From a virus, in the IMG/VR virus record IMGVR_UViG_3300049595_002631, positions 1 through 30,250 of that record: 30,250 nucleotides of DNA; one strand, written 5' to 3'. The position numbers and the translations under genes were made by a program. Below the pieces are notes generated by a model. It did not search any database, had not been told where the DNA came from, and worked only from the letters and a program-made list of their open reading frames with translations. Below are positions 1 through 30,250 of the stretch, one piece after another (the stretch's first letter is position 1; every line of letters begins with the position of its first letter).

Positions 1-127
1 CCACGCTGGAGATCTTCATCACGTCACCGCCGCGCGAGAGGCAGACCAACTGCATCGACGCGTCGACGCCCTCGAACTCCCGGCAGATGACGGTCGCCTG
101 GCGGTTGCCGCCGATCTGGCCGCGCCG
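1..127. repeat. Terminal direct repeat (left copy); circularity signature
   Basis: The first 127 bases are identical to the last 127 (30124-30250). The repeat lies inside a coding sequence and carries no att, cos or IS-like structure. The reading frame of the split adaptor gene is restored exactly when the two ends are merged. An exact 127-base overlap is what a k=127 assembler leaves on a circular or circularly permuted molecule, so I read it as an assembly overlap rather than a biological terminal repeat. Confidence 0.93.
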
Positions 128-274
128 CTGGGCCTGGCTGTAGGTCTCCTGGTCGTAGGATCCCAGGAACGACTGGACCTTGGACCAGGTCGTGATGCTT
201 TCGCCCGACGCGTTCCGGGTCTGGACGGGACGCTGAAGCTCGAACCGATGCGTGAGGCGGCCAGTGGCGATCAT
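1..274 (-). CDS. Head-tail adaptor (SPP1 gp16 / Phage_H_T_join-like), N-terminal part split by the window end
   Basis: The ATG is at 274-272, and the frame runs off the left edge and continues at 30123 down to the TGA at 30074-30076. The joined protein is 107 aa and begins MIATGRLTHRFELQRPVQTR. The features typical of head-closure/stopper proteins are all here: an N-terminal 'L..RFELQRP...R...GE....W' pattern, an RQATVICRE strand, a C-terminal basic/hydrophobic strand, and about 110 aa in length. Such proteins sit below the connector and seal the packaged head before the tail joins. The gene starts 3 nt after the stop of the connector gene and overlaps the following neck gene by 4 nt (ATGA). 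The family call rests on pattern, length and position. Confidence 0.82.
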   Translation of the reverse strand, partial: MIATGRLTHRFELQRPVQTRNASGESITTWSKVQSFLGSYDQETYSQAQRRGQIGGNRQATVICREFEGVDASMQLVCLSRGGDVMKISSV

Positions 275-277
275 GCG

Positions 278-844
278 TCAGTACCTCCCCGACCAGGAGG
301 AGGCCGCAAGCAGATCGTCGAAGCCTACGGGTAGGACCACCGTCCGGTCGTCCGCGAGCACGCCCCGGTTCCGGAAGGCATGGTCGACGTACATGAGGAT
401 CGCCGAGTGGAGCAGCGGGCACAGAATGAACCCAGCGGGCTTGCCTGCCCACCACTCGACGATCAGCTTGCCGGCCCGCTGGGCAACGAACGTGATCTCG
501 CCAGGGCGAACGTCGGCATCGACCTCGAGCTCGCCGGACGGAACGGCCTCGCCGTCTACTGTCACAGCGACGGGATGATCGGCATCGACCAGGAGCGGCG
601 GGGCCGGAAGGGGCACCACCCGAGGGCACTCCCTCCACACGCCGCGGAGTTTCGTGGCCACCATCGTGATCCCCAGCCGCTGCTCGATCAGCCGGCGGGC
701 CGTGGAGATCTTCTGGGCGAGCATGAAATTGTGCTCGTCCTGTTCGGGGAGGAGGCCGATCTGGGCCTTCGCATCGGAGAGCGACACCGGCTCGACGACC
801 GGCGCGACGACGACGGCGATGTTGTCGGGAGGTGCGACGATCAC
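278..844 (-). CDS. Head-tail connector protein (gp6-like)
   Basis: This is a 188-aa protein starting with GTG at 844, in a GTGA overlap with the upstream 64-aa gene. The N-terminus is the usual connector pattern: PVSLSDAKAQIGL, then a helix with DEHNFMLAQKISTARRLIEQRLG. In family members this is the helix bundle that docks a ring of subunits under the portal. The C-terminal half has further hydrophobic helices (PLLHSAILMYVDHAF). Order and spacing (major capsid, small protein, connector, adaptor, gp10-like) match the HK97-type neck module. The longer minus-strand frame running across 24-638 is an out-of-frame shadow of this gene and of the adaptor. Confidence 0.85.
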   Translation of the reverse strand: MIVAPPDNIAVVVAPVVEPVSLSDAKAQIGLLPEQDEHNFMLAQKISTARRLIEQRLGITMVATKLRGVWRECPRVVPLPAPPLLVDADHPVAVTVDGEAVPSGELEVDADVRPGEITFVAQRAGKLIVEWWAGKPAGFILCPLLHSAILMYVDHAFRNRGVLADDRTVVLPVGFDDLLAASSWSGRY

Positions 845-1035
845 GATCCGGCTCCCCTCACAACTGCCCGCTCAATCAACTTGTCGGACCGGCTCGCCGC
901 CGCGGCCTCGGGGGCCGGCGTGGCCCGGCCCGTGGAGGTCAGGAAGCCAGCCAGCCCTGGAGTCGCCTGAATGACAGCCCCGGCCGGATGGCCGCGGAAC
1001 TCGGATGTCAGGCGGACTGGGACCAGTTCGGCCAC
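841..1035 (-). CDS. Small conserved-looking head-module protein, unknown function
   Basis: This 64-aa frame starts with GTG at 1035. A good Shine-Dalgarno GGAGG lies 5 nt upstream, and the stop overlaps the next gene in a GTGA. The N-terminus (AELVPVRLTSEF, then RGHPAGAVIQ) looks like a single small beta-barrel fold, and the C-terminus is alanine-rich and charged. No transmembrane segment or catalytic motif is visible. Its place between major capsid protein and connector suggests a head-decoration or head-completion role, but that is inference from position only. Confidence 0.65.
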   Translation of the reverse strand: MAELVPVRLTSEFRGHPAGAVIQATPGLAGFLTSTGRATPAPEAAAASRSDKLIERAVVRGAGS

Positions 1036-1052
1036 TCGGGCCTCCGTGCGGC

Positions 1053-1090
1053 CCGGCGGGGGCTGGCGATGCGTAACCAGCCCCCGCCGG
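1053..1090. other. Strong perfect hairpin immediately downstream of the major capsid gene
   Basis: A 14-bp perfect stem (1053-1066 with 1077-1090; arm CCGGCGGGGGCTGG) encloses a 10-nt loop (CGATGCGTAA). It lies in the 75-bp gap between the capsid stop and the next start. On the minus strand it is followed by GGCCGCACGGAGG, which has no U-tract. It is therefore not a canonical intrinsic terminator. A transcript-stabilising or attenuating structure that sets capsid mRNA level apart from the neck genes is more likely. Confidence 0.75.
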
Positions 1091-1110
1091 AATCATTCAC
1101 ATTGATCAGG

Positions 1111-2328
1111 TCAGGCCTTGGCGAGGCGACCGACGAACTCGGGGCCGTGATTGCTCACGCCGAGCCGCGTCGAGGCCACGTACAGGTACTGCCGGCTGCG
1201 GACGAGCAGCTCGCGGGCCACGCTGATCTCCAGCCCGGTGTCCTTCAGGCCGACCGCGGTCGACATACCGAAGTCGCCGAACAGGGCCAGCGTCGTCGAG
1301 GGCAGGCCCTTGACGATGTAGACCGGGGCACCGAACAGGGTCGGCACCACGCGGCCACCGCCGACCACCTGGGTGGTCTGCTGGGCCGCCCAGATCTTCA
1401 TGAGATCCACGTAGCCGGCCTTCGAGCACACCCACGCGCCCGTGCCCATGATGGACTCGTCCACCTTGCCGACGACGTCGGCGAGGTTGGCGGCCGTCGT
1501 GGAAGCGTTGGCTGCCACAGTCACGGTATTGCCAGCCGCCACCGAGGCCGCGAGGCCGGTGATCGCCGGGTTTGCCGTGTTGCCGCCGAAAACCACATTG
1601 TCCATCCACCGGGACAGACCGTAGGAGCACCGGTCCACGATCAGGCCCGCGACGTCGATCGGCGAATCCTCGATGAGGGACCGCGACACGGGGATCGAGG
1701 CACCACCCTCGTAGAGGGTCAGGTCGGAACCGCTCGTCGTGATGTCCTGGTCGGTGAACGCCACGTTCTCGGCCGCGAAGCCGAACGTGACGTCGCCCGA
1801 CTTGGGCAGCGTGATCTTCTGGCCGCGGGGCCGGAAGATCGAGGCAAGCTGCATCGCCACCGACTGGTATTGCAGCCGGTTGACGATCGCGGAGTAGAGC
1901 TCGGTCACGACGAAGTCATCGCCGTAGCCGTCGACCGTCTCGCCCATGGCCCGATTGCTGACGCCGGCCAGGCCGCACAGATGGCGACCGACGGCCTCGG
2001 CGACCTTCACGGATCGGAACGCCCGCACGCCGGCCCGGATGTCGGGCGTGGCTTCAGCCTTCTCGTCGTCGCGGAACTGCCGCTCGACGTCCTCGCGGGA
2101 CTTGTCCGCGCTGCGGATGCCCTGCATCGACGCGATGGCAGCGTCGAGCTCGTGCTCGCGCTTGGCCTCGGACGCGATCTTGGCGGCCCGCTCCTGGGCG
2201 GACTTCAGCCGGCCCTCGATGCTCTCACGATCGGCGTCGTCCTTGGGCTCAAGCGAGCGAAGGGCGTTGATCTCGTTTTCGACCGCGACACTCTCGTCGG
2301 TCAGGAGGCGGAGCTTCGGGCTGGGCAT
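1111..2328 (-). CDS. Major capsid protein, HK97 fold, with N-terminal scaffolding (delta) domain
   Basis: This 405-aa protein forms the icosahedral shell. Residues 1-95 are highly charged and helix/coiled-coil forming (alternating E/K/R/A), like the HK97 delta domain that acts as internal scaffold and is removed by the prohead protease. The rest has the hallmarks of the fold: an E-loop region around RPRGQKITLPKSGDVTFGF, the ASIPVSRSLIEDSPID spine segment, YGLSRWMDNVVFGG, and a C-terminal domain ending GVSNHGPEFVGRLAKA. The start is ATG at 2328 with a GAGG site upstream. It is preceded by the recurrent 17-bp motif and followed by a large hairpin. Confidence 0.95.
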   Translation of the reverse strand: MPSPKLRLLTDESVAVENEINALRSLEPKDDADRESIEGRLKSAQERAAKIASEAKREHELDAAIASMQGIRSADKSREDVERQFRDDEKAEATPDIRAGVRAFRSVKVAEAVGRHLCGLAGVSNRAMGETVDGYGDDFVVTELYSAIVNRLQYQSVAMQLASIFRPRGQKITLPKSGDVTFGFAAENVAFTDQDITTSGSDLTLYEGGASIPVSRSLIEDSPIDVAGLIVDRCSYGLSRWMDNVVFGGNTANPAITGLAASVAAGNTVTVAANASTTAANLADVVGKVDESIMGTGAWVCSKAGYVDLMKIWAAQQTTQVVGGGRVVPTLFGAPVYIVKGLPSTTLALFGDFGMSTAVGLKDTGLEISVARELLVRSRQYLYVASTRLGVSNHGPEFVGRLAKA

Positions 2329-2394
2329 GGTTACCTCGGTTGGAGTTGGTGCGCGGTCTGTTTCGATCTCGCTCGCGGAAACCTACGAAGAGGC

Positions 2395-2413
2395 CACCGA
2401 TTTGCCCTATAGG
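2395..2413 (-). promoter_or_regulatory. Recurrent 17-bp late-operon motif, copy A (before major capsid gene)
   Basis: The minus strand reads ATAGGGCAAATCGGTGG, with flanking CT before and CC after shared with the copy before the portal gene. It lies in a 101-bp gap, 15 nt after the stop of the preceding gene and about 65 nt before the capsid ATG. Its distance from the start codon differs from copy to copy, so it is not a ribosome-binding site. A promoter or RNA-processing element is the likeliest reading. Confidence 0.6.
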
Positions 2414-2429
2414 CCGTCGGAAAAAAATC

Positions 2430-2717
2430 TCAGCGGACCGCGACCTTGCCGGCGATGGCAGCGTGAATCTCGCGCTGTCCTGCTGCCAGTTCGGCCAACG
2501 TCTCCGCCTGCCGCTCCTGGGTGCGACCGAGGCCGTCGAGCGTGGCCGTTGTCTGCTTCAGAAACGTCGAGTGGGCGTCGACGACCGGGACAACGACCGT
2601 CCTGTGTAGAGCGTGAGCCGCCTCGCGGAGCAGCCACAACAGCACCGCCAGCACGACGAACGGAACGCCGAACTCGCGGGCGGTGCGAAGACCGATCTCG
2701 ATGGTTTCCGTGTTCAC
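2430..2717 (-). CDS. Small single-pass membrane protein with coiled-coil tail; holin-like candidate
   Basis: The 95-aa product starts with GTG at 2717 (GGAGG 7 nt upstream; GTGA overlap with the preceding gene). After a short N-terminus there is one hydrophobic segment (FGVPFVVLAVLLWLL, about residues 15-30). The rest is a hydrophilic heptad-rich helix (STFLKQTTATLDGLGRTQER...) reaching the C-terminus. This is the architecture of small phage holin/BhlA-like proteins, which suits its place at the end of a membrane/peptidase cassette. No lysis motif proves it, so other membrane functions remain possible. Confidence 0.7.
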   Translation of the reverse strand: MNTETIEIGLRTAREFGVPFVVLAVLLWLLREAAHALHRTVVVPVVDAHSTFLKQTTATLDGLGRTQERQAETLAELAAGQREIHAAIAGKVAVR

Positions 2718-3010
2718 GTATGCTCCTCCCACCACTTCCTGACCAGCGCTTCCACGATCGCCCCGATGGCCCACCACAACAGCATGGTCGTGAGCGCGAA
2801 GCCACATCGGTCGCGGTAGACCAGCCGGACGCGCTGTTCCCATCGCTCGCGCATGGCACGACGGTCGCGACCGGCAAACGCCATCTCGCTGACCTGTGGC
2901 GATTGCTCGACGGCGGTGGCGACGACAGCATCGCACCGCTCGCGGCCGACCATGGCCCGCCGAATCGGAGATGCACCCAGGGAATGCCAGACGTAATCCG
3001 CGTCCGTCAT
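2714..3010 (-). CDS. Small basic protein with C-terminal membrane anchor, unknown function
   Basis: The product is 98 aa, starting with ATG at 3010 in an ATGA overlap with the trypsin-like gene, and ending in a GTGA overlap with the next gene. The first 65 residues are soluble and arginine-rich (GRDRRAMRERWEQRVRLVYR). A single transmembrane helix (CGFALTTMLLWWAIGAIVEAL, about 70-88) then precedes a short cationic tail (VRKWWEEHT). The coupling to a peptidase gene and to a second small membrane protein suggests a lysis or envelope-directed module, perhaps a pinholin or antiholin pair. That is inference. Confidence 0.7.
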   Translation of the reverse strand: MTDADYVWHSLGASPIRRAMVGRERCDAVVATAVEQSPQVSEMAFAGRDRRAMRERWEQRVRLVYRDRCGFALTTMLLWWAIGAIVEALVRKWWEEHT

Positions 3011-3777
3011 CGTTTCGCACACCTTCCGTCTCGGCAGCTGCCGGCGCGTGCCTGGGTGAGAAGTGCTCGGATCTCGGCGACATGGCTGCCGGCGGTCATC
3101 CCCTTGGACGATCCCCAGAGCACAGCGACGACTTCGCCGTCGGCGTTGAAGATCGGGCCGCCCGAGTCCCCCTGCCGGGCCGCAGCCTGGACCTCGACCA
3201 TGTGAGCCGGATGCCGGCCCGTGGGGCCGACGAACTGGGTGACATGGCCTGCCGCCTCGCGGTAGACGAACGGCGCCGGCCCGTAGCCGGCGAGCGTCAG
3301 CCGGTCGCCCACGGCCGGGGGCCGGGCCGCGATCGGCACCGGGGCTGCGGCTGGGGCCAGTGTCGCCAGGGCCGCCAGGTCGAAGGCGTCGTCGCTCGCG
3401 AGCACACGAGCCGGTCCGCTCGTGCCGTCGGGCCAGCGGATCGTGATCGCGTCCCTGTGGCCACGAACGACGTGCCATGCTGTCAGGACAACTCCCCGGC
3501 CCTCACGGGCCTCCACGAGCACGCCAGACCCGCAGTCGCGGGACGGGCCGGATCCGCACTCGACCCGGCAGACCGCTGGCCGGGGGCCGGTGGATGCGGC
3601 CGCCGCCTGGGCAGGGGGCGCCGGTTGGTCTGGCAGCTCGCCGGAACCATCGCACACCGGGCACGCGAACCGCACCGGGCCTGGCCCGACGACGCGGTCG
3701 CCGTGGCAGTTCGAGCACGGGGCAGCCGAGGCGGTCGCGGCCAGGAGCAGCGCAAGGAGGATGGATCGCATGGTCAC
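3007..3777 (-). CDS. Exported trypsin-like serine protease with N-terminal Cys4 zinc-finger-like segment
   Basis: This 256-aa protein begins with a signal peptide (MTMRSILLALLLAATASA, probable cleavage near residue 18-19). A DnaJ-type pair of knuckles follows: C21-x2-C24-x-G and C39-x2-C42-x-G-x-G. The chymotrypsin/HtrA-like domain has all three catalytic residues in context: His102 in TAWHVV, Asp133 in DAFDLAAL, and Ser205 in RQGDSGGP. No PDZ domain follows, and the tail is short and Cys-containing. An active, exported endopeptidase is strongly indicated. In a phage it could cut envelope or surface proteins during lysis, or act in the lysogen. It is translationally coupled to the papain-like gene upstream and to a membrane protein downstream. 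Confidence 0.88.
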   Translation of the reverse strand: MTMRSILLALLLAATASAAPCSNCHGDRVVGPGPVRFACPVCDGSGELPDQPAPPAQAAAASTGPRPAVCRVECGSGPSRDCGSGVLVEAREGRGVVLTAWHVVRGHRDAITIRWPDGTSGPARVLASDDAFDLAALATLAPAAAPVPIAARPPAVGDRLTLAGYGPAPFVYREAAGHVTQFVGPTGRHPAHMVEVQAAARQGDSGGPIFNADGEVVAVLWGSSKGMTAGSHVAEIRALLTQARAGSCRDGRCAKR

Positions 3778-4646
3778 CCGGCGGGCCGGCTCCAGTCATC
3801 GGGGAGAGTGACGGACGCCACAGCGAACGATCCCTGCCATGCGGACTTGGCCGTCCGCTCGGAGTCGTACCGCACGATGTCGTAGGAGTCCGGGTAGGCC
3901 ATAAGCCGCTGGTCTGGCATCCACCGTGCCCACGGCACCGCGTGCCCGTTGCGGCCCACGCTGACGACGTAGCCGTGGAGCACGAGGCACACGGCCTGCT
4001 CGTAGCTCTCAGGGAAGATCACCTCGTCTGGGCGGAACCATTTGGCTGTTTCCTCCCAGCCCTCCGGGAATCGTGAGACCGGCGTCCACGGCCCGCGTGC
4101 CTGGTTGAACCCGCCTTTTCCGGCCGTGCCCGGCATGGAGTGGCGGAACTGGTAGTCGAACGGCTGCACCGTCTCGGGAAGCATCCCGCGTCGGCAGGCA
4201 ATCTCCAGCACCGCCCTTACGTTCGCTCCTCCCCACTGCCGCGGATTCGCCTCGGCGTATACCGAGAGCGGCGACAGCCATACGGATCCGAACTCGCGCG
4301 ACTCGGGGTATCGGTATCCCACCTTCGGCCCGCCGAAGTTCACACCCCGCGCCCGGTTGCGAGCGGCCTCGACGTTGGCCCGGAGACTGTGGCATGTGCA
4401 TTCGTGGGTCGGGTTCTGGTTTGTGAACCGGTCGATGTAGTTCATCCCCCATGCCCCGGCCGCGTCGTTCTCACGTGCGCGGTCCACCCACTCGCGCGGC
4501 TCGATCCACAGGGCCTTCGGGAACTCCCTCGAGGCTGAACCGCAGGCGTCGCGCAGGGCGTCTGGCGTGTCCTCGATCGCAAGGCTGGCCGGGTAGCCGT
4601 CGTGTACGGCAGGGAAGACGTCGATCAGCTTTGGGTCGATCGTCAC
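3774..4646 (-). CDS. Papain-like (C1-type) cysteine peptidase
   Basis: The 290-aa protein has no signal peptide. Gln77 and Cys83 in NQNPTHECTCHS keep the six-residue papain spacing between the oxyanion Gln and the nucleophile. His235 in GRNGHAVPWA matches the 'xHAV' block, and a D/N-S-aromatic block (PDSYD, Asp252) follows at the right distance. The assignment rests on this Cys-His-Asx order. The neighbours are membrane and exported proteins, so it might be a lysis enzyme cutting peptide cross-bridges or envelope proteins; no canonical lysozyme, amidase or transglycosylase was found elsewhere in the genome. It overlaps its neighbours by ATGA/GTGA-type junctions. The fold is fairly sure; the substrate is unknown. 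Confidence 0.72.
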   Translation of the reverse strand: MTIDPKLIDVFPAVHDGYPASLAIEDTPDALRDACGSASREFPKALWIEPREWVDRARENDAAGAWGMNYIDRFTNQNPTHECTCHSLRANVEAARNRARGVNFGGPKVGYRYPESREFGSVWLSPLSVYAEANPRQWGGANVRAVLEIACRRGMLPETVQPFDYQFRHSMPGTAGKGGFNQARGPWTPVSRFPEGWEETAKWFRPDEVIFPESYEQAVCLVLHGYVVSVGRNGHAVPWARWMPDQRLMAYPDSYDIVRYDSERTAKSAWQGSFAVASVTLPDDWSRPAG

Positions 4647-5011
4647 GGCACGGCCTCCATCACCGCCGCTTCGCTGGCGGGCCTTGGCGTCACCCGGATA
4701 ACCGTCCGGCCCGCGATGGCGACGACCGCCGGTAGCCCCGCTTTACGGGCCGCATCCAGGGCGGAGCGATACTGCTCCGGCACGTCGCCGTCGCCGTCTG
4801 TCGTGTCGTCCTCGAAGAGCGTCGCGACCACCTTCCGCTCACGGTTCAGCCGGTTGACGGCGACGGACACGAACGGCGGCACGCCGCCGGCGTCCTTCTC
4901 GTAGACGTACACAGCCGCCGTGGCGGACCCGCTCGTGTCCACGTGTCCCCACTCGACGCGCGGCAGCGTCAGGAGGAGAAGCCCGGCGGCGATGAAGGCA
5001 AGCGGCCTCAC
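4643..5011 (-). CDS. Exported small protein (signal peptide), unknown function
   Basis: The product is 122 aa, starting with GTG at 5011 (GTGA overlap). It opens with a textbook export signal: MRP followed by LAFIAAGLLLLTLP. The mature part contains TAAVYVYEKD, then VVATLFEDD, AARKAGLPAVVAIAGRTVIRV and a Pro-rich end. The alternation of strands and helices and the 'G-hydrophobic-P-A-V-V-x-I-A-G' block are reminiscent of thioredoxin-like folds, but no CxxC is present. I do not recognise the family with confidence. It lies in the envelope-directed cassette upstream of the papain-like peptidase. Confidence 0.68.
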   Translation of the reverse strand: MRPLAFIAAGLLLLTLPRVEWGHVDTSGSATAAVYVYEKDAGGVPPFVSVAVNRLNRERKVVATLFEDDTTDGDGDVPEQYRSALDAARKAGLPAVVAIAGRTVIRVTPRPASEAAVMEAVP

Positions 5012-5250
5012 GACCTCGTGGCCTCCGGCTTGAGCAGCTCGTCGAGGAGCTGCTGGCAGACGGTCACGGCCTCGGCCTTCCCCTGGTCGCGGAGCCGGGC
5101 CGCTAGGTCGATGACAAGGCGAAGGTCGTCAACCGGAGTCCGCTCGCGACGCCGGCCGAACCGGACGCGGAACTGCTGCACACCGGCGAACACGCCGTAG
5201 CCGACCAGGCCGGTGGCAATCACGATCTGGGCGAGGGTCACGTAGTTCAC
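5008..5250 (-). CDS. Small single-pass membrane protein
   Basis: The GTG start at 5250 overlaps the previous stop (GTGA), giving 80 aa. The N-terminal helix (YVTLAQIVIATGLVGYGVFAGV, about 3-24) is a single transmembrane segment. It is followed by a basic stop-transfer stretch (RVRFGRRRERT) and a cytosolic helical region with DDLRLVIDLAARLRDQGK. An N-out/C-in anchor with a short helical domain is the visible design. Spanin-like, holin-like or superinfection-type roles are all possible; position in the cassette is the only functional clue. A longer frame beginning at 5385 has no support at its start. Confidence 0.65.
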   Translation of the reverse strand: MNYVTLAQIVIATGLVGYGVFAGVQQFRVRFGRRRERTPVDDLRLVIDLAARLRDQGKAEAVTVCQQLLDELLKPEATRS

Positions 5251-5501
5251 GGTGTCTTCTCCATGTCGGCGGCCTTGTCGGCGATCCACCCGGCCAGGGC
5301 CGCACCCTCCGGGGTCTTCAGGACGGCCGCCAGTCGGCGGGCCAGTTCGTCGTCGAGCCGATTGCCGGTTTTGCTCGCCAGCCACTCCATCGCGTCGGCG
5401 ATCACCTCGGCCCGCTGCCGGTCATCGGTGGCAGCCGACAGCCGACGGCCGTAGCCGAGCAGGGGAGCCCACTCCACGAGCAGCCGGACGCTGTCGAGCA
5501 T
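5247..5501 (-). CDS. Small helical hypothetical protein
   Basis: This 84-aa, mostly alpha-helical soluble protein begins MLDSVRLLVEWAPLLGYG and continues with charged helices (QRAEVIADAMEWLASKTGN; LDDELARRLAAVLKTPEG). No membrane segment, metal site or catalytic motif is evident. It starts 1 nt after the stop of the preceding gene and overlaps the following one by 4 nt, so it is part of the same translationally coupled cassette. Function not recognised. Confidence 0.62.
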   Translation of the reverse strand: MLDSVRLLVEWAPLLGYGRRLSAATDDRQRAEVIADAMEWLASKTGNRLDDELARRLAAVLKTPEGAALAGWIADKAADMEKTP

Positions 5502-5502
5502 G

Positions 5503-5874
5503 TCAGGCCCTCACGAGCGGAAGCACTTGCTCCACGGCCCCGGACGCCAGCGCCAACACGAGCGCCCGAACAGCCGGCCTGGCGATCATCCAGATCGGGT
5601 AGGCGACTGTCGGAACGGCCTTGTCGGCGACGGCGTCGAACAGGCTGGAGACGGCCTCCATGGCGAGCGCCTTTTTCTCAGCTCCTGTCATGGTGCCGAC
5701 GGCGTCCAGGCCGGCGATAACCAGCCGCAACAGGGCAAGCATGAGGTCGCCGAACTCGGCCCAGGTCAGGCCGCCTGCGGCCGCAGATTTTGCCGTCTCG
5801 ACGAACGCGTGGATCTTCGACAGCAGACCGGCGTCCAGGTTGCCGGCAACAGCGACAGGGGCGGCAGAAATCAT
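5503..5874 (-). CDS. Hydrophobic helical protein, possible membrane-associated lysis/cassette protein
   Basis: The product is 123 aa, starting with ATG at 5874 in an ATGA overlap with the prohead protease-HAD gene. It is alanine/leucine/valine-rich with several amphipathic to hydrophobic helices (LMLALLRLVIAGLDAV; VPTVAYPIWMIARPAVRALVLALASG) and few charges. A TGAEKKALAMEAV block separates the two hydrophobic parts. The composition suggests membrane association; a holin role is conceivable but unproven. It opens the eight-gene cassette that separates the protease from the capsid gene. Confidence 0.6.
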   Translation of the reverse strand: MISAAPVAVAGNLDAGLLSKIHAFVETAKSAAAGGLTWAEFGDLMLALLRLVIAGLDAVGTMTGAEKKALAMEAVSSLFDAVADKAVPTVAYPIWMIARPAVRALVLALASGAVEQVLPLVRA

Positions 5875-6875
5875 CGTGAGGCCTCCGTTGAACCGACAGC
5901 AATCCGCATCCGGGCGGCCGCGGCCGCCGCGGCGGCCCTGGCGCCCGCAAGCGTCGAGACCTTCACGCCGCGCGGGGACGCCGCGGCCCGCTCAGCGATC
6001 CCCTCCGGGTAGTCGTCGATCCAGATGTCGACAGAAAGGCCGGCGGCTGCTGCGGCCGACCGCTTTTGCTGGTCCGGCCCGACGAGCAGCACGCCGGCTA
6101 GTTCGTCGTGGATGTCCCCGAACGCGTCCCGCAGGGCGGCCCGGTTCTCCTCGGTGTCTTCGCGTCGAGTGATGCACACGACGCGGTTCCCACGGGCCTG
6201 GGCGTCGGCGACGAACGACCGCCACAGCCCTGGGGCCGCGGTGAACGTCCCGTCGAAGTCGAGCGAGATCGTCAGGCCGCGGGACTCGGCCCGGTGGGCC
6301 ATCGCGCTCCGGGCGTTCTTCCAGAGCGGGAGCGAACGGATCCCGGCCGTGCTTTGCGGGTAGGCCGGGTAGGTGACCGCCGAGATGTCGTAGAGGCCGC
6401 TCGCGCGGAACACCGTCCGGATCACGTTCCCCTTTTCGTCCTCGGTCCACGTCTCACCGTCCGGGGCTGACGTGAAGGCGAAACTCGCGCCGGTGATCGT
6501 GCGATCTTCGACGAGCATCGCGAGGTCGCGGCCGTGGGTCGTTTGGATCGGGCGGTGGGTGTACTCCAGCCCCTTCAGGCCCTTCCTGATCTCCAGCCGA
6601 CCATTCGTCGTCCGGCCCGTAATCAGGTGCGACAGGTGATCGGTGAGGAACGGAACGTCGATCTTCCCTCGCGGGTCGTTCGCCTTGCGGTCGACCAGGC
6701 CGTCGAAGGCCGTGGGCGCGAACTTCTCGCGGAAGCCGCCGAGGTCGACGGAGAACGAATCCCACGGCGGGGAGATCCCGGCGATGACGGGCGGCTCGCC
6801 GTCGCGCTTCTGGACGGTGATCGCGTCGGGGTAGTCGGCCGTGAGGAGATAGCGACGCTCGATCATGGTGGTCAT
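5871..6875 (-). CDS. HK97-family prohead protease fused to a C-terminal HAD-like phosphohydrolase domain
   Basis: The start is ATG at 6875 (MTTMIERRYLL), in an ATGA overlap with the portal stop; 334 aa. Residues about 1-185 are the U35 prohead protease. It has RYLLTADYP and the FREKFAPTAFD block, the catalytic His80 in FLTDHLSHLITGRT, and the catalytic Ser131 in ITGASFAF. The 'DISAVTYPAYPQS' ending is typical of the family. From about residue 200 a second domain begins, LTISLDFDGTF, with HAD motif I (Asp206, Asp208). Motif II-like CITRRED (Thr236) follows, and a DD pair (287-288) in DIWIDDYP. The protease cuts scaffold and capsid in the prohead. Whether the HAD domain is packaged, cleaved off or an independent phosphatase is unknown. 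The frame is continuous, with no sign of a sequencing join. Confidence 0.88.
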   Translation of the reverse strand: MTTMIERRYLLTADYPDAITVQKRDGEPPVIAGISPPWDSFSVDLGGFREKFAPTAFDGLVDRKANDPRGKIDVPFLTDHLSHLITGRTTNGRLEIRKGLKGLEYTHRPIQTTHGRDLAMLVEDRTITGASFAFTSAPDGETWTEDEKGNVIRTVFRASGLYDISAVTYPAYPQSTAGIRSLPLWKNARSAMAHRAESRGLTISLDFDGTFTAAPGLWRSFVADAQARGNRVVCITRREDTEENRAALRDAFGDIHDELAGVLLVGPDQQKRSAAAAAGLSVDIWIDDYPEGIAERAAASPRGVKVSTLAGARAAAAAAAARMRIAVGSTEASR

Positions 6876-8488
6876 GAGTTGCCCCCCGTGGAATCCGTGG
6901 TCAGTGGTGCGTCCGACAGCTCGGCCACCCGTTTGCCGACCGTGAACTCGGTCGGCTGGTCGCCCTGGTAAACGCGGATCAGGGCCGCCGGATCGTCGGG
7001 CGTGGCCTCGATCGCGAACGGCGATCCCTCGGTGCCCAGCGTCCCGGACGTCATCAGGTGCTCGATCACGCCGTCGCCGTCGGTCCAGTAGACGCGTTGC
7101 CCGACGGTGAACCCGCCCGCAGACGGAACGCTCTCGCCCTGGCTCGCGGCATCGCCATGGGCAGGATCGGCAACCGCCCCGGCGGCCCCCTTCTGGGCCT
7201 GGTTCGCCGCCATCTGGAGCGTCGAGAACCCAAGCTGGAGGAACGTCTTGTCGGCCTCCGGCTCTTCGAGCACCGGGAAGTCTTCGAGTTCGCGGATCTC
7301 GTTCGGCGTGATCGCCGACATGCTGAACAGCGCCCGATACAGGTTCGCCCGGGCAACCGAATCGCCGCGGAGCAGCGCCCGGTTGTCGAGCTGGAAGAAC
7401 GTGTTCTCGCCGTAGGTGTCGTTGAGCCAGAGGTTCACCGCCCCCTCGAACCGCTTCTGCCACGGCAGCAGGCACCACACCTGGGCCTGGAGGTTGTCGG
7501 CCTCGGGGCTGCCGTACCGCTGGGCCTTCGCGTCGCCGACGAGCGAGGCCGGGACACCCCAGTGGCTGCACACCTCGGGCAGGATGGATTCGCGGAGCTG
7601 CTGGAACTGGCTCTGCTCCATCGTGTTCGACTGCATGGGCACGAGCTTGTGGCCCGGGATCATGACCGCCGGCGTGCCGCGGTTGTCCCCGCCGTACATC
7701 TCGCGGAACTCCGACCGGTAGCGGGCCATGGTCGTGTCGTCCATCCGCTTGTCGGTCTCGATGACGAAGTCCGGACGGGCTCCCTTCTTCCAGAGCGTGA
7801 GGGCCGCGCCGTCGAGTTCGCGGGCGATCGTGATCGCCGTCGCGAGGGTGTCCGTCGGGGGCGTGCCCGTGATCCCTGTGTCTCCAAGCCAGCGGAAGTG
7901 AAGGACTTCACCCTGCTGGAGAGGCATCCACTTCCCGCCCTCGTCGAACCATTCGTAGGCGAGCGAGTAGTCGGCCAGCTGTTTCGTCCGCATCCGCCGA
8001 GGGTGGAGCGGGATCAGGTGGGTCATCGCCCCCCGGCTGCCGGCCACGACGCGGGCGAAGCCTCCGCCGTGGAGAGCGGTCCAGAAGCCTTGCAGGGTCC
8101 AGAAATCGAACGGACTCTGCCACGGGTTCGGCCGCACCCGCAAAGCGTGGACGCACTGCCGGTAGACGCTCGAAATCGGGTCGCCGAAGCCCTGCACGGC
8201 GTCGAGCGTCTTGCCGGCCAGCCGCACCTTCAGCCGGGGCGACATGCACCCGATCGACTGGGCGATGAACCGGCAGACGGAGAAGACGCTCGACACCCGG
8301 ACGGCCAGTTCGGGATGGACGCGCCGGCCCGAAACCGCGCCCCACGCAAACGGGTCGAGAAGCGTACTTTCGCCGATCGCCGCGCGTGCGGATGCCCGGG
8401 GCGACCTCCGTGAGGCGGGCCGCTTCGTCGTCTGCTTCTGCGGCGACCGCCTGGGGGCCGTGGACTTCGCGCGTGGCATGCGCGGCAT
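6872..8488 (-). CDS. Portal protein (HK97 family) with an extra C-terminal small beta-barrel-like domain
   Basis: The 538-aa portal forms the dodecameric DNA channel at one capsid vertex and docks terminase. Hallmarks are SVFSVCRFIAQSIG near residue 68, the R.NPWQSPFDFW block, IPLHPRRM, GEVLHFRWLGDTG, the long helical 'ANLYRALFSMSAITPNEIRELEDFP' clip/stem segment, and an Arg/Lys/Ser-rich N-terminus. After a Gln/Ala linker, residues from about 460 form an extra module beginning FTVGQRVYWTDGDGVIEHL and ending FTVGKRVAELSDAP. The first ATG at 8488 sits against GGAAGG; the second ATG at 8479 has better Shine-Dalgarno spacing. A copy of the recurrent 17-bp motif lies just upstream. Confidence 0.93.
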   Translation of the reverse strand: MPRMPRAKSTAPRRSPQKQTTKRPASRRSPRASARAAIGESTLLDPFAWGAVSGRRVHPELAVRVSSVFSVCRFIAQSIGCMSPRLKVRLAGKTLDAVQGFGDPISSVYRQCVHALRVRPNPWQSPFDFWTLQGFWTALHGGGFARVVAGSRGAMTHLIPLHPRRMRTKQLADYSLAYEWFDEGGKWMPLQQGEVLHFRWLGDTGITGTPPTDTLATAITIARELDGAALTLWKKGARPDFVIETDKRMDDTTMARYRSEFREMYGGDNRGTPAVMIPGHKLVPMQSNTMEQSQFQQLRESILPEVCSHWGVPASLVGDAKAQRYGSPEADNLQAQVWCLLPWQKRFEGAVNLWLNDTYGENTFFQLDNRALLRGDSVARANLYRALFSMSAITPNEIRELEDFPVLEEPEADKTFLQLGFSTLQMAANQAQKGAAGAVADPAHGDAASQGESVPSAGGFTVGQRVYWTDGDGVIEHLMTSGTLGTEGSPFAIEATPDDPAALIRVYQGDQPTEFTVGKRVAELSDAPLTTDSTGGNS

Positions 8489-8500
8489 CCTTCCAAACGG

Positions 8501-8519
8501 CCACCGATTTGCCCTATAG
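8501..8519 (-). promoter_or_regulatory. Recurrent 17-bp late-operon motif, copy B (before portal gene)
   Basis: The minus strand reads ATAGGGCAAATCGGTGG, flanked by CT and CC, identical across 21 bases to the copy before the capsid gene. It fills most of the 36-bp gap between the terminase stop (8525) and the portal start. With so little room, a transcript begun here would have a very short leader, or the element acts on the mRNA. Confidence 0.6.
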
Positions 8520-8524
8520 CCGCG

Positions 8525-10165
8525 TCACCAGAGGGGCTGTAGGAGTGGACCGTCTGCCGGCCGCTCCGACAATTCGGCGTCCTTCTCCATGGCGGCCGCG
8601 AACGCGTTGACCGCCGCCACGATGCCGTCGATCTTTTCCGGCGACTTCTCCTTGTCGGGCTTCACCATCCCCGTTGAGTCCTCGAACCACACGAGGTTAT
8701 TCGCGTTGAACAGCAGGATCGGCGATTCGTAGCCGAACTTCCCCTCGACCACCTCGCCCTCGAGCATCTTCGACGGGGCGTTCATCACGGTCGTACTGGG
8801 ACGGACCGCCTTCAGGTCGATCGACTCTTCTTCAAGCATCGACGCGATCGGCCCGATCTGCCACGGGTCGGCACACACGAGGGCGATCTTGTTCTGGCGG
8901 TCGAACTCAGCGATGTCGCGGGCGACGACCTTGTGGTTGAGTCTCGCCCCAGGCGTGACCGTCAGCCAGCCCTCGCGAGCCCATGTCGAGTAGGGGATGT
9001 TGTCCTTCGTCTCGCGCTCGCGGACGGTCTCCTCCGGAACCCAGTAGCGCATGACAGCGTAGTAGGATCCGTCGGCCAGCTTGAACAGGAAACAAGCCGC
9101 CGTCATGTCGATGTTCGAGGCGACGTCGATCCCGCAGACGCAGGTGAGCCCGGTCAGATCGGGCCGCGGCTTGCGGCAGTTCGCGAAGTGCTCGCCCGGG
9201 AAAGCCCGGTTGTCGGGGGCGGTCCACACGTTGAGCGAGTACCGCAGCCACTTCGAGAACTTGCGCGGATGCGTGAGCGAGTCTTCGTAGTCCGACCGGA
9301 ACTCGTCCTCCGTGAACGCTTCGCCGAGGCCCGGATTCGCCTTGGCCCAGGTAGCCGGGTCGTGCGGATCGTCGGCCTCGGGGTCGGCCGCGAAGATCAC
9401 GCCCAGGAGGCTCGGGTTCACGCTCGGGTCTTTCAGGACCAGCTCGGTCGCCTCCCACCACTCCCAGCCGATCCCGTTCCGGTTGTCGCCGGCCGTGGAG
9501 ATCGAGCCGATGATCGCGTTGGGGATGCCGCGCGTGGCGTACATGATCGTATCGACGAGGTCCGGCTTCTTGAAGCTGTGGATCTCGTCGAGCAGCACCA
9601 GGCCGTTGATGCCCTCCGAGACTTTCGCGTCGGCGGACAGGCAGCGGATCTCCTTCCCGTTCCGCTTGTTTCGGATCAGGTACTTGTGGTCGACGACGTC
9701 GAACACCGGCTCCAGGATCGGCGAGGCCTGGATCGAGTCCCGCACCATCCGCCACATCGTCCGGGCCTGGTCCTTGACGTTCGCCGCGAGAAAGACGTCC
9801 ATCCCGGCGACGACGTTGGCGAACTGGACGATCTGCGAGCAGCTCGTCGTCTTCCGGTTCTTCTTCGGAACGAAGACGCTGAACCGCCGGAACCGGAGCC
9901 GGCCGTTCGGCCGTCGCCACCCGAAGAGCGGGAAGAGCACGCGGTCCCGGAACCACGGGATCGGCGAGACCCGGACGATCTCGCCGCCCTCCGCCCGGTG
10001 GCGGCAGCACTTCTCGATGAACCGCCGCGGCTTGTCGGCCTCGTCGGCGTTCCACTGGAATCCTGGAACGTACTCGGGCCTCGAAGTCGGGTCGACGAAC
10101 AGGGAATCCGGCGTCGCCGAGTAGGCGTCAGCCGAACTCGGCGAGCGGGTCTTCCTCGTCTTCAT
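8525..10165 (-). CDS. terL: Terminase large subunit (Terminase_1/HK97-like)
   Basis: This 546-aa packaging motor has an N-terminal ATPase and a C-terminal nuclease. The ATPase contains the adenine-binding region near FRRFSVFVPKKNRKTT (residues 94-107, Walker A position), Walker B GLVLLDE (188-194, Asp193/Glu194), and a coupling-motif region around GSISTAGDN. The nuclease (RNase H fold) shows CGIDVASNIDMTAACF (first Asp), an internal VCADPWQIG, and a late acidic DGIVAAVNAFAAAM. Walker A is unusual in lacking the usual Gly (KKNRKTT instead of the common RKNGKST). The gene overlaps terS by 38 nt. Confidence 0.94.
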   Translation of the reverse strand: MKTRKTRSPSSADAYSATPDSLFVDPTSRPEYVPGFQWNADEADKPRRFIEKCCRHRAEGGEIVRVSPIPWFRDRVLFPLFGWRRPNGRLRFRRFSVFVPKKNRKTTSCSQIVQFANVVAGMDVFLAANVKDQARTMWRMVRDSIQASPILEPVFDVVDHKYLIRNKRNGKEIRCLSADAKVSEGINGLVLLDEIHSFKKPDLVDTIMYATRGIPNAIIGSISTAGDNRNGIGWEWWEATELVLKDPSVNPSLLGVIFAADPEADDPHDPATWAKANPGLGEAFTEDEFRSDYEDSLTHPRKFSKWLRYSLNVWTAPDNRAFPGEHFANCRKPRPDLTGLTCVCGIDVASNIDMTAACFLFKLADGSYYAVMRYWVPEETVRERETKDNIPYSTWAREGWLTVTPGARLNHKVVARDIAEFDRQNKIALVCADPWQIGPIASMLEEESIDLKAVRPSTTVMNAPSKMLEGEVVEGKFGYESPILLFNANNLVWFEDSTGMVKPDKEKSPEKIDGIVAAVNAFAAAMEKDAELSERPADGPLLQPLW

Positions 10166-10577
10166 CCTCGACCTCCGGGAGTCTTGCCGACGATGCCGCT
10201 GTCAGGCCGAAGTCTCGCGCGAGGCTCACCCAGTCGTTCCTGGCGGCTCGTGCCATCCTGGCGACAGGGTTTGCGACGGGTCCGCGGACAGTCTCGAGGA
10301 CAAAGCCCTCGCGAGCCAGCCTGGCGTCGAGCTGCTCCATCTCGGCGTGGAGCCGGCAGACGAGCGCGAATGCGTCGGCCTGATCTGGCGTCAGCCGTCC
10401 AGCGTCGATCAGTGACGGTGCCAGACGCTTCCACATGGCAGCAGCTGGTTTGTTATCCGCGAGTCCGTGCGGCATTCGGACAGCAACTGGCTCTGATCGC
10501 CGCGGCGCGCGCAGGGTGTTCCGACGGTCCGAGGAGCGCTGGCTTGTTGGGTCAGGGACTGGACCTCGGGAACCCAT
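10128..10577 (-). CDS. terS: Terminase small subunit (P27 family)
   Basis: The ATG at 10577 is favoured (GGAG 8 nt upstream; protein starts MGSRGPVP, the usual opening of P27 proteins) over the in-frame GTG at 10586. The product is 149 aa: a basic N-terminus, a central helical part (LTPDQADAFALVCRLHAEMEQLDARL), the characteristic ETVRGPVANPVARMARAARNDW block, and an acidic tail (EDEDEEDPLAEFG). It recognises the packaging site and regulates TerL. The gene follows directly on an AT-rich 210-bp intergenic island that could contain its binding site. Confidence 0.9.
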   Translation of the reverse strand: MGSRGPVPDPTSQRSSDRRNTLRAPRRSEPVAVRMPHGLADNKPAAAMWKRLAPSLIDAGRLTPDQADAFALVCRLHAEMEQLDARLAREGFVLETVRGPVANPVARMARAARNDWVSLARDFGLTAASSARLPEVEDEDEEDPLAEFG

Positions 10578-10644
10578 GAAGTTCACTCCGAAAACGGGTC
10601 AAAACCCGACAGGAACTCGCGTAGAGGCGGCGTGGGGCTCAGGA

Positions 10645-10668
10645 TTGTAACACCCATTTTTGTTACAA
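10645..10668. promoter_or_regulatory. Inverted repeat TTGTAAC-N10-GTTACAA overlapping an extended -10-like TGTTACAAT
   Basis: Perfect 7-bp arms lie at 10645-10651 and 10662-10668. The minus strand here carries TGTTACAAT (an extended -10 with TACAAT at 10644-10649), about 65-70 nt before the terS ATG. The operator-like repeat would thus overlap the promoter of the packaging genes. No good -35 is visible at the usual distance; TTGACG occurs further upstream. A similar GTTAC/GTAAC pair recurs at 10726-10745. Confidence 0.45.
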
Positions 10669-10690
10669 CCCACCCCCGTCAAACAAATAA

Positions 10691-10705
10691 CCGCAGTTTT
10701 TGCGG
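10691..10705 (-). terminator. Weak terminator-like hairpin at the end of the HNH transcript
   Basis: On the minus strand, CCGCA-AAAAC-TGCGG forms a short 5-bp stem followed by TTATTTGTTT, a T-rich run. It lies about 85-100 nt after the HNH stop. The stem is short, so partial termination at best. Confidence 0.3.
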
Positions 10706-10789
10706 CAAAAACACGCATTTTGACCGTTACTTCTGTAAGCGTAACACGAAAACACGGATATTCGCGGCGAAAACGCATGTTTTTCGGTA

Positions 10790-11086
10790 TCACAACACGC
10801 CCCGCCTCCGCTGCTCCGCCCTTGTCTTCCGTCCGTGGCACGACTCGCACAGCACCTGGAGGTTTGCCTCGTCATCGGTCCCACCATCTTCGAGTGGCAC
10901 GATGTGATCGACATGGGCAGCCTGCCCGTATGCGACACGCGAGCAGACGCGACATCGGTAGGCGTCGCGGACGAGGATCGCCTTCCGTCGTGCTCGCCAG
11001 TCCTTTGAGACGTAGTGGGCTCGCTCCTTCGTCGGCTGGGCCTTCATGTGGACAGGAGGCCTCCAGCGTACGATGCGTGCTGGCAT
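10790..11086 (-). CDS. HNH endonuclease adjacent to terminase genes
   Basis: The ATG at 11086 (MPARIVRW) gives 98 aa; it lies just 2 nt after the stop of the upstream gene. The HNH beta-beta-alpha-metal motif is complete: CRVCSRVAYGQAAHVDHIVPL (first CxxC and the His-Asp-His core), then NLQVLCESCHGRKT (Asn, second CxxC and the final His). HNH proteins next to terS in HK97-like phages are needed together with terminase for specific cutting at cos and for head morphogenesis. Position and size fit this role rather than a homing endonuclease, because no intron or interrupted gene is seen. Confidence 0.9.
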   Translation of the reverse strand: MPARIVRWRPPVHMKAQPTKERAHYVSKDWRARRKAILVRDAYRCRVCSRVAYGQAAHVDHIVPLEDGGTDDEANLQVLCESCHGRKTRAEQRRRGVL

Positions 11087-11088
11087 GT

Positions 11089-11487
11089 CTACAGCCCCGC
11101 CGCCTCGCGGAACGCGGCATCGAGTGCCGCGTCGTCCAGCCCCAGCGTCGGGGCGAGGGCCGCGAGCCACTCGCTCCCGCGGTGTACCTCGGTGCCGTAC
11201 TCCCACTCTACGCGGCAGCACTCCCCGGCCACCTCGTCGGCGAGCGACGCGATGGCGGCGTCCACTGCCGCGAGGCTCACGCCGTGGCGGACCAGCCACA
11301 GCCTGGCCTGCCGGGCCGAGATCGACTGCGGCACCGGCGAGTCGTCGGGTGCCATCTGCCAGCCGGCCGGCAGTTGATCGGCGGTGATCGCGGTGCAGCC
11401 TTCTGGCGGCGACCAGTGATCCGGCACATCTGGCCGCACGAACGTGACGACCAGGCCATCGGCGTTTACGATTGCGAGCGGTTCCAT
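11089..11487 (-). CDS. Tail-fibre-associated/assembly-like protein
   Basis: This 132-aa protein follows the glycine-rich fibre gene by 1 nt. The N-terminal part (MEPLAIVNADGLVVTFVRPD) is a short strand-rich piece. From about residue 55, SISARQARLWLVRHGV, the AAVDAAIASLAD block, then CCRVEWEYGTEVHRGSEW, PTLGLDDAALDAAF forms the helical pattern seen in many phage tail-fibre accessory proteins (XkdW/Tfa-type neighbours). Such proteins act as fibre chaperones or remain on the fibre tip. The call rests on this pattern plus position. Confidence 0.65.
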   Translation of the reverse strand: MEPLAIVNADGLVVTFVRPDVPDHWSPPEGCTAITADQLPAGWQMAPDDSPVPQSISARQARLWLVRHGVSLAAVDAAIASLADEVAGECCRVEWEYGTEVHRGSEWLAALAPTLGLDDAALDAAFREAAGL

Positions 11488-11488
11488 G

Positions 11489-13270
11489 TCAGTACCAGAC
11501 CGTGATTTTCACGATGCCGTCGGCTCCGTTGCCTCCGGCCCCCGAGTTGCCGACGCCGTCCACGGCCGCGCCGCCGCCGCCGCCGCCGCCGCCGGGGAAC
11601 GCCCCGTTGCCGCCGGCACCGCCGTTTCCGGCAGTGCTGGCACCACCACCACCGCCGCCCTGGCCGCACAGCGACATAGCGATGGCGCCGGCGTTTCCGC
11701 CATTCGCCCCGGCCGCCCCACCAGCGCCGCCGAACAGCGTGGCCGAGAACATCGACACGCGGCCGCCGGCGCCGCCCGAGTAGGCAACGTCTGCCGTGGA
11801 GATGCCGCCGCCCGCACCGCCGCCAGACGACGCGGCCGCGACTTCTTGCGCGGTTCCGCCTGTCTGTGTGGAAAACGAACTGCTGCCGGAGCCGCCCTGA
11901 AACGTGCCGCCCCACCCGCCGCCGCCGGAACCGTTGGTCGTCGTCCCGCCGTTGCCGCCTGCGCCGCCGCCAGCGTGGGCGATTCGGTCGTTTACCGTAT
12001 AAGATCCGCCGCGATAGCGAACCTCCGATAGCGAAGTCGAGGCGCCGCCCGATGCCGCATTTCCGTTCGTGCTGTTCGCCGTCTGCGCCGCGCCGCCCGC
12101 GCCGCCTGGGCCAACGCCGATCGTCACATCGCGAGTCGCCAGATCGGCAACGAAGTATTCCACAATCGTGCGGCTACCACCGCCGCCGCCGCCGCCGCCG
12201 AACCGTGCGTTTGTTGCCGCGCCTTTGCGGCCGCTGCCCCCGCCGCCGCCGCCGCCGACCGCTTCGATCCGCACCATGCGGCCGTTTGGTATCGTCCAGT
12301 CCCATATTCCGGTGCCGTTCGCCGTGGCATCGCTTGGCGCCGTCGCCCGCGTGAACGTGAACGTCTGCGACGGGCCGGTAGACCACGCGCCGTCGCCGCG
12401 CAGGTAAGTCGATGAACTCGCGGTTCCTGTCGCCAGCCGCGCCGCCGCCATCGTCCCGCTGCTGATGTTCCCGGCGTTCGTCGTGTCGGTCGTGGCCGAA
12501 GCGGCGAGACCGCTAACGCTTGCGGCTGCGATTGTCGCAGCCGTCGTCAATGCGCCGCCCGTGCCTGTAACGACAACCTGGCCGGCTGCCGTGCCAATCT
12601 TGCCGCCTGCCGTGATTGCGCCATGTTGGTGTGCGTTGGCAACGAATCCCACAACGCCCAGCGCATCATTTATGCCGTCGTCGTTGATTTCCTCCAGAAA
12701 CATGCCGGCGTCGCCCGCAATTAGAAACGCGGGCAAATCGCTCCTCGCCTCAACCGTTCCCCCTGTTGTCGTCCACAGCGCTTGATATGGCAGCGTGCCG
12801 ACTTTCCCGTCGCTTGTGATGTTTCCATGCGCATGGCTCGTTGGAGCCTTGCCTGCAAGCGAGTTCGTGACCGTCGTGGCGAACGACGCATCGTTTCCCA
12901 GTGCCGCCGCCAGTTCGTTCAGCGTGTCGAGCGTCGCCGGGGCCGAGTTGACGAGTCCAGCCACGGCCGTCGAAACGTCGGTCGGCGTAGCCTTGGAGTC
13001 GAGGGCGCTCTGGAGGCCGCTCACTGTCGAGATGGCCTGGGTGCCGGTGTGCGTCGAGCGGTCTCGGACCTGTGGGTCGACACGCAGCTGCCCGGACTGA
13101 ACGACCAACCCGTCACCGTGAGACAGCCCGATGACTGCCGCAGTCGTCGTGCCGCTGTTCGTCACGGGTGCAGCGACATTCACGACGCCGCTTGCGCCAG
13201 CAGGCCCGACACCTCCAGTCACGTTTGCCGTGACCTCGATCGGTTCGACCTTGACCTCGATGTCGCTCAC
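11489..13270 (-). CDS. Tail fibre/receptor-binding protein with glycine-rich C-terminal domain
   Basis: GTG at 13270 (MSDIEVKVEP), GTGA overlap; 593 aa. Residues 1-300 are shaft-like with repeated fibre signatures: DSKATPTDVSTAVAGL, an AHGNITSDGKVGT / HQHGAITAGGKIGT duplication, and the SGTMAAARLATGTASSSTYLRGDGAW block common in tail fibres. From about residue 338 to 583 it becomes extremely glycine-rich, with GGGGGGGSGRKG and several GGAGG/GGGG runs separated by short polar loops. This resembles the polyglycine-II sandwich of T-even-type adhesins, whose loops contact the receptor. It probably determines host range. The Pro/Ala-rich frames on the opposite strand are shadows of the Gly codons. 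Confidence 0.88.
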   Translation of the reverse strand: MSDIEVKVEPIEVTANVTGGVGPAGASGVVNVAAPVTNSGTTTAAVIGLSHGDGLVVQSGQLRVDPQVRDRSTHTGTQAISTVSGLQSALDSKATPTDVSTAVAGLVNSAPATLDTLNELAAALGNDASFATTVTNSLAGKAPTSHAHGNITSDGKVGTLPYQALWTTTGGTVEARSDLPAFLIAGDAGMFLEEINDDGINDALGVVGFVANAHQHGAITAGGKIGTAAGQVVVTGTGGALTTAATIAAASVSGLAASATTDTTNAGNISSGTMAAARLATGTASSSTYLRGDGAWSTGPSQTFTFTRATAPSDATANGTGIWDWTIPNGRMVRIEAVGGGGGGGSGRKGAATNARFGGGGGGGGSRTIVEYFVADLATRDVTIGVGPGGAGGAAQTANSTNGNAASGGASTSLSEVRYRGGSYTVNDRIAHAGGGAGGNGGTTTNGSGGGGWGGTFQGGSGSSSFSTQTGGTAQEVAAASSGGGAGGGISTADVAYSGGAGGRVSMFSATLFGGAGGAAGANGGNAGAIAMSLCGQGGGGGGASTAGNGGAGGNGAFPGGGGGGGGAAVDGVGNSGAGGNGADGIVKITVWY

Positions 13271-13584
13271 CGGAGCACCTCGCACGTGCCTCCGAGAATG
13301 TCCCGGACACCGCCAGGAGACGTCCATCGTATGCGGACTCCAAGCGTGCCGATCGGCAGGGTGTTGCCTGTCGCCAGCGGAATGGAAAGGCTGACCTTAC
13401 CGAGGGCAGCGTCGACGGTCGTGATCGCCGGCGTGGCCAGAATTTCTCCGGTGTTCAGCGAGTAGATCTCGGCCACCCACGTGTAGCCGGTGGTCGCGAC
13501 GCTGAAGTCCAGCGCAGCGGAATAGTCGTTCCCGCGCACGAACGCGACATGAAGCGGGCTGCGCGGCTGGAGTGCGGAGGCCAT
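13267..13584 (-). CDS. Baseplate/tail-tip protein (BppU N-terminal-like)
   Basis: The ATG at 13584 (MASALQPRSPLHVAF) gives 105 aa. RGNDYSAALDFSVATTGYTWVAEIYS is the recurring opening of upper-baseplate/fibre-adaptor proteins, a small beta-sandwich; the rest alternates strands (KVSLSIPLATGNTLPIG, GVRIRWTSPGG) and ends EVLR. Its job is probably to anchor the downstream fibre to the tail tip. No Shine-Dalgarno precedes the ATG, but the recurrent 17-bp motif lies 19 nt upstream. The longer frame to 13695 is out of context and overlaps the HTH gene. Confidence 0.72.
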   Translation of the reverse strand: MASALQPRSPLHVAFVRGNDYSAALDFSVATTGYTWVAEIYSLNTGEILATPAITTVDAALGKVSLSIPLATGNTLPIGTLGVRIRWTSPGGVRDILGGTCEVLR

Positions 13585-13603
13585 GCCGCGAGGGTAGCGG
13601 CGT

Positions 13604-13620
13604 CCACCGATTTGCCCTAT
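13604..13620 (-). promoter_or_regulatory. Recurrent 17-bp late-operon motif, copy C (before baseplate/fibre operon)
   Basis: The minus strand reads ATAGGGCAAATCGGTGG, identical to the core of the copies before the portal and major capsid genes. The TAG stop of the upstream HTH gene is the TAG in this motif. It marks the switch from the early/replication block to the structural genes. Confidence 0.6.
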
Positions 13621-13952
13621 GAGCCGCGGATGTCTGCCATCTGCTGCCGCAGCTCGTCCGGAGACGGGTCTTCGCGCCGCTGGACGTCCATCCACGACCT
13701 TTTCCTACGCGGCACGTGTTGCAGTTGGTCTCGAAGGATTCGCTGGATGGTGTTCCTGCAAACACCGATGGCGTCCGCGATCGCCTCCAGGCTCCTTCCC
13801 GTCCTGAACATGCGTTCGACGGCCCTCACCTGGATCGCCGAGAGAACGATCCGCGTCGACCCGAGCAGACGCCCGTTCCTGTCGCGGACGAGCCGTCGCC
13901 GATTCCTTCCCCAACTGCGCGAAACGTCGCGTAGCACCATGCTGGCCTCCAT
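13617..13952 (-). CDS. Resolvase-type HTH DNA-binding protein, candidate late regulator
   Basis: This is a 111-aa basic protein. A recombinase-like HTH occupies about residues 43-75: AVERMFRTGRSLEAIADAIG, then VCRNTIQRILRDQL. An Arg-rich linker and a conserved-looking acidic tail (REDPSPDELRQQMADIRGS) follow. There is no catalytic serine-recombinase domain, so it binds DNA without rearranging it. It is the last gene of the early block, and its stop codon lies inside the motif that precedes the structural genes. This is the position of late-gene activators (Q- or ArpU-like). Function as a late activator is inference. Confidence 0.75.
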   Translation of the reverse strand: MEASMVLRDVSRSWGRNRRRLVRDRNGRLLGSTRIVLSAIQVRAVERMFRTGRSLEAIADAIGVCRNTIQRILRDQLQHVPRRKRSWMDVQRREDPSPDELRQQMADIRGS

Positions 13953-13972
13953 GCCTTCATGCGATCACACGA

Positions 13973-14455
13973 TCACGCCGTCACACGATGGAACGTCGCC
14001 TCGTGGTCCGTCTCTTCGAGGTCGAAGGCCGTGACCGCCACGGCCAGGGCCGCCCACCTGTGGTTCGAGATTCCGTAGAGCGGACCCGGTGCCTTCTTCG
14101 TACCGACTTGGCCGAACCGGTCAATCAGGGCTTGCCGGATGTTTCCGTCCTTCGCCCGTGGGGATCCGCAGATGTGCAGCTTGATGTCGCGGCGTGGGAC
14201 AAGGCGGACGTCCTTGATCGCAGCCATGCGACCGATCGAGAAAACCGTCTCGAAGACCTCACGGCCGACAGCCATGCCGAAGGATTCGATCCACTCGATC
14301 GCGACGCGCCGACCGCCGGCGACGTTCAGCCACGATCCCGGAACGTAGTTCGGCGCGTCTCCTGATTCGAGCACGCGCGAGCCGCTCCACAGAACCCACG
14401 CGAACTCCCTCGGGCCTGGGTCGATGCCGAGCACTGCTGAAGCGTTGCTTTTCAT
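13973..14455 (-). CDS. RuvC-like (RNase H-fold) Holliday junction resolvase
   Basis: The 160-aa protein begins ASAVLGIDPGPREFAWVLW: the first catalytic Asp (residue 12) lies in the usual 'GIDPG' strand. The second acidic residue is Glu54 in VAIEWIESFGMAVG. HRWAALAVAVTAFD near residue 132 matches the C-terminal helix that carries the last metal ligands in RuvC/phage resolvases. A Lys/Arg-rich stretch (VPRRDIKLHICGSPRAKDGNIRQAL) could contact DNA. The enzyme would resolve recombination intermediates before packaging. It is coupled (ATGA-type overlap) to the replication protein upstream. Confidence 0.8.
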   Translation of the reverse strand: MKSNASAVLGIDPGPREFAWVLWSGSRVLESGDAPNYVPGSWLNVAGGRRVAIEWIESFGMAVGREVFETVFSIGRMAAIKDVRLVPRRDIKLHICGSPRAKDGNIRQALIDRFGQVGTKKAPGPLYGISNHRWAALAVAVTAFDLEETDHEATFHRVTA

Positions 14456-15426
14456 GTTCGCTCACGGAGTGACGCCACCACAGACGCGCGAGCGGCCTCG
14501 AAGTCTCCGTCGACACTGCTTCCGGAATCTTCGGCCATGGCCCTGGCCTTGCGGGCCTTTGACTCCAGGAACTCGGCCCTCCTACGTGCAACCTCTGGAT
14601 CGGCGGCCTTCATGAGCCATTCATCGGCCACATCCGCAGCCGTGCGGCGATCTTCCTGCCCACGAGGGCCGGCCTTCGGCTCGTTTACGTCGTCGTAGCT
14701 GCCGTCGAGCACCTTCCGGGCGAAGGCCGGCTTCGAGCAAAACTGCGGCAGGCCGACCCACGACTTGAAGTACCGGCACCCGCGGAGCCTCGGAATCGCC
14801 TCCAGAGCCGTTTCCAGCCACCCAGGCTCCCAGAGCCGCTGGACCGCCTCATCGGGCGGCGTAGGCGGCTTCCATGGCCTCCTGCGGGCATCTGTGCCTG
14901 CACCGGAGTTCCATGCCTCGCGGAGCGTTGCCCAGGCTGCCGGGTCAGGCTGCGCAGCCTCGCGCGGAGGAGGAGGAACTTCTCCTGTCCTCTCCTCTCC
15001 TCTACTGCGCGGCGGCGCAGGCGGTGCCTGCGCTTGAGCGCAGGCAGTCCCGGGCCGCTTCCGACGGTCCGGATCCCGCTCGTTTTGGGCCTTGGCACGG
15101 TCCTGGTGCTGGAGTCTCGCCTTGGCCGCCTGGCTGAACCGTCGGTCCCACCCAGGGACAGCAACGGTAGCGGCCGTCTCGTCGATCTCCAGCCACCCGA
15201 CGGCCGCCACGGCCAGCCAGAAGGCATCGTCCCCTCCGCATGTCCTCGCCAGCCTCTGGACTGTCATCCGGGCCGTACCGTCGGCACAGTGGACGGCGGC
15301 CCACGACCAGAGCCGGTAGAGCCGGAAGCAGACGTACTCGACCGGATGACCGGTCATGTCGATCAGCTCCTGGACCTCCGGCTTGTCCGGCAGTCCGATG
15401 TCGATGGCGAGCCATTCACCGGCCAT
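14452..15426 (-). CDS. Replisome organizer / replication initiation-like protein
   Basis: The 324-aa protein opens WLAIDIGLPDKPEVQELID, the N-terminal winged-helix pattern of phage replisome organizers ('W-(hydrophobic)-D-x-x-L...KPEV'). It continues with VEYVCFRLYRLWSWA and the LARTCGGDDAFWLAVAAVGW segment. The middle (about residues 100-190) is a low-complexity Pro/Arg/Ala linker. The C-terminal helical region (LWEPGWLETALEAIPRLRGC) could be the helicase-loader-contacting part. It would open or mark the phage origin and recruit the host helicase. The origin itself was not located. The neighbours (RuvC-like, SSB-like, Sak4-like) support replication/recombination. Confidence 0.7.
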   Translation of the reverse strand: MAGEWLAIDIGLPDKPEVQELIDMTGHPVEYVCFRLYRLWSWAAVHCADGTARMTVQRLARTCGGDDAFWLAVAAVGWLEIDETAATVAVPGWDRRFSQAAKARLQHQDRAKAQNERDPDRRKRPGTACAQAQAPPAPPRSRGEERTGEVPPPPREAAQPDPAAWATLREAWNSGAGTDARRRPWKPPTPPDEAVQRLWEPGWLETALEAIPRLRGCRYFKSWVGLPQFCSKPAFARKVLDGSYDDVNEPKAGPRGQEDRRTAADVADEWLMKAADPEVARRRAEFLESKARKARAMAEDSGSSVDGDFEAARASVVASLRERT

Positions 15427-15736
15427 ACGTGACCTCCCTGATTCGATACTCGCTCTCCCCGCCCTCGACCTCCCGGCCCGTCCTCTCGATCAGCCCGGCC
15501 CGCCGGAGGTCCGGCAGCCGCTTCGACACCGCGGCCACAGTCATCCCGGCCCGCCGGGCGATCTCAGTCTGGCCGGCGGGGCCGGACGCCAAGGCCTTGA
15601 GCACCTTGGCACAGTGCCCGGCCACCGGCGCCCTATTGGCCGCCGCGTGCGATGTCTCCGGATCGGTCTTCCGTGCCGCCGCGAACAGCGGTAGCACCGC
15701 CTCGAGCGGCGGAGTGATCCATGGGGGAGTCGTCAT
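15416..15736 (-). CDS. Winged-helix DNA-binding protein
   Basis: This 106-aa protein has ARKTDPETSHAAANRAPVAG, a phrase typical of phage wHTH proteins. It is followed by a helix-turn-helix with wing: KVLKALASGPAGQTEIARRAGMTVAAVSKRLPDLRRAGLIERTG (MarR-like order). The C-terminal strand is GGESEYRIREV. It probably binds the replication region or represses its own operon. The stop overlaps the replisome gene start by 11 nt. Confidence 0.75.
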   Translation of the reverse strand: MTTPPWITPPLEAVLPLFAAARKTDPETSHAAANRAPVAGHCAKVLKALASGPAGQTEIARRAGMTVAAVSKRLPDLRRAGLIERTGREVEGGESEYRIREVTYGR

Positions 15737-15870
15737 CGTTTCGCCCCCTTCGCGATCTGGTAGAGCGTGACCCGATTGCAGCCCAGGCGGATCGCGATCT
15801 GCGGCACCTTCATGCCTTGGGCGAGCAGCTCGCGGACGCGTTCGCGGTCGATGGTCGGTCTGGCTGGCAT
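15733..15870 (-). CDS. Tiny HTH protein (Hin-recombinase-like helix-turn-helix)
   Basis: The ATG at 15870 is preceded by a strong GGAGG at 5-nt spacing and gives a 45-aa protein (MPARPTIDRERVRELLAQG...). It is almost nothing but a resolvase-type HTH: VRELLAQGMKVPQIAIRLGC, NRVTLYQIAKGAKR. An in-frame GTG at 16005 would add a 45-residue Pro/Gly/Ala leader without Shine-Dalgarno support, so the short form is preferred. The 4-nt overlap couples it to the next gene. Confidence 0.7.
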   Translation of the reverse strand: MPARPTIDRERVRELLAQGMKVPQIAIRLGCNRVTLYQIAKGAKR

Positions 15871-15878
15871 CCGTTCCT

Positions 15879-15895
15879 CCGTGTATTTGCCCTGT
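15879..15895 (-). promoter_or_regulatory. Degenerate fourth copy of the recurrent motif, before the tiny HTH gene
   Basis: The minus strand reads ACAGGGCAAATACACGG, matching ATAGGGCAAATCGGTGG at 12 of 17 positions with GGGCAAAT intact. It sits immediately before the Shine-Dalgarno of the 45-aa HTH gene, in a 159-bp stretch without a gene (15871-16029). It may be a weaker site of the same kind, or chance. Confidence 0.3.
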
Positions 15896-16029
15896 GACGC
15901 CGGGCCGGCGGTCGGATCGCCGGCGGAAAGGTCTCCGGCTCCGGCTGCGGGTGTTTCAGACGACCGCCCGCGGCGTCCTCCCCGTGGCTGTGATTCATCA
16001 GCCACTTCGGCCGGGAGCGGCCAGGTCGT

Positions 16030-16302
16030 TCAATCGCTCGACTCCGGTGGCGGAACGCCCGTGCAGGGCTCGTACTTCTGGCCGCGCGGCTCGTATCTCT
16101 CCAGCCGCGCAGACAACTCATGCACCTGACGCTCGTGGAGCGCGAGCAACTGGTAGACGGGCGCTCGCGCGTCAGCCAGTTCACGGACAAACGACGCCAT
16201 TCGTGGCCTCCTGCTGCGCTCCAGGAAATCGGCGACGATGCCAGCGTCGATCGTGCATGGCTCCAGGTCGATCTCGGTGCTCTGCCTATAGCGTTGCCTC
16301 AT
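16030..16302 (-). CDS. Small coiled-coil hypothetical protein
   Basis: The ATG at 16302 has a GGAGG 6 nt upstream and yields 90 aa beginning MRQRYRQSTEIDLEPCTIDA. The middle is helical, and LLALHERQVHELSARLERY gives a coiled-coil near residue 60. The C-terminus is short, Pro-rich and polar. There is no catalytic motif. It lies between the SSB-like gene and the HTH genes in the early operon. Function not recognised. Confidence 0.6.
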   Translation of the reverse strand: MRQRYRQSTEIDLEPCTIDAGIVADFLERSRRPRMASFVRELADARAPVYQLLALHERQVHELSARLERYEPRGQKYEPCTGVPPPESSD

Positions 16303-16333
16303 GCAACTCCTCCCTTCGCGTCCATGTCGCACA

Positions 16334-16870
16334 TCAAAACGGGATATCGTCGTTCGGCATTGCACCGGAGGCCGCGTCGGCCTTCTGTGTCTGTGTCCTC
16401 CTGGCCGCGGCCTTGGCAGGCTCGGCCTTTGGCTGGCCTGCGTCGGGCTGCGTCCACGCCTCGGCCGGGAACCACTTGTCGATCTGGACCTTGCTTTCGC
16501 CGGTCCTCTCGTTGGTGTAGATCGAGGTCGCTACACGAACCCGCTTCCCGACCAGACACGCCGGGCTCCAGGCCGGCCCGTCCTTTGAAGGTGCATCAAC
16601 GCCAGCCGCCGCACACACAAGCCGGAACTGCCACCGCCGCGACTTCACCCGCGGGATCGTCGTCCAGGCCTCGGCGTACCCGGCCGGGGCGTCGATTTCG
16701 ACCTTCACCTTCAGGATGTTCCCGCCGGACTCCGGCATCTTCGCAGCCGCCCAGTCGGCGTGGCCCCACGTGGCGACCGTGACGGTCCCCTCGTACTCCG
16801 CCGCCGGCAGCAACTTCGATTCCTGCTCCTCTCCGCCCCAGTCTCCCCAGTCGATCGCGTCGTCAGACAT
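16334..16870 (-). CDS. Single-stranded DNA-binding-like protein with acidic DDIPF tail
   Basis: This 178-aa protein starts with an acidic/tryptophan N-terminus (DDAIDWGDWGGEE). The central beta-rich region (EYEGTVTVATWGHADW; GGNILKVKVEIDAP; WQFRLVCAAAGV; LVGKRVRVATSIY) reads like an OB-fold. A low-complexity Ala/Lys linker leads to the final NDDIPF, the acidic-hydrophobic tip by which SSBs recruit partners. Proteins of this design (DUF669-like) accompany Sak4-type recombinases, and such an ATPase gene lies two genes upstream. The start overlaps the previous gene by 8 nt. Confidence 0.8.
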   Translation of the reverse strand: MSDDAIDWGDWGGEEQESKLLPAAEYEGTVTVATWGHADWAAAKMPESGGNILKVKVEIDAPAGYAEAWTTIPRVKSRRWQFRLVCAAAGVDAPSKDGPAWSPACLVGKRVRVATSIYTNERTGESKVQIDKWFPAEAWTQPDAGQPKAEPAKAAARRTQTQKADAASGAMPNDDIPF

Positions 16871-17117
16871 TCGTCGCCTCCTTCGTCAAACCCAAGCGGG
16901 CCGCATACGCTCGGACCGCGTCCATGTGCTCGTGCGTGTAGCGGTAGTGCCCGTAGCGCTTCTCCGGTCGCGTAGATCGCCGCACGACCTGGCGGATGTC
17001 CCACACGCCGAGGCAGGGGATCTCGGCCAGCACCGCGGCCAGGAACTCCGACCACCGCATCCACTCGCGCGGCTCGTTGTCGCCACGCATCTCGGCGAAA
17101 CTCTTCCAGGTCGTCAC
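16863..17117 (-). CDS. Small hypothetical protein of the recombination operon
   Basis: The GTG at 17117 overlaps the Sak4-like stop (GTGA). The 84-aa product contains REWMRWSEFLAAVLAEIPCL, the GVWDIRQVVRRSTRPEKRYG block and HEHMDAVRAYAARLGL. The basic, aromatic and helical content suggests a small nucleic-acid-associated helical protein (a WH-like arrangement is possible). The longer frame to 17402 is a shadow of the ATPase. Being between the ATPase and SSB-like genes, it is probably an accessory recombination factor. Confidence 0.62.
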   Translation of the reverse strand: MTTWKSFAEMRGDNEPREWMRWSEFLAAVLAEIPCLGVWDIRQVVRRSTRPEKRYGHYRYTHEHMDAVRAYAARLGLTKEATNV

Positions 17118-18037
17118 GCCGTGGCCTCCTGCGGGTCGATCGCGTCTTCCCGCTTGGCGATCTCGGCGTCGAGCCGGTTCCGCTGGCTCTCGGTCATGTC
17201 GCCGGCGGTCACGGCCTGGTCGGCCTCGTCGGCGATCCGGCCGAGGGCCTCGACGGTCTGGGCCTTGGCGACCCGCTCCATCCATCCAAGCGGCCTGGCT
17301 GGGACAGACGCCGTGGCCCTTTGTCCCTCGAACAGGGCCGCGAGGGCCTCGATCGACATTGGCAACTCGGCCCCGAGGCCGTAGCGGTTCTTCGCATCCC
17401 ACGCCGCTGTACGCTCCGCGAACAGGATCCGTTCCTTCCCGCCCTTGGCACGTGTCCGGCCGTCAGCCCCCTCGACCAGTCGCGTCCTGTAGTTCGCAAA
17501 CAGGAGGGCGTCTGCCCACTCTTTGACGAGCGGCGCAACCTGTCGCGAGAGCTTCAGCTCGTACCGATCCCAGCCCTCGTCGAGGTCTGGCGGCGTCGTC
17601 CGCTTCACGGTCGAGTGGCCGACAAACACCACGTTCACGCCGCGGTCGATCAGGTTGTCGGCCATCCCCAGGAACGCAGACATGACCTCGGCGATCTTCA
17701 CAAACCCTTTTCCGAACCCGTAGTCCTCGACGCTCCGCTTGCCGTCCTTCCGGAGCATGTGCTCCAGGCCGAGCCGCTCGGCCCAGTCCACCGAATCGAC
17801 GACCACCGTCTGGAAGCCCTGGGCGTTGCCGCCGAGGTCCACCATGGCCCCAGTCAGCGTCATCCAGTCGCCGCACCGCACGCGGGCGCAGTCGATCTGC
17901 CGCGTCCCGTCCTCGGTGTCGAGGATCACCGGGTTCGGGAACTGTGCCGCCAGCGTGCTCTTGCCGATGCCCTCGGTGCCGTACAGCACCACGCGGGCCG
18001 CGCCGCGGCTGACGCCGCGCTCGATCTTGATCGCCAT
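17114..18037 (-). CDS. Sak4-like RecA-fold ATPase (ssDNA annealing/recombination)
   Basis: The ATG at 18037 is part of a TGATG junction with the upstream stop; 307 aa. Walker A is GTEGIGKST (residues 20-28), Walker B is TVVVDSVDW (77-85). FVGHSTVKRTTPPD is the sensor/L1-like part. The N-terminal RecA-like core is typical of the AAA_24/Sak4 family of short phage recombinases that anneal single strands and work with a partner SSB. The C-terminal third (LGRIADEADQAVTAGDMTESQ...) is a helical extension. It is the central gene of the early operon. Confidence 0.88.
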   Translation of the reverse strand: MAIKIERGVSRGAARVVLYGTEGIGKSTLAAQFPNPVILDTEDGTRQIDCARVRCGDWMTLTGAMVDLGGNAQGFQTVVVDSVDWAERLGLEHMLRKDGKRSVEDYGFGKGFVKIAEVMSAFLGMADNLIDRGVNVVFVGHSTVKRTTPPDLDEGWDRYELKLSRQVAPLVKEWADALLFANYRTRLVEGADGRTRAKGGKERILFAERTAAWDAKNRYGLGAELPMSIEALAALFEGQRATASVPARPLGWMERVAKAQTVEALGRIADEADQAVTAGDMTESQRNRLDAEIAKREDAIDPQEATA

Positions 18038-18312
18038 CACTTCCCCTCAAATGTGCGGACCGTCTCGATGTCGACCCAGCCCGCGCGGGCCAGCGTCGTC
18101 AAATCGGAGGCGGCCGGTCCGTCGACCGCCCCCGACCAGGTGCATCCATGCCGTCCGGCCTCCAGCCGGCATCCAGGTCCGCGGCATCCGCCACGGACCA
18201 CATCCCTGCGGTTCATGACAATCGCCATACCGATGACCACAGTCCCGACCGTAAACGTCATCACGAACGCGGCAGACGCGATCAGCAAAAACCCGATCAG
18301 CTGAGTGTTCAC
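18037..18312 (-). CDS. Small membrane protein with Cys-rich cytosolic part
   Basis: The GTG at 18312 (GTGA overlap) gives 91 aa. The N-terminal segment LIGFLLIASAAFVMTFTVGTVVIGMAIV (about 4-32) is one long or two short transmembrane helices. It is followed by a basic stretch with three cysteines and a His (GGCRGPGCRLEAGRHGCTW), then a short soluble helix ending FEGK. The Cys/His spacing might bind a metal. An early-expressed membrane protein could modify the host envelope or exclude other phages; no family is recognised. Confidence 0.6.
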   Translation of the reverse strand: MNTQLIGFLLIASAAFVMTFTVGTVVIGMAIVMNRRDVVRGGCRGPGCRLEAGRHGCTWSGAVDGPAASDLTTLARAGWVDIETVRTFEGK

Positions 18313-18566
18313 CGGAGCACCTCGCCTTCGGCGTCGTTCGCGACGACCCGGAACTCGTCGAGAGTGGCCCGCGCCCGCAGGAGCAGGGCCGCACCGGCCG
18401 GAATGTGGTAGAGGTTGATCCCGACTGGTCGGGCCTCGGCCACGAGCCGCTCCAAAACGCGGCCGGGTGCGACCAGCTTCTGAATCGCCCGAGCCTTCCG
18501 CTGGAGGAATGCCTCCCACGGGCCTTCCCTGTAGTCGCGTCGGTGGTGGGCGTGGTTGTTGTGCAT
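18309..18566 (-). CDS. Small basic hypothetical protein
   Basis: This 85-aa protein starts MHNNHAHHRRDYREGPWEAF. It is rich in His and Arg at the N-terminus, then forms helices (KARAIQKLVAPGRVLERL; GAALLLRARATLDEF). A short, charged early protein with no motif I can name. It overlaps the following gene by 4 nt. Confidence 0.62.
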   Translation of the reverse strand: MHNNHAHHRRDYREGPWEAFLQRKARAIQKLVAPGRVLERLVAEARPVGINLYHIPAGAALLLRARATLDEFRVVANDAEGEVLR

Positions 18567-18568
18567 CG

Positions 18569-18799
18569 TCAGGCCCTCGCGATCTGGCTCGGGCTGACAT
18601 TCGCGAGCTTGCCATCGGCCTGCATCACGAGATGCACATCTCCGGAGATCGCCTCGATGCGGCCGCTACGGATCCCGTCGGAAGAGTGCCACGAGATCCA
18701 ATCGCCGACCGACGGCAGCGGCCGGCCGTAGGTGTCCTGCATCCCTGCGACGGCCGCGGAGGCCTCCGCGTCACCAGGCATCCGTTCGTTGGCGTCCAT
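18569..18799 (-). CDS. First gene of the early operon; small beta-barrel-like protein
   Basis: The 76-aa product has a short acidic leader and then a compact domain: PSVGDWISWHSSDGIRSGRIEAISGDVHLVMQADGKLANVSPSQI. The 'VGD-x-V/I-x-W...G-x-I' pattern is that of small SH3/KOW-like barrels (hypervirulence-type DUF2945-like). A related pattern ends the portal protein. It is the first gene after the putative early promoter, about 36 nt from the expected start point, so it should be among the first made. Confidence 0.68.
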   Translation of the reverse strand: MDANERMPGDAEASAAVAGMQDTYGRPLPSVGDWISWHSSDGIRSGRIEAISGDVHLVMQADGKLANVSPSQIARA

Positions 18800-18818
18800 G
18801 CCTTCGTCCTTTTGGTGT

Positions 18819-18830
18819 TGTGGTTAGAAC
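18819..18830. promoter_or_regulatory. Operator-like motif, copy 1 (TGTGGTTAGAAC)
   Basis: The plus strand reads TGTGGTTAGAAC. It overlaps the start region of the early transcript, 11 nt below the -10. The same 12 bases occur at 18852-18863 and 19035-19046. Confidence 0.55.
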
Positions 18831-18841
18831 TGACGAGGGGT

Positions 18842-18870
18842 GTTGTAGGGATGTGGTTAGAACGTGTCAA
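18842..18870 (-). promoter_or_regulatory. Early promoter, sigma70-like: TTGACA-N17-TACAAC
   Basis: On the minus strand, -35 TTGACA (18865-18870, perfect) and -10 TACAAC (18842-18847) are separated by exactly 17 nt. The operator-like GTTCTAACCAC lies in the spacer (18853-18863), and a second copy overlaps the region just after the expected start point (18820-18830). The promoter reads into the early operon (18799 downwards). This is the design of a repressor-controlled lytic promoter. Confidence 0.72.
18852..18863. promoter_or_regulatory. Operator-like motif, copy 2, in the promoter spacer
   Basis: TGTGGTTAGAAC (plus strand), 33 bp from copy 1 (about three helical turns) and within the -35/-10 spacer of the early promoter. 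The stop codon of the 51-aa ORF also falls in it. Confidence 0.6.
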
Positions 18871-19012
18871 CAGTGAAAAAAGACGCGAGTTTCCCGGCGA
18901 TTTCAGCGACGGCGAAAACAGAGCGGGCCAGCGGAGAATCCGTTCCCAGTTCCTGGCCGAGCCGAACGAGCACGAGGGCGGTCACAAGGCCGTTCCAGTT
19001 GATCCGACGCAT
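18857..19012 (-). CDS. 51-aa small protein between the operator copies
   Basis: ATG at 19012, TAA at 18857-18859. The ATG is preceded by a good GCAGGAG. The product begins MRRINWNGLVTALVLVRLGQ and contains SPLARSVFAVAEIAGKLASFF. A hydrophobic N-terminal helix (about 7-18) and a second amphipathic helix suggest membrane association. It falls below the length of most automatic calls. Its 3' end overlaps the early promoter, so translation or transcription through it could modulate that promoter. Function unknown. Confidence 0.62.
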   Translation of the reverse strand: MRRINWNGLVTALVLVRLGQELGTDSPLARSVFAVAEIAGKLASFFTVDTF

Positions 19013-19034
19013 CGGGTTCTCCTGCTTGTAGAGA

Positions 19035-19050
19035 TGTGGTTAGAACCACA
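19035..19050. promoter_or_regulatory. Palindromic operator TGTGGTTAGAACCACA, copy 3
   Basis: Perfect 7-bp arms (19035-19041, 19044-19050) around a central AG, a typical site for a dimeric repressor. The copies nearer the early promoter keep the left half exactly. The bases after it on the minus strand (ATCTCTACAA) also match those after copy 2 (ATCCCTACAA), so a longer block of about 23 bases is duplicated. Confidence 0.68.
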
Positions 19051-19083
19051 ATCGGCAGTTCACTGAGCGGGCCTTGAATCAGA

Positions 19084-19308
19084 TCAGGCGGACCGCCGGC
19101 CCTTGCGAGGGCGGCCGGTCGTCGGGATCTCTTTCGCCTTGCGCTCGACCTCGTCCTTGTCGTAGACGAGGGCGCGGTTGTGAAGATGGCCGCACCACAG
19201 GTCGCCAGCCAGGGCAAGCTGGCGGATCCTCCCCATGCTACAGCCGAAGATCTCGGCGGCTTCGCGGGTGTTGATGTAGGTCAGACCGGGCTTCGGTTTG
19301 AATGGCAT
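19084..19308 (-). CDS. Small HTH (excisionase/MerR-like) DNA-binding protein; candidate Cro/repressor/Xis
   Basis: The ATG at 19308 (MPFKPKPGLTYINTREAAEI) has GGAGG at 8 nt; an ATG two codons further upstream (19314) is too close to that site. The product is 74 aa. Its HTH_17 fold is YINTREAAEIFGCSMGRIRQLALAGDL, followed by a wing (LVYDKDEVERKAKEI) and a basic tail (GRPRKGRRSA). Such proteins are phage excisionases or small repressors. Its place next to three operator copies and near the integrase makes a genetic-switch role likely; which of the two it is cannot be decided here. Confidence 0.8.
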   Translation of the reverse strand: MPFKPKPGLTYINTREAAEIFGCSMGRIRQLALAGDLWCGHLHNRALVYDKDEVERKAKEIPTTGRPRKGRRSA

Positions 19309-19367
19309 CTTCATGGCCTCCGTAGCGTAGGTGTTCGGTGCCGTGAATCAACACGGCGGCCAGACGG

Positions 19368-19685
19368 TCAGCCGCGGACCTGTTTTGCGGCCTCGATCAT
19401 GTCGGACAGCCGGCCCTTCGTGATGCCGGCGGGGATGCGGATCCCGAGGTTTTGGGCGTAGGCAATCTGCTTGTCGCTGGGCGCGTCGCCGCGCCACGAG
19501 CCAGGCCAGCGTGGCCAGGACAGAATGCCGCCGGCGGCGACGAGGGCGAACAGAGCCGCCGTTGCAAGTCCGCCCTTTTGAGTGAACGGCAACACGCAAG
19601 CGGCGATCACCGATGTCCCGATGGCAAAAAACAGCCCACCCGCCCGAACGAAGTAGACGAGAAACGCCACGACTCCGTTTTCCAT
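19368..19685 (-). CDS. Two-helix membrane protein with C-terminal SAP-like motif
   Basis: The ATG at 19685 is preceded by GGAGG at 7 nt; 105 aa. Two hydrophobic segments (VVAFLVYFVRAGGLFFAIGTS near the N-terminus; AALFALVAAGGILSW) bracket a short loop. The soluble tail SDKQIAYAQNLGIRIPAGIT, then KGRLSDMIEAAKQVRG is a known small helical 'SDKQ...Y/A..LGI' module. The gene is expressed toward the HTH gene, perhaps in the prophage, which would fit a superinfection-exclusion type protein. This last point is inference. Confidence 0.65.
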   Translation of the reverse strand: MENGVVAFLVYFVRAGGLFFAIGTSVIAACVLPFTQKGGLATAALFALVAAGGILSWPRWPGSWRGDAPSDKQIAYAQNLGIRIPAGITKGRLSDMIEAAKQVRG

Positions 19686-19951
19686 CGCACAGCCTCCGAC
19701 GAACTTGCGGTCCGCTGCGGGGGCCGTAGCCGGCTGGCCTTTCGGCCTGCCGACTACGGTGTCCTTCCTGGCTTGTGGCCTCAATTCCCGGGCAGGATTG
19801 AAACCTTTGACAGTGGCGGGGGCAGGAGCGAACCATCAACTGACCAACGGTGCGGCGGCCAATCGGAACGACCGCACTCACCGGAACGTCACCAAGGAAG
19901 GGGAAACCCCGCACGGATGTGTGACCTATCCCTTTTGCGGAGGATCACACC
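19686..19951. other. Divergent control region upstream of integrase; attP candidate
   Basis: This 266-bp stretch without a gene holds the large hairpin above and a small inverted pair TCAAT/ATTGA (19781-19785, 19797-19801) around TCCCGGGCAGG. It also has a plus-strand TTGACA (19807-19812) with a poor -10, and the integrase Shine-Dalgarno GCGGAGGATC. Phage att sites often lie beside int. I found no tRNA-like sequence or clear core, so the att position is open. Confidence 0.35.
19724..19759. other. Large imperfect hairpin between the divergent integrase and membrane-protein genes
   Basis: Two 16-base arms (19724-19739, 19744-19759) enclose the loop TTTC. Fourteen of 16 positions pair (outer CCGTAG/CTACGG; inner CGGC/GCCG and GGCC/GGCC). 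It has no T-run on either side. In a divergent promoter region it could be a protein-binding palindrome, an integrase arm/att structure, or a leader hairpin of the minus transcript. Confidence 0.6.
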
Positions 19952-20851
19952 ATGACTCTCGACCGATTCCTGACCGACGTGTATGTCCCGCTTCGGCTCC
20001 GCGGCCGCTCCCCCGAGAGCGTCCGCCTTCTGCGACACGCCATCACCCAGTTCTCGCGATGGCTCGGCCGTCCTGCACTGCTCAATGACCTTGAGGATCT
20101 CGTCGTCAGCCAGTGGCTCACGAGGATGGCAGAGAAGAAGTCGCCGAACAGCGTTGCCCGCGAGCGGAGCGGGATCCTCGCCTTGTGGAACCTCGCCCAG
20201 GGCCGCGGGCTTGTGAAGCTGCGGCCAACGGTCGCCCCGGAACTCGTGCCCCAGTCCACGCCGCGGGCGTTCACTGCCGACGAGCTGGGGCGGCTTGCCC
20301 AGTCTGCGAAGTGGTCGAGTGGGTGGGTCGGCCCCGTGCCGGCGGCGGTTTTCTTCCAGGCCTTGATCGCCGTGGGGCTTGAGACGGGCGAGCGAATCAA
20401 TGCCCTGTTGAAGACGCCGAAGCACTGCTGGCAGCGGCCGACGCTCACGGTCCCAGCCGTGGTGCGGAAAGGGAAACGGCAGGAGCGGGTGTACGAACTT
20501 TCGCCAGAGGCTTGCGATCTCATGGACGCCGTGACGAGGCACGAGGGGCCGACGGCGTTTTGGTGGGTGGCGTCGAACACGGCGCTGCGGAAAAGGTGGA
20601 AGACCATTACGCGGCGCGCCGGGCTCGGTGACGGACGCGATGTCCAGTTCCATGCCCTGCGGCGCTCAACCGCATCGCACCTCGCGGCCGCCGGCCTCGA
20701 CGCGACAAGCTACCTCGGGCACTCGACGGACAGGATCACGCGTCGGTCGTACCTTGACCCTCGCGTCGTGGACTCGCGGCGACCGAAGGCGTGGCAGTCG
20801 CTGCCGAGGATCTTCAAGCCCGACACGGAGCCTCCTGCACGATCGGCGTAA
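19952..20851 (+). CDS. int: Tyrosine recombinase integrase
   Basis: The only plus-strand gene; 299 aa. The N-terminal SAM-like core-binding part (SVRLLRHAITQFSRWLG) is followed by the catalytic domain. Arg148 is in GLETGERINALL, Lys173/175 in VVRKGKRQ, His234 and Arg237 in FHALRRSTASHLAAAG, His257 in YLGHST, and the nucleophile Tyr267 in RSYLDP. All six residues of the R-K-H-R-H-Y set are present, so it should be active. It integrates the genome into, and excises it from, the host chromosome. The ATG follows GCGGAGG by 8 nt. The 3' end overlaps the converging minus gene by 38 nt. Confidence 0.94.
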   Translation: MTLDRFLTDVYVPLRLRGRSPESVRLLRHAITQFSRWLGRPALLNDLEDLVVSQWLTRMAEKKSPNSVARERSGILALWNLAQGRGLVKLRPTVAPELVPQSTPRAFTADELGRLAQSAKWSSGWVGPVPAAVFFQALIAVGLETGERINALLKTPKHCWQRPTLTVPAVVRKGKRQERVYELSPEACDLMDAVTRHEGPTAFWWVASNTALRKRWKTITRRAGLGDGRDVQFHALRRSTASHLAAAGLDATSYLGHSTDRITRRSYLDPRVVDSRRPKAWQSLPRIFKPDTEPPARSA

Positions 20852-21428
20852 CCGGACGCGATGCGCACTCCTGCCCCCGAATGTGGCAGGAGTGCGAATC
20901 CGGCGACGCACTATCCGCACGAATGTTGCGACCACACCCAGGTGCCATGCACCCAGGCCCGCGGAGCGTCCCCGCGTTGATCTCTGGCCATAAGGCTTCC
21001 GAGTGGATAGCCGCTAGCAGGCCCCACGCCGCATGCCCGAGGTGGTCCTCCGATCGGTCTCCTGATAGGTAGCGGTACACGTGCCGGAGGGCGTGATTCA
21101 GGAGATCGTGGACGGGCATCCCGGCCTCCCAGTTGTAGTCTCCGTAGCGCGAGGCCCCCTCGGCGCAGGCCCTGGCGACGGCCTCCAACCCGATCGGCGA
21201 GATCAGGTCGAACCTGGTCGCCTCCGCGTCGCTTGACCGTACAGCCCCGGTCGCGAACCGAACGGTGTCCCCTGCCTGCTCTTTCACTGCTGCTGCCTCC
21301 TGGTAGTCCCGCACCAATCCGATCAGATGAATGACGTCAGCGGCAAGCGTGCCGCTCGTTCCTGTCCATGCGCCGGAGAACCGACGGGCGCGACGCTCTG
21401 CCTCGTTGATGTAGTCGGCGTCAAGCAT
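20814..21428 (-). CDS. dATP/dGTP diphosphohydrolase-like protein (DUF5664)
   Basis: The ATG at 21428 (MLDADYINEAERRARRFSG) gives 204 aa. The diagnostic central stretch RFDLISPIGLEAVARACAEGA, then SRYGDYNWEAGMPVHDLLNHALRHVYRYLSGD, and DHLGHAAWGLLAAIH is that of the family named dATP/dGTP diphosphohydrolase N-terminal domain. It is alpha-helical with Glu/Asp/His metal ligands as in MazG-like folds. Such enzymes trim the nucleotide pool during infection. The C-terminal 40 residues are Cys-rich, unrelated, and cross the convergent hairpin and the integrase 3' end; they may be a recent extension. Confidence 0.75.
   Translation of the reverse strand: MLDADYINEAERRARRFSGAWTGTSGTLAADVIHLIGLVRDYQEAAAVKEQAGDTVRFATGAVRSSDAEATRFDLISPIGLEAVARACAEGASRYGDYNWEAGMPVHDLLNHALRHVYRYLSGDRSEDHLGHAAWGLLAAIHSEALWPEINAGTLRGPGCMAPGCGRNIRADSASPDSHSCHIRGQECASRPVTPIVQEAPCRA
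20864..20896. terminator. Hairpin at the convergent end of integrase and late transcripts
   Basis: A perfect 12-bp stem (20864-20875 with 20885-20896, arm CGCACTCCTGCC) has a 9-nt loop, and the outer CCGGA/TCCGG pair (20852-20856, 20899-20903) extends it. It starts 12 nt after the integrase stop. There is no T-run on either side, so it is terminator-like only in position and stability. It lies inside the 3' end of the converging gene. Confidence 0.5.
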
Positions 21429-22626
21429 TCGTACCAGCCACGAGCATCCCGGCCAGCCCACCGCCGGGAGCGTAGAACCATGTCTCCATCGCCTGGCGAG
21501 AGCCGATGTAGCCTTCTTGCGAGTGCCAGTCATCAGGCGGGCAGATGGCCGGGGCGATCCGCACCACCACGCCGTCCACAGTGTCGATGCCGTCGGCGTC
21601 GACGACGCGGCGGATCTTCGCAGCCTGCTTGTGGAGGTGCCCGGTGTGAAACTCTCGGTAGCGGCACCGGCTCCAAGCGTCTGGGTTTTCCAGGGCCATG
21701 AGCGCCGGCAATTTGCCGCGGGCCTTGTCGCCGTGAGTGAAGCCGAGAAGGTTCCCGGCGTGCTCGATGTACTGCCGGTGCGTGTACGTCTGGCAGATCG
21801 TGATTCGCTTGTCAGCGGCAAAGTGCGTCGCAAGCAGCAGACGGAACCACGCCGTCATGCTCTCGTCATGGTTTCCCGGAATACAGATGACGTCTGTCTG
21901 GCATGTCTCGGACGACCGCTCCACGAGGTGCGTGGCCGCGGCCGTTCCGGTCTCAATCATCTTTTCAAGCCGCCCGTCCCGCTCAAGCTGGGTGCCGCGG
22001 GTCGTTTTGGCGTCTGGCGTATCGTAGTGGTAAACGTCGCCAAGGAAGGCGATCGTCCGGCGAGACGGATCCTGCCGGTCACCGGCCTCGATCAGCCTGG
22101 TTCCGGCATCCCGCACAAGGCGGTCGGCATGGTCGAGGTCGTAGTCGTCGCCGCCGGTTGTCTTGCTCCAGGCATATTTACCGAAGTGCGGGTCGGCCAC
22201 GACCACAACTTGCCAGAGCCCATCCCGCTTCGCCTTCGATGCCCTGGCCTTCGGCCTGCCGATGCGGCCAGACGAGGCCGCCCCTGCGATCATCGCCGCC
22301 ACCGTGTCCTCGATGCCCGGCCCGGCCTTTGGCCGCAGCCGCACATGGACGCGGTGCAGCTCGGTGACCACAGGCTCTCCGGTCGCCTTGTCGGCCGTGA
22401 GCCCCTCCCACTTCGTCGCCTCGCTGGCGGCGACCTCGAACTTCGTCAGGTCGGCCTCGATGTGCCGCAGAAGGTCTGCGACGGTGCGGATTCTGGCCGA
22501 GACGCTCCTGGCCTCGACGCCGTCCGGCGTCTCGCGTTTCGTGACCTCTTCGATCGTGACGCCCTTGTCGCCGGCAGCCCGCGCCGCCACCTCGGACACG
22601 GCGTCGCGACTCACTTGCTTAGCCAT
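21421..22626 (-). CDS. Calcineurin-like metallophosphoesterase
   Basis: This 401-aa protein carries the complete metal-site series: D145-x-H147 in VVVADPHFGK, G196-D197 in FLGDVYH, G251-N-H-D in PGNHDES, His298 in THGD, and GHLH (329-332). The first 135 residues are a separate helical/charged region with a VADLLRHIEADL helix, probably DNA- or partner-binding. Family members cleave phosphodiesters. In phages they act as nucleases or cyclic-nucleotide/nucleotide phosphatases, so the substrate is open. It overlaps the upstream small gene by 16 nt. Confidence 0.87.
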   Translation of the reverse strand: MAKQVSRDAVSEVAARAAGDKGVTIEEVTKRETPDGVEARSVSARIRTVADLLRHIEADLTKFEVAASEATKWEGLTADKATGEPVVTELHRVHVRLRPKAGPGIEDTVAAMIAGAASSGRIGRPKARASKAKRDGLWQVVVVADPHFGKYAWSKTTGGDDYDLDHADRLVRDAGTRLIEAGDRQDPSRRTIAFLGDVYHYDTPDAKTTRGTQLERDGRLEKMIETGTAAATHLVERSSETCQTDVICIPGNHDESMTAWFRLLLATHFAADKRITICQTYTHRQYIEHAGNLLGFTHGDKARGKLPALMALENPDAWSRCRYREFHTGHLHKQAAKIRRVVDADGIDTVDGVVVRIAPAICPPDDWHSQEGYIGSRQAMETWFYAPGGGLAGMLVAGTNA

Positions 22627-22856
22627 GTCTCGATTCCGTTACGGCCGACGTTCGCGATGCCACGGGCCGCGAGAACCTTGACGATTGCCTCGACAGCCGG
22701 ACGCCTGGCCTTGCCGAACTTGCCGGCAAAGTACGCCTCACGGATGGCCGCAAGCGTCGCGGCGTGTTCGGGTGCGACGCGCTGGTGCCATCGCAGGAAC
22801 TGCCGCTGCGGTACGGCCGCAGCGATCTCGGCGATAATGTCGTTCGTTTTTGCCAT
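22611..22856 (-). CDS. Small helical protein, likely DNA-binding partner of the metallophosphoesterase
   Basis: The 81-aa product reads NDIIAEIAAAVPQRQFLRWHQRVAP near the N-terminus and PAVEAIVKVLAARGIANVGRN, then GIETWLSK at the end. The helix content, the Arg/Lys patches and a terminal 'VGRNGIETWL' block resemble small HTH-like proteins, but no textbook HTH scores by eye. It is coupled to the phosphoesterase by overlap and starts 1 nt inside the upstream stop. Confidence 0.65.
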   Translation of the reverse strand: MAKTNDIIAEIAAAVPQRQFLRWHQRVAPEHAATLAAIREAYFAGKFGKARRPAVEAIVKVLAARGIANVGRNGIETWLSK

Positions 22857-23500
22857 TACTGAAACTCCGAAAACACCTTCGACGCGATCGCACCGAACAC
22901 ATCCGGTGTCGGGTGTAGCGACTCATCGACTGTCAGCAGCCGGTCACTCGGCATCATCGACACAAGCGTGTCGTCTGCATACGGAGACAGCTGATACCAC
23001 TGCCGCGTCAGCCTCACGACTCCGTACCATGCGAGATAAACATTCGCGGCCCGGTGATACCAATCCGACGTCAAGCCAATGCCGGGCCGTTCGGCTATTT
23101 CTGCGAGCGTCATCGTCTCGCATTCGCGCTCGCAGTCGAGGATGAGCCGCAGGGCTTCGTCCCGTTGCTGCGGCGTCAGCTCGACCACTCCTTGAAGCCA
23201 CGCGTCGAAGACGTACCAGGCACAGCAGTCGCCTCCGAGCTTGGCCGTCCACGTTGGAGACTTAGCCTGCCATTGCCGGTAGTGCTGGTATTCGTGGATG
23301 AACACGCTCAGCCATACTTCCGGCGATGTATGCGTGGCGACGAAGAACGTCGGCCCCTCTTCGTCGAAGTATCCGCCCAGCTTGCCGCCACCGAACCCGC
23401 CGCCGTCCTCTGTCGACAGCGTGACCGTCACTCCGTGGCCCTGCATGTCTGAGACAGCAGCCGCGACGTAGGCCTGGGCCTCGGGCGTGATGCCGTACAT
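22856..23500 (-). CDS. Gluzincin-like zinc metallopeptidase (HEYQH)
   Basis: The 214-aa protein contains VFIHEYQHYRQW, an exact HExxH zinc-peptidase site (His69, Glu70, His73). A possible third ligand lies in ILDCERECETMTLAEI about 55 residues later, as in gluzincin folds. The N-terminal part has a Gly-rich GGGFGGGKLGGYF loop, and THTSPEVWLS precedes the active helix, typical of 'minimal' metallopeptidases. There is no signal peptide, so it acts in the host cytoplasm or in the virion. Its place after the tail genes would suit a tail-associated or host-modifying protease. Confidence 0.75.
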   Translation of the reverse strand: MYGITPEAQAYVAAAVSDMQGHGVTVTLSTEDGGGFGGGKLGGYFDEEGPTFFVATHTSPEVWLSVFIHEYQHYRQWQAKSPTWTAKLGGDCCAWYVFDAWLQGVVELTPQQRDEALRLILDCERECETMTLAEIAERPGIGLTSDWYHRAANVYLAWYGVVRLTRQWYQLSPYADDTLVSMMPSDRLLTVDESLHPTPDVFGAIASKVFSEFQ

Positions 23501-23503
23501 GCG

Positions 23504-23650
23504 TCACCTCGTTGCAGCGATGTAGAGTCCGACGTTGGCGAACGCGTAGCCAATGTAGGCGACCGACAGGCCCGTCTTGCCTTGCCACGCCAAATCAGCC
23601 GCCACGTAGGCGTATATCAGCCCAGTCAGTGCGATCAGCCAGCCAGCCAT
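23504..23650 (-). CDS. 48-aa two-helix membrane protein
   Basis: ATG at 23650 with a perfect AAGGAGG at 5 nt; TGA at 23504-23506. The product MAGWLIALTGLIYAYVAADL continues to a short loop (WQGKTG) and a second hydrophobic helix (VAYIGYAFANVGLYIAA). Two short transmembrane helices in a 48-aa protein suit a small holin or membrane chaperone. The gene is easily missed because of its length, but the Shine-Dalgarno and tight spacing to the metallopeptidase gene support it. Confidence 0.72.
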   Translation of the reverse strand: MAGWLIALTGLIYAYVAADLAWQGKTGLSVAYIGYAFANVGLYIAATR

Positions 23651-23683
23651 GCGAGCCTCCTTGCTTCTACATGCGTTGCTGAA

Positions 23684-24016
23684 TCAACCGATACCAAACT
23701 TCCGTCCGATTTTGTTCAGCACGGCAACACGCTTCGGGCAATTACACGGGCGTCCAAGTAGTCGACTGACTCGCTCCTCAGTAATTCCGATCGCCGACAG
23801 GCATGCCCTGGCCATGTCCCCTAGTCCCGCACGCTCGCGCGGATATGCGTCGTGAGTCTCGTCAACGACCAGGCGATCTCCGTCGTCCCTGACGATGCAC
23901 GCGCGGACCTGGTCCATCGTGTAGCCGCGCTGGCGGCATCTTGCTTCAAGGTGTCGGCGGTGACAACGAATCACGGAAGTGGGTTCTCCGGGCATGTACC
24001 GGCGTGTTCGAGCCAT
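23684..24016 (-). CDS. Small Cys-containing tail-module protein
   Basis: The 110-aa product has CHRRHLEARCRQRGYTMDQV, ACIVRDDGDRLVVDETHDAYP, a 'GLGDMARACLSAIGI' block and a C-terminal CNCPKRVAVLNKIGR (CxC followed by helix). This 'GLGD ... CxC.KR...LN' order recurs in small phage proteins of tail modules, but no function is assigned to it. The alternative ATG at 23995 would shorten it by seven residues. The start overlaps the Cys-rich gene by 46 nt. Confidence 0.68.
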   Translation of the reverse strand: MARTRRYMPGEPTSVIRCHRRHLEARCRQRGYTMDQVRACIVRDDGDRLVVDETHDAYPRERAGLGDMARACLSAIGITEERVSRLLGRPCNCPKRVAVLNKIGRKFGIG

Positions 24017-24780
24017 GGAATGGCAACCGAGTTTCCGTAGTGGTCCGTTCCAATGTCAGCGGCCCATACGCAGACTGGGCCGTTCGGCCCGTTGTTATCA
24101 AAGCAGCGACAATGCGACACGGGCCTCGGCGGCAGGCCGCTGATCTCGGCCGGGATAGGGCCGTCAAATCTTATGTCACCAGCGGCCAGCCCGGCACATG
24201 TGCCGGGCTGAATGCAAACCCACGTCGAGGCATAACCGGCGTGTAGAATCGGAATGCCTGCCGCGTCTAGGTTGAGACGCCAAATGGACCCACAGGCCCC
24301 AGTGTAAATCGCATAGGTCGAAAGTGATTTCCCGACCTTCACACACTTGCACCTGCACGGCCGGACGATGAATTGTCCAGCGCCGCATGATGTGCCAGTC
24401 TCTGACGTGATGTCGTCAGACGTGAACACTATCTCGTCCTCGCTGTCCGGCGCGAGGCAAGCGATGTCGAGCTTTTCGTAGGTCGCTGACCAGACCTCGT
24501 CGCCGTCGACTGTGAGTGTCACAAGCAGCGTCGCGCCGCCTGCCGCTATGGAGAGCTGCGCGGTGAACCCATAAGGAACGTCTTCGCTGTCGGTCGTTTG
24601 GTAGTCGTACACAAACGGGCTGCCGCAATTCTGCGGGAACTGAGGCCAGTCGCCGAGCGCCGAGGCGTCCTGCGTTATGTCTGTGAGGACATAACAGTTA
24701 GTCGAAAGGTCAAAGCCGGTCGCCGATATCTCCACGCACGGAGCGCACGAGCAACAGTCGCACCCAGGAAAGAGCACCAT
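23971..24780 (-). CDS. Cysteine-rich putative virion/tail protein
   Basis: ATG at 24780 (TGATG junction); 269 aa beginning MVLFPGCDCCSCAPCVE, with four cysteines in six residues followed by a long beta-rich body. Further Cys pairs recur (CRCKCVKVG; HCRCFDNNG; GTCAGL). Blocks such as FTAQLSIAAGGATLLVTLTV and VRPCRCKCVK suggest disulfide- or metal-stabilised beta-sandwich domains, consistent with an exposed tail or capsid surface protein. It lies in the distal tail module. The longer frame to 24861 has an unsupported N-terminus overlapping the upstream gene. Confidence 0.7.
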   Translation of the reverse strand: MVLFPGCDCCSCAPCVEISATGFDLSTNCYVLTDITQDASALGDWPQFPQNCGSPFVYDYQTTDSEDVPYGFTAQLSIAAGGATLLVTLTVDGDEVWSATYEKLDIACLAPDSEDEIVFTSDDITSETGTSCGAGQFIVRPCRCKCVKVGKSLSTYAIYTGACGSIWRLNLDAAGIPILHAGYASTWVCIQPGTCAGLAAGDIRFDGPIPAEISGLPPRPVSHCRCFDNNGPNGPVCVWAADIGTDHYGNSVAIPWLEHAGTCPENPLP

Positions 24781-25142
24781 CAGCCCGACCCCTCGTCGAC
24801 ACCGCACTCGGCCGCGATCAGGTACCACCGGCCGTTCGCAGCCCGAGCCACGGCGACCCACTTGTCGCAGCCAACGGTGGCAAACTTGTTGACGCAGTCT
24901 TCGAGCGCGGCGGAGCTAGAGGTCTCGTTTGGCGGCGTTCCAGACTCGTATAGCGCTATGTTCGCGACCGTATCTTTAGCCCAGACCGCAATCGTCTTGC
25001 CGATCCGTATCGGGTCGCCGTCGTCCGATCCGCCGCCACGAAATCGTATCGGAGGCTGGTCGCGGTTGCCGCGCTCATAGGCTCTGGTTGCGGCCGCGAT
25101 TCGCTTGGCGTCGCCCTCTGAAAAACTGACTTTCCGGGCCAT
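24780..25142 (-). CDS. Tail-associated hypothetical protein
   Basis: The ATG at 25142 starts 1 nt after the preceding stop; 120 aa. MARKVSFSEGDAKRIAAATRAYERG, a basic loop with GGGSDDGD, and VAVARAANGRWYLIAAECGV indicate a mixed helix/strand protein. There is no catalytic motif. Its order (tape measure, 297-aa protein, this gene, Cys-rich protein) makes a minor tail or baseplate protein likely. Confidence 0.62.
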   Translation of the reverse strand: MARKVSFSEGDAKRIAAATRAYERGNRDQPPIRFRGGGSDDGDPIRIGKTIAVWAKDTVANIALYESGTPPNETSSSAALEDCVNKFATVGCDKWVAVARAANGRWYLIAAECGVDEGSG

Positions 25143-25143
25143 G

Positions 25144-26037
25144 TCACAATAGCTCCGGCGTACCGAAGATCGTGAGGAAGTCCGCAGACGGATACAGATC
25201 CACGCCGTCGCCGTTGTTGATGACGCTTGGCGGCTCACCAGCGGCCTTTTGCGTGCCGTTGGCGTTTAGCGCGACTGGCTGCTTTACAGGCTTTCCGTCG
25301 CTTCCCAGGATGGCCTTCCGTTCCGTGCCGCCCGATGTCAGTTCCATGAAGCCGACGTCCCAGGGCATGGACCTCCACGTGCCAGTGTCCAGCCGAAACT
25401 CCCACCGGCTCTCGATGTACTCCAACATCCCGCCGTCATCATCGCCATCGAGCTTTGAGATGGATTGCTTCTTCGCTCCCTTGAAGTAGCATTTCCAGCA
25501 CTTCTCGTCGTGCCCGGCCCAGGACGCGTCATTCACCGCACCGGCGGCGGCGTCGATGTCAGCATCGAGAGTTTGCTCATCCTCGTAGTGTTTTGTCAGA
25601 GACCAGCTTGTCTCCTCGCGCTCTTTTTCCAGGCCCTCCAGCGGATCCTTAGCCGAGTTGGTTATCGTCGTTCCGGACATGTCCGTGAACGCCGGGACGC
25701 TTGTTGCCCCGCCGTTTCGTTCCCAGACGTCTTCGGGGATGCCGTTTTCCTTAACGACCTTCCCAGGAGGCGGGACGTAGTACTGCACGGTCAGCCACCA
25801 CAGCATCCCGTCATCGGTCGCAGGCGATAGATCGAACTCCATCGCCTTCAGGGCTGGAAACTCCGGGTGGGCAGTGCCCCACGTGACGCCGATCGTTGCA
25901 GTCACGCCGCCGACGATCTCGCTCCTGAGTGTGTCCGGCGAGTCCACGCGAATCCGCCACTTCTCCGGCAACCGCAGGCTTTCGCCGTACTTGCCTGAGA
26001 TGCCGCCTGGAACTCGCTCGTATTCGACCCAGGCCAT
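25144..26037 (-). CDS. Minor tail / distal tail protein
   Basis: The ATG at 26037 (MAWVEYERVPGGISGKYGES) gives 297 aa. The protein is largely beta: WRIRVDSPDTLRSEIVGGVT, MLWWLTVQYYVPPPG, SRWEFRLDTGTWRSMPWDVG. It has a charged helical region with EEREETSWSLTKHYEDEQTL in the middle. Such a protein immediately after the tape measure is usually the distal tail/hub protein, to which the fibre attaches. The family is not recognised with confidence. The longer frame to 26136 overlaps the tape-measure gene out of phase. Confidence 0.68.
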   Translation of the reverse strand: MAWVEYERVPGGISGKYGESLRLPEKWRIRVDSPDTLRSEIVGGVTATIGVTWGTAHPEFPALKAMEFDLSPATDDGMLWWLTVQYYVPPPGKVVKENGIPEDVWERNGGATSVPAFTDMSGTTITNSAKDPLEGLEKEREETSWSLTKHYEDEQTLDADIDAAAGAVNDASWAGHDEKCWKCYFKGAKKQSISKLDGDDDGGMLEYIESRWEFRLDTGTWRSMPWDVGFMELTSGGTERKAILGSDGKPVKQPVALNANGTQKAAGEPPSVINNGDGVDLYPSADFLTIFGTPELL

Positions 26038-26038
26038 G

Positions 26039-27586
26039 TCACGCTCCGTCGATGGCGAAGGGGTAATCCACTTCCTGGTCTTCCAGGGTGCCGGCAATGC
26101 GCTCCAGCACTTGAAGCTGCTGTTCTTGGACGTCACCGCCAGTAGTGCGCATCATTCGGAACATCTCGGCAATGCCTTCCTTGGACCGAGAGTCGACGCC
26201 CTTGATGGCTTGCGGCTCAGCAGCGACAGCCATTTGCTCGGCAAGCGCATCGCCGACGGCATTCGCGGCTCCCATCCCGGATTCCTCTACCTGGGCAGCG
26301 GAGGCTTGGGCTTGGGAGACAGCCGCATCCAGGGCGGTCGTCAATGGGCCGGAAATGGCTTGGCCTACCGGGGCGGCGTTCTCGGCGAATGCCGCGGCAA
26401 ATCCGGCCTGGGCCTGGGTGAGGTTCTGATCGATGCCGTCAGAAATCCCAGCGTTGAACGCGGCAACTCCGGCGACCGTCTGGTCAATCTTGGTCGTGTC
26501 CAGCCCAAGGAATTTTCCGCCCATGCTCAACAGTCTGGCGATGCCCTCCACAACGGCACCAAAGCCCAGCACCACCATTCCCAGCCCTGCCTGAGCCGCG
26601 TTGAATACGCCCGACATGAAATTGGCGGCGCGATTCATAAAATCGGCGACCGTTCCCCATTGGGCTCCGACATCCGAGAAGTAGGAGAACACGGACGAAA
26701 AGTTCGCGATGATGTAATCGCCAATCCCAGCCAGGAACCGCGCACCGGCCAGGATTCCGTCGCCGATCGCCTGCCCGATGTTCGCGCCGCCGATCGATCC
26801 GACGAGGTTGGTGAACGTGTCGGCCACGGCCTTAACGGCCGGTGCCAAATAGGCGACCACTTGCTGGATCACGCCCTGGATCGCCTTGGAAGCCAGCGTG
26901 AACGCGTCGTTCATCGCCTCGACGTCCTGCCCCTGGGCGGTCGTAAGGGCGAGCCCGAGCCGCTGGGCCTGCTCGGCCGCTTGGGCTATGCCCTCGGCCC
27001 CGCCGGCGAACAGTGGGAGCAGTTCCGCCCCGGCCTTCCCGAAGAGCTGCGTAGCAGCTGCGGCACGCTGGGCCTCCGTCGGCAGGGCAGCGATCGCCGA
27101 GGAGATTGCCTGGAACCGCTCGGCGGCCGACATGCCAGCCAGATCGTCCACTGACAGCCCCAGGCTCGCGAAGGCTGCCTGGGCCGTCTTCGAGCCCTGC
27201 TGGGCCTTCACGAACGCGATGTCGGCCTTTGTCGCCGCCTTGGCGATCGTATCCATGCCGACGCCTGCCAGGTCTCCGGCGAGGGCCAGGCCGGCGAACT
27301 CTCCGTAGGTCATACCGACGCGGGCCGCCAGCTTGCTCTGCTGGTCGATGACCTCTGCCTGGGCAGCACCCATGGAGACGAGCGAGCGGACATAGTTTCC
27401 GGCCGTACTCGCGATCGAGCCGAAAAGCTGCGCACCCTGGATCGCAACGAGAGCCTTCATTCCAGACGCAAGAGAGGCAGTAGACCCCTCCATGCGGCGC
27501 ATGGCGGATGCCGCCTGGTTCACGCCCGTGACGAGGCCCGACGAGTTGGCCGTGAAGATCGCCGAGACTTTGCCGATGACCGACAT
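26039..27586 (-). CDS. Tail tape measure protein (short)
   Basis: The 515-aa protein is Ala/Gly-rich with long helices and hydrophobic patches. The N-terminal MSVIGKVSAIFTANSSGLVT continues with AAQAEVIDQQSKLAARVGMT and LAGLALAGDLAGVGMDTI. A membrane-like stretch (LGMVVLGFGAVVEGIARLL) lies near residue 350, and the C-terminus has EGIAEMFRMMRTTGGDVQEQQ. Tape measures set tail length (about 0.15 nm per residue), so this implies a tail of roughly 75-80 nm. The start overlaps the chaperone frameshift product by 67 nt, as usual for this position. Confidence 0.88.
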   Translation of the reverse strand: MSVIGKVSAIFTANSSGLVTGVNQAASAMRRMEGSTASLASGMKALVAIQGAQLFGSIASTAGNYVRSLVSMGAAQAEVIDQQSKLAARVGMTYGEFAGLALAGDLAGVGMDTIAKAATKADIAFVKAQQGSKTAQAAFASLGLSVDDLAGMSAAERFQAISSAIAALPTEAQRAAAATQLFGKAGAELLPLFAGGAEGIAQAAEQAQRLGLALTTAQGQDVEAMNDAFTLASKAIQGVIQQVVAYLAPAVKAVADTFTNLVGSIGGANIGQAIGDGILAGARFLAGIGDYIIANFSSVFSYFSDVGAQWGTVADFMNRAANFMSGVFNAAQAGLGMVVLGFGAVVEGIARLLSMGGKFLGLDTTKIDQTVAGVAAFNAGISDGIDQNLTQAQAGFAAAFAENAAPVGQAISGPLTTALDAAVSQAQASAAQVEESGMGAANAVGDALAEQMAVAAEPQAIKGVDSRSKEGIAEMFRMMRTTGGDVQEQQLQVLERIAGTLEDQEVDYPFAIDGA

Positions 27587-28283
27587 GGTTTTGCCTTCTT
27601 CGTGAGCCCCGGAAGGCTCGCCAGTTCGTCAGCCAATTCGCTTTCGGTCTTTGGAACCTTTGAGCGGTACTCGTCACCGAGTTGGTATGTGACCAGGAAT
27701 CGCTCCTCGTCGTGCCTGTCGTATTTGCCAGTCAGTGCAGAACGGATCAGGCTGGTCATCCTCCCGGCAGCCAGCCACGGCTGGCCCCAAGGCTCGATGA
27801 GGTAGAACGCCATCCACTTCCGCAGCTGCCGTTTCGTGATCCGTCGCTTCAGCTTCTCGACGTCCCAGACACCCATCTCGAGGGCGAGCCGGTAGGTGAA
27901 GAGTTCCCACTGGTCCGCCCTCAGCCTTTTTTTTCCTCCTCCATCGCCTCGTCGGTTGTCTCGTTGACAAGCGGCAGGCAGAAATGTGCGATCTCGTCGA
28001 TGGCGCGCGGGTTGGAATCCGCCAAATCTTGCAGCGCTTCATCGGTCTGCGGAACGAGCCGATCACCGTGCGAGTCGCAGAGCAGGAGTTGCACGAGCTT
28101 AGCCGCCATCGGCTTGTCGCCGCCCTGGTGGTTTCGGCACCACATCCGCCATTCGTCGACGTCTGCGCTGGACGGGTCGCGAACGAACACGCGGTGCCCG
28201 CCAAGGGCTTTGATCGTGAACTCCAGCGGCCCCTTCCGCGCGGCAAGGTCGAGCAGTTGATCGAAGGTCAGCGTGTCTGCCAT
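27520..28283 (-). CDS. Tail assembly chaperone G-T fusion by programmed -1 frameshift
   Basis: Frame 0 (start 28283) ends 'EEEKKG stop' at 27921. In the -1 frame the reading continues from the A8 run as RLRADQWELFTYRLALEMGV and then through the next ORF to the TGA at 27520-27522, giving about 254 residues in all. The -1 ORF is open across the whole join, and its part after the join (ADQWELFTYRLALEMG, WMAFYLIEPWG) is the typical T-domain that loads tape-measure helices. The T frame has no convincing start of its own. Confidence 0.85.
27921..28283 (-). CDS. Tail assembly chaperone G (frame-0 product)
   Basis: The ATG at 28283 directly follows the previous stop (TGATATG); an in-frame TTG at 28292 is less likely. 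The 120-aa protein: MADTLTFDQLLDLAARKGPL and VRDPSSADVDEWRMWCRNHQ, with acidic C-terminal helix (NETTDEAMEEEKKG). G proteins bind the tape measure during tail assembly and are absent from the finished virion. Its end coincides with the slippery run, so both G and G-T are made from one start. Confidence 0.85.
   Translation of the reverse strand: MADTLTFDQLLDLAARKGPLEFTIKALGGHRVFVRDPSSADVDEWRMWCRNHQGGDKPMAAKLVQLLLCDSHGDRLVPQTDEALQDLADSNPRAIDEIAHFCLPLVNETTDEAMEEEKKG
27927..27934 (-). promoter_or_regulatory. Slippery site for the -1 frameshift (GGAAAAAAAAGG)
   Basis: On the minus strand GAA AAA AAA GGC TGA is read in frame 0. A -1 slip on the A8 run gives GAA AAA AAA AGG CTG AGG and enters the chaperone T frame. 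The upstream GGAGGAGG could act as an internal Shine-Dalgarno stimulator. Confidence 0.8.
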
Positions 28284-28284
28284 A

Positions 28285-28674
28285 TCACTCAAGCGCTCCA
28301 GTCAGTTGAAACGTCGCCACCCCTGTAGACCACTGCCCGGACCTCCCGGCGTGGCTGAATGACGTCAGGATCGCCGGACCGGAGATGGTCGCCCCCGGTG
28401 TCTCGAACACGATCGTGCCCTTCATCCCGGCGTCGTCCGCGTCGAACGAAGGCGGACCCCAGAACGAAAACGACAGCGTCGGCGGCTCCACCGATGTGCA
28501 GTCGTACCTCTTGACCACGCGTGCATCCGCCCCAGCCCCCACGACACGGCTCACCACGCTCGTACGCTCGACGAGCTGGCCTGCCTTGACGTCCCAGTCG
28601 TGGGCCGTCAGGTAGCCGATGTCGACGCCGTTGAACGAGACGGTCGTGTCGTGGGAGGAGTGAAAGCCGGGCAT
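28285..28674 (-). CDS. Tail tube-like protein (second copy or tail-tube accessory)
   Basis: 129 aa; NGVDIGYLTAHDWDVKAGQL, SVVSRVVGAG, then PPTLSFSFWGPPSFDADDAGMKG and VATFQLTGALE. This strand-loop-strand pattern with a late 'G-x-Q-W-S-T-G-V-A-T-F' is the gpV/TTP-like beta-sandwich. Together with the neighbouring 136-aa gene there are two tube-like proteins in a row; one is the major tube, the other probably an initiator, decoration or distal tube subunit. The overlapping frame from 28690 is a shadow. Confidence 0.72.
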   Translation of the reverse strand: MPGFHSSHDTTVSFNGVDIGYLTAHDWDVKAGQLVERTSVVSRVVGAGADARVVKRYDCTSVEPPTLSFSFWGPPSFDADDAGMKGTIVFETPGATISGPAILTSFSHAGRSGQWSTGVATFQLTGALE

Positions 28675-28692
28675 AGATAACGCTCGCCATGG

Positions 28693-29103
28693 TCAGGAGA
28701 TCGTCAGGTTAGACGCGGTCACCTCGCCGGCGATCAGCTCCTCGAACGTGGCGGTTCCTTCGACGTAGGCCGCTGTCTTCCTCGACACCCCGGCGGCCGT
28801 GACGCGGTAGTTCCCGCTGCCGCCAGTGGTCGTGAGCGTGCCCTCGGCGCCCTCCTCGATCTCCGTCGTGTCGGACATCGTCCGGTACGTGATCGTGAAC
28901 TTCTTCGGGTCGCGCTTGGGCTTGATCGGCGACAGGAGCATCACGGCCTCGCCGCCATGAGCGACATCGAGCGTCGTCATGTCGACGCGCTCGCGCGCCG
29001 GGGCCGAGCCTTCGCGTCCGATGTCGATGCACTTGTATGTGTTCCCCTTGAAGGTGAACGTGGTTCCCTGGCTGGTGACGAACGTGGGGGATGGATCCGG
29101 CAT
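28693..29103 (-). CDS. Major tail (tube) protein
   Basis: 136 aa; FVTSQGTTFTFKGNTYKCID, RERVDMTTLDVAHGGEAVML, LLSPIKPKRDPKKFTITYRT and a closing beta-strand region (AYVEGTATFEELIAGEVTAS). 'Substrate-like' tube folds start with 'GT-x-F-x-F-x-G' and carry the DMTTLD helix; both are here. It polymerises on the tape measure to build the tube. Order is tail terminator, this protein, the second tube-like protein and the chaperones. Confidence 0.82.
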   Translation of the reverse strand: MPDPSPTFVTSQGTTFTFKGNTYKCIDIGREGSAPARERVDMTTLDVAHGGEAVMLLSPIKPKRDPKKFTITYRTMSDTTEIEEGAEGTLTTTGGSGNYRVTAAGVSRKTAAYVEGTATFEELIAGEVTASNLTIS

Positions 29104-29112
29104 GATGACCTC

Positions 29113-29532
29113 CTAGGAAAAACGGATTTCGACGTCTTGCTCGACCGTGTATGTGGGCTGTTCGCGGCCTTCGAGGTAGCCGGCGTCGCCGTCCCGCTCG
29201 TCGACGACGAGGCACTGATGAATCGTCTCGCCGTGGGCCACATCCGGGCCGCCGGCAAACCGATGGATCGCCGCCGAGATTGCTCCGGCGATGTCCCACG
29301 CCTGAACGTATGAGTCGGCATAGACGACGACTGTGTATCTTGCGACCGGAGGCATCGCATCCGGATCAGGCGTGTCGCTGAACGCATCGTCCAGCAGCTG
29401 CTCGCGAACCGTCTGCTCGCGGGTATAGATGACGTAGGGAGGCTCACCGACTCCGGTCATACCGACGGGCCACGCCGAGCAGATGGTCGCAGACTCGATT
29501 GCCGCTCGAAGCCAGTTGTGTGGTGCGGGCAT
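29113..29532 (-). CDS. Tail terminator / tail completion protein (gpU-like)
   Basis: This 139-aa protein has the arrangement typical of tail terminators: an N-terminal helix (HNWLRAAIESATICSA), a central strand (PYVIYTREQTV), VARYTVVVYADSYVQAWDIA, and a C-terminal strand set (GREQPTYTVEQDVEIRFS). A ring of such proteins stops tube growth and joins head to tail. The call is supported by position between the gp10-like neck gene and the tube gene. Confidence 0.75.
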   Translation of the reverse strand: MPAPHNWLRAAIESATICSAWPVGMTGVGEPPYVIYTREQTVREQLLDDAFSDTPDPDAMPPVARYTVVVYADSYVQAWDIAGAISAAIHRFAGGPDVAHGETIHQCLVVDERDGDAGYLEGREQPTYTVEQDVEIRFS

Positions 29533-29534
29533 GT

Positions 29535-30077
29535 TTACCTCCCGTAGTTCCGGGCGGGGTTCTTGCCCGACGCCATCTCGCTCGCGGCCTTCTCCAGTGC
29601 AGCCCGCATTTCCTTTGCGAGCTTTGCCGCGGCCGGGCCGCCGTACTGCCTGCGGAACCGATCCATGATCTTTCTGGGCTCAATGCCGCGACTGGTCCCG
29701 AACTCCAGCCACAGAGCCTTGCGGCTCTCGAAGCCGGCCTTGTAGCCGACAGCGCCGTACACGACGCCGTCCTTGTTGCGGCCGATGTACTTGGCTTTTG
29801 TCGTTACGGCACGACGCAGGGAACCGCCTCGGACGCGGCTCTTCTTGCCACTGCCCTCGACAAACCGTCCGCCGGCGCCGCGCTTGAGCGCTGCCCGGAC
29901 GGTTCGCGTGACGCCCTTCGGCGTGATGCTTTTCAGCGCCGGCACTCCGTCCTTCATGCACCGTTTCATCGCAGCCTGGAGGTGCTTCTTGGCGATGTGC
30001 CGAGGAAGCTCGGCGTACCGCGAGATGAGGGCCGCAATCTGGGCGTTCGGGTTTCCTGACCAGCCGAGCGAGATCAT
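29535..30077 (-). CDS. HK97 gp10-like neck / head-tail joining protein
   Basis: 180 aa with ATG at 30077, in an ATGA overlap with the adaptor stop. The pattern is typical: an N-terminal basic region (AELPRHIAKKHLQAAMKRCM), a KGVTRTVRAALKRG basic stretch, AVTTKAKYIGRNKDGVVYGA, then ALWLEFGTSRGIEPRKIMDR near the C-terminus, which is the signature 'LEFGT...' of the gp10 family, and a C-terminal helix. The protein takes part in joining the tail to the filled head. Confidence 0.87.
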   Translation of the reverse strand: MISLGWSGNPNAQIAALISRYAELPRHIAKKHLQAAMKRCMKDGVPALKSITPKGVTRTVRAALKRGAGGRFVEGSGKKSRVRGGSLRRAVTTKAKYIGRNKDGVVYGAVGYKAGFESRKALWLEFGTSRGIEPRKIMDRFRRQYGGPAAAKLAKEMRAALEKAASEMASGKNPARNYGR

Positions 30078-30250
30078 GCGACGGCCTCCTCGACGGTGAT
30101 GACAAGATCGCCGTCCTGCTCGACCACGCTGGAGATCTTCATCACGTCACCGCCGCGCGAGAGGCAGACCAACTGCATCGACGCGTCGACGCCCTCGAAC
30201 TCCCGGCAGATGACGGTCGCCTGGCGGTTGCCGCCGATCTGGCCGCGCCG
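30074..30250 (-). CDS. Head-tail adaptor, C-terminal part (continues at window start)
   Basis: The TGA is at 30074-30076 and the frame runs off the right end of the window, re-entering at 274-1 once the 127-base duplicate is merged. The two parts form one 107-aa open frame with no stop at the seam. The C-terminal part contains CREFEGVDASMQLVCLSRGG and KISSVVEQDGDLVITVEEAVA. The function is described under the N-terminal part. Confidence 0.82.
   Translation of the reverse strand, partial: RRGQIGGNRQATVICREFEGVDASMQLVCLSRGGDVMKISSVVEQDGDLVITVEEAVA
30124..30250. repeat. Terminal direct repeat (right copy)
   Basis: Exact duplicate of 1-127; see the left copy. Counting both copies would duplicate part of the adaptor gene, so a unique map should end at 30123. 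Confidence 0.93.

Follow-up and report, generated by a model that had tools for sequence, protein, structure and literature searches.

A 17-bp motif, ATAGGGCAAATCGGTGG, stands on the minus strand before three blocks of late genes in the window (the whole 30,250-nt stretch of phage DNA analysed here, whose contig bears 127-bp terminal repeats). It is probably the upstream, −35-region element of three late promoters, most likely read by a 111-aa HTH protein of the same phage. The sequence itself shows the three copies and where they stand, that they tend to change jointly among relatives, that a −10-like hexamer follows at near-constant spacing, and that box and recognition helix vary together.

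Three exact copies of the motif were found (Table 1). No further match occurs in the window at up to three mismatches, and the next best have five. Shuffled windows gave a mean of 0.05 matches and none of 100 held three or more, in agreement with the preliminary description, which had taken three exact 17-mers to be beyond chance. It had also noted 21 bases common to two copies, which are the first and second (2392-2412 and 8499-8519), but its coordinates for them, 2395-2413 and 8501-8519, were slightly off. The copies were said to follow just after a stop codon. This is true of copies 1 and 2, at 19 and 7 nt; copy 3 instead contains the stop codon of the 111-aa HTH ORF. Start codons had been placed at about 65, 10 and 19 nt, of which the first and last hold for the capsid gene and p3, whereas the portal gene begins 21 nt after the motif at its conserved ATG or 12 nt at an earlier in-frame ATG that is lost from the frame in some relatives. 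Structural genes were expected 3′ of every copy, as is the case for capsid and portal; copy 3 first meets p3, which has no phrogs or pfam match (ORF 13267-13695), and then a tail-fibre-like gene. The T-run before copy 1 has a counterpart in clade I relatives, and a terminator scan made no call on it. A tRNA scan of the window found no tRNA.

Table 1. Coordinates of the boxes, hexamers and neighbouring features in the window
Feature	Position	Strand	Remarks
Box copy 1, before major capsid gene	2394..2410	-	exact match; predicted −37 to −21
Box copy 2, before portal gene	8501..8517	-	exact match
Box copy 3, before p3 and tail-fibre gene	13604..13620	-	exact match; holds HTH-gene stop codon
−10-like hexamer TAGGTT, capsid	2380..2385	-	predicted start 2373, leader about 45 nt
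−10-like hexamer AAGGAT, portal	8487..8492	-	predicted start 8480, 1 base before conserved ATG (8479)
−10-like hexamer TACCCT, p3	13591..13596	-	predicted start 13584, A of ATG (leaderless)
Major capsid protein	1111..2328	-	PF05065, 9.6e-23
Portal protein from conserved ATG	6872..8479	-	PF04860, 5.4e-63
p3, 105-aa late gene, function unknown	13267..13584	-	
Glycine-rich tail-fibre-like protein, 3′ of p3	11489..13327	-	phrog_2631, 1.5e-18
111-aa basic HTH protein, proposed box recogniser	13617..13952	-	recognition helix at residues 66-75
Seven-T run between upstream ORF stop codon and copy 1	2421..2427	-	

Boxes in related phages

The preliminary description would have given up its reading if the motif were unconserved or randomly placed in related genomes. 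Instead, boxes are found at corresponding places in relatives, 5′ of the capsid, portal and p3/tail-fibre genes. The exact motif occurs in 33 IMG/VR stretches, 30 of which (35 of 38 matches) have it in one of the three window contexts; the remaining three (L017, L029 and L030) have unrelated flanks. An upstream box is present at all 35 portal loci; it belongs to the window type in 30 and to the TTCA type in the other 5. The comparison of capsid loci covered 40 of 50, most of the rest being remote, incomplete or truncated close to the start, with L103 and L046 omitted by choice. The box reads GGGCAAATCGG in the window, GGGCCAATCGG in G004 and GGGCCAGTCGG in G003, and more distant clades have TTCAAGGGTTCGG, TTCAGCGGGTCGG or GAGATTC.

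Box copies inside one genome tend to change together. Among six chosen lineages the mean difference was 0.86 within a genome (14 pairs) against 2.28 for the same site across genomes (36 pairs). Relabelling portal against capsid boxes did as well in 4 of 720 arrangements, and in 1 of 576 for the four genomes with three sites. The tendency is not strict: copies differ at the last base in G003 and at up to several positions in G017, and the p3 boxes of G001 and G007, TTCAAGCCCTCGG, have three differences from the other copies. In G007 the copies show no greater likeness to each other (2.33) than is seen between genomes across the clade (2.56). The TTCA clade has a fourth box inside coding sequence, and the homologous place in the window has none. 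A palindrome, CGTCCTACCGTAGGACG, was tried as the box of other clades and rejected, since in the loci scanned it stands before the capsid gene alone; the boxes that do recur there are GAGATTCNNCC and ACTTTNCCG.

Among 314 candidate stretches in genome contigs, two were found to encode a capsid relative, and they leave the host assignment uncertain. One is a 40,167-bp contig of a Planctomycetaceae MAG, perhaps a binned phage since its homology to the window spans about 10.5-38.0 kb, and the other is a 6,219-bp contig of an Alphaproteobacteria MAG. In the Planctomycetaceae genome a loose pattern with 2 mismatches gave 3 and 3 for the control against 2 and 6; because this pattern also matches by chance, box sites there are identifiable by place only.

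The −10-like hexamer

The placement of the box in the −35 region follows from a −10-like hexamer, xANNNT, at a nearly fixed distance. At all 29 sites chosen as representatives, with sites, regexes and offsets picked after the sequences had been inspected, it lies at offset 10 or 11 after TCGG, and any other exact offset occurs in at most 3 of the 29. When reduced to one row per clade and site the spacing holds in 7 of 7, and the best of 20,000 shuffles reached 5. In the GAGATTC clade the hexamer lies exactly 18 nt after GAGATTC at all 15 box sites of four genomes, and GAGATTCNNCC is confined to these sites, on one strand, in the clade sequence examined. The ACTTTNCCG clade is weaker evidence, as its box-to-xANNNT spacing varies (15-17 nt) and additional matches exist. 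For p3, 49 loci were collected, 5 of them cut off; 37 of the 44 that could be judged combine a box with TANNNT set 6-7 nt before the ATG, and the other 7, which belong to more distant phages, lack all of these features.

The p3 start is predicted at the ATG or one nucleotide ahead of it, which would explain the variable distance from box to start codon. AGGAGG is matched at 5 or more of 6 positions before 13 of 29 window starts and at 3 of 6 before p3; since the portal start scores 5 of 6, this Shine-Dalgarno contrast does not separate the sites cleanly. Moreover, the portal hexamer overlaps a Shine-Dalgarno-like GGAAGG, so conservation at that site could be partly translational.

The motif is intergenic and on the coding strand in every case, as would also suit a processing signal, translational operator or leader structure acting in RNA. 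RNA processing had been among the functions first suggested; however, the folding of six stretches was no better than that of shuffled sequence (z −0.49 to 0.51), an Rfam search gave no match, and the distance of the box is fixed to the hexamer, not to the start codon, all of which makes a role in RNA very unlikely. An operator overlapping the −35 region, through which a phage repressor silences the late genes, would have identical anatomy, and repressor-operator sets likewise change together. Such an operator is improbable, though not to the same degree: the 17-mer is neither palindromic nor tandem, no lysogeny genes were found among the ORFs scanned (part of all ORFs), and the box stands where a −35 element would be, with no consensus sigma-70 promoter in 1-15500. 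Because the box replaces that element, the promoter would be weak unaided. The sequence TATAGGG resembles the start region of the T7 promoter and is common to both, which would suit recognition by a single-subunit RNA polymerase of the T7 type, but no RNA polymerase family was found among the ORFs scanned, and other clades lose TATAGGG and keep the hexamer. A packaging or recombination tag, also proposed earlier, is ill-suited to an element that recurs three or four times, on a single strand and always at particular genes. Together these last two readings are scarcely credible. A late promoter combined with an activator site, both likewise among the first suggestions, is the function that place, joint change, hexamer spacing and a recognition helix changing with the box argue for.

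The 111-aa HTH protein as candidate reader

The box is probably recognised by the 111-aa HTH protein, as its recognition helix changes with the box. The protein is basic (25 K+R against 13 D+E), and in genomes of the window, TTCA and GAGATTC types alike an HTH gene lies directly 5′ of the p3 box. The gene of the 111-aa protein is more diverged than its neighbours. Among G003, L078 and L169, which have three different boxes, p3 is 93-96% identical and the RuvC-like neighbours 84-86%, and the HTH proteins only 43-61%; this is not the sole divergent stretch, since 60-nt windows in the 5′ part of the RuvC-like gene fall to 43-73% identity. L078 agrees with the window in its box and its VCRNT helix, even though its p3 shares 96% identity with that of G003. 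G004 and G003, conversely, have an identical recognition helix yet an A/G difference in the box. Across nine lineages chosen as representatives, box distance correlated with recognition-helix distance (r 0.75; 110 of 20,000 permutations) and more weakly with p3 distance as the control (r 0.29; 642 of 20,000).

The family of this protein is less readily named. The window protein matched only generic HTH models, weakly and without reaching a curated cut-off, and its structure model names no family because the mean pLDDT is 68 and there is no PDB match at E ≤0.001. The GAGATTC-clade protein is tied to it solely via the TTCA clade (E 4e-11 and 7e-10); direct comparison gave E 4.3, and a profile search also missed it. 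Of the 16 records searched for the HTH, many of which are fragments, 4 contained it. RinA, ArpU and Ltr were absent among the families that 16 HTH members matched in Pfam, NCBIfam and PHROGs, databases that may lack models for some Ltr families. Sigma-factor models matched up to 8 of the 16 weakly, beside transposase and other HTH models, with a best E of 7.3e-05 and 0.0015 for the window protein, far below the 259-bit cut-off. With 111 aa and one HTH, it lacks the regions 2 and 4 and the significant match that mark the sigma-70 family. Among 50,697 phage-isolate records neither the HTH protein (E 0.01) nor the capsid (E 1e-5) found a match.

Late-promoter boxes could also be read by another phage DNA-binding protein or by a host alternative sigma factor. 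The window does encode two more small HTH proteins, a winged-HTH (15416-15736) and a resolvase-type one (15733-16005), and a −35 element is usually shorter than the 17 bp conserved here. In the loci checked (E up to 1e-3), however, the winged-HTH was found in window-type genomes only and the resolvase-type in three of these and G001, whereas each of the three clade types has an HTH gene preceding the p3 box. Moreover, boxes differ among G003, G010 and G011 though their portals are 94-96% identical, a change that a shared host factor would not predict. A different reader is thus unlikely, yet the most plausible of the alternatives to the 111-aa protein at late promoters.

Proposed mechanism and comparison with known systems

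Promoter identity, start points, binding, activation and timing are proposed here from sequence comparison. The 111-aa HTH protein, from the last gene before the late block (the preceding genes being called early for their replication and recombination matches), would bind the box in place of a −35 contact, while host RNA polymerase would contact xANNNT 10-11 nt past TCGG, and the late genes would be switched on. The three promoters would read the packaging/tail-fibre, portal and capsid/tail blocks. Transcripts of p3, and of portal in the window clade, are predicted to begin with the ATG itself or 1 nt ahead of it, and the capsid promoter would yield a leader of about 45 nt. More tentatively, the small HTH may be a stand-alone −35-reading module, perhaps derived from region 4 of a sigma factor, that assumes promoter recognition for host polymerase at late genes. 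Its specificity would switch rapidly between near-identical phages, the three or four dispersed boxes being altered in concert, as though cross-activation were selected against, and leaderless messages would be the rule at one promoter.

An uncultured phage family thereby gains a readable late regulon, with box, hexamer and probable activator recognisable from sequence alone. With natural pairs of box and recognition helix available, swaps could test directly how a small HTH activator selects its DNA. Joint rewriting of all copies raises the question of why it occurs in close relatives. The system may also show a minimal route to redirecting host polymerase in unrelated small phages, resembling sigma appropriation in T4.

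Neither the exact motif nor an account of this system was found in the open-licence papers searched. The T7 group uses a single-subunit polymerase with promoters of 23 bp, and the promoter set of each genome varies in concert with the specificity-determining part of a single phage protein. The boxes described here likewise co-vary with one phage protein, in this case a small HTH that would act with host polymerase. The start-associated sequences of cluster K mycobacteriophages are tied to translation starts. They are short repeats before certain phage genes (PMC3203893); the present box holds its spacing relative to a −10-like hexamer and varies in its distance from the start codon.

The closest likeness is to an Ltr/RinA-type late activator with a MotA-box-like site replacing the −35 element. 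Ltrs of Gram-positive phages are reported to bind about four repeats 5′ of one promoter, at −107 to −42 in S. aureus phi13 (PMC13123087). Compared with that account, there is here a single box, at about −37 to −21, at each of three or four separate promoters, and these families were absent among those that the 16 HTH members matched. No match to MotA or AsiA was found among the window ORFs scanned (part of all ORFs). The T4 MotA box replaces the −35 element 12 ± 1 bp from the sigma-70 −10 element (PMC2988021), and the likeness is one of geometry only: TCGG ends 10-11 bp before the hexamer at the 29 chosen sites. MotA boxes serve middle genes, require AsiA and have a good TATAAT partner (PMC2988021), whereas the boxes described here precede late genes and poor hexamers.

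Copies of the box in the window and in related phages

The 17-bp motif ATAGGGCAAATCGGTGG, called the box together with its counterparts in related phages, occurs as three exact copies in the window, on the minus strand only. No additional match was found there at up to 3 mismatches, for which shuffled sequence gives a mean of 0.05. The third copy contains the stop codon of a gene encoding a 111-aa HTH protein. A more remote resemblance, AGGGCAAAT, is probably a chance match. The T-run before the capsid box, which might end the transcript of the upstream ORF, is retained in window-type relatives, and in the related locus L124 it is flanked by a hairpin-like GCCCGCC...GGCGGGC.

Boxes, genes and repeats located in the window
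Feature	Coordinates	Strand	Context
Box copy 1	2394-2410	minus	precedes the major capsid gene
T-run	2421-2427	minus	separates the upstream ORF from the capsid box
Box copy 2	8501-8517	minus	precedes the portal gene
Box copy 3	13604-13620	minus	precedes p3 (105 aa, unknown function), then a tail-fibre-like gene
Further small HTH gene (winged-HTH)	15416-15736	minus	beside the replication gene
Further small HTH gene (resolvase-type)	15733-16005	minus	beside the replication gene
AGGGCAAAT	15879-15895	minus	5 mismatches to the motif; GGAGG and ATG shortly downstream
Direct terminal repeats	1-127 and 30124-30250		exact, 127 bp

An IMG/VR scan revealed the exact motif in 33 stretches (38 matches). Contexts identical to the three of the window were found in 30 of these stretches (35 matches), and the flanks of the other three were unrelated. 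Searching from the portal, an upstream box was present at 35 of 35 loci, being of the window type at 30 and of another type, TTCAAGGG(T/A)TCGG or TTCAGCGGGTCGG, at five. The search from the capsid gave 50 loci, and a window-type box was found at 16 of the 40 inspected. Many of the records compared in this work are fragmentary.

Its terminal repeats make it probable that the window record represents a complete circular genome (~30.1 kb). Relatives were found in a planctomycete and an alphaproteobacterial MAG, on one contig each, and both contigs are possibly binned phage. The Planctomycetaceae contig (L147/L159-L161; 40,167 bp), whose phage relative exceeds the genome of the window by ~10 kb, provides a lead to the host.

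Spacing of the box, a -10-like hexamer and the start codon

In xANNNT, A and T stand where a -10 element has its key letters. Downstream of the box's TCGG, this hexamer lies at an offset of 11 or 10 at all 29 chosen sites (23 window-type and 6 of the more distant TTCA type), at any other exact offset in at most 3 of the 29, and, taking one representative per clade and site, at the same spacing in 7 of 7 (best of 20,000 shuffles, 5); since sites, boxes and offsets were picked after inspection, these statistics describe the pattern found and are no blind test. The nearest to an independent check comes from four genomes of the GAGATTC clade. GAGATTCNNCC occurs 4, 4, 4, and 3 times in G002, G020, G023, and G006, on one strand, preceding portal, capsid, p3 and a fourth late gene (the p3 site was not seen in G006), and xANNNT follows exactly 18 nt after GAGATTC at 15/15 sites.

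With the hexamer T at -7, the 17-mer would span about -37 to -21. Transcription of p3 would start at 13584, the A of its ATG, that of the portal gene at 8480, one base before its ATG, and that of the capsid gene at 2373, with a 45-nt leader. Of 49 p3 loci, 44 could be judged, five being truncated. At 37 of the 44 a box and TANNNT are present with the ATG 6-7 nt further on; the other seven, more distant homologues, have none of these. Therefore, the box-to-hexamer distance hardly varies, whereas the box-to-start-codon distance does.

In the TTCA-type clade an additional box with xANNNT, itself within coding sequence, precedes a 110-aa tail-region gene (L098:10623, L061:10577, L214 (G019 20665)), and its letters change along with the other boxes despite also encoding protein. 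In two other clades (L094, L102, L105, L122 and relatives) a near-perfect palindrome, CGTCCTACCGTAGGACG, lies just upstream of the capsid box and could be a hairpin, terminator or operator.

Joint change of boxes and the HTH protein

Related genomes carry GGGCCAATCGG (G004) or GGGCCAGTCGG (G003) at all three copies, and GGGCAAATCGG (G011) or GGTCAAGTCGG (G010) at both. At homologous places, L061 has three copies of TTCAGCGGGTCGG and G001 three of TTCAAGGGTTCGG; G001 also has a fourth copy, which has diverged, before p3. Across six chosen window-type lineages, boxes differ by a mean of 0.86 within genomes (14 pairs) versus 2.28 at the same site between genomes (36 pairs), with 4/720 and 1/576 relabellings as good as the observed grouping. 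Exceptions are G017, whose copies are unlike one another, G003, in which the last base differs among copies, and G007, where the within-genome difference (2.33) is close to that between genomes (2.56). Such joint change suggests that a single trans-acting factor recognises the boxes of each genome.

The 111-aa HTH protein likely recognises the box, as judged from sequence comparison, although the window also encodes the two further small HTH proteins listed above. In window-type genomes, in GAGATTC-type genomes and, for the TTCA type, in G001, G007, and G019, an HTH gene lies directly upstream of the p3 box. Alignment relates the protein of the window to that of G001 (E 4e-11) and the G001 protein to its G002 counterpart (E 7e-10); no direct alignment between the window and G002 proteins is obtained (E 4.3). 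In the structure model (mean pLDDT 68) three helices lie at 39-50, 55-62, and 66-75, and the third of them is the predicted recognition helix. This helix varies in step with the box: box GGGCAAATCGG occurs with helix VCRNT(I/L)QR(I/L)LRD, the GGGCC(A/G/A)(A/G)TCGG types of G004, L074, and G003 with VSRNTLQRRLRD, GGTCAGATCGG with VSKNTLYAIVTR, and GTGCCAATCGG with VSRRTLFRLLDG. The helix is common to G004 and G003, although the box of one departs from that of the other by one base and the last letter. In a comparison of nine lineages, helix distance tracks box distance (r 0.75; 110/20,000) more closely than p3 distance does (r 0.29; 642/20,000).

The HTH gene is a divergence hotspot: in G003, L078, and L169 the p3 proteins are 93-96% identical and the RuvC-like neighbours 84-86%, but the HTH proteins just 43-61%, with three different boxes. 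In 60-nt windows, DNA identity drops to 30-67% in the HTH gene and is mostly higher in the flanks; low windows (43-73%) occur in the RuvC-like gene too, in its 5' part. L078 has the box and VCRNT helix of the window, yet its p3 is 96% identical to that of G003. Boxes of three kinds occur in G003, G010, and G011, whose portals are 94-96% identical.

Comparison with known late regulators

The boxes are best read as elements of activator-dependent late promoters. The HTH protein would occupy the box, at the position of a -35 element normally contacted by sigma region 4, and the host polymerase would recognise the -10-like hexamer. What is observed are patterns in sequence; we infer from them that the sites act as promoters, where transcripts start, that the protein binds and activates, and at what time. 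Sigma-factor models match weakly in up to 8 of 16 HTH members, alongside other HTH models, and such hits do not establish descent. Among the Pfam, NCBIfam and PHROGs matches listed for these 16 members there was no Ltr or RinA family. According to PMC13123087, these late regulators of Gram-positive phages bind about four repeats, unlike the arrangement here. The T4 MotA box replaces the -35 element and is separated by 12 +/- 1 bp from the -10 element (PMC2988021), a geometry like that of the window's box and hexamer.

Follow-up and report, generated by a model that had tools for sequence, protein, structure and literature searches.

The stretch of DNA analysed here, referred to as the window, comprises 30,250 nucleotides and corresponds to the IMG/VR record IMGVR_UViG_3300049595_002631, a linear virus contig. 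On its minus strand, a gene for a 76-amino acid wHTH protein (19084..19314) precedes a small ORF of 51 amino acids (18857..19012) and another 76-amino acid ORF (18569..18799; ATG at 18799), which would be the first to be transcribed from the predicted early promoter. Further along this gene run, a gene for an AAA_24/Sak4-like ssDNA annealing protein (17114..18040) is found; the run probably constitutes the early operon. A tyrosine integrase gene (19952..20851, plus strand; Pfam Phage_integrase, 1.5e-08) is located divergently from the wHTH gene.

A search of the whole window revealed three exact copies of the sequence GTTCTAACCACA, starting at positions 18819, 18852, and 19035 as given in the preliminary description. 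All of them are found on the minus strand, which is also the strand of the neighbouring gene run, and they have one and the same orientation relative to transcription. With up to two mismatches allowed, four matches were obtained, compared with a mean of 0.78 expected from shuffled sequences; the fourth match is the reverse reading of the palindromic third copy.

The second copy, O2 (18852..18863, minus strand), is embedded in the predicted early promoter. A −35 box TTGACA (18865..18870, minus strand) and a −10 box TACAAC (18842..18847, minus strand) are separated by a spacer of 17 nt (18864-18848 on the minus strand), within which O2 is found, so that the placement originally described for this copy is borne out; O2 also contains the TAA stop codon of the 51-amino acid ORF. 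In its extended form, GTTCTA-N10-TACAAC (18842..18863, minus strand), O2 possesses a partly inverted right arm that is at the same time the −10 box. This arm reads TACAAC in the window and TAGAAC in many relatives. The operator overlaps, by its position in the spacer and by its right arm, essential promoter elements. The −10 box, which is TAGAAC or TAAAAC in relatives of the same operator class (class A) and mostly TAnnnT in other classes, compares poorly with the consensus, which was assumed and may not be that of the host. The early promoter was not called in a consensus promoter scan of the window because the scanner demanded a T at the last −10 position, which is a C here.

Transcription is predicted to start at about 18835 on the minus strand. 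Copy O1 (18819..18830, minus strand) is located directly downstream, at about +6 to +17, in the predicted 5′ leader, which agrees with its earlier assignment to the start of transcription; it is kept in class A relatives. Copy O3 (19035..19046, minus strand) begins 37 nt past the stop codon of the wHTH gene and just upstream of the 51-amino acid ORF; like O1, it is thus situated just upstream of a start codon, and in the window it is devoid of a good −35 box. It is contained in the 16-bp palindrome TGTGGTTCTAACCACA (19035-19050, minus strand), which had been reported as a full palindrome. The palindrome is present, with arms of 7 bp, but its CT/AG centre is non-symmetric, and it is confined to the clade of the window. 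No copy of the class A operator was found in the window at the wHTH gene promoter, at the integrase promoter, or in the interval between the two genes. The candidate promoter of the wHTH gene itself, TTGATT-N16-TACGCT (19324..19351, minus strand), has the same layout in class A relatives.

The wHTH protein is the putative reader of O1 to O3, as judged from Pfam, structure prediction, Foldseek, and co-variation. Its length of 74 amino acids in the preliminary description holds for translation from the second ATG; from the first ATG (19314), it comprises 76 amino acids. It matches the Pfam family HTH_17 at 4.7e-05, which is below the curated cut-off, and shows a weak PHROG match to excisionase. 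The AlphaFold2 model is moderately confident (mean pLDDT 76.5) and suggests an Xis/BldC-like fold, its Foldseek neighbours being Pukovnik Xis, BldC, and RdfS (probability 0.99-1.00) as well as RacA, with E-values of 0.01-0.1. For Pukovnik Xis, the probability is 1.00, with a TM score of 0.71-0.74 by target length and an E-value of 0.01-0.02. The polypeptide ends after the wHTH and one additional helix; the coiled coil and the dimerisation and effector portions known from classical MerR proteins are absent. Neither the wHTH protein nor the small ORF had a match in a phage collection, and neither the small ORF nor the integrase had one in a plasmid collection. A genome scan for relatives yielded an uninformative partial match, and the terminase gave matches of less than 60% identity only.

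The 51-amino acid ORF belongs to the LVRLGQELGTDSPLA family (LVRLGQELGTDSPLARAVxD), relatives of which were found in 128 viral stretches, many of them directly upstream of an early promoter. It is a widespread, undescribed small protein family; the window copy has no Pfam or PHROG match. The 3′ end of the ORF overlaps both the −35 box and O2. At 13 class A loci, the third bases of its last five codons are constant to 100, 100, 100, 85, and 100%, while the mean majority of the third base in the preceding 35 codons is 63%, and of 16 codons further upstream that specify an invariant amino acid, just two have a constant third base. Other classes have TTGACA across the small-ORF end in a different frame (offset −4 versus −14). 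Since the third codon positions are frozen at the end of the small ORF and the frame of TTGACA differs between classes, this conservation acts at the level of DNA and not of protein.

Operators in class A relatives and in the wider phage group

Relatives of the wHTH protein are encoded on 23 IMG/VR contigs, 21 of them at 74-95% identity, and the records of 19 of the 23 also contain an integrase. In the close relatives that cover the region, the three copies follow in the same order, at times with one or two bases changed; the motif, the absence of which from close relatives had been named as a refutation in the preliminary description, is present in every one of them. The core GTTYTARCCAC has exactly three matches in eight of the nine whole class A records, including the window, and two in the remaining record (G001), where O1 reads GTTCTAACTACA and is one base off the core. 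In all nine records, which may be incomplete, the matches are clustered at the locus in one orientation per record, and none was found outside it. The arrangement TTGACA-n-GTTYTAACCAC with O1 33-35 bp downstream is common to all class A loci entered in the operator table. The distance between O1 and O2 is 33 bp, and 35 bp in one phage; the approximately three helical turns proposed between these copies are characteristic of class A and do not represent a general rule, other classes mostly showing 22-34 bp. The palindrome TGTGGTTAGAACCACA was rejected as a general operator, being confined to the clade of the window. The broader symmetry of O3 in class A is GTTCTA-N10-TAGAAC, and many copies read GTTCTAG-N8-CTAGAAC. 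In one relative (L022), a gene insertion (5271-5945) splits O3 from the small ORF, whereby O3 stays with the wHTH gene and O1 and O2 stay with the small ORF. Sequence similar to this insert follows O3 in L014 (5269-5387) up to the contig end, and TATGCTTCCCC is found downstream of O3 in both. A remote relative, L025, encodes a wHTH protein that is 47-48% identical to that of the window, with a nearly identical recognition helix; its repeats (512-530, 696-712) are CGAACTAACGA and have CTAAC in common with the window operator.

For a broader survey, the best 80 of the 128 viral stretches with the small ORF were fetched, and more loci were obtained via two other HTH types. In total, 48 unique HTH-spacer pairs were assembled, the loci being selected for a TTGAC near the small-ORF terminus; as the loci were found via the HTH protein and the small ORF, the collection covers phages of that layout. 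For the co-variation analysis, 45 loci were kept, while L025, L185, and L120 were excluded for a misplaced TTGAC or an HTH gene cut by the contig end. These roughly 45 phage loci have a common layout, consisting of TTGACA at the terminus of the conserved small ORF (TTGAC in 45 of 45, by selection), a spacer of 16-17 nt (43 of 45), and usually a second copy downstream. For 37 of the 48 pairs, a further copy of the spacer sequence, oriented alike, is found downstream (shuffle p <0.05) at a distance of 20-35 bp, mostly 22-35 bp. About a dozen unrelated operator sequences are found across the loci, examples of which are, by class, GTTCTAACCACA (window), GTTCTAACGCCGCCGCTA, AAGTAACGCTACCG, AAGTGACGCTA, TTTACCGCTATCGGTA, TGGTTCCGATTTCGG, GTTTTACCCATGAAG, and AAGCTACCGACAT.

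Within 100 nt past the wHTH gene, 35 of the 45 loci match their own operator more closely than each of the foreign ones, compared with two of 45 for a control region. This site is part of a promoter-like arrangement (spacer of 16-17 nt) in most non-A classes, where it often comes close to a palindrome. Upstream of the wHTH gene, where TTGACn-N16-TAnnnT is present in most of the listed loci, the own operator outscores every foreign one in 14 of the 31 non-A loci and in one of the 14 class A loci; in the non-A loci, it averages 10.5 of 14 matching bases versus 8.8 for foreign operators. In some of these other classes, the operator at the wHTH gene promoter is in reverse orientation. Autoregulation of the wHTH gene is indicated by these matches for many non-A classes; the window is not included in this statement.

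Further sequence elements were observed in the collection. In non-A loci, the leader after the O3 promoter contains a hairpin, GGCGAG-caaaTGAGA-CTCGCC, followed by GGGAGACGAAACG-ATG (plus strand; L160:2821-2882, L162:2536-2594, L169:2808-2866, L074:2660-2720, L133:2594-2655, L094:2697-2757, and others). Two-sided changes are found in four of the six predicted pairs among 17 sequences, and a comparison of four loci with Rfam gave no match. In many non-A classes (L160, L162, L149, and others), the mRNA of the wHTH gene may be leaderless, because the −10 box TAGTAT of its promoter ends 6 nt before the ATG (TAGTATTGGGGCATG). An inverted repeat, GGTGGGGCCACCCGGCC...CGGGTGGCA, is conserved ahead of the small ORF at many loci (L074, L075, L081, L082, L094) and perhaps represents a terminator or cassette boundary.

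Co-variation of operator and wHTH protein

At all 45 loci, a wHTH protein of one remote family is encoded upstream of the small ORF. In a Mantel comparison, the distance between operators is correlated with the distance between wHTH proteins (rho 0.73; none of 2000 permutations as high), and the value is 0.72 when the small ORF is controlled for in a partial test. The corresponding value for operator and small ORF is 0.18. The small ORF abuts the operator and separates it from the wHTH gene, yet the operator follows the wHTH protein. With one representative per HTH group, rho is 0.56 for 20 and 0.52 for 12 representatives (none of 5000 permutations as high in either case), and 0.29 for 10 representatives (p 0.03); the small ORF is not significant at any level. 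Collapsing the groups removes relatedness only partly, while natural recombinants are independent of it. The loci L125 and L084, whose small ORFs differ by 9% and whose wHTH proteins differ by 87%, have unrelated operators; conversely, L153 and L156 differ by 59% in the small ORF and by 8% in the wHTH protein and have the same operator. Among proteins with the helices MGRIRQ or MGRMRQ/MGRVRQ, operators with TAAC accompany L, I, or V at residue 35, and those with TACC accompany R35, as compared by eye and with relatedness ignored. Because the operator sequence follows the wHTH protein and not the small ORF, despite recombination between the two, the 76-amino acid protein is seen as the reader of the operator, to whose copies it would in all likelihood, judging from these comparisons, bind as a repressor of the early promoter.

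Proposed mode of action and alternative roles

In the proposed scenario, the 76-amino acid wHTH protein (19084-19314) would be a sequence-specific regulator of this temperate phage. It would bind GTTCTAACCACA at O2 and O1 and thereby exclude RNA polymerase from the early promoter, with O2 covering the spacer, including the right arm that serves as −10 box, and O1 covering the start region. O3 would be a third site, acting as an auxiliary site or as a block to read-through from the wHTH gene. Spacers of 16-17 nt are normal for sigma-70 promoters. Since this is the spacing in 43 of the 45 loci, a site in the spacer and −10 box of such a promoter should block and not activate transcription. The central claim of the preliminary description, namely, an early promoter under repressor control whose spacer contains an operator, is strongly supported at the level of sequence comparison, by the motif in every close relative covered and by its co-variation with the wHTH protein.

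As to the biological role of the protein, that of a lysogeny (immunity) repressor is considered the likeliest because the integrase gene adjoins its own, and the chances of this assignment being correct are put at about even. The main alternative would leave binding and repression unchanged and would make the protein a Cro/Cox/Apl-like down-regulator of early genes or endow it with additional excisionase activity. Its pronounced form, in which the protein is mainly an excisionase (RDF) or a lytic regulator of the Cox/Apl type, with repression as an additional activity, instead of a lysogeny repressor, is possible but doubtful. Pukovnik Xis and RdfS are among the best neighbours of the predicted structure, the weak PHROG match points in the same direction, the divergent integrase is adjacent in the window and, as mentioned, frequent in the relatives' records, and Apl of phage 186 performs both jobs (PMC7498355). 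On the other hand, no operator copy is found near the integrase gene or in the interval between both genes of the window, and in many other classes the operator is present in the gene's own promoter. In addition, RDF sites are spaced by one helical turn (PMC7498355), while the sites described here are 22-35 bp apart and located in promoters.

The remaining explanations concern the mode of action and the reader of the sites. A MerR-like activator, which would bind the spacer and remodel the promoter, is improbable; it would be in line with the MerR-type wHTH domain and with a spacer operator as in classical MerR regulators, but the spacers of the latter measure 19-20 bp (PMC5859096), the short protein has neither coiled coil nor effector domain, and a second site covering the start region is more in keeping with blocking. 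An action of the sites on elongation, as roadblock or stoperator, or at the RNA level instead of initiation, is quite improbable. The single orientation in the window, the proximity of O1 and O3 to start codons, and the position of O3 after the wHTH stop codon would be compatible with it; against it, there are only three sites per record, clustered and with none dispersed, O2 is upstream of the −10 box and, consequently, outside the transcript of its own promoter, and the sites of other classes are inside promoter spacers, some of those at the wHTH gene promoter being reversed. Recognition of the operator by a host protein or by another phage protein is very improbable: the link between wHTH protein and operator is drawn from sequence comparison, with co-variation run on the wHTH protein and the small ORF, but the similarity of operators follows the wHTH protein over about a dozen types, recombinants included. 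Finally, that the repeats would be due to chance or to coding conservation of the small-ORF end is hardly conceivable. O2 does overlap the last codons of the 51-amino acid ORF, but O1 and O3 are outside of it, the repeats are conserved across class A records, and for O2 itself coding conservation is ruled out by the third positions, frozen exactly at this end, and by the other frame of TTGACA in other classes.

Phages of this kind would have diversified the protein and its operators jointly into about a dozen specificities, comparable to immunity groups. In its most general form, the proposal reads that numerous uncultured temperate phages employ immunity repressors of the stand-alone Xis/BldC wHTH type acting in the 16-17 bp spacers of up to three promoters, namely, those of the early genes, of the downstream cassette, and, in many classes, of the repressor gene itself, and that divergence, together with recombination beside the small ORF, has given rise to the approximately one dozen matched specificities; this generalization may equally well turn out to be right or wrong. 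If true, the matched set of proteins and operators would constitute a natural recognition code for the Xis/BldC-type fold. Matched protein/operator pairs are provided here within the Xis/BldC/MerR wHTH fold, the recognition rules of which are, to our knowledge, little explored. A probable repressor along with its operators would be obtained from sequence alone for a phage group of which no cultured member is known, and predictions of superinfection-immunity groups would become possible for uncultured phages.

Comparison with known systems

In a lambda-type switch, a temperate phage uses three related operators, around which a divergent promoter pair for repressor and Cro is arranged. The present locus shares the three related operators and the temperate lifestyle; the layout, however, speaks against a lambda-like bistable switch, since all three sites are downstream of the wHTH gene, point in one direction, and are not flanked by a divergent pair. 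The designation as a genetic switch in the preliminary description is, consequently, not upheld in the lambda sense, there being neither a divergent promoter pair on shared operators nor, in the window, a copy at the wHTH or integrase promoter.

The closest fold is that of the Xis/RDF wHTH regulators, such as Apl of phage 186, P2 Cox, Pukovnik Xis, and RdfS, with which the locus also has the adjacent tyrosine integrase in common; of these, Apl represses early promoters. RDF proteins bind directly repeated sites spaced by one turn, which for Apl are located at att as well as between the early promoters (PMC7498355). The operators described here differ in that they reside in promoter spacers at distances of 22-35 bp, with none near the integrase gene of the window; instead of tandem one-turn sites near att, a spacing of 33 bp is found. 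Members of the BldC family are likewise stand-alone MerR-like wHTH proteins of about 70 amino acids without coiled coil and with sites in direct orientation, BldC protomers being bound head to tail to 9-bp direct repeats (PMC5859096). Unlike these, the present sites are separate and 33 bp apart, and O3 is single, with a tendency to dyad symmetry in other classes. With classical MerR proteins and MerR-type repressors such as CvkR (PMC9938897), the system shares the MerR-type wHTH domain and the operator between the −35 and −10 boxes; it differs from classical MerR by the absence of a dimerisation/effector domain and by the normal 16-17 bp spacer, a length by which MerR-type activation is disfavoured.

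In cluster A mycobacteriophages (L5, Bxb1), the repressor and its operator motif have diverged jointly, giving distinct specificities (PMC6550527, PMC9283540). Similarities to this system are a short, asymmetric, repeated operator, its one orientation relative to transcription, and its occurrence at an early lytic promoter. While L5-type phages possess more than 20 dispersed sites and a two-domain repressor of 183 residues, three clustered sites and a single wHTH of 76 amino acids are found here, and a cluster A stoperator system is ruled out by the clustering of the sites in the nine class A records, which may be incomplete. No description of the present system was found in the open-access literature. 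The joint divergence of repressor and operator is, thus, already known from the cluster A mycobacteriophages; the present system differs in the fold of its protein, in having three clustered sites, in their position within promoter spacers, and in how many unrelated specificities are found.
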